A stretch of 64,000 bases of DNA, taken from Gonium pectorale. Lineage: Eukaryota > Chlorophyta > Chlorophyceae > Chlamydomonadales > Volvocaceae. The stretch is taken from assembly GCA_001584585.1 (NCBI GenBank), contig LSYV01000011.1:560805-624804 (forward strand), given 5' to 3'. A program made the position numbers and the translations under genes. Under the pieces are notes generated by a model, which worked only from the letters and a program-made list of their open reading frames with translations, had not been told where the DNA came from and made no database searches. Within the stretch, counting starts at the first letter, position 1. Each line of letters starts with the position of its first letter. Shown here piece after piece: positions 1-64,000 of this stretch.

Positions 1-2420
1 AGGGGCGCCCGCCGAGCGGGGTCCGCGCGTTGGCGGTGTTTCCTGATGACCAGTGCGGCCACCCGGTCCTCGCCACGGCCGTCCAGGAGGTGCGTTTCGA
101 CCGCAGGGTGTGCGCCTGGGATGGTACTGAGATGGTCGGACTGACATCTGAAGCTGTGGTTATGAGCTTCCTGGTGCGCGTTGGCTACAGGAGGCCTCAG
201 ATGGAAGCTCAGCAGCAACGCAACGTCGAGTATGAGCACACAAATTCTCTGCAGCCGTACAACGGCTAGCATCAGCTGCCTTGCGCGCCGACAGCAACCC
301 GCCCGTTTTTGCTGCCTGCAGGCAGCGGAGGCTTATTGGCTCGCCGCGACGTGCAGTGCAGGGGAGCGGTTTGCGCACATGCTGGGGCTGTGGGACTGGC
401 TGGCCAAATTACCGCCATCCGGCTGGCAGGTGCGCGCCTCTGTCTACTTGTGATGGCCTGCGAAGAGTGCGGACCGGGGCTTATCAGTTTGACGGCTGTT
501 CTGTGGGCTGTACCGTGGAGTGGCGCATCCGGGGCTGCGGGCCCGTGTATGTGTATGTGACAGGGGCGTACGGTGATTCCCTTATGGCTGGTCTTCTGTT
601 GAAGCTCCGGATTCGGCTAGCTGCGCCTTGCAGCACTTCGCAATGCAACTAAGCACTTCAATTGCACAGTTAACGTTGCTCGCAACAAGGATGTGGGTAA
701 AATCTGATGTTATGGAGCGTGCGTGGGGCGTGTGGACAAAGAAGGGCCCTCAGTAGGCCGTCATGCGGCACTACGGACGGGTATGCTTGCGAAGAGGAGA
801 TGAAGAGGGTCCGATCTTATGGACTGGTAGCAAACATGACCTCATTCATGCAATATGGTGCATATATCAGCAGCCATGTGAGTTCTATCATGATTCCGAC
901 ACAAGCTCTCGGCGCACTGGCCCGCGGGTCATGGATTACCCGGGACCTCCCCACCATGCTGGCCACGCTACGCGCAGCTGTGACTACGATGGCAACACCA
1001 CCACGATGTCGGTGCTGTGATGTGCGAGCGTGTGAGCGCTAGCGGGCGTGTATATGTGTTCCCAGCATGCGGTCTACAGTGGCATGAGGGGCTATAAAGT
1101 AAAGCGTGGGCACGAGCGCAGTATACCTTAACTGATTAAAGCATGGCAGCTCCATGGGAGCTGCTAATCAGGCGCACGGGATGCTGGACCTCTAGCTTCG
1201 GGGACAGGGGCAGATACTGTTCATGGTGCGGTTTCCGGTAGCTTTGAGCCGTGCATGTCGGTCGGCAAGCCATCCGTCTACATGCTCGCAGGGCGGGTGG
1301 TAGGCCTTACTGGCATGCTTTCTACCCGGCATTATCAAGCCGCTTTAGCGCTGTAAACTCCATTTCACCGTCAGTACTGCAGGTATGTCGACCCTTCCCA
1401 TAGTCGTGAACGGCGGATGGCCTTGCGGCCGAAAAGCTGTGTCTTCAGCGGAAAGTGTCTGCAAGCAGTCCATAACTGCCGCAGCACGGTTCCTAAATCT
1501 TAAGGCTTGCTTCAAAAACGAGAACCAGAAATGGGGATGCTCCTCGTGCGGGCAGCGCACTGCCAGGGCCTTATGGACACCAACTCCCTGCAGGCAGCTA
1601 TTCTGCTGACACACCGGGAGGGCCCGTCTGCTCGTATACCTCGCCCGCCATGTCCTGTACTCGGCGCCCTGCTGGAAACATCACATCCTCGGGTGTGTAT
1701 GTCCGCCTGCGTTCCCCGTTTCTGGTTCTCTTTTTTTTTGCAACCACCTGTGGCTGGACTGAGGTAGCGGGACAGCCCTGCAGCTCAATCATTCCTTTCG
1801 GCGCACTCCAGGACTCTCGATCCCAGAATGCAACGTGACCGTTGAGTTTGGCCACGCGCGCCGGAAGTCAGCCGACATGGCCAGTGCCAAACAGGGGACA
1901 CACGAGCATGGGCTCGACGCTGTAGGGAACAGCTATGCACCTCGCAAAGCCGTTCTTTCCCTGGTCTGTGCAATACCTAGCCCGAGCCCCAACCTGCCAA
2001 CCGCCCTGACAGCTGCCATGGTGCACCGAGCAGTCCCGTTGCAAGCACCATGGTACCCAGAGGTTCGGAAAGCCCTAGATTCTTCATAGTAGTAGTGGCA
2101 GCTGCAGACTGGGAAGAAGTCGGGATGTGCGAACTCTCGGCGTGACGGTGCGAATACGGCTACAGTGGTAGTTGAGGAGCCCTTCACCATCTACACTCAT
2201 CTACTTGTACACTATTACAAGCGTACGCTAATACAAACGCCTTTGCTTCCTTTCTTTGACTCTGACTTGACAGCTTTGACCCGAACCCCGGGACGCACAT
2301 TCGCCCCTAACACGCAGTCACAAACGCATTACCGCTTTAACAGTGAACTAGAATTCCTCGGAAGGCCTGCGAAGCGTCATAACGAGAACTGACCGACGAG
2401 CAGCCTACCCCGCCCCCAAG
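1..2420. other. Left flank with no confident gene
   Basis: No exon chain could be supported here. An open plus-strand frame runs from the window edge to about position 269 and could be the last exon of a gene starting outside the window, but it matches no family I know. The rest has only short overlapping frames. A repeat copy near 1608-1740 is listed separately. The last few hundred bases should contain the promoter and 5' UTR of the ankyrin gene that starts at 2421. Confidence 0.4.
1520..1730. repeat. Short inverted-repeat element, copy of a dispersed repeat
   Basis: Arms at 1520-1536 and 1714-1730 are inverted copies with one mismatch in 17 and are followed by A-rich and T-rich runs, as in a small non-autonomous DNA element. 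Inside, 1608-1700 closely matches 36153-36240 in the same orientation, and 33935-34040 and about 27893-27940 in the opposite orientation. Frames across the copies share a peptide resembling AGEVYEQTGPPGVS, which may be chance or a transposon remnant. Family unknown. Confidence 0.55.
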
Positions 2421-4716
2421 ATGCAGCCTATCACTCCAATACTTCTAAAAATCAGCGCTGAAGCTGCGCTCCTTCCAACGCTAGTGCTAGGCAGAGCCTT
2501 GTTCGACCCTGCAACCCTTCATGTGTCCGTCGAGGGTGGGGCGCAGCCAGCACCTGCATTGCAGCTCGATACCAGCGACACTCAGGACTCAGATTCAGCG
2601 TCAGAGGAGGTAGGCTCGAGGTTCAGAGGACGTGTGAACATTTTCCCGCCTGTTCAGTATCCGCTTCAGATGCCTGTGTCTCCTATGCTGATGACCGCAA
2701 GCCTTATGCCTGCAGGCATGGTATCAGGTCTTCTCCACGGCTGGTGTCATAGGAGGCGTGGTCGAACGGGGGCTTTGTCCCACGGCTACAGACCTAGCTC
2801 TCCTGCTTCTACCTGACTGCGAGCCCGTGGTCTCGCACAGCGGCCTACAACCCAACTCGTGCCAGTCGGCCAGCTGCGACGAGGGGGTTGAGCAGCGCGT
2901 GCAGGAGGTGCTGCAACATGCCTCACGCATGGGCCTCAACACGACGACGTCCCGCCAGAGCGGGCTCGAGACGAGCAATGATCTACACTGCTGCAGCGAT
3001 TTCGCCAGCACAAGTGGGCCCGCGACCGGCAACGCCACAGCGGCTGGCGCTACTGCAGCGCCAGGACGGTCCTGTGCGCGCCACTCGCGGCTGGCTTCCT
3101 TCCTCAACGCTGCGCTCATCCGTGCCAGTCGCCTTGGCCGCTCTCGCGTCGTTAAAATGCTGCTGGCGAACGGTGCAGACCCTAACGCTGCGGGGCCGGA
3201 TGGCCTTTCGGCTCTTGCCGAGGCGTGCAGCAGGTGCGCGTCGTTCGTAGGCTCATGGAACCTTCTGCTGTGCAAACATTGTTGTAAAGGGAACAACCCT
3301 ATGTGCGACCATAGGGTTTGTGGATGCCTTGATTTGCCCTTCATGAAGGCCCCGCGCCTGTCGCGCAGTCATTGTTGTTTCTTAGGGCCAACAGTAAGTC
3401 GTGAGGCTCCTGTGCCGTTCCAACTTTCTGCAACCCTTCCTGTCCCGTCATATGGATTGCAGTGGCAATGCGGACACGGTCCGACTCCTCGTGGATGCTG
3501 GTGCTGCCGTGGACGGCGCCAGCACTGCGAGCCTGGCGCCAGGCCAAGGGCTTATCAGCACCGGCGATCCCTGCCCGCCAGCAAGAGCCGCCTTCTCGCC
3601 CTTTCCTGTGCTGGGCAGTTCGGGCTCCTGGCGCCAACCAAGCGGCATGGGCTCCTCGGTGCTGGAGGCCCACACCCCCTTAATTGCCCTGCCTAGTGCC
3701 CTGGCAGCCGCCGTTGCCGCCGCTGCTGCTGCTCCGTCCGGTGGCCACCTCAGCGCCAAGCGCAAGCGCCGCAGCAGCGACGCCGACGGGGCGGGTGGTT
3801 TACGTGGCGGGGGCGCCGACGCCATGCCGGCCGGGCCCGCGGCGGCGGAGCCCGTACCCCCGCCCCACATGCAGTCGTGGAAGCAGTGGGCCTGCAGCCC
3901 GACTAACAGCGCCCCATGCAGCTACCTGCACTCTCTCACCAGCTCTCTGCTGGAGGGCCCGCCGCCACTGACCCCCGTTGCCGACGGCGTCAGCGGTGGT
4001 GCGCCCACGCAGCAGCGCCTCCCACCGCTCCCACCTATGCCGATGCTGCCGCCCATGCCGTCGGCCTCAGCCGTGCCGCTGTCCGGACCTCTCAGTCTGC
4101 TGGCGAGGCCACGCCCTGCCTCACCGCTGATGGCCGCGTGCAAGAGCGGTCACGCAGGCGCGGTGTCGCTGCTTCTGTCCCGTGGCGCTCGCGTGGACAC
4201 GACCTACGGGTCGGAGCTGGTGATGGCCGTGAGCGTAGACGTGGTGGACGCGCTGCTGACGTCAGTGCCCGCACTGTCGGCGCACTTGGGGCGTGCGCTG
4301 GTGGCGGCGGCCGGCGCCAACCGGCTGGGCGTCGTGTGCGCGCTGCTGAGGCACGGGGCCGACCCGCTACACGAGAACGGCGTGGCGCTCTGCGAGGCCG
4401 CCTACCAGGTACGTTGACCAAAACGCAGGAGCTTGGGGCGTTCTGGAGCGTTGGAAGCAGGGAACTGACTGTGGTTGCCAAAGTGCTGTAATCCGACATA
4501 CCGGTATTCCACCATTAGGCCTGAAGGCTGCCATCAACGTTCCGTGCTTTCCTACCGCAGAATCACCGCGCTGTGCTGGAGGCTCTGCTAAAGGCGGGTG
4601 GACCCCGTATGTACGGCAGCGCGGCTGTCGGCAACGCACTCAAGCTGGCGAGGCGCTGGGGCCGCGATGACGTGGCCGAGACCCTCGCCACGCTGCAGCA
4701 CCGAGTGGACCTGTAA
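2421..4716 (+). CDS. Ankyrin-repeat protein, 4 exons
   Basis: Exons 2421-2609, 2716-3233, 3463-4408 and 4561-4716 join in frame (phases 0, 2, 0) to about 602 aa ending in TAA. Two ankyrin blocks are visible. The first, around residues 194-250, contains VVKMLLANGADPNAAG and, across intron 2, VRLLVDAGAAVDG. The second, residues 455-600, contains AVSLLLSRGARVD, VVCALLRHGADPL and AVLEALLKAGG. Between them lies a long Ala/Pro/Gly-rich, probably disordered stretch with a basic cluster KRKRR that could be a nuclear localisation signal. Ankyrin repeats bind other proteins; no catalytic domain is visible, so partner and pathway are unknown. The ATG at 2421 is the first in the open exon 1 frame. The gene converges on QCR7. 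Confidence 0.8.
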
Positions 4717-5911
4717 ACAATGTCCCTTCCTGTGGGCTGGCCAAGGCAGGGCATGGAAGTGTGGACTGTGATTGTTTCACCGGCGAGGATCCTGGTGGAA
4801 TTTCTGCAGCTATCGCACGCAGTTCGCACTTAGTTCGCACTTATGTTTGCGTTACACGTAGAACACTATGGGTGTGTGGTGCGGCGGCCGGTTGCCATTC
4901 ACCGCTGACGCCCTTTCCTTGGCATGAAGCTGACTGCGCAACACCCTTCTTTCCTTCCTTCCTGACGGCGCGGAGTGTGCTGAGGTTGTACCAGCGCTGA
5001 CAACTGCTTCAATTCATCATTAGCTGCGACCTTCGTGAGTTGGGAGGACTTGGCAAAGCGCTCATTGCTGTTGTAGAATCGAAGTGCTTTGCGCTGACCA
5101 GCTGCATCAGCATGCGGGGCGCGGAGGGTGCTGGGTCATTTTCAAGTGCTTTCTGAACCCAAATACCCAAATTGCAGCTTCGGGATGTGACCATCCCTTC
5201 CTGTACATTCAACTAGTTGTGTCGGGGAAGTACGGCGTCGTGCTCCCCATGTGTGGGTACATGTGCTTCCCCGTGTGTGCGGCGTTACCTGGGGCACTTT
5301 GCGTTGGTCTGAATCTTCATATTCGTACTCTCTTCCGCGCTATTGCGCGTGGGCCAGTCTGCCTAGGATTATTTTGACTGGCTCTCTTTAACACATCTGC
5401 ACCAGGCCGGGTGCAATATCTGCTAATAACAGTGTGTGCACAGTGTTGATGTCTATTATGTTTTGCCGTTACACGGCGCAATTTTGTGTGCATCCTGGCA
5501 CGTCGAGGGCAGTGAGGTTGCAATGTGCTTCTACCTTGGTCCTTGGCACGTTGGCAAGACGATGGCATGGCCGCTGCACGAGAGACGTGGTTATTGCACG
5601 TCTCGGGGCAGTCCGTCAGGTGGAAAGGTGTGTGCGTGGTACTTGTGTGGTGGTGGAGTGTGTACGACTGGTGCGAGTCGGTGCTCGGGCGTACGACCTG
5701 CATATGGAGGGGGCCAAGGGAACTGCGCGGCTAAAACGTGGGCTATTTGCAGTTGCAGCTTAGCCCGCTCCGTTCGCGGGGACGGGTGTATGTGTGCATG
5801 TTGGTGGTATAATACGTTGGATCAGTCTTCAAGAGGAGTACGACCGGCAGTCCCCGCAGTTGGGGACGCCTAATATAGGGATTTATAGGTGTTAGGTCTT
5901 CGCGGAAAATT

Positions 5912-5916
5912 TGTAA
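5912..5916 (+). terminator. Candidate polyadenylation signal of the ankyrin gene
   Basis: TGTAA, the green-algal polyadenylation signal, lies about 1.2 kb after the ankyrin stop. It is chosen because no independent TGTAA was seen closer. Confidence 0.35.
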
Positions 5917-6389
5917 CGTGTCATTTCTACACGAGCTCCCCTTCGGCTTCCCGTTATCAAAGCGGCACCAGGGGAGAGCGGCACGTGTTGATTGCATTCG
6001 CAGCTGACTTGTCAGCCAGCGGGTTAAAGCGGCTTGATTGAACCCTCCTGGAATCTGCCGTACTTGTCTGCTTATCATAGACGGGGAGCGACGAGTTTTG
6101 TGGGACCGACCAACGCATAGCTGCAACTGCCCGCATCGTCCGCACCGCCTGGGGGGTTCATTCCTGATCCTGGAGGCTGCACACAGGCGTGGAAGTTGTG
6201 CCGCAGTAAGCTGCAGCTGCAAGCGTTATCGTACATCTTCAACCAGCTAGACAAGCCCAATCCTCCTGACATACACAAGATCCAGCTGCCCTGTTCACAT
6301 GCGTATCCAGAGAATCGCATGTTAATGCCCAGGGGCGCATGGTGCAAGGCTGTTAGCTGCCGAAAGTGCACTGTGAGGACCGGATGCAT

Positions 6390-6394
6390 TTACA
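6390..6394 (-). terminator. Candidate polyadenylation signal of QCR7
   Basis: TTACA on the plus strand, read as TGTAA on the minus strand, lies about 230 bp past the QCR7 stop, a usual distance for algal 3' UTRs. Confidence 0.45.
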
Positions 6395-6621
6395 CGATGC
6401 GTCCGAGACCCAACGACCACCACAACAGGCACGGAAGCCAAGCATTCCAAACCTTTCTTTGTTCACCTAGCCTCTAAAAAAAACAGTCCTGTAAGCATTG
6501 CCGCTGTCTCGGCCGACCCTCCGGCTCCAACACTGACTACTACCACAAAGGAACCACTGCCCGCTCCAAGTGAGGATAAGCCATTCCCGCTCCGAGCATC
6601 TGCGTCGCCTCTACGATCCGC

Positions 6622-7213
6622 TCAGTAGTAGATGCGAGTGTAAGGCGCGGGGGTGCCCAGCTGGGCGCGCTCGCGGCGCTCCGCGCGCACCTCCTCGAGC
6701 GCCTCCTGCGAAACACATGAAACACACGGGACGAGCACTCTGGGTGACGGCTTCACCCACCCCTTTCCCGGCCAGCGGATTGCAGCACACCTGCAGGTAG
6801 GGCAGCTCCGGCGTCTGCTTCGCGAGCAGCTCCTTGGGGAGCGCCTCATGCTTGCACGACAGGTCCAGCGCGCGGCGTAGGCGGCAGTTCCGCGCAACAA
6901 TCACATCTGGCGGAAGCCGCCGAAGCGCCTCGGCCACATCCTGCACCCGAAAGCAAAATTGTAAGCGGGGTCGCGACGACCCGAACCATGAACAACTCTC
7001 ACCTCGTCCTTAAGGGGGTCCTGAAGGTCGTCAAAGCGAAGACCATACTTTGCGAGCTTGTGGCCAACCGCAGCGCGGTAGGAGGTCGCCAGGCTCTTGT
7101 AGAGCGGCAGCGCGAGCTGCTTTAGCTGTGGACAGACAAGCAGGGTAGATTTATGTGACGGACTATGCATAATAGCGTAAGCAATGAGCTGCAAAGCCTA
7201 CCAGCGAGGTCAT
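6622..7213 (-). CDS. Cytochrome bc1 complex 14 kDa subunit (QCR7/UCRB family), 5 exons or fewer
   Basis: Exons on the minus strand are 7213-7202, 7125-7003, 6940-6791 and 6705-6622. All introns are phase 0, with GT..AG borders, giving 122 aa, the normal length for this subunit. The first exon encodes only four residues. Family landmarks are the block KYGLRFDDLQDP, then EALRRLPPDVIVARNCRLRRA, a central ALDLSCKHE, and the C-terminal stretch with ERRERAQLGTPAPY. The protein is a matrix-side subunit of mitochondrial respiratory complex III that helps assembly and stabilises cytochrome b; it has no cofactor and no cleaved presequence. The gene is convergent with the ankyrin gene and divergent from the RAP gene starting at 7727. 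Confidence 0.9.
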
Positions 7214-7726
7214 GTTCCGCTACAATCACGCCCACGATTGTTGTTGCTTCGTTTGGCCTTCCTGCGACGCCAAGCTATCGACCGTTTACCGGTGCAAGTT
7301 GCCGAGGTCTGCCTGCACCAATTCCACTCCGCTCGCATGACGACGACGCACGGCACGTACAGTACTAGTTAGGCCTTCCTACAAGGATGGAACATTCCAC
7401 AAATTTTCCATGTTCTGATAATCTTGTTGATGAGTGGGGCCCGAGCGCAAGGCCGGTTGGCGTCAACCCTGCGTGAGCTGCGCGACGCGGGGGTTGCTCG
7501 GGGTCAGCAGCAGGAACTATACAGGTGTGAAACATGTAAAGACTGGCCCACGCCCCTGAGTGGGGTTTTGTCGGGACGCTGAACACGGACAAACCCAAAC
7601 TCCTGCAGGGGTTCGGTCGCCTGCACTGCCGCCATCCAGCAACCTGCAGAGGAGGCATGCAGTTTTTCGCTGCCGCCACAGCATACGCCTTCATATGCTT
7701 GGTCGCCATGCAGCGTCATCGCGCAG
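7214..7726. promoter_or_regulatory. Shared upstream region between QCR7 and the first RAP-domain gene
   Basis: Only 513 bp separate the QCR7 start (-) from the proposed RAP-gene start (+), so promoters and both 5' UTRs must share this stretch. No clear TATA box was recognised. If the RAP gene has an extra 5' exon, the shared region is shorter. Confidence 0.45.
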
Positions 7727-10700
7727 ATGCAGAAAAACAGTTGTTCCGCCATCTGCCATATAGCGGATGCCGCTGTGGCCCGACGCTGGACGCCCGGAGC
7801 CGTTGCAGCTGACTTACCCAGACCCACTGTCGTTGAGGTGGTGGAGGTGCTTCACCTTCTGCTGCAGGCGCGATTCACGTCCCTCCTCACACCTGAGGCT
7901 CTCCTGCCCCAGCCCTGGCTTCAGCAGACGGGTTATGCAGGGCCATACAAGGATATGTCTGGTGGGGCTCAGCACGATGCCGTAATCGACGGTGCGGCCA
8001 TTGAACGACACTCAAATGCCGTTGCGGTCCGCGTTCCTTCTTGCGCCCGCGTGGGTCCACCTGTGTCAACGCCTCTTGCTGAAGCTGATGCACCCGGACT
8101 ACCGAGCAGTGCAGCTGCGGCGGTCGAGGCGTGGCCCACTGCCGCACCAATGTCCTCTCGATCCGCACCGTACGGCTGGGCGTTCCGAGGCCTCACGACG
8201 GGCGGCATGGACGCGCGCTATGCGCGCTCAGGGCTCCTCCGGTGCTCATCCTTTGAGCAGCTCAAGGTATGGTGTTGCGCATCCGTCGCCCTTGATCCCA
8301 GCTCCTGCTTCCGCGGAAAGTCTCGTCGCTTCAGGACCGCAGCGTTTAGCATCGCGCCCCCCGAGGATCGTGAGCCAGTCAACACCTTCGCCGCCGCCGT
8401 CACGCGCGCAGCCATACGCAGCCCCTCTCTGTACGCCTGTGAGCTGCCGCTCCTGTCAGAGCACGGGCCGTACGCGCCTCCATCCGCTGCACAGGAGACC
8501 GTACACCGGCTGGGCACGCTGCGGCCGCTGGACGCGGCGCTGGCGGTCCAGTGCGCGGGGGAGCTGGTGCACCGGGAGGCGGCGCAGGCCACGTCGGCCG
8601 GGGCATTCCGCAAGGCGCCGTGGGCGCGCCAGCGCCAGCCGGCCTGGAGCCTGGCGGCGCACTGCACTGGCGTGGCGCTGGGCGGTAGCACAGATATGGA
8701 AGTGTTGCGGATGATCCTCCGGGTAGGCCAGGGCAGGTGCGAGCGTGCATCCAGAAAGGGTGCACCTTTACGAACCGTGGCAGAAGGGGCCAGGTCCTTG
8801 CTGCGGGGCTTTCTAAATGTGGGAAATGCGTGGCAGTTGCCTGCACGGGTCAGGTAATCTCTGTTGGTTCAACCCACTCCCTCATCATGTGCGCATCACC
8901 GTCTCCCTCGTTACTTCCTTTGCGTATGTCCTACCCCTCCATTCAGGGCTGGACGCTGCTGCGGTTGTTACCGCCCCCAAAGCAGTTAGAGCAGGTCCTG
9001 GAGGCGCTGGTTCCCGGGTCCTCAACTGCGGTGCCCGGGTTGCAGCGTGCTGACCACAACGGACAGCTACAGGTGTCTCTCCCAGGCCGGGTGAACGAGC
9101 CCAACGCCGTTGCCCCTGGCTCACAGTCGGCACCTGCCCAACTTGCTCAGGGTGGGCCAGGGCACTACTCGCCGGCAGAGCTGCCATCTTCACGGCCAGT
9201 CGCCGCCACCGCCCGTCCGCGCTACGGCCGCCTGCACATGGCGACTATCGCCGACCTTGCAGCCCTCGTGCAACCCCTGTCCGAGATGGGCGTCCTGACG
9301 CCTCAGCTTCGAGAGGTCGTCTGCAATGTGGCCATTCGGAGGGCCACATACGAGGCACCGCACGACCTGGCGGCGGCCGCCGTTGCGTTCGGGCGCGCGG
9401 GGCTGACCGACCCACGGGTCGCTGCCGCTCTGCTCTCCGCAGCGGTGCAGCCAGGCTCAGGCGCCAGCGCTGCTGAGGTGGCGGCTCTGCTGCGGCTCTG
9501 CGGCGTGGCTAAGGTGTACGATCACCAGGCCTTCGCGGCGGCAGCGGATCTGCTCCTGAGCCGCGGCGTGGGTGACCTCAGGCTGGCGGAGGTGGCGGCG
9601 GTGGTGCACGCCTTTGCCGCTGGGCGGCACGGGCACGCCATGCTGCTGGACGCACTTGTACTGCGTGGCAGCAGCCTCGTGCGGGAGCTGGCCTACGCCA
9701 GCGGTGCTGCCGCAAGCCAAAGAGGAGAGTCGGACGTGATTCGCGAGCTCGGTAATTCTGTTGCTGAGTTGGGATCGGATGCCTCCCTCCTGGCCTTGGC
9801 AATGCTGGCCCGGGGGTTCCGCGCGCTGCAGTGGGGCCACGAGGGGCTGTTTCGGGACCTGGAGACCGCGTCAGTGCGGCTGTTTGAGGAAGCGGCGGTC
9901 AAGGCCCAGCGACCAGTGCGATCCCCTTGGGCCGCAAAGCGAGCAGCTGCAGAGCGCCCGGCGGTCAAGCAGGCGCCTGAGGGTACCGTGCCCGTGGAGT
10001 CAGTGCAGCTGCAGTCATCACACGGCCACATGCTGGTCAGCTCGCTGGCGACGCTGGTCGAGAGCTTGTCGGACGACGGATCCTGCGTGCCGGGGTTGCT
10101 GCCGGTGCTGCAGACCTGGCTTCCCAGCCTGGCGCCTCACGCGAAGGTGTGTCTACAGCGCGACATTCAAACGGGCGGAACACACCCGCATGCGGGGCAG
10201 CATGATTACCCATCCCTTCCTGCCCGACATGACGCCATGGTTGTTTGCCTTGTTCATGGACCTGAAGGCCCGATCCTTGCGTAAACGTTTGAAGGATCCC
10301 GTTACCACTCCTGCCACTTGTAGTCGCCTGAGCTTCCCGCGCTGGTGAGAGCGCTGGCTGGTGTCCGCCACCGCGACCCGCGGCTCCTGGCGGCTTTAGA
10401 CCAACAAGCGGCAGAGCTGCTGGCGACGGCGATAGCGTGCCAGGACCAGGCTGGAGCAGACCTTCTGGAAGGGGTCCAGTCTGCCGGCACGCAGCGAGGA
10501 GGGGGCGACGGCTTCGTGAGCGAAGTCTCACCGGCAGCTGCCCTGCCGTGGCTGGCCGCTTTCCTGGACGGCGCCGCCAGGCAGCTGGCGTACCCGTGTA
10601 GCCGGACGCTGGCGGTGCTGCTGGGGCAGGGTTCTGGAAGTGGAGGAACTGCCGGCGGCAGCGACCGGGGACTCATCCCGCTGCAGCGCCTCATCGACGC

Positions 10701-11577
10701 TGCAGCTGCTCGTGACGCAGACGCGGAGGCGCGCGGCGAATGGCGCATCCTGACGCCGCATGTCGCCTGCGTGCTCGTGGGCGCGCTTGCCAGCGCTGGT
10801 GCGCTGCGCAGCGAAGCCGTAGTGCGGGCGTGCGCCTGGGTGATACGCGCCGCCCTCGCCCCGCCACCAGCAGCGCCATCACCGTCACACCGGGCACGCT
10901 GGGCAGGCCACTCCACACGCAGCCGCCGCGGCAAAAGTGCCGCTGCCGCCGTGGCTGCGCTGGACCAAGGGGACGCCTGCCATGTCTTCCGCGCCTTCCT
11001 GGCGGCCAGTGACGCGGGTGTGGCGGAGGCGTTTCGGGAAGAGCTGTCATCGCCGCTTGCGGGGAGGCTTTTGGCCGTGGCCAACGACGCCTGGCAAGCC
11101 GCAGAGCTGGGATACGCGCTGCCCCGGGCGCAGCGCATGGCAACGGCGGCTGCGGCATCGCCGCTGCAGCGGCTGCGGGGTGCGGGCGGCGTGTGCGCCC
11201 CCCGGCTGCTGGCTGAGTCGTTGGGGGCGCTGGGTTTGCCCGTGTTTGGGGCTTGCGAGACGCCGGATGGGCAGTTTCGGGTGGAGCAGGGCGTGGGGCT
11301 GGGTGGCAACATGGTGGGGGTGGAGGTTCTGCCAGACAGCGCCTTTGCCGGTCCGGATGATGGGCCAGAAGGAGGAGGCGGGAACCGGCCGGGTACGGGA
11401 GCAACCGCTCCGGTGCTGGTTGGGGACGCTGCGTTCCGCGCGCGCTGTCTGGCAGCTCGCGGCTGGCAGCTGGTTGCGATCCCCGAAAGCATATGGCGGG
11501 CAGCGGAGGCAGGCGGGTCTGATGCGTGCATGGCATTGCTGGACAGTATGCTCTCGGCGGTATCGTGGAGGGCATAG
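7727..11577 (+). CDS. RAP-domain organelle RNA-binding protein 1, 3 exons
   Basis: Exons 7727-8722, 8947-10146 and 10324-11577 join in phase 0 to about 1149 aa. The body is Ala/Leu-rich with helical repeats such as LPALVRALAGVRHRDPRLLA, resembling OPR/FASTK-type repeats. The C-terminal 110 residues (about 1030-1140) look like a RAP domain, ending in the typical CLAARGWQLVAIPESIW. Such proteins bind and stabilise, process or activate specific chloroplast or mitochondrial transcripts. The ATG at 7727 opens the exon 1 frame, but exon 1 is unconvincing before about 7955 and an upstream exon is possible. A GAG at 10330-10332 is an alternative acceptor for exon 3. The RNA target is unknown. Confidence 0.72.
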
Positions 11578-12267
11578 TGCACGAATGGGTGGCCGAGGCG
11601 GGCGATGATGGATCCTTTGTTTGCGCACGGTTTTGACTCATATCGTATGATACCTGGGCGGGAGCTATGGGTCCTGGAAAGCTGTAATAGCTGTATTCCT
11701 GATGGCATCGTGGTCCACAAGACTGCTGGACACGTCTTGCCTTTCTCCACGCACCGGGGTGTTCCGCCCTTCCTTCTTGCACACCCTACGCACAACCGAC
11801 GGCCCCGGCCCCGAAGCGGTAGCGCTCCAGTGGAGCACCTCGTTATATATCCCAGATGGCCACCCGAAGCTCCGAGTTGTCCCGTGTTTCGCTAAGTGCA
11901 GATGTGGTCACTTGCTATCCGCCCGATGTCTAGTACGCATACTTGCAGAATTTGAGACAGCCTTGTCCAGGTCCCCAGCAAGCAAGCTCCAAATGAGCAA
12001 GCCTATACGGCTACAAAGCGTATTCGGCATGAATATTGAAGTAACCGTAACGCCCGTAGACCTCCTCCGCGAGAGATGCACGGCAAGTGAATGCACGGCT
12101 AGTTCCCTTAGGCGCTTGCAGCCGGGCATGTTGCAGACTCCACAAGTTGACGATCACTAAGGGTTAGGTCGCATGCCGTCGATTTGGGTGATTAAAGCAA
12201 GGTTGGAGCACTCTACTACGCTCTGCCCAGCTTAACTGATCGTGTAAAGATGATTAATGCATGAGCT
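11578..12267. other. Intergenic region between the two RAP genes
   Basis: Only short frames are present. It holds the 3' UTR of RAP gene 1, with a TGTAA at 11683-11687 about 106 bp after the stop, and the upstream region of RAP gene 2. Confidence 0.45.
11683..11687 (+). terminator. Candidate polyadenylation signal of RAP gene 1
   Basis: TGTAA about 106 bp after the stop codon at 11575-11577. Confidence 0.45.
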
Positions 12268-15200
12268 ATGGGTCGATCTCTCCTGCACGAGCGAGCAGGA
12301 TGCGCGGCGAGCGCTCATCCGAGCTCTCATCGCCGCGCCATCGTCCTTGCTGGCCGGCCCAGACTTGCTAGGAGGTGCCGCCTAGATTGCTGGAGCACCA
12401 ATTATGCTGGATCCTATGATACCGGCCTCACACGGAGCCAGGCGGGGCGTCTGAAGGTGCGCGGGCGGCGCATAAACGCTCCGCTTTGTGTGTTGATGTA
12501 GAGTTCGAGGTAAGAAGAGCCAAATCTTGCACTGACCTGGCGCCCCACAGCGGTCGCGTCGCAAGGCGCCCTCGTCAGTTGTCGGAGCACCCACCTGGAA
12601 CCCCGGGGAGTCTGCCAGCAGCCGCTCGGAATGGCTGACGGTGGCGAAGGAGCAGCCAACCGAGGTGGGGACGGGCGGATTGTGCCAACGGCCTTGGGGC
12701 CGCCTCGGTCGGCGTCGGGCTGACCCGGCAGGGGGGGGCACCTTATGAAACGCACGCCTACGCTGCTCAGGTGCTCCTGGACGCGCTGCTGGCACCGGAG
12801 GCGGTCACTCCTCAGCGTCTGCCGGTGTTGCTGACCCTGCTGGAGAGTCGCACGGACCTGGAGGCGCAACTGGTGGCCGCGGGGTTAGCCAGGGTCGCCG
12901 GCGTCGTGGTAAATAGCACCACCTTGCAGCGGCTCTTGCCGGGCGGAGTGCTCCACGACCTGCTCCTCCGGCTGGTAAGCTCTGTGGCAGTCTCCATTCC
13001 GCTCTATCTGTTCTGTGGGTCTTTTGAGCCGAGAGCGCAGGCTGCGTCATACGCACCAGTATAAAGCACCGGCTACCGTATATGCCGGCTGCACCGGCCA
13101 TGTAGTTGTGGTCTTGTACTTATGGACGCCATTCAGACCATGGAACGTCTCCGGTGGTCCCCGACTTGCCCACACCGTAGCTCGAGGAGCAGGCTCCAGA
13201 CCTCACCTGCGCCGACTTGCTTGCCGGTGCCCGCCTCGTGGCTGCGTGGGTCCCGCCCGTGAGCGTCAACGCCATCGCACCAGCCGCCGCGGCCGTGGCT
13301 GCTGCGGCGGTAGCCCGGGTCCTGGCGGGCGCCGAGGGTGGCGGTGCGACCGCCGTCGACGGCATGGCCGGAAAGGCTGAAGCCGCTGGCGCGACCGACT
13401 TGGAGGTGGCGGCGCTGGCGGACGCGCTGACGCGCGTGCAACCATGGCTCGCGTGGCTCGGCACGCCGGAGGCCGAGCAGGCTCTGCTGGGCGCCGAGGA
13501 CTGGGGCGACCCAGATGACGTGTCAGGATATGCGCTGGTTGGCCCTGGGGCGCTGGCCGCGGCGCAGGACGCAGTGGCGGAGCTGCTCCTGCGAGTCACG
13601 TCTTCCGGAGATGCTGTCACGCTACACGCCGTCGTGATGGCGGCTGCGGCCTACGGCTTGGAGGTGCCTGCTGAAGTGGCAAGGGTGAGTTGTGCCACGG
13701 GCGCGGAGCGGCTTGTCCCGGGATGCCACGGTGGATGATGTAACTCCGGCGAACATGGTGAGATTCCTTTCACGGCCTTATGTTAATCCGCAGCTATTGG
13801 GAACCTGATCGCCGTCCCCACCGTCTTCCCTGCCCGTCCTGTGACCCGTTCGCAAGCAGGCCGCTGTTAGCCTTGCAGCCACAGCATCAACCTCGTACGG
13901 CCCAGAGGAGGCCGGTTTGGTCCCGGAGCTGGTCGCTCAGCTAATCGCCGCTCGCGCGGTACAGGCGAGCGATCAGGGCGCCGCTGGCAGGGTTGTGGAC
14001 GAGGTCCTATCGCCCAAACACGTTCATAGCATGATCGCGAGCCGGCTGGAGCCTCAGCAGGGCAGCGACCAGCATGTGGCGTTCCTGCGGGCGCTGCTGG
14101 ACTGCATGGTCGCGCAGCGGCAGCTGCAGGAGCAACAGCAGCAGGGCCAGTCTGATCGGGGCGGCAACCGGAGCTCTGCGTCCGAACTGGGGGCTGCAGC
14201 CACAGGGCAAACGGGCTCAGTGAGCTCCGGATCGCATCTCTACGCGGAGGTATTGCTGGCCCTGGGCGCCACGGCATCGCACCTAGACTGGAGCGCCCTG
14301 GCGCTCAGCCTGCAGTGCGCCACGGAGGCGATCGAAGCGGGGGCTGGGCGCCACGGCGGGGCGCTGGATGCGGTTCGGCAGCTCCTTGAGGCCGCATGTA
14401 CGGCCGCCGAAGCCCCGGACCAGGGACTGAAAACGGGCGGGAGCAGAGTCGACCGGCTATTTGAACTGACGGCGGCAGCGCTACGGCTGCAGGACATCGC
14501 TGCAAAAGACGATCCCGCGACAGCGGCAGCGGTGTCGTTCTTGTTGTCGGCGGTGGAGGCGGCACCGATGGAGGGCGTGGGCGTCGACGCTGTGGCCCGG
14601 CTGCTCGCTGCCGCGGCCACGGCAGCTGAGGCACAGCGCAGCGCACCTGGGACAGCGGGCCAGGGAGCGACCGCGGACGTCCCGAGCGGGGATCGTGCCA
14701 ATGTGGCCACCGCCCCGGTTGTGTCCGTGTCACTGCTGGACCTGCTGCTGCGGCGGCTGGAGGAGTCGGTGAACGGAACGGATGCAGCTGATCCCGCGGA
14801 AGGCCCGCAGTCGAGGCGCCGGCTGAGGAAGCTCCCACAGCTTTCATATGGCCAGGCGGTAGCACTGCTGTCAGCTACTGCCACTGCGACGGAAGAGACC
14901 CTTCAATCAGCGCCCTCGGCCTTGGCTTCCAACTCGACCCCGGAGATCGCCTTGCAGCGGCGCCGTCGCCTGGCAGATCTGCGCGCAGGAGCGCGGATTG
15001 CGTTCCAGGCGCTCACCCCCGCGGTGCGCCACCTTGATGCGCCCGCTGCCATCCGGCTGCTGCAGCTGCTTGTGAGGGCCAACCGCGTCCGCATCCGCCC
15101 CAACAACGTTCAGCTGCTGTGGGCTCTGCACGAGCGCCTGCGCACTCTGGCGCCCACCCTGGCCCCTGCGGCAGCGCTGGACGTGCTTCGCGGCTGCGTA

Positions 15201-18200
15201 GGCCTGCGCTGGCGCCCGAAAGTGCTGATACGGGAGCTTGTGGTGCCGGTGGCGGCGGTGCTGCAGCTGGCGGCGGACCGCGTCGCAGACGGCGAGGGGC
15301 GCGGCCTGCCAGCCATCGGCGCCTGGACGGCGGCTGAGCTGCACCAAGCGCTGGTGCTGCTAGGGGCGCTCCAGTACAGCGGCCCTTCGGCGGCGCCGGT
15401 GGTCAGGCTGGGCATTGCCACCCTGCTGCGGGAGCGGAGCGCGGGCGGCGCGCGGCTGTCAGTCGGCGAGCTGTCGAGCCTGCTTTGGGTGTGCGTGGCG
15501 ACCCGCTACCGGGGGACCAACGTTCTGCGGCCGCTCATGCAGCAGCTGTTGCAGGTGCGGTGCGGACGAAGGGCATGGGTTGTTGCGTCTTCGGAGACTT
15601 CTTGCATGCCAGGGCACACACCTGGTTGCCGTTGCTTCACGGCAACCAGGCATGAACCATCCTTTACCTTATTCGGTCCCCTGGCCGCGTCCCCAAGACC
15701 GCCGCGTCTTGTACGCGAGGAACCTCTGACTGGGAACGCACTCGCGTCCCCTTCTTGATCGCCCCGCGTTGCAGGTCCCGCCCGACGACGTTCCAGTGGC
15801 TGTGGCATCCCAGGCGGTGTGGGCGGCCGCCCGGCTAGGCATCATAGGGAGGCGGCTGCAGCTCTGGGCGCTGGACGCCACCAAGGTGTCCAGAAAGTTG
15901 AGCGAGGCGCCGCCGCAGAGCCTGTCCAACCTGTGCTGGGGCCTTGCCAAGATCGGTAAGTGGCGGTCGCGCTGCGGACCGTTTCGTGGGATGCAATGTC
16001 ATTTTCGCGCCATGGGTCTGGGATGGGGACTGCGGCCGGGCAGCGCGCGCGCTGATTGATTCCCGCTGTTCCTGGGAAGTGACATGAGCGCAGCTGGGCC
16101 GCCCAGATGCTATTACCGGAAGGCTGCGACTCACTGTTAAGCTAATGGATTTGATTGGCGCGCCCTTGATGCCCTTTCCCCAGGCGCCAAGCCCAGCACG
16201 ACGACGGTTGCCATCATGCTGGGCCTCTGCGTGAAGCGGCTGCAGGCGCTGCGGGCCCACGAGTTAACCACCTCCCTCTTTGTGCTGGCCAGCTGGCGGG
16301 CCCATTTCGAGCGGCCCTCCCACGCGGCGGCGGTGGTGCAGCATGTTGTTGCGACCCGGGGCTTCTTTGACGGCCCCGCCATGTGCACCATGGCATGGGC
16401 GCTGCAGCAGCTCACGGCCAGCCGGCGAGCCGCGGCGTCTTCTGCTTCGGCGGTGACCGTGGGGGACGGAGACGGGGACGCCTCGCCCGAGGCGCCCACC
16501 TTATCTGGGTCCCTGACGGGTTCCGCTGCTGTGGCGGCGGCCCTGGACTCAGCGGCCCTAGCCGCCTTTGAGGAGCGGCTGCTGGAGCTGATGGAAGCTG
16601 CCAGCCAGGGCACAGAGCCCCGCATCCCCGACCACCAGATCCTCCGCTTCCTGCACGCCTGCAAGGCCTCGCCAGTGGGCGGCGGCGGCAGCCATACGCC
16701 CACCAGGCTGATTGCCGAGTACTCGTCGTCACTTCGCGCCCGCTTGCTCCGCATGGGCGGCGGCGGCCTGTCCAACCCAGCGGCCGCTGAGCGGCGCTCG
16801 CGGCAGCTGTGGGCCATAGCTCAGTCAATGCACCTGGCGGGCCTGCGCGACCCCGAGCTGCTCGCGTGCCTGGAGGCTGCCGCGGAGCTCAGCCAGGCGG
16901 TGCTACTGCCGGGCCACCTTGCCGGAATACTGAACGCGATGGCGACTCTGGGGCATTACCCCGGCTGGTGGGCACGGCGAGGGCTGCTGCGCCGCACCGG
17001 GCTGGCCTTGCGGTCGGCCAGCGTCACCGAGTCGGGGCTGATCCTGGAGGCGCTCGCGACGTGGAGGATGGAGCTGAACGCGGGGACTGTTGCAGAGGCG
17101 CCACCGGTCAGCCGGCGTAAAGCGTCAAGAGAGCGGGCGGCGGGCGACGCCTCGGCTGAGGCTGCCGAGGGCCAAGTGCGCCGCGCAGCTGCTGACGGGC
17201 AGCTGAAGGCAGGCTTGGAGGCTACGGAGGACGAGCAGGCGCAGGAGCAGGGAAACGGGGGGGCGGCGGCTGGTGAGGAGCAGCAGGGGGCGGCGGCGAA
17301 GGGGCGGCGGCCGGCGCCGAAGGTGCGCGGACCCAGCCCTCAGCGCCTGGACCTGCTGCGGCGTGTGGCTCTGGCGCGGCTGACGCAGCTGTGCGCGCCC
17401 TCGCCCCAGCCGCCGCTGGTGTCACCCGTATCTGCGCGCCCGTCCCCATCCCTAGCGGCTGCTGATGCGCCGGCAGTCGGCGCCGCACCCAACCCGGCCG
17501 CGCCCGACCCGACGCCAACTGCGGCACCGGCGGCGTCGGCTGCGGAGACGAGCCCGACATTTCCGGTGGCGTACTCGTCCATGGACGGCTCGATGGACGG
17601 TGCTGCGTCCGCTGCGGCCCCTGGCGAGGCCAGTGCCGTTGGCATTGACGACGCGATGCGGCTGCTGACCTCGCTGGCTAAGCTGCGCTGGAAGTGCCTG
17701 CCCGTAGAGGCGGCCCTGGTGCGCGCGGCTTCGCGGCTGCCGGTGGAGCGCCGCACGCGGCTGCCCGAGCTGACGACCCTGCTGTGGGCGCTGGCGTCTG
17801 TGCGCCACGACGTGCCCGAGCTGTTGGATGACTTACAGGTGAGGTTGCCCGGAAAGCAAAACAGGTACAAAAGTGGCGTGGCCGAAAGTGGCGCCGGCAG
17901 GGCCATGTCTCCCGCCAGGGTGGCTGGGCCCTCGCACTGTTCACTTACTCGGGTGGCTACATACGTTTGCTTGGCGGAAAGCAATGTCTTACCGTGTTCC
18001 CTGGATGCCCTGCAGGCCGCGCTACTGGGCCAGCCGCGGCAGCGTCCCCTCGCGGAGGAGATGGCCATGCTGGAAGCGGGCGGGGCGAGTGCCATGGCGG
18101 CTGCTGCCGCGGCTGCGCAAGCGGCTGCAGCGGCTCCCGCTGCTTCTCAGTCTGCAGCTGCGGCCCAGCCCGCGACCGCTGCGCCATTGTTGCCGGTGCA

Positions 18201-20463
18201 GCAACGGTCGCCTGCGTTGGAGCCGGCGCTGAAGCGGGACGGCTCTCGGCTGTTAGACATTGCCAACGGAAGCGTTGACAGCGCTGCGGCCGAGGCATCA
18301 CCTGTAGCAAAAGTCGACGGCAAGGATGACGGCGACGATAACGCAAGGGCAGCATCTACCGCCTCTGTGGACCAGGTGTCGGACGATGCCGAGTCTGCAT
18401 CCTCAGCCGCAGCCGCATTACGTAGCACGAGTGGCAGTGGTAGCAGCCTGCTGGCCCGCCCCGTGAAACCTGCGACGCAAGCTGAAGCTGCGCCGCAAGC
18501 CGCGGCCGCAGCTGCCCCCCTTGACCTCGCTGCCGCCATGGCAGCGGCAGCAGCGTCGCTGAACCAGCGCCTCGACGCGCACCTGGACGGACCCACGGGT
18601 CGCGGTCAGCTGCCGACTGAGCCCTGGAAGCCCGCCGATGTGTTCAAGGCACTGTGGGCGTGTGCCAAGATGAACAGGCATCCGGGGCCGCAGGTCCTGG
18701 CGGCTGCGGAGCGCAGCTGGCTGATGTTCACGGCAGCGCCGCAGCGCGATGCCGTAGCCGGGGCGTCAGGTGACGGCGCTGGCGGCCCGCCACCGCCACC
18801 GCTGCATGCCGTGACCGGTCTTCTGTGGGCGCTATCAGTCTTCCGGCACCACAACGGCTCCTTTGCGCAGCTCCTGGCGTCGCAGCTTGCGGAGCGGCTG
18901 CGGGAGCCGAGCGAGCAGGCAGCGGTGGGGAAGCAGGCATTGCAGGTGTGCTGCAGGGGGCAATGCTCTCAGGCGCGGTTATGCTGGGTAGCGCGATGCG
19001 GCGGTACCGCAGCCATGCTGCGTCCATGTCTGCTCTACAGTCGTTGACGGCTGCTGTGGAAGGAAGCCACCAAGCGTAGTGTGTGTAGTTCTGCCAGTCA
19101 CAGCACCGCGCAGCATTACGTCGCCAGCAAGAAGTGCCTTCCCCGGATCTGGTTCTCTTTGTTTTCAGCAACAAGGCACTCGAGCATCCTGTGTACGCAG
19201 GCTGTCATAAGCGCCCCTGCCCCCTCGTTTCTCAGCAGCTGCTGACCTCCCCTGCCCCTGTGCCCGCTTCCCTGCGCAGCTGGCCGCCTGCCTCCTGGCC
19301 GCCCAGGCAGACCGCTCGGATTCTCCGCTCAACACGGCGCTGACTCCGGAGATGCGGGCCAGGCTGGTGGCTGCCTGGCGCGGCCGCCTGGCAGCACGGG
19401 TGGCGCGACCACTGAACAGGTGCGGGCAGAACGAGCACCCCGGCAGGTCCCTTAGGAGTTGGGTCTTGCGGTCCGCGGACGCTGCGCAGGCTGAAGCTCG
19501 GTGATCCCGCTGAGTTTGCTTGTGCCCCGGGCCTCCAGTTTTGTGCACGCCGCCATGGGCTTCTGCATCCGCATTAGGAGCAGGGTCGCATCAGCACGTC
19601 AGAGATGATGGCCTCGCGACCCACGCGAACCCTGTTGGGTGCAATGGTAGCCACTTTTCAGCGGGCCGGGCCTACATATATCTTGGCGCTATGGAGCATG
19701 CCTTCCGAGGCACCCTTCATCCTTCTTGAACCGGCAGGTACCAAGCGGACCTGGTTTCGGTGCTGCGGAAGATGGGCCTCACGTCGGCTGCCAACGTGGC
19801 GACGCCCGACGGGTGTGCCGTGGTGGACGTGGCGGTGGCTCTGATGGGCCCGCAGGGGGCGGCAGGAACTGGCGGTGGTGGCAGCGGCTCGGCGGGTGCG
19901 GCACCCGCGGCGCCACGGCTTATTGCGCTGGAGCTGATTGGTCGGCACAACAGCGCCGCCAACAGCCCGCGCCTGGTAGGCGAGGCAGTGCTCAAGTACC
20001 GCCTGCTGCAGGTGCGGGGCCACTCGCCGCCAGCTGCGGTTGTTGAGCACCATCGCGTGTCCTTGTCGGAACTCTGTAGCCGCCAGGCGGAGGAGTGGTA
20101 CTGGGTTGGGCATCGTGTTCATCGACGTCCTTGGGGGGCCCCATACGCCTCGAGCATGCCTGGACTCCTCCTTTCGTATGTTCGTTGCCGGTAACTCGAT
20201 GTCGACCACCTACCCCGGCCCTCCTCCCATCTCAGGCCCGCGGCTACATGGTGGTCCCTGTGCTCTGCGCCGAATGGGACCGCATCAGCCACCAGGATGT
20301 GTGGACCAAGATGGTCTACCTGCAAGCCAAGATCGACCGTCGAACGGGCGACAGTGCTCTTGGCCGCCCGTCGTCATCGCAGGTGGCGCCGCCGGCCGCG
20401 CCGACGCTGGTGCATGCGGTATCGGTGGCGCAGGGCAGCGCGGACGGAGCTGACGGGCGGTGA
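12268..20463 (+). CDS. RAP-domain organelle RNA-binding protein 2, 11 exons, about 2037 aa
   Basis: Exons: 12268-12456, 12551-12664, 12771-12974, 13181-13684, 13860-15554, 15775-15955, 16184-17838, 18016-18945, 19280-19419, 19738-20011 and 20236-20463. All phases agree. The N-terminus is rich in Arg, Ala and Ser with few acids, like an organelle transit peptide. Helical repeats with an LLWALA-type core recur: LSNLCWGLAKIG, LTTLLWALASVR, VFKALWACAKMN and VTGLLWALSVFR, as in OPR/FASTK-like proteins. Long Gln/Ala-rich linkers separate them. Residues about 1925-1995 form the RAP domain (RLIALELIGRHN, then ARGYMVVPVLCAEWDRIS). The likely role is transcript-specific organelle RNA maturation or translation. 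Exons 1 and 2 rest only on phase and composition; the rest is firm. Confidence 0.78.
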
Positions 20464-21844
20464 TGTGCACAATTTGGTTGCTGCGAATGATGCTTTGAAA
20501 GTGCTTGACTAGCATAATAAGGATGTGAGGGCCGGGCGGTGCCGCAAGTTGCGCCATACCGTACGAGCCCTCGCCTCTTGTATGTGCGCAGCCTGCATGC
20601 CGTCGTGCGGTTTGCCGGCATGGGCAGGGCAGAAAAAACACGGAGAAGCCGTGGTATAAGGTGTGAGCGGAGTTTGCACCGGGTTGATTGTCGGAAGAGT
20701 AACGTGCATTCGTCGGCCCGTACGGTTCGTGGTGCATGTTCGGGACTTCATGTCAACAGCCGTCCCAGGTCACCAGGCCAAGGCCTGCGAATCCCAAGTT
20801 GCATGCCGACAAGGTGTAAGATGCGATGGAAGTGGCCTGGCGGTAGCTGGCGTGAAGCGTGATGTGCGTGAGTGCAGGCGTAGGGGGCCGCTCTGGCGGT
20901 AGATGGGACAAGGGAGAGAGCGTGGACCTGATCCGCGCATGTGATAAGCCGTATATTTGATGTTGGTTTGGTAGCTGGCGAATGTGTTTGTAGGCGCATT
21001 TGGTTTTCATGCTTTCAGGTGGTCAGAGGCAGTTGTTCATTTGGTGCAGAACGCGGGTGCGAGTGTGTGGGTCCAAGGGTAGCCGTGTAGGGCAGAAACA
21101 GGGGGTTGGTGCGCGGGGTGGCAGAACACGGTGTTGCTACTGAGGCTGGCACTCTCTCTTCACGGGCGCCCGACTTCAACGGCGCGGGTTTTCCTGCTTG
21201 CCTTCCCGAATTCACTGCTTGCCGCGGGTGACCGGTGTGGCCAATCTTGCGACAGCATGTATCGATATGTAAAGTGCCGCAGGCAAACGGCCAAAGGTAC
21301 CCCAGGCCAGGCTCAATCGCCATCGCGAACATGGCAGCAACCGCACGATGATTGCTTCCATCCGTGCGCACTTACGCAGCAAGTTCGCAGCACTGTTGAG
21401 GACGGCACATGGGCTAACATGGCTAGTCACGCCCAAATGTATGCTGGAACGCTCCGCTCTAAGTGCCTTTACATTTTCGGTACATCGAAAAAGTATGCTG
21501 GACGCCTGCGCGCGCGCCTGGGCCGCGGACCGGCATCTGATTATGGGCACCCTGGGAAATGTCCCAGCGTTCAGACAGTGCTGCTCGGTACACATCGGTA
21601 ACCGGCAGAGAGAAATGCAAGTGAAAGTGTGGACATGAGATATACTTACAAATTAGTGAGTCGGGCAGGGGGGGGGGCACTGCAGGCCATGGCTTGAGGC
21701 CATGGCTTGGCGGCCTGCCAACGGCCTGTCAGTTGTCTCGGTCGTAGGTCGTCATCATTACTATGTAAGCCATCCAATCCCTTGACTGTGTACAACTTGG
21801 CTGGCGGCTTCACCATCTAATTGCACCAACCGGAACCTGGAGCC
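20464..21844. other. Intergenic region between RAP gene 2 and the haloperoxidase gene
   Basis: No coding exon is supported. It holds the 3' UTR of RAP gene 2 (TGTAA at 20815-20819) and the upstream region of the haloperoxidase gene, with a G run and inverted GGCCATGGC-like repeats near 21668-21730. Confidence 0.45.
20815..20819 (+). terminator. Candidate polyadenylation signal of RAP gene 2
   Basis: TGTAA about 350 bp after the stop codon. Confidence 0.4.
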
Positions 21845-24779
21845 ATGTCAGCCATGTGGCCCCGATGCGCAGTCGCGGCAGTGATCCTAGTGCTTGCAGC
21901 GTGTGCTACTGTGCAGGGCGCTATAAACAGTACTGTCACAGAGTGGATCACTATCGCTCAAGCCAGTGTGGCGGCCGTGGGTGTTGAGCACCAGCAAGCC
22001 ACACGCGTCTACGCTCTGGTTGGCGCTGGTAGGTGTTCCGTATGGTGATCCGCGAAAAATGCGTGCAAAACAGCTGCTTCGTACCTGTAATCGTGCGCTT
22101 CCTCTGCTGCAGCCCAATACGATGCCATCCTTACTGTACGGAAGCTGCCCGGCGACGACATACCTGATGCCGTGTCTGCTGGTACGCTGATGTTGGCTCC
22201 TCCGCGATAGATCATAGGCGAGGTTAGGCGCGCATCAGGCGAATCGTCTGCAACGGGTTCGGCACAGCGTCGATGCATAACGACATTACAGGCAGCACGG
22301 CATGCACCGCATCGTCGGCACTTGCACTTGCTTCAAACGCTCACCTCTCCTTCATCCCGATTTAAATCATGTTTATTACTGATTTGTGATATGTGCGAGG
22401 CCATCGTGCCAAGACAAACCCCGTTACGAACCGTCCCTCCCAGCGTACGCCAGCCACTCCGTACTGTCACACCTCTTCTACTGGCGCCAGAGCGCCATTT
22501 ATGACATCGTGCTGTCGCGCCAGCTGGCCGCCTTCAACATCACTGACGAGCAGGTTGCTCAGCTGAGGGATCTCATTGTACCCCGGGTGCAGAAGCTTGT
22601 GGCCTCCAGGTGTGAGGGGGAGTTGACACCGTGCTGGCATTGCGCGTGGCTTGCAACTCACGTTTGTGTGCTCGAAAACGAAAAGCATTGATAGGGCGGG
22701 AGGCCCAGGCTTGTCTCGTGCACGTGCACCTTCGCTTGGTAGCAACGTTGCCGACCGACAGTTGTCAAATGTTGGTTTCAGCGACTGCATCAGTTGCAGA
22801 TCGTTGCGACTAAAAATTCAGTCGCCGGCGCGGTGACTGAACTGAGGAGGCCCGTCTCTGCACGGGTGGCACGACACGGCATGACACGTGCACCCCTGCC
22901 CTGATCCTGCCAGGGTTCCGGACGGCGCCAGCCTCTTTGCCAACTTCAAGCTGCCGGCGGCCGAGAACGCAGAGCTGGGGCGCTACGTGTTCACGCCGGG
23001 ACAGGTGGGACTGAACAGGTGTGGGCGTAGTAATGCGTCTCCGTGCTTACCGTATCTTCCACCCGTTAAGTCCCACGGGCGTATGAACCTATGCTGTCCG
23101 GCCTGTCTTCCCGACTGCCCTCCGCCTGCCCTCTCGCTGCCCTGCCTTCCCGCCCTCCTTCCCGCCCTCCTTGCCCGCAGACGTCGGTGCGATACCCCCA
23201 GGTTTCGAACGCGACCGCCTTCTATCTGTCCAGCAAGGAAGTGGATTCGATCAGCCTCCAGTTCCGGCGCTTCAACCTAAACGATCCCGAGTACGCCAAA
23301 CAGCTCGAGGATGTGAGTGCCTGCACTGCCGCTTGTAATTGTCCAGTAACTGTTGTGTTTACACAACCAGTTGCGACTACCTTGACCCGTTGGTCACCGA
23401 CGCCTCTTTGGGCCGCGAGTGTCTATTCAGGTGTATCCCGGGGACGCCAGTGCGGGCGTGAGGAACAGAACGCGCCGCTTAGCTGACGTGTCGGCTGAAG
23501 GCATCCGGGCCGTGCCTTGCCTCCCACATGAGCAGGTGTACTGGTTTGGCTCGCTGAACTCCACCAACCGCTCGTCGTATGACACCGGGTCGGCGCGCTA
23601 CTGGGCTCTGGGTGCAGGTGTGTATGATTTGGTATAATCGTGTTTAGTGCGTCTGCGGTCATCGGCACCGCCAACCGAGGCGTTACTGACGTCCGTGTTG
23701 GCTGTCGGGGCATCCTACACACGTGCGTGACTTGATGTGGTGGTGGACGGCGACAGGTGGTTGCAGGCGACAGGAGTACTTGAGCTTGCCGATGTCCCGC
23801 CCAGAGTTGCATTGTAGTCACGCTGTGTGCCGCCGGTTAGTTGACACATGAGCCCGTGTGCGCGCCTGGTGCGGTTTTGCGCTGCCCCGTCGTCAGGCAC
23901 GGGCACGGTGGCGGGTCTCTGGGTCAACGTCTCCATTTCCGTGCTGCCCGAGAACACATCTGTCATCGATCAGGCGCGCTTCTTCAAGCAGCTGGGCGCC
24001 AGCGCCTGGGACGCGGCCGTGACCTGGTAAGCGCACGCGCTTGAGTTGTGTCGGTCCGTTCCTGGATACGTGTCTGGCAGCTTCGTACAAGGAATCGCCA
24101 TTGAATTTACTATTTATGGTGCGCGGCACATAGACCCTGAAGACCTTGACTCATTCGCCCATGTGCCCGTCCCTCGCAGCTGGCGCACCAAGTACCGGGA
24201 GCTGTTCTGGCGGCCCATCACCGCCATCAGGTGCGGCCGATGCGCACTTGCGGATTGCTGCGCGGCTCACTGCATTATTCCATTTTTGTTGCGCACACGT
24301 CCAAAAAGCATCAAGGCGCGCTCCTAATAGGTGCATGTGAAGGTCCTTTACGGACAAAACACCCTGCCGCCAACGCCACGCCCGCTGGCTCTTCTCGGTC
24401 CCTCGCTCGCGCGCACAGGAGGTTTCACGGTCTCCGCCAGGCCGACCCGAACTGGGTCCCCTTCCTCTCCACGCCCGCACACCCCGAGTACCCCTCGGGC
24501 CACCAGTGCTCCGTGGGCGCCGCCGCCTTCATCCTGGAGCAGTGGGTCGGCGACAACGTGTCCTTCTCCGCTGCCTCCCAGGGAGCTCCCGACCTTGGCG
24601 CCCGCACGTACAGCAGCTTTAAGGCAGCTGGCAAGGAAGCGGGCGACAGTCGCTTCTACGCCGGCGTGCACTTCCAGAAGGCGAACGTGGATGGGTTCGA
24701 GCTGGGGTATCGGGTGGCGCGGCAGCTGCATACCAGCGTGTTCAAGGAGAGGACGTACAGCACCCAGAAGAAGAAATGA
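21845..24779 (+). CDS. Secreted vanadium-dependent haloperoxidase / PAP2-superfamily protein, 9 exons
   Basis: Exons 21845-22028, 22113-22181, 22444-22609, 22914-23004, 23181-23312, 23536-23617, 23897-24026, 24180-24230 and 24419-24779 splice to 421 aa with consistent phases. The first about 25 residues are a hydrophobic signal peptide ending near ATVQG. The three-part PAP2/haloperoxidase active site is present: K289-x6-R296-P297 in KYRELFWRP, PSGH at 327-330, and S379-R380 with H386 in SRFYAGVHF. These bind vanadate or phosphate; in haloperoxidases the His and Lys/Arg cage activates peroxide to oxidise halides. The acidic residue usual four places after the last His is Ala here, followed by Asn. 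Substrate cannot be read from sequence; a phosphatase role is not excluded. A pseudogene copy lies 23 kb downstream. Confidence 0.85.
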
Positions 24780-25331
24780 TAGATGCTGGGCGTGTCCATG
24801 AGCTCGTGTATTGCGCGTTCAATGTCAAGTTCGGCGCATGCACCGAACAGGTACAGTAGACACATGCGGCACAGACTGCACGGCTCTGTGCAACAAACGG
24901 AATCTCATCCCACGCGGTGTTGATTGGCGATAGCGCCAGTATTTCGTCGTTGGGTGATCCGGGTTTGGGACATAGTATGGCGTTAGCTTGCTTCGTAACT
25001 CATGTGTGTGCATGCATGGAATGGCAAGCACTGAAGGTCACATGGCAGTGCAGGGTGTTATTCAATCGGGAGGCTATCTGCCTCGAAAATGCAGGAGGCT
25101 GCGACCAAATGCGTATGTGAACATATGTTCTGACACCGTGTGCTTCTGCTCCAGTTGAGGCGTCCTCTTCTCTATCGCTTATATATGTATTGCTTGTCAT
25201 CGCGCCCCATTCGACGGGATTGCATCTTGGGGACTGCATTTTTTATATGGTCGAGTTCTCGACGTCAGTGCCCACTCGTGCGTTGTTAGGGCTAGAGCCG
25301 GCAAAGGGAAACGCACACGTGCGTTGGGATC

Positions 25332-25336
25332 TGTAA
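25332..25336 (+). terminator. Candidate polyadenylation signal of the haloperoxidase gene
   Basis: TGTAA about 550 bp after the stop. Confidence 0.35.
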
Positions 25337-25833
25337 TACGTAGCGTACACGTGCACCCCTCCCCGTAAGACATGGCAGTCGTGACCCATGGGTCATATGT
25401 TTATAATAGCGAGGTCGTTGAACTCTGATCTGCGGTGCCCCGATGCGCTTTTCATTGACAAAATGACCGTGCGAACACTTACAATACATTCCAAACTGTG
25501 AGTGGGAATGCTGGTGCGTACGAAAGGGTACATACCGGCCGAGATGTATTCCTAGGGCCGGCTTGGTTTGCATCGGCAGCACGCAAAAGCACGCGTTTGT
25601 GCCTAACAACATTATGGACTTTGCCTAGTCCCGTTGGAATGGGCTGAACCCCGTTGTACCAGAACACTCACTTTTACCGACCGTGGCAGCTAGCTCCACA
25701 CATTGCTTCCTTGGCTACTACAATTCATCTGCCAGGCACATTCGAGTTGCCCAAAACAGGGAGCACTGCGGAAAGCTAGTCCTCAGAAGAATCTAGGGGA
25801 ACATGCCCGATTATTGATCTCAGGGCGCTTGTC

Positions 25834-25936
25834 CGTCTCCATCTGGTCACTATTGGGCAAAGTGCAAAGTGGCTGGGCCTCAGTGACCAGATGGAGATGG
25901 AGACGTCAGGACACGCATTTGTGCCCTTTGCCCAAC
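25834..25936. repeat. Alternating inverted repeats
   Basis: The segment at 25834-25850 (CGTCTCCATCTGGTCAC) reappears inverted at 25883-25905 with a 6 bp insertion. The segment at 25853-25868 (TTGGGCAAAGTGCAAA) reappears inverted and imperfect at 25919-25936. The order A-B-A'-B' permits two competing hairpins. No function can be assigned. Confidence 0.5.
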
Positions 25937-26396
25937 GGCAAGCCGCTGGCATTCACCCCGGTGGGTCAACTGGCCCACAGGGAGTCACTCGCATGGGACC
26001 CTCTCTAAAGTAGCCATAGAGCGGCCGAGCACGTCCAAATGAGCAGAAGTACTGAGCGCGATCTTGAGCTGCGTATCACAGTACTATGCTCGTCTTTTTC
26101 CCATGCTCAATTCCTCGTAAGGGTCTATGAAATAACACGACGTATAGTCATCATGGATATCAAGCTCCGACCATGAAGATTTGATGCCGGTTGAAGCAAC
26201 GCCGCAATCAGCTGTTATCAATCGACAACTCCTGCTCCGGCCCGCTGGCGCTGGGACTTGCGGTAACGAAAGCATATTTACGAACGCAATTCGTCGGTCA
26301 AACCACAAACTTCGGTGCAAACCCGGCATGCGCAGCTAAGTTGTTGCGCTCTGGGCATGTGCAGCGCCAGCCCAAGGCAAGCCGCGCCTCTGCAAC

Positions 26397-26930
26397 TCAA
26401 GCGGCCACCCTAGAGGAAACTTGCTGGTTGAGCGTGGGCAGCTGGAAAGCGAAAACGTTGTAGCGCTTCACCAGCGCATCTGGTCCCCCATCCTCCAGCG
26501 CCTTCTCCAAATCAGCACGCAGAAGGCTCACCGCCGGCGCGACAGCCAGGCGCCGGAGAGGGCCTGGCTGGCGCCTGAAGCGGGCCCGCAAGTGCTCTCT
26601 GCACCCGGCCAGGCTCGCCTGCTCGGCGGCCTCGAGGCACGTGCCACGGTGCTTCTTGTCCCTCAGGATGGGCAACCACGAAACCAGGTTGGCCTCCGGC
26701 ATCCCGGGCATACCCCAGGTGGGGCTGCGCAGCAGCTCCGCGGTCATGATGACGAGCATCTCCCGGCCATGCTGCTTGGTCCAGCGGTGCACATCCCGCT
26801 CCACGGCCTCCAGGTATGCCAGCGCTTTCTTAGCCATCTCCAGACGGCGCTCTGCCTGCGCGCCGGTGAAAGGGTCAGACTTCAGCGGCGCCCGCTCCAG
26901 GAAGTCGCACGCGGTGTCGACCTCTGCGGA
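26397..26930 (-). pseudogene. Truncated copy J of the helical-module family (terminal exon only)
   Basis: An acceptor CAG precedes 26930, and an intact frame of 177 codons runs to a stop at 26397-26399. It is clearly homologous to the terminal exons of genes L (38560-37856) and R (49768-49088), sharing EMLVIMTAELLRSPTWGMP, CLEAAEQASLAGC and LRRLAVAPAVSLLR. The acidic N-terminal third of the full exon is shortened, and the end differs (SSRVAA instead of IRI). No upstream family exon was found within 3 kb, so it is probably a fragment, though expression from a local start cannot be excluded. Confidence 0.6.
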
Positions 26931-27400
26931 CTGCGGCAGTGGGTGCGTTCGATATGTATGGTGTGTATGTGCACGTCCAAAGTGCGGCGGTGCGGAGTGC
27001 CACAGGGCCGGTGCCGACGCTCCAAGCGCTGAGCGCGGTTCTCATTTCTATCGCCAAAGAAACCACGACACGACATGGTAGGTGTTTGGAATCTGCACGG
27101 GCAACGGTAATCCTGGGATAGGCACGTACTTGGGTCGGGGGAGGTAGAAGGGGAAATTTGGTACTGGGGCGAGCGTGTATTCCGAGGCTCCTAGAGCGGC
27201 CACCCACGGCGGCCAGGGATTGCGATGCCCCCGCGTCCATACCTATTGAGTGTTACGCTCGAATCACAACAGCGGATTCGTGAGGCATTCGATACAATGC
27301 TCTTTACACCAAGCAACACAACGATTCGTCTCAGGACTGCAGCCAGCATTTCCTCTTGCTACCGAATTCGTTATGGCCACCGCCGCACCCATCCTTCACA

Positions 27401-27870
27401 TCAGCCAAACGCTAAAACCGATCCAGGGACAATGCAATCACAATCCACTTCCATAAACAATAGTACCGGTAACTTCACAAGGTCTTCATACGGTAAGCGT
27501 GTCTGCAGCGCAATGGGAACATAAACGAGTTCAGCATCAAGCCTCACTGGCTCATCTAGCTGAGCACCAAGCCTCTGGCGCACCCGTTCGAAGAACCGGA
27601 CAGTAGGGGCTGGCTTGATTGGATCCAAGCCCATATCACATGTAACCCCGTCACCGATTTCCTAAATATCAAAAAGTCCGGTATCGCGAATCCGGTGTCC
27701 AGACGTTGCGGTATCCACTCCTTGCACATGCCTTTTCCTGTGCTGTAGTACGCAAAGAGGGGGGCAGCGCCGTACGCCACGAACATGCGAGACGCGGGTA
27801 ACAGGAGGACAACTGGAAGCATCCATTTTCCATCCATCCAAATGTATGCCATCACGGTCATATCAAGCAC
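27401..27870 (-). other. Unidentified minus-strand frames, possible gene fragment
   Basis: Two overlapping frames, 27870-27556 and 27634-27401, each look like ordinary protein. The first has a hydrophobic stretch near GKWMLPVVLLLPASRMF; the second has RFFERVRQRLGAQLDEP. Switching between them needs a frameshift or a short intron near 27640-27660. I recognise no family. It could be a decayed host gene or transposon piece. Confidence 0.3.
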
Positions 27871-28321
27871 GCTCTATAATAAGAAAGCCACACATCGACG
27901 GTCCTACACACCGGAAAGCGCGACGTTTCCAGTAGCTAGTTACGGCGGGTATGTATTGAAAAGGCGAGGCGGGTGAGGCAAACGAGCAGCTCTTTTCCCT
28001 CCCAACGTTCTCCGCGATAGCTAGCACAACAAGGAGTCGACGTCACTGATACCTAGGTCCCCCACGCAATGGCATGGAAGCCAATTGCCAGGTCACCCTG
28101 ACCAGCAGCACCCAGCACGCACGTATCTCGCAAAGGGAGACTCCCGGCAAGGAATGCGTGTATGTATGCACAAGTGCAATCGCAATGCGCCAGCCGACAC
28201 GGCATCAGCCAAATCATAAAGCCGACGCACAATGGCGCCCGATGTAAGACTTCGCATGTGCTCAGCGCGAGTGTAACGCCTGCCAAAGCCAGCCGGGACC
28301 TCCGCAACGCACGTGGCCGTC

Positions 28322-28360
28322 TCAGCTGCGGATTCTCTGGAAGAGCGTGGGCAGCTCCGT
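28322..28360 (-). pseudogene. Remnant of a family terminal exon
   Basis: The minus strand encodes ELPTLFQRIRS and a stop, matching the last residues of intact copies (ELPTLWQKIRI in gene L). Upstream sequence has lost the match. Confidence 0.45.
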
Positions 28361-28891
28361 CACTGCAAAGGCGCACGGGCGGTAATTAGGCGTCCAACCC
28401 AATATTTTCGCGTGCTGCGGAAAGTGGGTCACCCTACAATTGACAGCCAACCACTGCAGGCGTATGATGACGCCTGGACACTGTTTTAACCTCAAGGGAA
28501 GCGATTACAATCACTGCCCTGCGGAAAGGAATCCAAGGTGCCGATGGGGAAAGGCACGCGGGGATGGAGCTAAAGCTAGTGTAGGCGAAGGCGTAGACGC
28601 TGGCCGATGGTAGATCTTGAACGTAGAGCCTTGGCAGATATCGCTGAAGTAGTCTAGGCGGTAGGCGGATACGGAAACCTGGTGGGAGGCTCGCCTGGCT
28701 TAAGGGGCCTGGGCTAACCTGCGCGTTGCTGTCTCACTCAGCGACCGACACCCACAAACCGACTCGCTGTCTCACTCAACGAGCGGTGATGAACGGGAAG
28801 CACGAGGGGAATAAGAGGAGAGGGAAGGGAACCGGAGAAGGAGGAGAAAGGGGAAGGCGCGCGTAACCTGACGACAAGTTGCTTCGAGTGC

Positions 28892-29194
28892 TTATTCAAG
28901 ACCACTACGAGCCGAGCACTTTTGGGCGTCCTAACCGCGTTTATTCAAGACCGTTTTGGGGCCGAACGCAGGAGGGCGGAAGCAGACGAGCTTGGGGTCT
29001 TGAGCCTTGATATGTGTGTCGTCTCGAGGAGTCAAGGGCGCTATCCGCCTGTTTGCTAACCGGCGTCCGCTCTGAACCCTTAGTGTTAATCAAGACCACT
29101 TGGGCCGAACACTAAATAGCCGTGTCTAGTCAAGACCACTTAGGGCCGAACACGGGGGCTCAGGGCTTATTCAAGACCAAGTATGGCCGAGCAC
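28892..29194. repeat. Five spaced copies of a 24-27 bp motif
   Basis: A motif resembling TTATTCAAGACCACTT followed by GGGCCGAACACT occurs at about 28892-28920, 28940-28970, 29088-29112, 29129-29153 and 29168-29194. Start spacings are about 48, 148, 41 and 39 bp. Copies are imperfect and in one orientation. The surrounding kilobase has no long frame. It is not a CRISPR array: copies are too divergent, spacers are irregular and the genome is nuclear eukaryotic. Confidence 0.65.
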
Positions 29195-29959
29195 TGGGAG
29201 CGAACCGGAGGGCAATGGGGACGTGTCAGTTGCTGATGACTACGACCGCCCAGGAGGAGGCGAGGCTTGGCTTGAGGGACGAAGGAGACTTGGAAGCTTG
29301 AGCGCTTGTTTCCTGCAAGGGAGGGTGAACTGGCTGCCCTAACTGCTTGCTGGGAAAGGAGCGATGACCCGAAGTGCGGGAAACTAGTTCACGAGCCACT
29401 AGGCCAGAGTGATAGGCGTTAAATACTCGGGTCTCCCGTACTCAACCGCTGCGCTACTGCCAAATCCTTGGCCTTCGGCCTCAGGCCGCAGGCCACAGGC
29501 CTAATTCTGGGACCTTCGCTCCGGCCTGCAACGCCTAGCAGTTGCTCGTACGGCTGGCCTCGTCGGCTCAGCTTCCAACCGTCCATCGGGCACTGGCTGT
29601 ACCACGTACCCATAACAGTGCGATACCTAATTGACGTTAACAACTCAATCCCTATCGGGTCTGGAAGTTCCACGTACCAACTCCTGTTGGCTATGCGGTA
29701 TGTCCATGCTCCGTCTGCTCGGGACTCTCCTATCGTGCTCCACTAGCTTCACGCACGTCGTCGCCTACTCAGGCTCGGTCGTAAAGCTCGTTCGCCATTC
29801 TTGCTATGAAGTGCGCGGTCATGCCGTCTTCGTCCGGGGATGGATGTGACAGGACAACTATACCTGAGTGGCACTGGCCAGGAGGGGCTGGGCGATATGC
29901 ATCCGGGCAGCATTTTGCAGCTGGACACCCATTGGAGTGACACCTCGCTCGAACGCGAA

Positions 29960-30085
29960 CCGCCTGCAGTGCTACACCAGGGCCTCCGGTCCTCCATTTG
30001 CCAGCACCTTCCCCAGCTTAGCGCGAAGCAACCCCACCGCCGGCGCTACAGCCAGGTCCCGTAGAGGGCGGGCGCCTGAAGCGGG
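29960..30085 (-). pseudogene. Broken piece of a family terminal exon
   Basis: The minus strand encodes RPLRDLAVAPAVGLLRAKL and then LANGGPEALV, a stop codon, and RRFAFE, matching the C-terminal part of intact terminal exons. The in-frame stop and missing flanks mark it as a pseudogene fragment. Confidence 0.65.
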
Positions 30086-30649
30086 CCCGCAACAGAACAC
30101 AGCACCATCTAGCACCGCCGTAACAGACTCCGAACTCCGCGGCCGTACGTGATGCAATGATGCACGCCACATTCCGGTGGCCGGGCGCAGTACACATGCA
30201 AATAAAGAGAGCCCCAGCAGCACTCCGAAACAAAGGCCCCAGAGACCTGCTCCCCTGGGCTGGCATGGGCAAGCAAGCTGGGTATATATGCCCACCGAAC
30301 GCCCTTCGCCTACAACGATCATGACAACCTTTGTCCATGTCACTCGATACCATACTAAGTAAGGACCACAATCTTATAAGGGAAGTACCCATCGCACTGC
30401 TATTGCCTTTGCCCTACGTGCGCGGCGCTCTGCTCGCCATGCCGAAGTGAAGCACGAGTTCTCCCCGAAGGGCGTCCCGTATACATACGGACTCGGGACT
30501 GCAGTGTTGGCAACATCTCAACTCCGTGCGGCAGGGCCGTAACCGTTGGTTAGAGCCGTGCACAAGCTGCTCGGGTTAGTCTTGGCTCTGTTTGCCCGTC
30601 TCATAAACGGCCCCAGCCACCTGCAATGCCTCGTTCTTGTAATACGGTA

Positions 30650-33555
30650 CTACTTGGTTGCCGCGATCATGTTGAGAGCCTCCACAGCCATGTCCTCGAT
30701 GTCATGCAGCGCCTCACGGGCTAGACGCCGGCGCAACCAGTGCTCATCTGTACGGTACTCATCTGGTGTCTGGCTATGGGCCAACGAGAGGAGCGTGTTC
30801 TGCAGAGGATCAACAAGGGGCCGAATGGCTTGCTGCAACGAGGAAGCCCAGGTCTTCATTTGACGGCGAGGAATGAAGGGTCCCATAGAATGCTGATAAC
30901 GAAGCTAAAGCAAGCGGGAACCCTTGATGCGTTCCCACTGGGATACACTGCGTGCGTACCGGTAGTAACCAGGATGCGTAACTATAGGAGCCCCAAGGCT
31001 GGACGTCGTTTTGATACATCAGCCGAAAGGCGCAGAAGCGTGTCTCAACTCACCCGCACGCCCTGCCAGTCGAGTTGCGCCAGCTCGTGTTCCAGCGCCG
31101 CACACAGCTGCTTGTCTGTGCAGCCTTCCCACGCGAGGTGCCGCACCAGCTGCACCAGCGTGTAACTGTCACAGGATGTCAGGTCCGACGCGTCCCACGT
31201 GTGCCGGAAGTAAGGGCCCTCCTCCTTCCACCTGCACCCAAAGTATGGGTACTCCTCCTCCTCTTCTTCTTCTTCCTCCTCCTCCTTCTCCTCCTCCTCC
31301 TCCTCCTCTTCCCCCTTCGCAAATAGGCCCAGCCACTGGCACAGCAGTGAAGGCAGGTGCTCGTCTGGTACCTTGGAGCCCTCGATCAGACCAGCAGACC
31401 GGCGGCAGACCGCCTCCAGGCGGCCACGCTCCCTGCCGGCCATCAGCTCGCTAAAGATCTTTTGCAGGGTCTCCGACGACTGGCAGATCAGCTCCCTCTC
31501 GACCGCGTCCTTCAGGCTCGGCAGCGTAGCAAGGTGCGGCGGCTTCCGCCTGCCCAGTACGTGCAGGTACAGCGTTTTCTGCAGGAGCCTTTCTTCGTCT
31601 AGGGAAGGGCGGGCGACGATGGCGCCGGCTGCCAGCTGAGCGGCCGCCGTTGAGAGGAGCTTGCTGTTGCCGCTGGTCACGGCCGCATCCTCGCTGGAGC
31701 TATCGCTCTTTGGCACGCGCGGCACCGCGGCCGGGTTGGACAGCGTGTTACGAAGCTGCAATGGTAAATGGGGGTACGGTTGCGCCTGGGAAAAAGGGTC
31801 CTAACAGTTGGCTGCGTGGGGGTCATCTTAGCTGCATAGCGTGCGATATGTACTACCCGAATGCGAGCAACAGGTCTGGGCCCACACCTCAATGAATCGG
31901 GCAGTACAACCCCGGAGACCAGCACAGCTAACCACGCATGACCTCCCATATCAGTGCCTGCCGGTCCCCTTCGTGTTGTTGCACGTCCCACACACCTTTC
32001 TTGCTTTGTTTATGATGTCCTGGAACAGGCCCTGCACGCCCTGGTAGGTGCCACCGGGCTCGCGGCTCAGGGCGCCCTCGAGCATGTCCTGACGACGGGT
32101 GCATGGGCGGCACATCAGGCAGGCGGGCAAGAGGGCACAGGCCTTGACTGCAAGCAGCCGCAAATATGCATGTTGTCTACTGCAGGGCACTGCTAGCTAG
32201 CGCGACGGACTACACCGATGTACGGCACTGGACGAGTCTGTAGAAGGTTGCCAGTGCGAGCCATGCATACATAGTGCCCGGTCTTAGCGAAGAGGCGCGT
32301 AGATGCAGCGTTACTGTACCTAGCCTTGCTTACCAGCAGATCCGGCAGGAACAGCGCCTGCAGGTCGCGGTCCAGTGCCGCCGCAGCCTGCTCCGTTGAG
32401 CAGCTGGCCCAGGGGACCTGCCGCATTACTGTAGCCAAAGTAGTGCTGACCAGGTCCACCTGCCCCAGCATCGCCACCTCAGCGGTGCAGGTCCACTGAC
32501 CGCTGGCCGGCAGGTGCCGCGCCTCCAGGCGGCCCAGGAAGCCGTGCAGCCAGGTCAGGAAACCCAGGCCTATGAGGCGCGCTGCATTAAAGTCCGAGGA
32601 GAGCATCAGCTCCTCGGCCGGCTTGCCGGACGCCCGTGCCATTGCTGCCTTTAGGTGCTCCAGCTCGCTTTTTGCGTCCCCAGATTTGCTGCTCGCCGCC
32701 TGTTCCGTCATATCCGTGCAGATCCGTGCCAGCAACGACGGGTTCACAAGGGCCTGCCTCAACAGCTCCTCGCTGACGGCGCCCTTGGCGATCTGCTCAG
32801 GTTCCACCAGCTTTGCAGGATGGGGGGTGTATCCCAGCCGCGAGCGCGCATCGCTGAGGATCTGCAGCATAGCGAGCGGCGTCGCCTCACCGGCCCGTTG
32901 AAGGGCCGCCGTGACTGCCTTCTTTAGCATTACATGCTGCGCCTGGGAAAGCTTAGGGCTGACCAGTGGATGCGTGGGTGGGCCCTCCTACAGCAGTAAA
33001 CGGCCGGGGCGCGGCGGGAGAGGTAGGAGGCATGCATTCAAGCAAGCGCAGCATGGAACATAGCCCAACGAGCAACGACCTTTCACCATGAATGCGGCCG
33101 ACAATGGGTATTGCTGCCGCACACTGCATAGACGCATAGGCACAGCATGGCGGCATGACCCCACAAGCCCAATAGCCATAGTCCCGAAGCCCAAGCAAGC
33201 AAGACAGGCATGTATGCTCCTACCCATTTAATGCTCGCAGGTTCCGGCCATGGCTCGGCCTCGAACAGATACATGTTCGTTGCAGCGCACTGTACAGTGG
33301 GCTTGAGACGCCAACTGCAGTCGTTGACGCCCCGCCCCTTGCTGCTGCTGGCCGCATGGTCGCGGTTCGCCCTTGTATTGGCAAGGCCTGTATTGCCACG
33401 GAAATATACGAAGGGCATGCAGTGGAGATCAGTGTGAGTAAAGCACGCGTGACGTGACCGCGTCGCAGGAAAGTGCTCATACCATATGAGGCAGCACGGG
33501 AGACCAACGGGCGCGAATTATTTCGCAGCTGCAGCGTTGATATGCTTCTGAGCAT
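30650..33555 (-). CDS. Gene K: helical-module family protein, 6 exons, about 607 aa
   Basis: Minus-strand exons: 33555-33483, 33387-33224, 32942-32334, 32088-31996, 31755-31054 and 30832-30650. All introns are phase 0 except the first (phase 1). The N-terminus (MLRSISTLQLRNNSRPLVSR) is basic, hydroxylated and acid-free, like a mitochondrial or plastid presequence. Exon 3 (203 codons) matches exon 1 of genes L and R, with GQWT and VPWASCSTEQAAAAL. Exon 4 matches their 30-codon exon. Exon 5 (234 codons) carries a run of about 20 Glu and ends in LAWEGCTDKQL. Exon 6 matches their 34-codon exon but ends in TAG. This is the most diverged and the only apparently complete member. I recognise no known domain; predicted structure is helical. 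Confidence 0.62.
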
Positions 33556-33934
33556 TATCTAATCGGTGAAAGTTCAAGCAAGGATGGCAACGATTGGACG
33601 CGAGTGATGAGTCAGGAACAATGAAGTAAGACTCTGGTCCAGGACGCAGGTAGAAGCGAACCTGCTGTGGAATGCTGGTGTTCAAGCAGCTTTGTATGCA
33701 CGTTATGCACGGCAAAGTTGCGTCAGTGTGTGAAGAGCGGGGTACGGCGGGGTGGGTGGTGCGCCAGTCGGAACACGACGGGACGCGTTGGGCGCGCCTC
33801 TTGAAATTCACGGGTATGAATTGGCTGGGGCATACAATACCCTGCTGCTGCTATGCGACAACAGATAGAACGCGATGCCCGTGCGCGTTGTGTAGAATTT
33901 TTTTGTGTGTAGAAGCCGAAACAGGGAGGCTACC

Positions 33935-34165
33935 TCTACGGTCATACACACCCGAAGGTGTGACGTTTCCAGTAGGGCGCCGGAAACCGCCGAACAAGGC
34001 AGGTGAACGAGATAGGCAGACAGGCCCCTCCCGGGAAAGGCAGCAGCGTAGTTACCTTGTGCGACTTCGAGAAGGTATACTCAGCGAGTGTGGCGTTCGG
34101 CGGAGTGACCAGTCCATCGGCGGCCAGCGGTTACCAGACACATGAGCGCCCAGCCCGGCCCCCGT
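33935..34165 (-). repeat. Left copy of an inverted repeat pair
   Basis: This stretch is the reverse complement, with mismatches and small indels, of about 36045-36250. Shared blocks include GACGTTTCCAG, GGCGCC, CAGACAGGCCC/CAGACGGGCCC, GACCAGTC and GGCCAGCG. With the right copy it brackets 34166-36044. Confidence 0.6.
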
Positions 34166-34882
34166 TAACCGCCGGACGGCGTGGTACAGACCTGGAAAGG
34201 ACGAGACATCCACGGAGTCAGGTACCAGTAGTAGGTGGAGGGTCGCAGGCGGCAAGGCATAGCGATGCGCAGGTGCAGGCCACAGCAATCCCGGCCCCGT
34301 AGTCAGCCGCCGATGGACTGGTAGAAGTAGTGGGTGAAGCCCGGGAGCTGGACGAGGCGGCGAGGGTCGGGCCCGGTACGGCAGCAGTGCCTACGGGCAC
34401 AGGGTCCGGGGGTCGCGGAGGGGGTGAGGAAAGGGCAACGGAAAAACGGAGCGCGCAAAGAAATAAACAAACACAAGCGGCGGTCTGACAGGCAGATCCC
34501 CACCGCTTGTATGGGCAGGGGTACAGGTCAGGACAGGGATGCAAGGAGCAGGCGTGAGCGAGTGCAACAGCAGGAGCGGGTGCGAGTGCAGGTGGAAGTG
34601 CAGGAAGCAGCCATAGCATGTCGGATCAGTGGGTGGCAGAACGGGCGTCGGTGGCCCGGGCCAATGCAATCATTTCCGAAGCATGGTGGGGACGACGCGT
34701 ACCCAAACCCAACCACGGGGGAATCGTGGGGAGCAGGACCAGTACATTGGCGACCGGGGTGGCGACGTGGACGAGGGCTGAGGCGCCGGGAGGGGGGGAA
34801 GAAGGGCTGGGCAGAGGGGAGGGGCATCGACGGGGGGGGGGCGGAGGGCTTGGCTGAGGGGGGTGGGGCCGGGCCGGTGCGG

Positions 34883-35311
34883 CTACAGGGGCTGGTAGGC
34901 GTCCGGGTTGCGGAGGTAGGTCCGCGTGCGCCCGCAGAGATCACGGAAGGCAGCAGTGCGGCGAGCAAAGTAGAAGGCATGTGGCGTCAGCTGTAAGGGC
35001 CGCTCATATTTGCGAAGCAGGTTGCGTTGGGAGTAGCCGCTGCTGTGGAGGGCCTGGATGACACGAGCAATTTCGAAGGCAAAGTTGTCCGGATCGGTAA
35101 TGACGCGCCGGAGTCGGTGGAACTGGCTGGCAAGGAGAGCGCGCTTGGTGGGAAGGTTGACGTTGCTGTCTGCAGCAATGAAGCGCATAAGGCGGAGGCC
35201 CTGGAAGCTGGGCTGATCCCGTTTGTCGTAGAGCCGGGTGATGAGGCGGGCTGTAGCCACCCCCAGTCTCCTACTGCCAAGAACGATGGCGCCGCAACCG
35301 CTGGTATGCAC
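34883..35311 (-). mobile_element. Reverse-transcriptase-like C-terminal fragment
   Basis: A 142-codon frame contains ADSNVNLPTKRALLASQFHR and then a helical stretch ending HSSGYSQRNLLRKYERPL. This pattern of an SQFxR-type helix and a GY...L helix resembles the region after the catalytic core of Penelope-like and related retroelement reverse transcriptases, as I know them. The catalytic DD motif lies outside this frame and no endonuclease domain is visible, so it would be a dead fragment. Assignment is tentative. Confidence 0.4.
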
Positions 35312-36044
35312 AACGGTATGTATGCACTCTAGTGCCTGTGGTAATGGTAGTACCGATAAGCTTCAAATGCATGGCTGCAGGTTATCATAATGGAATTCCG
35401 GTAAATGGCGGCATCGACCAGCCTCACCAGCAGCACACCGTAGCAGTGGGCCGCGTGGGCATGCACCGGCGTCCGCTTTCGTGCGTCAAACCCCGGCGCC
35501 TCCCTAGCCGGCCTCCACGCAAGTAACGCCCAGTTCACCATGGAGCCCAGTTAGCAATCAGCGGGCCTCAACCGCACGCTTAATTTTCTGTGGGAAAGTG
35601 AGGTTACAGGTGCAGAGATGAGAAAGGGCGCAGATTACGGGGGGGGGGACAGACAGCCCTCCCGTATCAAGAATCACCGAGACCCTGCCCTAACTACAGC
35701 GCACCACGACAGCCAGGAACCAACACCTGGGCCGGTACATAGGGCAGCCCAGCCCACCTGCCCTGGGGCATGTAGTCTGGGCAACATTGCCCACCACGCC
35801 ACGCCGCACCCGACCGCTCCAAAGGCCCCAGATAGAATGTTGTATCACGCATTCAATGCAGCGCGCATGTGGTGACGAGACACTGTGAGCGGCTCGGCAC
35901 GGGGCTATGTCGCATGTGTGGGCATATTTGTGGCATTGCGAGCCACTGGTAGTGGCGTATTGACGCACTACACCATCGGTTGTTAGGCTTAGTCGGATTG
36001 CCGACTCGTAGCTAGTCTGTTGGGATCGTGTTCCCTATTGGTCC

Positions 36045-36250
36045 GGTAGCTACTTCGCGGGCTGGGCGCCCCGCGCTGGCCACCGATTGACTGGTCACAT
36101 CGTCGACCGCTCGCCGGACCCTCTATTTATAGTCAGGTAGCTATTCTGGTGACACACCGGGAGGGCCCGTCTGCTCGTATACCTCGCCCGCCATGCCCTG
36201 TACTCGGCGCCCGGCTGGAAACATTACACCGTCGGGTTTCTGGTTCTCAC
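36045..36250 (+). repeat. Right copy of an inverted repeat pair
   Basis: Inverted partner of 33935-34165. Its part 36153-36240 is also nearly identical to 1608-1700. Confidence 0.6.
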
Positions 36251-36986
36251 GACGGTTTCCGCACGAAGCGCAGCGTAGTAGCGGAAACCAAGGTTTCCTG
36301 CGTTCGGCTGGCAAGCGTTTGTGCACGTCGGTGCTGTCCGGTAGTACGGCAGTACGAGGCCGGTAGGCCAGTGTTCATAGGTTGTCGCACCGGTCGGTGC
36401 TAGCTAATTCGCGAGTTTCCTTTTGTCAGATCTGACACCGCCGGGCCGAACTGAGCCAAACTACGTTACAGTCCCTGGCCAGTCTCGGCTCGGTGGATCA
36501 GGGCTCGCCCCCCATCCCCCGCAGAAGACTCTCTTTCCTGCTTGCAGGTACCCTTCTCCGCGGCGGGGCCGCGGCTAAGCGACGCAAGACGCAATGCTGG
36601 AAACTTTTTTAAGCTTACAACTCTATCAACCGGTAGTTCTCAGTACAACCTACAACGGGCTTGGGTTCGGGGTAAGGTTGGGAACGCACTGTAACACTAC
36701 ACAGAACGGTTCTAGGAGCCACCGCAGCAGCCTCTGACGGCCGCCAGAAGGCGCCGGCTACTGCCGGTCGCACTACTCGCACCCCCCCAGCGCGACCCGC
36801 TCCGCTACAGAACATTGAAGCCAAACACACACGAAAACATTGGCTATGGTGCGCGTGGCGAGACAATGGGCTTATGCCAAGCCTACCCGCTGCAATGTGC
36901 ATTATTCTTATGAAGGTAATAGCGGCCTCGTACAAACACAATTGCAGCTCGATGCGGGTTCGTCGTTGCAGGCCGTCCCTAGCTAG

Positions 36987-37175
36987 CCGTCCAGACCCGT
37001 GTCGCCGTCTTCCGTGTCACCCCAAACCCCGCCCTCGCCTGAGCTAAGCCCTCGCCTGAGCCTTCCAGGCCCCGCGCCCTCGCCTCCCATGCCGCCAAGC
37101 CCAGCTCCGCCCTCGCCCGAGCCAGCTACGCAGGCATATCCTACTCTCGTGCACTTGATTGCCCGCTTGCAATAA
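36987..37175 (+). other. Short Pro/Ser-rich open stretch
   Basis: An open frame preceded by TAG (a possible splice acceptor) encodes repeated SPP and PPSP units (for example PAPSPPMPPSPAPPSPEP) and ends in TAA. The composition resembles hydroxyproline-rich linkers of volvocine cell-wall and pherophorin proteins. No flanking domain was found, so it may be a gene fragment or chance. Confidence 0.25.
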
Positions 37176-38400
37176 CTAAGTCCAATAACCAAAGCTGCAC
37201 GTATCAGGATCTAGTACGGGAAGCCGCTGCCAATGACCCTGGAAGAACACCTGCATGCATATCTCAGGGCCCGTCCTGTAGCTTCATCTGTCCACCGATC
37301 CATGCTCCATCCGCCGGCACACGCACTTCGCCTGTTGGCAACCTCCCCGATGCAATCCTACCACGCCACCAGCGCCGACTGCTGGCCCCAAGGGAGGAAC
37401 ATCACATATCTACAGAAGATAGATAGAGCAGCCGACAACCTCCAAACAAGCAAGACAAGCAAGCCGCAATGTTGCTTGCCCTATCGTTCACCGTGCACGG
37501 TACCACATTCACAGAGGATGATTATGTTAGTCTTTCTTGACTTTCTTCCGTGGTCTGTGCGGTCGATAGCCAGCACACAAAGGAGTTGCCAACATGAATA
37601 CCTAGCTCCATTTGCCATGGGACGCAAGCCAACCGCAACGGCGCTGCAACCAGATGTACCGCCGCAACAACCGGATCTTCCGCGCCGGGAGACTTAGGGC
37701 AAGGAGTGCTTGCATGCTTCAACACAAATGCAGCCTGCCAGTAAAGACGGCGTCAGTTTTCAACAAACCCGACGGATCAAGGGCACTCGAAGTACGTTTC
37801 TTCGCTCGGCGCGTGTGCAGCGCCAGCCCAAGCTGCGCCTCCGTTCGTTGCCGCCTCAGATGCGGATTTTCTGCCAGAGCGTGGGCAGCTCGAAAGCGAA
37901 TCGCCTGCAGCGCTCCACCAGGGCATCCGGTCCCCCATCGGCCAGCACCTTCTCCAACTCAGCGCGAAGCAAGCTCACTGCCGGCGCGACAGCCAGGCGC
38001 CGGAGAGGGCCTGGCTGGCGCCTGAAGCGGGCCCGCAGGTGCTCTCTGCACCCGGCCAGGCTCGCCTGCTCGGCGGCCTCGAGGCACGCGCCCTGGTGCT
38101 CCTCGTCCGCCATGATGGGCAACCGGGTGACCAGGTCGTACTTCATGCCAAAATCCAGGTGGGCCTCCGACCACTCGGGCATACCCCAGGTGGGACTGCG
38201 CAGCAGCTCGGCGGTCATCATGACGAGCATCTCCGGGCTCAGCCGCTGGGCCCAGCGCTGCTTGTCCCGCTCCACGGCCTCCAGGTGCGCCAGCAGCTCC
38301 ATGGCCATCTCCGCATGACGGTGCGCCTGCGCGCCGGCGAAGGGGTCGGGCTGCAGCGGCTCCCACTCCGGGAAGCCGCACGCAGCGTCGGCCTTCGCGG
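37160..38400. repeat. Segmental duplication, left copy
   Basis: This segment, including the 3' flank and last exon of gene L, aligns in the same orientation with about 62740-64000 at the right window edge. The shared anchor TCAGGATCTAGTA occurs near 37206 and 62800, and GTAAAGACGGCGTCAGT near 37741 and 63302. Confidence 0.7.
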
Positions 38401-41400
38401 GCTGCGGCTCATCGCCCTCCAGCTCCTGCTGCGGAGCCGGCGAGGAGCTGCCCAAAGCAGTGCTGCCGTCCAGCGACCCCTCCTCCTCATTGAAGCTGCG
38501 GACCAGTGTGCTGCTGCCGTTGTTGGTAGCCGGCGCGCGCACCACCGCGTAGGTAGGCGTCTGAATGAAGGGGCACGCGGGGAGAAGCGGTTTATTTTCC
38601 CACATAACCCCGTTGCTTGGGGAATCGAGGTGAGAGATAGACGAAAATATACATAGGCTTTATGATCCAGCTCCACTTGTTGGCTGCTTTAAGCGGAGGT
38701 AGGATAGTTTGCTCTTCAAAGCTCCTGCTGCGGCAGCAGCGGCACACATTCGCTGTGCATATGCAAGCACCACGCTGGCAGAAGTGCAGTGGCAATGCGT
38801 GCTGGTTCTCTGGCCGGCGCATAGTCACTGGCGCAACACATCCCACGAGCTCTGTCTGGCATGGGTGGGCGTTCCATGCCGTGCCCGCTTGGGTTGCATT
38901 GGTCCCGCCAGTTCCCTCCAGCATGTATGATCCCATCCCCGCGCGCACAGCATCGCACACGCTCCTAGCCCGACAGTTCCTACCCACCGGCTCTCGCTTG
39001 TCCTCTCCAGCGGGAAGAACGTCGTCGTCGTCGGAGGTGCGGCGGCTGATCATCGTCTGATAGAGGGCAGACAGAAAAGGTCAGTACTGCTTGACCAAGC
39101 AACCGTTGGGGTGCTGATTCACCAAATGGAGCTCTTGACCAACGCGAAGCTGGCAGCATGGCTCTACCGCATCCTGCACGCGCATCCTGGACACAGAAGA
39201 CTGAACCTGTACTTTAATACGCCAGTAAGTGTCCGTGATCGCTCCGACACGCCTTGCTTGTCTGCGCACCTGGCGGACGCGCTCACTCAGCGTGGGCAGC
39301 TGGGACTGCATATGGCGCCACAGCACCTCGCAACCCTCGCCCTCCTGATCGGCGAGGTGCCAGTACAGCCTGTTGATCACGAAGCCGGCCAGGCGACCCA
39401 GGACGGTTAAATCCATTCGGAGCGCGCGCAGCTCCAGCTGGTAGGCTGCGGAGATGTTTGACAGGACCCTCTCCTCCTCCTGGTTCAGACCCCCTTGCAT
39501 AAGCATGAGTCCGTACTGCGGGCTCAGCTGCACCTCGCGAATGACGCGGAGGGCCTCGCTGCTGTTCGCGTCCGTGTCCCAGTCTGCGTCCGCTAGGTCC
39601 CGCAGCACCTCCATCGCGCGCCGCGCGTCGCCCTCGCTGCCCTCGCTCAGCAGCTGTCCCACCGCCGGGCCCTCACCGCCATCGCCGTAAGCTATGGCGC
39701 TTTCCGCCTGCAGCGCACATTTATGGGTATGGGCGGACTAGAGGCGGCCGGGACGGTAAGCAATGAACGGTCCAGGGACGGGACCCTACCCATTGGGCCA
39801 AGCGCAGCTACGACGCTTACCCAAGCCTCAGCAGTGTCAGCATCCCAGGGCGCAACGCTATAAGCTGATTCGGCCCGCGGAATGCCAGTCATCAAGCAAG
39901 GGCGGGGTGCAACGCACCTGCGTGCCGACAGGATCCACTGCGTCGGACGGTGGCAGCTCCTGCTGCTTGCCGCTACCCGTTTCGGGCCCGGAGGCAGCGG
40001 GGCCTCGAGCCGTCGCCGTCTTCGTCGGCTCGGCGACTGGCTCTGGTAGCGCCGCTTCGAGGTCCTGCAGTGTAGCAGCAGGCGCAAGTATGAGGCGGCA
40101 GGCATAGCCACACCACATTATTAATGCATAGGTGTCGATACCGCATGCACGGAGTTACCGATGCAGCCAACCCATAGCACATGCAAGTCCAAGGCCCGCC
40201 GCTCCGGGACACATTGCTAGATAGCTGAACGCACGGCAGCCCACGGTGTAGGCGCATGTGCACACACCGGGCAACCGGTTGCCGCTCAACGGGACCGGAG
40301 ACACGTGCAATCATCGCCTGACCTGCGCGGCGTCCACGATGTCCCGCGCCCGGACGGCGACCAGGCGCCTGCGCATCTCGCGCTCCTCCGCCGTCGGGGC
40401 ACTGTCGATGAAGCAGCGGATCACCTGTGAAGGGTACGCGTACGGCAATGCGGGCACACGTGGAGCGCGTCGTGCAAGGCGGCCTACGCTGATGGCAACC
40501 ACTAATGATCGATGGGCGCTCTTCTGTATATCTAGGTTCGCCACATTAAAAGCCATTCGCATGGGCGGACGCTGACAGTCTACCGCACCAAGGGCCAGAT
40601 TGTACGGCGGCTACGAGGGTGTGATGTATTAGTAATGGGCACATTGTCGAAAAAGCGCCTGTACGATGGCACGACGCAACTTCGGCACGTGCAGCATTCA
40701 CCCTGGCACCTACCGACGGCTCCGCCTGCTCCAGCTGGGCCTTCAGGGCCACGCGCAGCTGCTGGCGGGTGCACCCCTCCCAGGCGGTGCGCTGCATCAG
40801 AGTTCCCAGCGTTGGGCTGATGTTCTGCTTCACATAGCTCAGCATCACCCCCTCCGTCGCGGTGCCCCAGCGGACGGGCGGCTTGAACTTGGCCTCCAGG
40901 TCCGCCAAGAGGGCGGGTAGGCACTGTGCGGAGAGCAGCTCCAACGCTGACTCGTTGGATAACTTGGAGACGACCTCCACGACGCCCGCCCCCAGGAGGA
41001 GCAGCCGCCCCTGGTCGCGGGACAGCATCTCAATGGCGATCTGCAGCGCAACGCCAGTCGGCTTCCTTGCCAGCGCCTGCTGCAGGGCCGGCAGCAGGCC
41101 CGGCACCGCGCCCCGCAGGCCGGTGGCGCACTGGTACACGGCCTCCTCGCGACCCCGGTTGGAAGCCTCGGCGTTCGTGAGGGCATGGATCAGCTCCCCG
41201 GGGAACATGTCCAGGAGCGTCTGACCCGGTTTGACGCTGGCCGCGGCCCCGCTGGTCTGCCAGCCGGTGAGCGCGAGGGACTTCGGTGCTGTCTGGAGTA
41301 TTTTCATAGCCTGCGCCGGGCATAGTCGTGGGCATGTAGATGAATGGGACGTTCCGTGGGGAAGGTCGGAGTTGGACGCAGTTGTGAAGGCGTCGTGCGC

Positions 41401-43542
41401 CCGTAACACGTCACGTTATTGATTGCTGAAGGCGGACGATCGGGCAGTACGCTGATGGGCAAAGCATGCTGTAAAAAAACGAGTAACCGCATGCGGCAGC
41501 GGATGCGGGCGCACACACTCTGCGTATGTTCACTTCTGTCGGTTTGAGCTGCGGCATAGTATTAGTTGTGGCGCCCCATATACATTATCATAGTCCTATT
41601 GCCGTCGAATCCATCAACATGCAAGTACAGCTACACGTAAGCCTGGCTCACTGATCCCACTGATCGCTCATCAGCGCACGGCCCAGCACCCAGCAGCGAC
41701 TGCATCCCGCACCTCTTTCGCTTCCGTGGGCATGCTCTTGATGATGTTCGTGGCGATCTCCACGGCTGCCATGTTGCCTTCCATGACGCGACGTAGCACC
41801 TCCTGGGGTGAGGACACAGCCAGAGGAGGCAATCACAACCGTGGCTGGTACCTGTGGACTTCACCCGCCGATTGATGACAGCTGTCAGACAACCCAATCT
41901 TGCACAGCAGTAGAAGGAAGAGAAGCTGGAACAGGACGGTGGTGCTTGCAAGCGTTATAATCCATCAGCAATAAAAACCCAGATCCAAACATGGAACAGG
42001 GCGTGATGCCTCCACGTTTCCTCCCTAGTGCGCACTCACCAGGTGGTGGGCTGGGTCCGTCAGCCGCCCCAGGTACTCACCAGGTGGTGGGCTGGGTCCG
42101 TCAGCCGCCCCAGGTACTGCTCCAGGGCCACCGCCTTCTGCTCCTCCGTGCAGCCCTCCCACGCAATAACCCGCAGGCGCTCCGCCAGCGTGGGGCTGAC
42201 GCGAGTCATCTCCTCCAGCACCGCCTTCTCGGCGCCGCGGGTCCACTGCCCGCATGTGGGCCGGTGCCGCTCCCGCAGACGATTCAGAAAGCCACCGCCG
42301 CTGGGCGAGCAGAGCCAGAGCATGACCACCCGCTGCGCCGTATGGAAGCGCGCTGGGCACTTGAGCTCAGTGAGGTTGCGGTTGCCCGTCTCCGTCCTCA
42401 GGGCCGCGAGCAGGTTGTCCTGCTCGTCCGCGCACGAGGCCACCTGGTTGAAGATGCGGCGCAATTCCTCCCCGACCGCGAAAGGGAAGTAGTGGAGGTC
42501 GTCGGCGAGGGCGCTCTGCTTTGGGTCCTGCGTGTCGTAGAACTGCATCGGGGTCTGGCGCATGCCCTGGAGCTCCCTGGAGCGGATGGAGCGGATAGAG
42601 CGGATGGCGCTCCCAAGCGCAGGCGGCGGCGAGGCCTTGGCCACAGCAAGTGTGACCTTTGTCGCGAGCCGGCATACCGCTTGGGCTCGTGAGGGGGGCA
42701 GCGCGGGACAGCTGACGCTGCGGCTGGTGCCGGAGGTGGGCGCCGCACGGGCTGCTGCCTACGAGGAGGGCGTGCAGGTAAGGTGGAGGAGTTGAAGGGT
42801 GGGAACTCCAGCGTCGTGGGTCCATGTATGCATGTGAAGCCGTAAGTACAGCTAGGTAAGAATATGGACACGGTCGGCTGCGTACCGACCGATGCTTGAC
42901 ATTCGCATGGGACAGACGTGTCGGTGTGGCGGGCACTCGCCAGGAGCAGCGGCGGCACGCATCAAGCCCCTCCATGACAAGCGCCGTGCCCTTCATTGAG
43001 TCTGCGCGTGCCCCAATCTCTGCTGCTAATAGAAGCGCCCGCCCAATCCCTCATTATGTGCATGCATGCAGGGCGCCAAGAGCTGCTTGATGCGCACCCA
43101 CGATATGCAGGGTATTGGCCAGCCATTGCCGTGCGCTCCGGATGGACGCACCTTCCCCCACGCACGTGAGTAACCGCAGTATCAAACTAGAATGAACGCA
43201 GTGTGAAAACAGACAAGAAAATTTGGCCCATACAATGCGGAACAACGCTCTCCCATACCTAGCCATGTGCGAATCAGGACATCTGGAACGCGCAGACTGG
43301 CCCTAGCAGGCCGCCGGCGGCTACAAACAGCGGCTCCAGTGGAAACATGTGTACAGATATCGCACCCAGAGCAGACGGGGAGCGATGGAGGTGTGACTGC
43401 CCATTGGCTGTCCGTCGCGGCACTCCCTCCGTACCTCCATAGAGCCGTCCTCTACCCGGTGCTCAGCGGCGCCGCCGCTGGTGTTGCCAACGCTGGTGCT
43501 TGCGCCCCTTGATCCGCTCCCGGAAACAGCATCGATGGCGGC
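37856..43542 (-). CDS. Gene L: helical-module family protein, at least 9 exons, 5' end unresolved
   Basis: Minus-strand exons: 43542-43435 (tentative), 42758-42081, 41802-41713, 41310-40714, 40424-40323, 40064-39918, 39707-39270, 39056-38988 and 38560-37856, all phase 0, about 977 residues, ending in TGA. Exon sizes 226, 30, 199, 34 and 49 codons mirror the first five exons of gene R. Modules end in related motifs: SPTLAERLRVIAWEGCT, SPTLGTLMQRTAWEGCT, LPTLSERVRQ and ELPTLWQKIRI. Linker exons are rich in Ala, Ser, Gly and acids. A further candidate exon (44184-44053) and an ATG at 44177 lie upstream but do not join cleanly. No known domain or motif is recognised. Confidence 0.6.
42037..42118. 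repeat. 41 bp tandem duplication at a splice donor of gene L
   Basis: Two adjacent copies of about 41 bp contain the end of exon 42758-42081 and its GTGAGT donor. The first donor in transcription order gives the phase 0 splice. Reading on to the second meets TGA. The corresponding place in gene R (57498) has a single copy. Confidence 0.75.
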
Positions 43543-45208
43543 CTGGGAATTACGGGGCACCAGCGCAGCGCCACACAGTTTAGGGCCGTGCGGCCAAACT
43601 AAGTTAATGCAGCAGTTGCTGGTTTCCGGGTATTTGCCTCGTACATCGGACTACCGTTCCTAGCAACGGGGAGCGACGGCGTGTCATAGCAATGGGCGGT
43701 GTAGACACGGTGCGAAAGGCGGCACATCGCTCGGCCCCCTGTCCTCAGCGTTAGCTGCCCGATTCCATTTGCTGGTATCTGGATCCATGCCGTACTCCAC
43801 GATGAGAAGGAAGGGGAGGGCGAACTGGCTGGGAGCAAACCACCAAGGGAGCGAGACCCCGCTCTGCCGCACGAGGCACAGTGCCATCGGGTACCCCTGG
43901 CCCTGCCCAACACAAGACAAACTATCAAACTCAGGCGTGAACGTGTGACTTGTAGAACGCTTAGCAAGCCCCTGACATGCCCCCCTCCCCCCCCCCCCGC
44001 CGCGCCCCGCCCTTCTTGTCGACTCGTCCTGTTTGGGCAGGGAAGCACGTACCTCGCCAGCCGGCCCTGCTCCAAGGCCATCCACGGTACCAGCAGCGGC
44101 GACGAATGGCGCAGCATCGCTATCGTTCGCCCGCGAGGCGGGGTTGCGCAGAATCGGGCTAATTTGCTTAGAAGCATACGCTGTCTCAGAGGCTGCGGTG
44201 GGAAGCAGGCAGGTGTATATTGAAAGGAGAGGTTATAGAGCCGTTCCTGACAAAATTATTTGTGGTTATGCGGATTACACATGATTATGGATTACAGCAA
44301 AATGTGCCGCGCGACGGGTGACGTGACGTACGGCTTACCTTGGGAGGCGAATGGTCGCGAGGAGTGCGGTTTCCCCGTCAGCGCCAACCTGCTGGATGAG
44401 TACATGTTGGAGAATACTTAAGTGATCACTCAGGCTGAAGCATTGAAATGTGTATCGCGGGGCTGGGGTGGTGGTCAGCTCGTCACCGCCTGTGTCCCTT
44501 GGCTGGAATTGCTTTACTGGCGGAGACAATGGATTTGTGGGCTAAGACACGGCTACAAATAGCTCAAGGCAGACGTTGACAGCGCGTACGGGTAACGTCG
44601 CGTCAGGGACTCCGGGTCGCCTCTGACCTGACAGCGGCGGTTGTCTGCAACGCCAAGTAACTTCTTGGAACTGCGTGGAAGCAACGAATAGGTGTCCTCT
44701 ACGCAGCAAGGAAGGTCTTGCCTGCATGCGCAAGCTGCTGGTGTATGTTGCAAGCCAATCTGGCTGGAGACTATGGAGCCATAAGCTCCTGATGCTGCTA
44801 CTGCCCCGGAAACCCCGTGTGCCCATGCCCGTCGTTATCCGCTGGGCCGCTCTGGCGACCCCACCGACTGCTGGATCTGGGCGCCGTTGCGCATCCCACC
44901 TGACGTCAACGGGCCGCAGCAGCGGCGATAGCGCCGTGGCCTGGACAAATACCCAAGGGAGCTTGGATACACGCGCGGCTTGACATGACGCACGCATGAG
45001 GGTGAAGGGGTGCTCAGGTGTCGAGCGGGGGGACGATCCGTCGGGCATGGAAGCGCTGTTTGGGCGCGGAAGCACCCGCAGGGCGGGTGCGGCGTCTCGA
45101 GCAACTGCCGCCACTGCACATGCAGGACGCCCCAGCACGGGCGTGTGGCTGCAGGTAGCGCCTGCCAGCGCACTCTCCCGGCGAGCGCGGGCTACGACTC
45201 GAGCGCTC
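43543..45208. other. Upstream region of gene L
   Basis: Several minus-strand frames could hold 5' exons of L. One at 44529-44335 ends in a good donor (GTAAGC) after TIRLPR, in phase 2. One of 228 codons starts at 45225. None joined consistently. A long C run lies at 43981-43999. Confidence 0.35.
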
Positions 45209-47768
45209 GACGGGCCCCGCCACATGTCGCGGCAGTAATCAGCGCGCTCGCAGTGTCCACTAGTGTGCGGGGGCCATCAATAGCACTGTCACAGAGTGGT
45301 TCACTGCTCAAGCCAGTGTGGCGGCCGTGGGCATTGAGCGTCAGCAGCAAGCCATGCGTGTCTATGCGCTGATTGGTGCTGCTGGTAGGTGTTTCGCACG
45401 ATGATTTGTGCCAAGTGAAAACAAACCGCTCCTTTACGTCTTCATTCGCACAATAGTTTCCTTTGCTGCAATCCGATGATGTACGGAAGCTTCCCGGCGG
45501 CAGAATTCCTAATGCCGTGTTGCTGCTGTTGACTCATAGGCGAGGCTGGGCGAGCATCAGGCGAATACTTTGCAAAAGATTCGGCACAGTGCCAAGGGCA
45601 TGCCGGCATTGCAGACAGTACGGCATGCACCGTGGCCACATACACAGAACGCACTTACTTCAAGGCTTGCCTGTCCTCTTTACCTGAGATTACGGACCGG
45701 TATGTATGTGAGATCTGCGTGCGACCTGAACTTGGCACGGGGCTTGCAACGGACGTTAGGGTGCTCGGGTAAGATAGAACAGGTGTGGGAGGACGGCGGG
45801 AGGCCCACGCTCATCTTGTGCGTGTGCATGTTGGCTTGGTTGCAACGGGGCCATTCGGTGGTTTTGTTTGGTTTCAGCGACTTGTGTGAGTTGCACGCAT
45901 GTGTATGTTGCAGCTGCAACTCCAGTCGTCAGGAGGGTAAGCCTGCCCCTTATAACGGATGGCAAGGCATGACGCCCTTGTCATGTGCATGTGACGGCCG
46001 TGTCTATCATGATGCAAGCGGCTGCTGTCGGTTGGTATCCGGGGGGGAGGTTTTCTGCACGTATGCGTCCTACTGTACGTGAGTCAGGTGGCGGTGTTGT
46101 GTGCCACGGACGTCGTACATGTCGTACGACTGGGGCGCTCGGGCTGCCTGTCTTAGCGTCCGCGCTTCCAGCCGAAGGCGCTTCTTCTCATCATATGTGT
46201 ATTGTAACACGGCCATAGGTCAGAGCCTCTGCCTAGGTCAGCTAAGGACGCCATCCTAGCCGACAGCCCGACTCAGGCCTGGTCAAGCTGCAGTCAGCTG
46301 TCCGGTAACAGCTATCGGTGTGCAGTAGCGCAAGTCTCAACCTGCAGAGTCACGGTGCAGCTGCACATCATCGGAGAGCGCGGCTTCGCATACATCGCGT
46401 GCCAAGTTGCGGGGACAGCAGCCGTATTGGAGTCGCCCGAACCGTAGGCGTGCTGCTGCCACGCCCGCCCTGCGCGTCTACACAAGAAGAAGCGCAGGGC
46501 AGGACGCAGCGCAGGGACAGGGGCATAGTCCTGCCACCGCCCGCCGACTGGGAGCTGCCCGCCAAGGCTTCACAAGGAGTCGCAACGCCGACGGCCTGCA
46601 GCAGTTTTGCGACAACGCTGTGGCCGAACCGCTCGACTCTGGGCCATCCCGGCAGCATCCGCAAGGCGCTCAGGGGAGCACATTCGTGGTGAGGGCGGCC
46701 TGCGACGCCTTCTTGCCCGCCAACTCGTCGCCACGCTTCCGCTACGACGACGCGGCGCTGGATGCCCCGGTCGATGCGCACTACGCCGACTACATAACGG
46801 CTGGCGGCGAGCACAACAAGTACCGCGGTCAGGCTCATGGCGACGTCCCGGACCTGTTTTAGCGTTAGATGGCGCGTGTCCGGCAGGACGTGGCTTCCAT
46901 CTCGGCGTCACCAGAAGCGCTGTTTCATATGTTTGAGTACGCATGACTACCGTACCCTCCGCCTTCGCCTGCCCTCCTGCCGACCTGGTTCGGGTCGGGA
47001 GCCAATTAGCTCGTGTGGCCTGCAGACCCTCTTTGGGGAGCCTGTACCTGGTTGCCTGTCTTCCTTGCCCGCAGACACGTCGCTACAATTGATTTCGGCT
47101 AATTCGGCAGCTTCGTACAACGGATTCTGTTAGGGTTGCCGTCCCACATACAGAGCTGCCATGCGCGGCACACGATGCCCAAGGAACTTTGCCCATCATT
47201 GGCCATGTTGCTGAATGCCCTCGCCGCTGGCGTACGGAGTACCAGGAGCTGTTCTGGCGCCCCATCACGCAACGCCATGAGGTGCGGCCGACGCACACAA
47301 GCAAGCGGACTGCGCAGCCCGCTGGTTCATTCCAGTTGTGCGCACATTGCTTAAGAAGCATCGGGTCGCGCGCACAGGAGGTTCCACGGCCTCCGCCAGG
47401 TTGACCCCACTTGCGTCCCCTTCCTCTCCACGCCTGCGCACCCCGAGTACCCCTCGGGCCACCAGTGCTCCGTGGGCGCCGCGGACTTCATTCTCGAACA
47501 GAGGGTCGGAGACAATGTGTCCTTCTCTGCCGTCTCCCAGGGAGCGCCCGACCTTGGCGCCCGCACGTACAGGAGCTTCAAGGCGGCGGGTAAGGAGGCG
47601 GGAGACGGCCGCTTCTACTCCGGCGTGCACTTCCAGAAGGCGAACGTGGATGGGTTCGAGCTGGGGTATCGGGTGGCGCGTCAGCTGCACACCAGCGTGT
47701 TCAAGGAGAGGACCTACAGCGCCCAGAAAAAGAAACGATGGGTGCTGGGCGACGGGGTGACGGGGTGA
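45209..47768 (+). pseudogene. Degenerate haloperoxidase copy
   Basis: This is homologous to the intact gene at 21845-24779. The signal-peptide region and mature exon 1 (45209-45388) differ in frame by one base. At exon 2 (about 45474-45530) the acceptor AG is lost and bases are deleted. Exons 3-7 are missing, replaced by unrelated sequence. At exon 8 (about 47230-47282) the acceptor is lost, the vanadate-binding Lys reads as Glu (acggag for accaag) and there is an insertion. Exon 9 (from about 47381) is open and close to the intact copy, including PSGH and GVHF, but SR became GR and the stop is lost, adding about 11 residues. It is clearly non-functional as an enzyme. Confidence 0.85.
46320..46990 (+). 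other. Unidentified insert inside the haloperoxidase pseudogene
   Basis: This part of the pseudogene has no match in the intact haloperoxidase. A frame at 46407-46862 encodes a stretch with DAPVDAHYADYITAGGEHNK before a stop. I recognise no family; it may be part of an inserted element or a captured gene piece. Confidence 0.3.
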
Positions 47769-49087
47769 CGGGCATGTTTATGAGCTGTGAAGCACAAATG
47801 TGTTGCACCCTTCGGTTGATTGTTCGGCGCGCGCACCTTTCATGTACTGTTATTACACATGCGGCACTGACCGCGCGTTATGCGCAACAAACGGAGCCTC
47901 GGCCCATGCGAGGTTGAGTGGCCATAGCGCCAGGTTTTCGTTGTGTGGGTGGCCCGTGAGCTTGGGGAAATTTTGGGGATGAAGCGGCACATGACGGGAG
48001 ATTTCTTTGCGGAAGTGACGTGCTCAGGCATGAAATGGCAAGAGCAGGAGGTCGAATGGAAGTGCAGGGCATCAGCTCATTTAGGGAAGTTATACGCCTC
48101 GAACGAGCAGGCGGTGGCAACCAAATATGCATTTGAACATATCATCAGGCAGACCGTGTGCTTCTGCTCATGTTGGGGCATCTTTTCCTCAAACGCTTAT
48201 CATCAATGCGTACCTTGTCTTCATGACCCATCGTCCTGGTATGGTTTCTTGGGGGCTGCGTGATTGTTTTTCCGAGCGACCAAACGCTGTGTTCGCTCGT
48301 TCGCTCTGCGGGTGATGGGAAGTGCAGGGTTACGTGCTTATTCCCCCGCAAGTTCATAGCACAACTACTTTGACATGCAGGCAATGGTAGCAATAGTAGC
48401 TCTCCCGTCCACCCCTCACCTGCCCAAATATGCTTACATGGCGAGCTAATTACTATGGCAAATGCGACCCATGGGTCACCACTTGAACAACCCGAAGCAC
48501 CCCATTGCTTGTCTCTTTTCAGGGGTCACTCTTGCCATAGATTACCATGCATTCCAGTACTGTGCCACCGACAATTACAGCTCACACACGACATATGTGC
48601 GCTTCACTGATTGGCAACCGCCTGGCAATCCCCCAGGTGGGTCGATCAGCCCACAGGGACTCACTCGTGGGAGAAAAACAACCTACAGGAGTATAACCTG
48701 TCACCTACAGTAGCCACGGATGGGCAGACTCCGTCCAAATCAGCAATACATTCCATGACATCTACAGATACGCAGCACTTAGTAGATAGTCCAATTCCCT
48801 TTGTTACGTACTCTTTCCCTCCCCAAGTTCTATGAGAAAGCACAGGGGTCATTATGAATATCGGGCTCGGCCGTGAGTTGGATGCTAATCGAGACAATGC
48901 CTCATCAGTCGGCAATTTGCCGGGGGACTTACGACAGCAAATGCATGCTTCAGCGCAAACGCAATGCGTCAGCCATAGTACAAAATCCGGTGCACAACCG
49001 GTGTACACAGACAGGTTTCCGCGCTCGGCGGCGCATGTGCTGCGCCAGTCCCAGTCCAGCCGCGCCTCCGCGACTCAAGTGGCTGCC
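47769..49087. other. Convergent intergenic region, duplicate of 24780-26396
   Basis: It lies between the haloperoxidase pseudogene (+) and the end of gene R (-). It aligns in patches with the flank of the intact haloperoxidase. TTACA at 48575-48579 is a candidate TGTAA for gene R. No exon seen. Confidence 0.5.
48575..48579 (-). terminator. Candidate polyadenylation signal of gene R
   Basis: TTACA on the plus strand (TGTAA on the minus strand), about 510 bp past the stop at 49088. Confidence 0.3.
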
Positions 49088-52000
49088 TTAGATGCGGATT
49101 TGCTGGTTGAGCGTGGGCAGCTCGAAAGCGAAATCTTTGTAGCGCTCCACCAGCGCCTGCAGATCACCATCCTCCAGCACCTTCTGCAGGTCATAACGCA
49201 ACAGGCTCACCGCTGGGGCCACAGCCAGGCTCCGGAGAGGGCCTGGATCTTCCCTGTAGCGGTCCCGTAGGCGCTTTCTGCACCCGGCCAGGCTCGTCTG
49301 CTCGGCGGCCTCGAGGCACGTGCTACGGTGCTCCTTGTCTCTCAGAATGGGCAACCCGGAGAACAGGTTGGTCGCCAACAATTCGGGCATACCCCAGGTG
49401 GGACTGCGCAGCAGCTCCGCGGTCAAGATGACGAGCATCTCCCGGCCATGCTGCTTGGTCCAGCGATGCACATCCCGCTCCACGGCCTCCAGGTACGCTA
49501 GCAGCTCCATGGCCAGTATCACGCGACGCTGCATCTGTGCAGGGGCGAGAGGGTCCAGCTGCAGCGGCTCCCGCTCCGGGAAGCCGCACGCGGCGTCGGC
49601 CCCCACGGGCTGCGGCTCATCGCCTTCCAGCTCCTGCTGCGGAGTGGGCGAGGAGCTGCCCGAGGCAGTGCTGCCGTCCAGCGACGCCTCCTCCTCATTG
49701 AAGCTGTGAGCCGATGCTCTACTGACATTGCTGGTGGCCGGCGTGCGCTTCACGATGTGGTCAGGCGACTGAATGAGGCACACGGGCGGGAGCGTCTTTA
49801 CTGGTTTGTTGGTTTGGGAATCGCAATGAAAGAGAGCCCGACATATCAGGTCCACAACTAGTGTAGCAAGCTACACCGTAATGCTAGGCGGCCACCGTAA
49901 ACCACGGCGCCATAATTGCCCAAACCGTAAAACTGCAGAGTTCGGTGACCCACAGCGATGCATCATATCCATGGTGGCTCTATATGTGGCGCACAGGCGC
50001 TGGCGCTACGCGCCCCACGAGCTGTATGTGCCGTGCATGCGGTGGTGCTAGGTGGGCCCTCCGTGCCGTGGGCGCTCCGCGCTCCGTGGTCCCACCAGCT
50101 CGGGTGGCGCAGCGAAGACTGGACTGCTCATAGCGGAGGGAAGTCCCGGGACATCGAAGTCCACCTACATACATGCGTGGCGAGCAAGTCGGCTCGGCGC
50201 TTCTCAGCCACGTTGCCGGTGGACGCAAAATTATATGTCATAACAGATGACCCATCCTGAATTTGCTGCATTTGTATTGGGTTGTAAGCGAGCAAGGCGA
50301 GTCCCAGCAAGTGAAATCCTGGAATCCTACTCGCAACGGACAACAGGTATCACGCACACACGGTACCGTCAAGGGCGGGGTGCAACGCACCTGCGTGCCG
50401 ACTGCGCCCACTGCGCCGGGCGGCGTCAGCTCCTGCTGGCCGCTGTCCGTTGCGGGTCCGGAGGCGGCGGGGCCTCGTGCCATAGCCGTCGCCGCCTGCG
50501 GCTCGAGTAGCGCCGCTTCCAGGTCCTGCGGTGAGGCGGCAGGCGCAAAGATAGGTAAAACCACAAGCAGTGGGTCGCCGATGCTCCTCACGAGCACGTA
50601 CTCCGCATGTACGGAATCACTTGCGCATGCAGCCAACACAAACACAAGGCGAAGACCCGATGCTCGGAAGATATTGCTAGCAGAACGCGCGGCAGCTCAT
50701 GGTGCGTGTGCTACTTGCTGTGCGTGCATGTGCACACTCAGGGCGACCAGTTGCATCCGAGGGCAACCCGAGAGGCTTGCGCGACCGACCTGCGCGGCGT
50801 TCACCATGTCCTGCGCCCGGAAGGCAACCAGGCGGCTTCGCAGCTCGCGCTCCTCCGCCATCGGGGCGCTGTGCAGCTCGCCGTTGCCGTCGCCGTTGTC
50901 GTTGCTGTCTGCAGAGACGTTGTTGGCTTCGGCGTCGGCTGCGAGCTCGTCTGCCGTCTCCGGCGGCGCGCCCTCTGCGCTCATCGGCCCCTGCGTGCAT
51001 GTACAAGTTGCGCACAGGCTTGGTTGCCGCTATTGAATCGGGTTGCACTGTGCGAGCGCACGAGGCGAGGCCTGACGTGTGGCAGCCAAGGATCAGTACA
51101 GGGCTGGCGCAAGATAGATGCTGATAAGGGTACCAAGTCTCAAGTCCATTTAAAGGCATACAGAGGTGCGCTGACTTGACGTCTGAGCTGTACCTGGACT
51201 GAGCTCTGCTGCGCAATCGAGGCAGAGCTGATCGGAGCCGCCGCTTCCGGAAGCGCCGAGGTGCTTGGCGAAGCTTTGAGCTCCTCCAGCGACTCGCCCT
51301 GGGGGGGGGGGATAAATGCGAGGTCCAAGATGTCGATATTGATGTATGGGCGAGGATATAAGCGAGGCGCATCCCCTTTGCATTTATATCCAAGGGGCCT
51401 CGCCGGGTTGCCTCACCAGCCATCGTGTGCCGGCATGATTAGATTCAGATTACAGATTACAGGCTCCCCAGATAGAGGGGTTGCAGGCCACACCCGTCCC
51501 GAACCGTCACAGCAAAGAGGGTAAAACACCCTGAAGAGTTTAGCCGTAGGGCCCAGAACCCAAAAAGACAATCACAACTTAGCACATGACACCTTTGCGT
51601 AGATTGTGAACTGAGGCAAGGAATGCTCCGACCTTGTAAGGGTCAATGTCAGTCCAAAACCGCGTCATACTATGACAAGCGCGCGAGATTCCGCGTTCAT
51701 CACGTAGCCTACTGTAAGCACTGCACTCAAAAACGTCGTGGTATTCATCTTAAAACATCCCAGGCTTGCACACGCGACAAGCTCGTTGTTCCCGGGGCAG
51801 ATAAGTGTCCCTGGAGGAACAAGGTACTAACCAAAGACAGCCACTGCCACCCTGGCCCAAGCGTACCGCGCGTCTGGTGCGGGGTCCGAGCAGCACTCCC
51901 GGTGACGGTTTCCTGGAGCGACGATTTGCGGCAGCACTTGGGGGCACCGCTGGGCGGTTCCGCTTATCTTGCAGGGCCTGCGCACGCATGGCAGTGAAGG

Positions 52001-55000
52001 GTCTCGAGTCATGAACAATATGCCAACTGTATGGCATGAGTCGCATTGATACGGCAGACCACGCCTAGCTGAGACCTGCATACGCGACGCAGGCACCGTG
52101 GCACGCGCGATGACTGCGACTTCTTGGGTGCAAGTGCAACGCGCACCGGCGTGTCCATGGGCGGCTAAGCCGTATGTGCGCGAGCAGCAGCGGGCGCTTT
52201 CAGCCCAGAACCCAGACTAGGCAACAAGAAACCGTGCCGCTCTGGTGCCATACATACGTATGCGCACCTGCTGGTTGTCAAACGAGTATTCCCCCTCCGC
52301 GGCATAGGCCGGCGGTGGCGGCGGCGAGCGGCTGGACCTGTCCACCTGCAGACCACAATAGCGTACATTCACCACATCGGAGGTTAGCATGTTAACGCAA
52401 CGCGGGGCTCTACTTGCTGCGTGCGGGTCCACTATCTATCCATGTACAAGGCGAAGGGGCCAACAAGCGGATTGGCCCCCGAAGGAGCAACTCCTAGCCC
52501 ACAGGGAGGACATCCGGGCCTGCGACGGTTAGTTGCACACGCCCAGCGCTGCAAATCAACCCACCTCCAGTGCGTGCTCGTATAGCTTGGGGAACTGCTC
52601 CCTGAACAGGACCACCAGCGCCCCTGGCGCCTCGCCGTCCACTTCAGATAAGGTCCTCGCCAGATCGCCCACACAGGTGGCGATCAGCTGGCTGGCCGCT
52701 GAGGCGCTCTCGCCGTCGCCGGGCAGCAGCTTCTCCAGGTCCCGCACAAACTTGTCCAGGTCGCCAGCGGTCCTGGCGATGGCCTGAAGCCGCTCGTTGT
52801 TCACAATGGGGTTGAGGGAAACCAGTTTGACAGCGCAGGAGAACTTGTTGCTGGCAAGGAGCTCCCACACAATGCGGGCGCGGACGCTGTCAGATGCGCC
52901 CTTCCAGTGGTCTCCAGTGCTCAGGTCGCCACGCAGTACGCCGTACAGGTCCCGCGGGCTCATTTCGTCGCCGCCAGTGGCCGGCGGCTGCACGCCATCA
53001 AAGGCACCACCCGGCGTGCGGGCACTGGCAGGGGCGACGGCGGGCGCCGAGGAGCTGCCCAGGCCGCTGGTGGAGGGCGTAGCGCCATTGTCGGCCGCCT
53101 GCAAAGGCAGCGATATGGAACATGTACCCGGCAGGCGTCATGGGGACATTAACTTGCAACCACGGACTACGTTCTGACGCAAACACGGAGACACGTACGC
53201 TTCCACAAGTCCGCAAGAGGAATCGAGAGGCTTATGCGGTGCGGCCCGGAATGCAAGGTATTGTCTGTTGATTGGTTCCTTGCCGCACCTGCGCGGACGT
53301 TTGTGGCTCGACCGGATCGGGCGGCGGCACAGTCGGAGCGGTCGGGAGTCCCTTGAATTTCCGTTCCTGCTGCAGGGCCTGCATATGATACGGCATGTAG
53401 GCAATAATACTGCATAAGACTGCAACTCAGATTGGAGGCACAATATGCGGGAGCAGAATTCGTTAAGATCTGGGATGACAGCTTTTATTTTGTGATTGCA
53501 TGTTGGCTCGTTGTACCCGCACCTCCATGCACAGACCTGCGGTTGCCAGGCATATACGCGCATGCCCCTGCACAGTGACCGAGGCGCTCGCAGACGCCGG
53601 TCGCATAGACAGCCGGTCCCCGTCAAACCAAGGCGTGCACACCTGCTCCATCTCGTCCTCGTCGTGGAGGGCAGCGGCGTCAGCGGCAGTCCTTGCCTGT
53701 GGCACGAGGAGGGTTGCGTGGCAGCTCCGGCCAGTCACAAATTGATGCAATGAACTCCAGGATTGGAACTCTAGGGAGTAATCACCAAGGGCCGAAGCCG
53801 CAACCAAACTAGCATAGCAGCGGTGCTGTGCACAAAGGGTGGTTAAATAGCTACAGGTGTCAAGCTGGCTCATTGCAGCACCGCCTTGTATTGCAATTGT
53901 GTTGTGAGCCGTTTGTGTGCCCTGTGGCGAGTCCAAGTGTAGTCTCGTACATTGTTGACGTGCTCGTACAGCGTGGGCGCCTCCGTCTCTATCTGGCTCC
54001 ACAGATGCTCAAAATCCTTGTGCTGCAGCTGCTTCACGGTGGAAGCTACCAGCTGAGCCAGCGTGTCGTGGTCCGCCGAGGGGAGCCGGTACCGCTCCAG
54101 CCCCGCCATGTCCAGACCGTCGAGGCGCGACAGGAGCCCGTTCTCGGCCTGGCACAGGCTGCCGAGCTCAAACAGCAGAGGCCTGTACTCAGGGCTATGC
54201 AGCAGCTCGCAGAGGACACGAAAGGCGTCGCCTATCTGGCGCCTCCAGTAGCCAAAGCTTGAGAGATTCGGCTGCGCCTCCATGGCGTCGCTCGCCGCGC
54301 CCTCGCTGCCCGTGCCGCGCTGCCGTTGGACCGCTGAGCTCGCGCCGCCGCTCGCGCCGCTGGAAGGGCGGACGCTGTGAGAGCGGGACGCGGCAGCGCG
54401 CTGGGCGCCTCCACCAGAACTGCGGCCGGAGCGGGTGCGGCTGAAGGCGCTGCCGTTGCCTAGCGCGGCAGCAGCGTCTTCGGCGGCCGCAGGGGCGTCC
54501 ACGGATGGGCCCAGACCGCCTGGCTGCTGTGCCTGAACCTCGGAGCTTTGCGCCTGCTGCAGCAGCCGAGGGGCGCAAAGAGGGCTACGGTAATGGAACG
54601 GCTCATGTGTCTGTATGTAGCCGGCGGGTAGGGTTATGCCCCATTGAGCGTTGCCAAAGAGGTCCAAACGTCCAAAAGCAATGAACCGAACAGGACGGTT
54701 TACAATAACATGTGCAAAGATTAGGACTGCCTGGACCTGCACGTGCCGGCGGCAGATAGAGGGTGAGGCACTAGGGCGGGAGCGTCTCTCCTCATTTGTT
54801 GCTTCGCAAATAGGTGTGAAGGAAAGCCCAAGACATATCAGGTCCGCAACCCACATCCTTCTAAAGGGTGCGAAAAGCAAATGTAGGGGAGGTTAAGCGA
54901 TTGTAGGGGAGAGACGGCCCAAGCATTCGACAGACCGTAGCAGCACGCACCATCGCGGTCTGGAAGGGAAGATGCGGTGTTTGTCGACCACGGGCCACGG

Positions 55001-58000
55001 CGACGCATCCTATGCATGGTGGCTCTATCTGTGGCGAACAGGCGCTGGCGCTACGCGCCCCACGAGCTGTATGTGCCGTGCATGCGGTGGTGCTAGGTAG
55101 GCGCTCCGTGCCGTACCTGCATGCGCTCCGCGCTCCGTGGTCCCACCAGCTCGGGTGGCGCAGCGACGACCGGACTGCTCATAGCGGAGGGAAGCCCCAG
55201 GACATCGTAGTCCACCTGCATACATGCGTGGCGAGCAAGTCGGCTCGGCGCTTCTCAGCCACGATGCCGGTGGACGCAAATTGCAAATCGCAACAGACGC
55301 CCCGGTCCATATTTACTGCATTCGGATTTGGGTTGTAAGCGTACAAGATGAAGACCCAACATGTGAAATCCTGGAATCCTATTCGCAGCGGGCAGCAGGT
55401 ATCACGCACAGGATGCCGCAAAGGGCGGGGTGCGACGCACCTGCGTGCCGACTGCGCCCACTACGCCGGGCGGCGGCAGCTCCTGCTGGCCGCTGTCCGT
55501 TTCGGGTCCGGAGGCGGTGGGGCCTCGCGTTGGCGCCGTCGCCGCCTGCTCGGCAGCCGGCTCGAGTAGCGCCGCTTCCAGGTCCTGCGGTGAGGCGGCA
55601 GGCGCAAAGATACGTAAAACCACAAACAGTGGGTCGTCGAAGCTCCTCATGAGCATGCACTCCGCATGTACGGAATCACTTGCGCATGCAGCCAACACAA
55701 ACACAAGGCCAAGACCCGATGCTCGGGAGACATTGCTAGCAGAAGGTCACGGTGCTTGCTCTAAGTGCATATGCGCGCTCAGGGCGACTACCGAGTGGAA
55801 CCTGGGATGCTTGTGCCATCATAGACCAACCTGCACGGCGTCCAGGGTGTCCCGCTCCAGTATGGCAACCAGGCGCTCGCGCAGCTCGCGCTCCTCCGCC
55901 GTCGGGGCGCTGACGATGAAACAGCGGATCACCTGATGTGGGCATGCGTACGGCAATGCGGACGCATGTGAAAGGCGGATGGAAGCCTATCGTGCAGGGA
56001 ACTATGTACTGTTGCCACCATGGCAGAGGAGGTGTGCTCCAACGCTGCAGGGAGCATTTGCAGCGCGGGACGGTGGGGCAGTTCGGCAGTAGTCCAACGT
56101 AACACAGCACGGACGAGAACTTGTACGATGACGCAACGCAACTCCGCCCCTGTACCTACCGACGGCTCCGCCTGCTCTAGCTGGACCTGCAGGGCCGCCC
56201 GCAGGTGCTGGCGGGTGCACCCCTCCCAGGCGGTGCGCTGCATCAGCGCCCCCAGCGTTGGGCTGATGTTCTGCTTCACATAGCTCAGTGCCTCCTCCTC
56301 CGACGCGGTACCCCAGCGGACGGGCGGCTTGAACTTGGTCTCCAGGTCCGCCACGAGGGCGGGTAGGCACTGTGCGGAGAGCAGCTCCAAAGCCAACTCG
56401 TTGGAGAACTTGGAGACGTCGTCCACCTCCGAGACACCCGCCCCCAGGAGGAGCATCCACCCCTGGTCGCGGGACAGCATCTCGATGGCGATCTGCAGCG
56501 CGACGCCAGTCGTCTTCCTGGCCACCGCCTGCTGCAGGGCCGGCAGCAGGCCCGGCACCGCGCCCCGCAGGCCGGTGGCGCACAGGTACGCGGCCTCCTC
56601 GCGACCCCGGTTGGCAGCCTCGGCGTCCTTGAGGGCATGGATCAGCTCCCCGGGGAACATGTCCAGGAGCGTCAGACCCGGGTTGATGCCTGCCGCGACC
56701 CCGCTGCTGGTCCGCCAGCCGGTGAGCAACAGGGACGCAGGTGTCGCCTGGATAATGTGCATGGCCTGCGGTGCCCACAGTCAAGAGCAATGACGACGTC
56801 CCGTGGTGCAGTTGGAGTTCGACACAGTCGTGAAATGCGTCTTGTGTCCGGATGTTACGTTGTTGAGGCTGACGGCGGACGTTTGGGCAGTCGGCTGATT
56901 GGCAAATCACGCTGTCAAAACAACGACTAACTGCATGCAGCAGGTGCGAGTGAACAAAACATGTGTGTAGATGTTTCGTGTGGACTGTGGTTAGCGTTGT
57001 TTGTGGCACAGCGCCCGAGATTGTGGTCTTACCGCCGTCCCACGCAGCCACCCACCACACACACACACACACAGACATCCACAGATACATTTAAGCTGGC
57101 TCACTGGTCCTGATTATTGCTCACTGACCCTGATCCGCCCCCAGCAGCGGCGGCCTCCCGCACCTCTTCGGCTTCCGCCGGCATGCTCTTGATGATGCTT
57201 GTGGCGATCTCCACGTCTGCCTTGTTCCCTTTCATCACGAGGCGAAGCACCTCCTGGATGGGGCAAAGCAAGGGCCAGTGGAGGGTGCACCGACAATGAG
57301 GCCATCGCAATGGTTGTGTGTGGTAATGAGCCTGCTGCAATGCGTCTTCATCCAAACACTGCACGGACATCGGACCCGGTATACCGACTTCAGGCGGCAC
57401 GTGCAAGCGCCATTATCCATATGCGCGCCAAAGGTCCACAATCTAGACATATGGAACAAAGCCGTGATAACCCTCATGTCTCCCCCTTCGCACTCACCAG
57501 GAGGTGGGCCGGGTCCGTCAGCCGCTTCAGGTACTGCTCCAGGGCCACCGCCTTCTGCTCCTCCGTGCAGCCCGCCCACGCGATGACCCGCAGGCGCTCC
57601 GCCAGCGTGGGGCTGACGCGGGCCATCGCCTCCAGCACCGCCTCCTCGGCGCCGCGGGTCCACTGTCCGCCTCCGGGACGATGCTGCTCCCGCAGGCGGG
57701 CCAGGAAGCCGCCGCCGGCGGGCGAGCACAGCCAGAGCATGACCACCTGCTGCGCCTTATCGAAGCGCACTGGGCACTTGAGCCTAGAGAGGTTGCAGTT
57801 GCCCCTCACCGTCCTCAGCGCCTCGAGCAGGCTCCCCCGCTCGGCCGGACACGAGGCCACCTGTTTGAAGATGCGGCGCCACTTTTCCCCGACCGCAAAA
57901 GGGAAGTGGAGGAGATCGTCGGTGAGGGCACTCTGCTCTGGGTGGTGCGTGTCGTAGAACTGCTTTGTGGACGAGCCCAGGCCTTGGAGCCTCCTGGCCG

Positions 58001-58148
58001 AGCTGGTGGCGTCCCCCAGGGCAGGCGGCGGCGAGGCCTTGGCCACCCCGAGTGTGATCTTTGTCGCGAGCCGGCACATTGCTCGGGCACGCGATGGGGG
58101 CAATGCGGGGCAGCTGGCGGTGTGGCTGGTACCCGAGGCGGGTGCTGC
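49088..58148 (-). CDS. Gene R: giant helical-module family protein, at least 15 exons, about 1395 aa, 5' end unresolved
   Basis: Minus-strand exons: 58148-57498, 57253-57164, 56765-56160, 55932-55831, 55584-55441, 54556-53951, 53696-53643, 53378-53289, 53098-52565, 52345-52268, 51977-51867, 51298-51194, 50990-50790, 50525-50391 and 49768-49088 (TAA). Every junction is phase 0 with GT..AG borders. Five large exons encode related helical modules ending in SPTLAERLRVIAWAGCT, SPTLGALMQRTAWEGCT, APTLYEHVNN, FPKLYEHALE and ELPTLNQQIRI. Small exons encode Ala/Ser/Pro/acid linkers. Exons 4-5 and 13-14 are duplicates. Reading past the donor of exon 6 gives an early stop at 53870, so a short form is possible. 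No enzyme motif, membrane segment or known domain is recognised. Confidence 0.6.
49780..50700. repeat. Intragenic duplication in gene R, copy near the 3' end
   Basis: It aligns in the same orientation with about 54760-55745. The match covers the exon 14/exon 5 pair, its flanking introns and non-coding parts such as GCTGGCGCTACGCGCCCCAC. Confidence 0.8.
54760..55745. repeat. Intragenic duplication in gene R, copy near the middle
   Basis: Partner of 49780-50700. It includes exon 5 (55584-55441) and the intron after it. Confidence 0.8.
57055..57076. repeat. CA microsatellite
   Basis: A short (CA)n run inside the intron between exons 2 and 3 of gene R. Confidence 0.8.
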
Positions 58149-58605
58149 CTGTGAGGACGGTTATCAGGTGAAGGCGTAAAAATGGGTGGGCACATACAGC
58201 TGGTGCCGGCTCAAGCGAAGTAATAAGTTAGTCATGCATATGGACATGGGCGTTCGCGTGCCGTTGTTTCACATTTGTGCGGGACGATGGTTGGGTGTGG
58301 GGGCAGCAGTCAGGAACGGCGGGACCAAGCCATTCCATGAAACGCTCCGCGCCCTTTTCAGTCTCCGTCATGATGCTGCGCGCCCGCTTTGACCCTCAGT
58401 CCGTGCATGCTTGCAGGGCGCCGCAAGCTGTTTGATGCGCATCCATGAGGAGAAGGGACAAGTTGCGCAACTTGCGGGCGACATGTAGACACGCGATCAC
58501 CGGTGCCAGGGATGCGACCGCATTACCTCTTGCTGAGGGCCCCTTGTGTTCCCTGTTCCAGCGGTTGCCTGCCCGTGTTGATCGCCGGCTCCGTGCTGTG
58601 TGTCG

Positions 58606-58629
58606 TCGTCGTTTCCGCGGAAACGACGA
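58606..58629. repeat. Perfect 24 bp palindrome
   Basis: Centred on CCGCGG, with arms TCGTCGTTT and AAACGACGA. It could be a protein-binding site, a hairpin, or the scar of an excised element. Confidence 0.85.
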
Positions 58630-59855
58630 TTAGCCGACGCCGCAATCCGACCGTTCTTGCGTGAGACCTTCGTTCTCCGCCACGCCAGGGAAACGCGTTT
58701 GACTGCATGCACATAATGGGAGACAGGCGGGTGCGAAACGTATTGTCCGTTGTTCAACGCGGTAACTGTTGGATGGGTCTTACGATACAAGGAGGATTTT
58801 GAAGCATCATATTGCAGCAATAGGGATTGCAACGCTCGGGCATGGGAGACCGTTGTACCGCACCTGCTCGGCGGACGGCCAGCGGTCGCCAGCTGACTAC
58901 CCTCTGGCGGTGTTGATGGCGGGAAGCGATATCCTTGAATGTATGCTTGGGCACTTGACCCCCGCATTTCTGCCGTGTGAGACAAGCCATGTTCGGCGTG
59001 GTGGCGAGAAGCCTGCAGTTCGATCCGCTGCTCTACTGTAGTAACATGGTGCAAGTCTTGATTGTTGCATGCCTTGCATGCCTGGCGCGATTAAGTATCG
59101 CTGGAAGACGGAAAGTCATGAGGAAAGTCGGAACGTCTAGAGACACTGAGGCTTGTCGTCTTCCGCCGACCGGAGAAGGTGGCGGGATCCAGAGTCGTTT
59201 CAGTCCCCTCGCTCGGTAACGGGTGCGCGGTTGTGGTTGTGGGTGAGTGGGTGGCAAGTAGCGCCGTTCGCGTGCCCTTGCACAAGGTGCTTATGGTCGG
59301 CCGAGCTGAGGCGTCTCCAGATGTTAGAGTTGTAAGAATGCGGATCGTCGTTGGAATGTGAAAGGGACACATGACAGCGGCTTGCAAAGGCTTGCGGCAT
59401 TGCCGGGATGGAAGCATTCGCTGCAGCGCGATATTGCGTAATGTTCAAAGCCGAGATCAAGCGAGCTGCGGCAGAGATGCTCCAAACAAACTAACTTCCT
59501 CCAGGCAGCCTTTGAAACGGGGCTATTTATACTCGGGGGAGAGTGAGGTTGACAACAGTTTTTGATCGGCTCTGTGACTACACCTAACTTGGTGGCCTGC
59601 ACCCGCTTCTCCTTTGACCATTTGTGCTTCAGGTCGGGTGCGACCCGGCAAGGGAATGCCTGCACTTGATGCTTATGCGACCAATAATGATGGCAGAACA
59701 CCAGGACTGCCCACTGTAAACACTATGGGTCTCCCTCGCGTCCTTCTGTGTCGCTTTGTTGTTCCAACCAAACTATTTGGCTGTACGCGCCAGCCCAGAA
59801 GCTCATTGCCAGTTTGAAGCATTACCGAAGTAGCAAAGGCCTTGAACCGTGTGTC

Positions 59856-59919
59856 GCTGCTTGCATAGCCGTGCTAGCTGCTTGCATAGCCGTGCCCGCT
59901 GCTTGCATAGCCGTGCCCG
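59856..59919. repeat. Three copies of a 21 bp tandem repeat
   Basis: The unit GCTGCTTGCATAGCCGTGCC(C) is repeated three times. In the frame 59748-59945 (+) it encodes AACIAVP repeats. As 21 is a multiple of three, the frame is kept. Confidence 0.8.
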
Positions 59920-60176
59920 CCAGCAAAGGCAAGTTTCGTAGATAGCTTGCGTGAGGGCATGACTTTAATCCATACGTTCCAAGCGGACACTCGACTCTTT
60001 GAGCCGCTCGACAGCGGCTGTGAGGTGCCTGGGCTCACGGAGCCACTACATTCCTGTTATGACGGCCCGACAATGGATACCGAAAGAAGCCGCGGTGCTG
60101 TATCTCTGACACTGACGCACAATTTGACTACTTCGCTGGGCGGCTCAGCGGGCGGCTCAGCGGGCGGCTCAGCGGA

Positions 60177-60257
60177 GCGCTAGCTGTGCGTGTTTTCCCT
60201 GACACTGGCGCGACTCACTGCTTGATAGCCAAGGGTCTTGCCGAAAAGCTTGCTTAA
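60177..60257 (+). mobile_element. Retropepsin active-site fragment of an LTR retrotransposon
   Basis: The plus strand encodes VFPDTGATHCLIAKGLAEKL and then a stop. D-T-G-A-T-H followed by a hydrophobic pair is the active-site loop of retroviral-type aspartic proteases in LTR retroelements. The frame stops after about 25 codons and no reverse transcriptase or integrase was recognised nearby, so this is a decayed remnant. Confidence 0.5.
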
Positions 60258-60829
60258 ACGATACCGCCTTCTCCGTTTGCGCCAGTTCGCATGGCACATG
60301 CGTCATCCACGCCAGTACTCGGCGAGTGCCACGCACGCACGACTGCGTATACATGGCTCGTTTGGCCCGACCTCTGCTTCCTCGTCCTGCCAACCCTGAC
60401 TAGATCTGCAGACGTGTCAACATCTATGCTGCCGCTCGATAGCAGCTATAATTATGGCAGATGGGCAGCTTCGATGCCGCCAGGACAATGTGGCAGGCTG
60501 GCAGCGCGTACAAGCATCAAGCTATCCAGACATGACTCGGACTGCAGTGCGGCGGGAGGGGGTGCATGCATGCAAGTGGAGGATGCATGCCGTGCAAAGA
60601 TATCAATGTACCCCATCACGGAGACAATTGTCATAATAAGAGCCTTGGCTGTGTACACTGGTGTGACCTGCGACCGGCGATGCTAGAAGGGCTTCACAAC
60701 GCTCCGCTTTTGGCTACCCGTGCCTGACGTCTGGGCCATGGTTGCAGTGGGTTAAGGGGCTCTAAAGCTTCACACTTTGAGAATTCCATTGTCAGCCTTT
60801 CCGGTCCCTTTCAGCTGTGAAGGCGGGTT

Positions 60830-60922
60830 TTTGGGCGGAGCCCCCGCCGCGAAGCGGCTTGGGGGGGGGGCGGAGCCCCCTGGGATTGGGCGTGGTCTCC
60901 GTCCGTCCGTCCGTCCGTCCGC
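60830..60922. repeat. GC-rich palindromic patch and CCGT microsatellite
   Basis: Copies of GGGCGGAGCCCC flank GCCGCGAAGCGGC and a G run at about 60835-60885. Then about five CCGT units follow at 60899-60921. Such patches are common in volvocine intergenic and transposon-end sequence. Confidence 0.65.
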
Positions 60923-62739
60923 ACCAAACTCCATCCCACGCATAACCAATTAATGCAGTCTCATACTAATAGTATTCCTTATATGTGTGTAGAATTCCAT
61001 AGCCGTTGGTTAGCATTTGGCGATGGTCAACGCGTCCATTGGCCGGTCAGCATTGGAAAGCTGCCCCACCCAAACAACGTCAACTTCGCCGGAAAAAGCC
61101 ACAATATTACCGTGAGATATGCGCATACCGCTGCTAGGCGTCCGGCCTCTGATGTCCTTGCTGGCGCTTACAATTCTATCTCGCAACCATGTCAACTCAT
61201 GGGCCAGCAGCAGGACCCGGCTCGGTCACGACTAAACCCGCACAAGCCAAGCGGGGCTTCTCTAACGAGCGTTGGTGCCCACTTGCGACAAACACTGGGG
61301 TTCATGACGGGTTGACACGGTTGTGTATATTTTTGTCGCTCCTCTACCCCATAGGGTATGTGCGTGCGGGTGCGGGTCATGTCAAACCGGTTGCCCCTGC
61401 TCATGCATCCGCTACGGTGCACATACACGCTCCACCCTTCATGACCTAAATCCCCTGTACGGTCTCACGGGGCTCCGCCCTTTTCCAAGCTTCAATGAAG
61501 CTTTTCCCTTACTTGTCCCTTTTGGGTCCTCCCTGGGTGGGCTCGATCGGCAAATGGATGCGGGGACTGAGGAAAAGGACCGTGAATGAAGTCTTGGTGC
61601 AACTAACTTGCGAAGTGCATGTAGGCACATCAGCGGGTAGACTAAGACGTGGTGCAAAACATTCGCTTCATCTCTAATTGACTCTTTGACTGCCTGGTTG
61701 GACTTGTTGGGTGGCGGGCCTCTATTGTGTACGGCCCGTGTGTGGGTTTCTTACTTCCCAGCCCAGACGCGGGCCCCCTGATTGGGTTAAGCACTCGGCC
61801 ACTGTTTCATTGCTTGGTTTGTCTGCTGGTGCTGCCTTGCTGCCTGTACTTTCGCAGTGATTTCCCGGTGGCAGGCCGGGTCCCCCAGCGTCGGGGGTAC
61901 TGTAACGAAGTCTGTCTGTCTGACTGCAAATGCCTCGGAGAGCGTTTTGAGGCCGGAATGGTTTTTTCTGAAAGGCCTATCTGCGTGATGGGCTGCTTGG
62001 GGACATCGGGCGCGTGTAATGCCATCGTGCGCACACAGGAATGAGTCGGGCGTGATTGGGGTGCGGATGTCACGCGTGGTTTCGGCGCGGCAGTCTGGGC
62101 TGTCATGCAAGTCAAGGCAACACAACCTGCAGCCCATCATGCGGCTTGCTTTCGGCATATGAGCACTTTGTCTGACGCCAAAACGGGCCTGGTCTGGGGC
62201 CCTATACGTGTATGCGGTTCGTTAAGAATGAATTCCGGCGGATTGGATGTGCTATTGTTCGCGGAGCCTCCTGTTGGCAGAGAGAATTTGCCGCGCTAAC
62301 TGGCGCATCCCACTAGGTCATGTGTATGCCACTAGGGTATGTTTCCGAGGGGCTCGAGGGTCGTCGGGGACACAAAGGGTCCCCTGGGCTAGGCTGCTTG
62401 GCCTGGAGTTGGCCAGCCAGTACCGTACCTGCCCTTGCAATGCCCATAGCGCTTATATACACCCCATCCCTCGCCTCAGTCGGACACGCCTGTACATGCA
62501 AACGGCGAGCATGTATCAAGACCCGCAGCAGGCGCCTAGTCCGTCAACTGGCAGGGGCGGAACGCTGAAGGCTGAAAAGCAGAATCAAACAGGTACGTGC
62601 ATAGGCGGGCATAGACCGCATTTATCGACGCCAGGAAAGCTTGCGAAAGAGGCACCGATGCCGATGCCTGGGAAGAGTGCGGAAAGCCGTCACCATTATC
62701 CTTCCAAACACAGAAACAGACCCAGCCACGCATGCACGT

Positions 62740-64000
62740 CCTGCTCTCGTGCACTTGCCCATGTTCAATTACCAAAGTCCATCCTAGCTGCCCGTATCAG
62801 GATCTAGTAGGACAATGCCAAGCACCCTGGGTTGGAAGAACACCTGCTAATTTGGTACCAGGGCCCTTCGTCTAGCTTCAGCTGTCCACCGAGGCTCCGT
62901 CCACCGGTACATGTACTTGTGCACTTCGCCAGTTGGCGACCTCCCCGATGCAGTCCTACCACGCCACCAGCACCGACTGGCCCCAAGGGAGAGACATTAC
63001 ATCTTCGGATGCCACGCAACAGCCGACTCCTTAAAAACAAGCAGAACAAGCCGTAATGCATGTTGCCCCAGCCATCGCTCAACGCATACCATATCATCAT
63101 AGGTAGGGCGATAACGGTAGCCTTGCTTACCTTTCTTCCGTGCTCGCAACGGTTGGTGCGATAGCCAGCGCAACCTCCATTTGCCGCGGGACGGATGCCA
63201 ACCGAAACGTCGCCGCAACCAGCTGCAACCAACGGAGACATTGCGCGGGCAGACTTACGGCCAGGACTGCTTGCATGCGTCCGCATAAACGCAATGTGCC
63301 AGTAAAGACGGCGTCAGTCAAGCAATGACCAAACAGATGAAACAGATGAAACAGATCAACGGCGTTCAAAGTAAGTTTCTGCATTTGCAGCGCCAGCCCA
63401 AACTGCGTCTCCGTGGCCGCCTTAGATGCGGATTTCCTGCCAGAGCCTGGGCAACTCGAAAGCGAACCGCCTGCAGCGCCCCACCAGGGCCTCCGGTCGC
63501 CCATAGGTCAGCACCTTCTCCAGCTCAGCGCGAACCCAACCCCACCGCAGGCACAACAGCCCAGGCGCCGGAGAGGGCCTAGCTGGCGCCTGAAGCGGGC
63601 CCGCAGGCGCTCTATCTCAGCACCCTGCCAGGCTTGCCTGCTCGGCGGCCTCGAGGCACGCGCCCTGGTGCTCCTCGTCTGCCATGATGGGCAACCGGGT
63701 GACCAGGTCGTACTATCACCATGCGGGCATGCTAAAATCCAGGTGGGCATCCGACCACTCGGGCATACCCCAGGTGGGGCTGCGCAGCAGCTCGGCGGTC
63801 ATCATGACGAGCATCTCCAGGCTCAGCCGCTGGGCCCAGCGCTGCATGTCCCGCTCCACGGCCTCCAGGTGCGCCAGCAGCTCCATGGCCATCTCCGCAT
63901 GACGGTGCGCCTGCGCGCCGGCGAAGGGTTCGGGCTGCTGTGGCTCCCGCTCCTGGAAGTCGCGCGCGGCGTCGGCCTCCGCGGGCTGCTGCGGCTCATC
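62740..64000. repeat. Segmental duplication, right copy (runs off the window)
   Basis: Same-orientation partner of 37160-38400, including the 3' flank and last exon of a family gene. Confidence 0.7.
63422..64000 (-). pseudogene. Broken family copy Q, terminal exon, cut by the window edge
   Basis: The minus strand matches the terminal exon of gene L from its stop (TAA at 63422-63424 after an IRI end) to the acidic N-terminal part at the edge. Small insertions near 63611-63625 and 63713-63731 and a change near 63540 break the frame, so LRARFRRQLGPLRRL continues out of frame. The rest of the gene lies outside. Confidence 0.7.

Follow-up and report, generated by a model that had tools for sequence, protein, structure and literature searches.

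An orphan tandem gene family of Gonium pectorale with phase 0 introns and members of differing exon number

The gene GPECTOR_10g842 and its exon chain

The window analyzed here, a stretch of 64,000 nucleotides of Gonium pectorale DNA, contains the gene GPECTOR_10g842 (scaffold 10; hereafter 842). Joining fifteen exons from 58079 to 49088 on the minus strand reproduced its deposited protein of 1367 aa letter for letter. We read 842 as a genuine spliced protein-coding gene; it is already annotated and is the largest annotated member of its family. An exact spliced mapping that allowed any phase placed all 14 introns in phase 0. This confirms the exon chain of the first-pass annotation, in which every junction was in phase 0, and the exon sizes agreed as well, since large exons have 178-227 codons and linker exons 18-67 codons. 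M1 counts 194 codons as annotated and 217 up to its acceptor, and exon lengths in the gene span 54-681 bp. From the 5' end, the exons are:

57498..58148, minus strand: exon M1, with the W-x2-C-[ST]-x2-[QH] core; the annotated Met start is at 58079, and homology continues in frame up to the acceptor at 58149
57164..57253, minus strand: linker exon L2, 30 codons, phase 0-0, found in all five annotated members
56160..56765, minus strand: exon M3, a module related to M1
55831..55932, minus strand: exon L4, which is the last coding exon, with stop, in the short members 839, 844 and 846
55441..55584, minus strand: exon L5
55117..55215, minus strand: exon L6, 33 codons, 99 bp; its twin is annotated intron DNA at ~50072-50170 that has no donor
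53951..54553, minus strand: exon Mb5, 201 codons
53643..53696, minus strand: linker exon L8, 18 codons
53289..53378, minus strand: linker exon L9, 30 codons
52565..53098, minus strand: exon Mc4, 178 codons, related to Mb5; the genome search gave one match
52268..52345, minus strand: linker exon L11
51194..51298, minus strand: linker exon L12
50790..50990, minus strand: exon L13, a second L4 copy whose N-terminal part is different and longer
50391..50525, minus strand: exon L14, a second L5 copy; 0.87 of the aligned residues are identical
49088..49768, minus strand: last exon Mlast, 226 codons and stop

A simple gene finder that was indifferent to phase recovered the large exons on the strand of 842 and returned 17 exons, all in phase 0, yet this support is only partly independent because the codon table was trained on the exons of these genes. 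Compared with the deposited 842, it added two small exons and moved two exon edges. A run of the same type on the opposite strand gave 58 internal exons, 19 of them in phase 0, as counted by hand from the list. In the paralogue 840, two of nine predicted junctions had another phase, both located 5' of the deposited model; for 839, 844 and 846 it predicted several outer exons of other phases outside the deposited models. An open frame of 227 codons also runs antisense to M1 on the plus strand (57471-58154). Antisense open frames are common in GC-rich coding DNA, and we dropped the plus-strand reading since the deposited gene, like its copies, is read from the minus strand.

Passages of a study on genes of mitochondrial origin in 18 eukaryotes give a phase ratio of 5:3:2, with about half of the introns in phase 0 (PMC2834692). 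Under this ratio, which is not a Gonium-wide background, the chance of 14 phase 0 introns out of 14 is ~6e-5, a figure that is overstated because some introns of 842 sit in an internal duplication. The deposited gene models were predicted by AUGUSTUS, aided by intron hints from reads; the passages describing them give no support for single junctions (PMC4844696).

A same-strand tandem array known so far from Gonium

The family of 842 comprises five annotated genes (839, 840, 842, 844 and 846, all with the prefix GPECTOR_10g) and one degenerate copy (C), which lie on one strand within ~112 kb; the tandem array that had been proposed is indeed present. Its order is Mlast pieces, 839 (copy Z), 840 (copy A), 842 (copy B) and copy C, followed beyond the window by 844 (E) and 846 (F). 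More copies are possible because part of the array flank reads N. Besides 842, the window contains:

37856..42746, minus strand: GPECTOR_10g840 (copy A), a paralogue of 876 aa with 8 annotated exons and 7 of 7 introns in phase 0
30653..32987, minus strand: GPECTOR_10g839 (copy Z), a paralogue of the short type with 4 annotated exons and 3 of 3 introns in phase 0
26418..26936, minus strand: an open frame behind 839 that resembles Mlast, with 71% identity to that of 842
63425..64000, minus strand: 3' end of copy C, with a cut M3 running straight into Mlast; the copy continues for ~2 kb beyond the window

Across the five annotated models all 30 introns are in phase 0 (14 in 842, 7 in 840, and 3 each in 839, 844 and 846), although these are not 30 independent cases, since paralogues share intron positions. 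In all five genes the internal exons are bounded by introns of the same phase and are symmetric in this sense. The short members 839, 844 and 846 are annotated with the four exons M1-L2-M3-L4, with the stop codon ending L4. To this core 840 adds a 3' extension made of L5, Mb5, a linker and Mlast, and 842 goes further with L6, Mc4, linkers and a second L4 and L5. In copy C, M1 and L2 are open in frame, M3 is cut and joined to Mlast at a point inside both exons, and Mlast contains three in-frame stops. Three stretches resembling Mlast or the flank 3' of it lie behind 839 (window 26418-26936, 28015-28357 and 29947-30091) and are perhaps remnants of a lost long member. The M1 exon of 844 (C11:689202-690411, beyond the window) is broken and carries a partial internal duplication, and the deposited protein begins inside it.

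The annotated 5' end of these genes is probably incomplete, with a first exon missing from the models. Annotated starts differ among the members and lie inside the M1 exon, and the homologous frame begins upstream of them, right after the splice acceptor, in 842, 839 and 846. In 840 and copy C the M1 acceptor is found a few codons further upstream. Homology among 840, 842 and copy C extends upstream of M1; inspection of this stretch by eye revealed no shared start, and the first exon was not located.

To find relatives, we searched 5.8 billion proteins. The spliced sequence matched two of them, GPECTOR_10g840 and GPECTOR_10g842 itself. A four-row profile of the first half added 839, 844 and 846, and the second half of 840 matched only 840 and 842. 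Each of these searches relied on shared 5-residue words, limited the length of candidates and scored the best ~8,000 of them; within this reach no relative beyond the five Gonium proteins appeared at E<=10. In a genome-wide search, 18 of 21 rows had E<=0.001, and all 18 lie on the minus strand of C11 at 587-699 kb. Further genome searches with family sequences gave rows within this same interval throughout. One match on C71 (E 0.16) was dropped; its frame holds a stop and it lies beside a gene that we take to be an unrelated enzyme gene. A match on C119 (E 0.077) contains two stops in 33 residues. Scans of viral contigs and of bacterial and archaeal genomes, each seeded by two short peptide patterns, gave no match. 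As far as these searches of proteins, the genome and the viral, bacterial and archaeal sequences reach, they support the restriction to one lineage that had been suspected.

Neither Pfam nor NCBIfam nor PHROGs gave a family match above the curated cut-off, which agrees with the earlier statement that the protein could not be placed in a known family. We regard as chance the weak profile matches at E 0.02-0.43 (F-box-like, Radial_spoke, AtzH-like, Emfourin, CLP1_P, DUF2065 and one phage family); the PHROGs match at E 0.02 falls on an acidic low-complexity stretch of 839. Among PDB sequences, M3 alone found nothing at E<=1 and 842 nothing at E<=10. The profile of M1-L4 gave E 0.0069 against a C-type lectin chain (41 positions), followed by 0.62 and 1.7, which we likewise take as chance. 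With respect to an origin from a transposon or virus, no Pfam family was matched above the cut-off, nor was a viral contig in the scan seeded by two short patterns, and copies were found in the one array only.

The five genes are deposited as hypothetical proteins. The exon chain was known from this deposit. We found no paper that names the five locus tags, and the string GPECTOR is absent from the main text of PMC4844696. Among papers on volvocine exon shuffling, judged by title and the start of the abstract, none deals with this family.

Relations among the modules and growth of the long genes

The five large exons had been described as related modules, and this stands for part of them. In hhalign comparisons, M1 is related to M3 (E 1.4e-9) and Mb5 to Mc4 (E 5e-5), where the E-values are rough, as the module profiles held one to five sequences a side. 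The pair Mb5 and Mlast is borderline, scoring 18.1 where none of 30 shuffles went beyond 15.0. The other seven pairs did not rise above their shuffles, 3 to 17 of 30 reaching the observed score, and at the level of sequence comparison a relation of M1/M3 to Mb5/Mc4/Mlast was not detected. Each of the five proteins carries the W-x2-C-[ST]-x2-[QH] motif in two places, one in M1 and the other in M3.

Within 842 we found a duplicated block of ~0.9 kb:

54995..55912, minus strand: block copy 1, with most of L4, L5 and L6 and their introns
49950..50871, minus strand: block copy 2, covering L14, some of L13 and some of the last intron

Over 946 columns that take in the introns, identity between the two copies is 83.7%, and a neighboring pair of stretches, 49774-49858 and 54764-54850, is 78.2% identical over 87 columns. 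The duplication adds L5 as a whole, and on the side of Mlast its ends lie in introns. On the side of L4 the alignable block ends ~20 bases inside exon L4, and the beginning of L13 is longer and unrelated, so the exon itself may contain that breakpoint, or its position may have become blurred. An alignment of L6 with its twin over 103 positions, which covers the acceptor and leaves out the last six exon bases, shows 6 differences. The twin lacks the six bases adjoining the donor and has no GT at this place; the same holds for the corresponding stretch in the last intron of 840, where similarity is weaker. Most simply, L6 would have turned into an exon once the block had been duplicated, provided that the annotated L6 is right.

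From these comparisons we propose that the long genes would have arisen by joining of the M1-L2-M3-L4 core to a 3' block consisting of L5, an Mb5-type module and Mlast. 842 would then have grown by an old duplication that turned Mb5 into Mb5 and Mc4, by the more recent duplication of the L4-L5 block, and by exonisation of an intronic stretch to give L6. In this proposal such exon gains keep the frame and are tolerated because all introns are in phase 0. The idea that symmetric exons can be gained without breaking the frame is supported by the repeated block and by L6 with its donorless twin. For an exchange of modules between paralogues, which had also been considered, the only traces are losses, a fusion and remnants (copy C and the Mlast pieces behind 839), and breaks, including those of the fusion in copy C, fall inside exons too.

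Over the 754 codons shared by 840 and 842, dN is 0.151 and dS 0.239, which gives a dN/dS of 0.63 (bootstrap 0.50-0.80); values for single exons range from 0.21 to 0.87, and M1 of 842 against copy C yields 0.28. The six exons shared by 840 and 842 carry 349 substitutions and no premature stop. In 2000 simulations without selection the mean number of premature stops was 9.3, and none of the 2000 was free of them. In Mlast the substitutions between 840 and 842 are spread nearly evenly over the codon positions (44/42/48). By these values 840 and 842 are constrained, with purifying selection that is weak. No positive selection was detected by pairwise dN/dS between 840 and 842, and the view of an adaptive family was not borne out.

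Our preferred reading, to which we assign a probability of roughly 0.6, is an orphan same-strand tandem family known so far only from Gonium, in which 842 is a real gene made of the core and a 3' extension, would have grown as proposed above, and may encode a binding or scaffold protein. The rival that we take most seriously, unlikely as we consider it, is that annotation has fused two genes, a short M1-L2-M3-L4 gene that ends at L4 and, behind it, a separate gene with the Mb5-type modules and Mlast. In the short members the stop is at L4, and if the L4 donor is not used, translation runs into VRR-stop in 840 and VGL-stop in 842. The Mlast pieces behind the short gene 839 would fit as well if two halves once adjoined, and M1/M3 are not detectably related to the 3' modules. 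However, 840 and both copies within 842 retain the L4 donor and the L5 acceptor in phase, no Met upstream of L5 is common to the three copies in frame, and 840 and 842 are joined in the same way.

That the array is decaying, with genes weakly or not expressed and drifting under little constraint, seems to us improbable. The three stops and the intra-exon fusion of copy C, the broken M1 exon of 844 and the even spread of substitutions over codon positions in Mlast would all fit such drift, but the six shared exons of 840 and 842 lack the ~9 premature stops expected, and dN/dS stays below 1 for the joined exons and is 0.28 when M1 of 842 is compared with copy C. An older family of the volvocines, diverged beyond recognition and therefore neither new nor specific to Gonium, has a better chance than either of these, albeit with the odds against it, and is compatible with the preferred reading. 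The array evolves fast, and the need for shared words, the length limits and the ~8,000 candidates restrict what the protein search can see; against this, queries with the spliced sequence, the four-row profile and the second half together returned the five Gonium proteins and no others at E<=10. For the orphan family as we read it, the wider point would be that such families are usually seen as finished products, whereas here paralogues differing in exon number adjoin. Possible steps of growth are still readable, namely an exon block present twice, a donorless exon twin, members of both lengths and a degenerate copy formed by fusion. Should transcripts bear out the gene structures, the array would be a compact, testable case of how new multi-module proteins form, in a lineage used to study the start of multicellularity.

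Predicted structure, possible role and known systems

The large exons had been proposed to encode helical modules. Both AlphaFold2 models are all-helical, in line with this, but their confidence is low (mean pLDDT 43.6 and 47.1). No match stands out in the fold comparison of these models, and the matches to HEPN and to alpha-solenoid (HEAT/ARM-type) folds are within the range of unrelated helical proteins. HEPN nucleases have a conserved R-x4-6-H. This pattern occurs in three of the six module sequences examined, at different places in Mb5 and Mlast, and is absent from Mb5 of 840, the very part of the model that gave the HEPN match. The maximal mean Kyte-Doolittle value over 19 residues is 1.27 in the five proteins, and their net charge is -9 to -52. 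Tentatively, and with the odds somewhat against it, the models may point to a soluble, acidic protein whose helical modules are strung together by flexible linkers and which would act in binding or as a scaffold. A more far-reaching idea, which we consider doubtful, is that a Gonium-only family builds longer proteins by phase 0 block duplication and one-step exonisation, so that one array would supply variants of length and surface that bind variably, for instance to recognize parasites or to tell self from non-self.

Symmetric exons are well known from exon-shuffled modules, where introns of the same phase flank modules that can be added. Compared with such modules in general, those described here are of phase 0-0 and occur only within one orphan array and not in unrelated proteins. 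The schistosome micro-exon genes, as described in passages of PMC5825161, resemble 842 in their symmetric exons and fast evolution, but have exons of 6-36 bp; the shortest exon of 842 has 54 bp and most of its coding length lies in five large exons, so that 842 is not a gene of this kind.

NCL genes encode octotricopeptide proteins with helical repeats of 38 residues and a PPPEW-like motif (PPxEW-type). The five Gonium proteins have modules of ~200 codons instead of 38-residue repeats, none of the five contains PP.[EDQ]W, and no Pfam family matched above the cut-off. In its arrangement the NCL cluster on chromosome 15 of the close relative Chlamydomonas reinhardtii is similar to the array, being a lineage-expanded cluster in one region, but with at least 32 genes according to passages of PMC8226300 it is far larger than the family described here. 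Within the lineage this cluster is the closest parallel to the array, although its genes form another family.

Two further frames were noted on the plus strand of the window. A short one at ~47400-47770 had no Pfam match above the cut-off and may resemble the C-terminus of a vanadium haloperoxidase, and an open frame at 2695-3693 carries an ankyrin repeat just over the Pfam cut-off.
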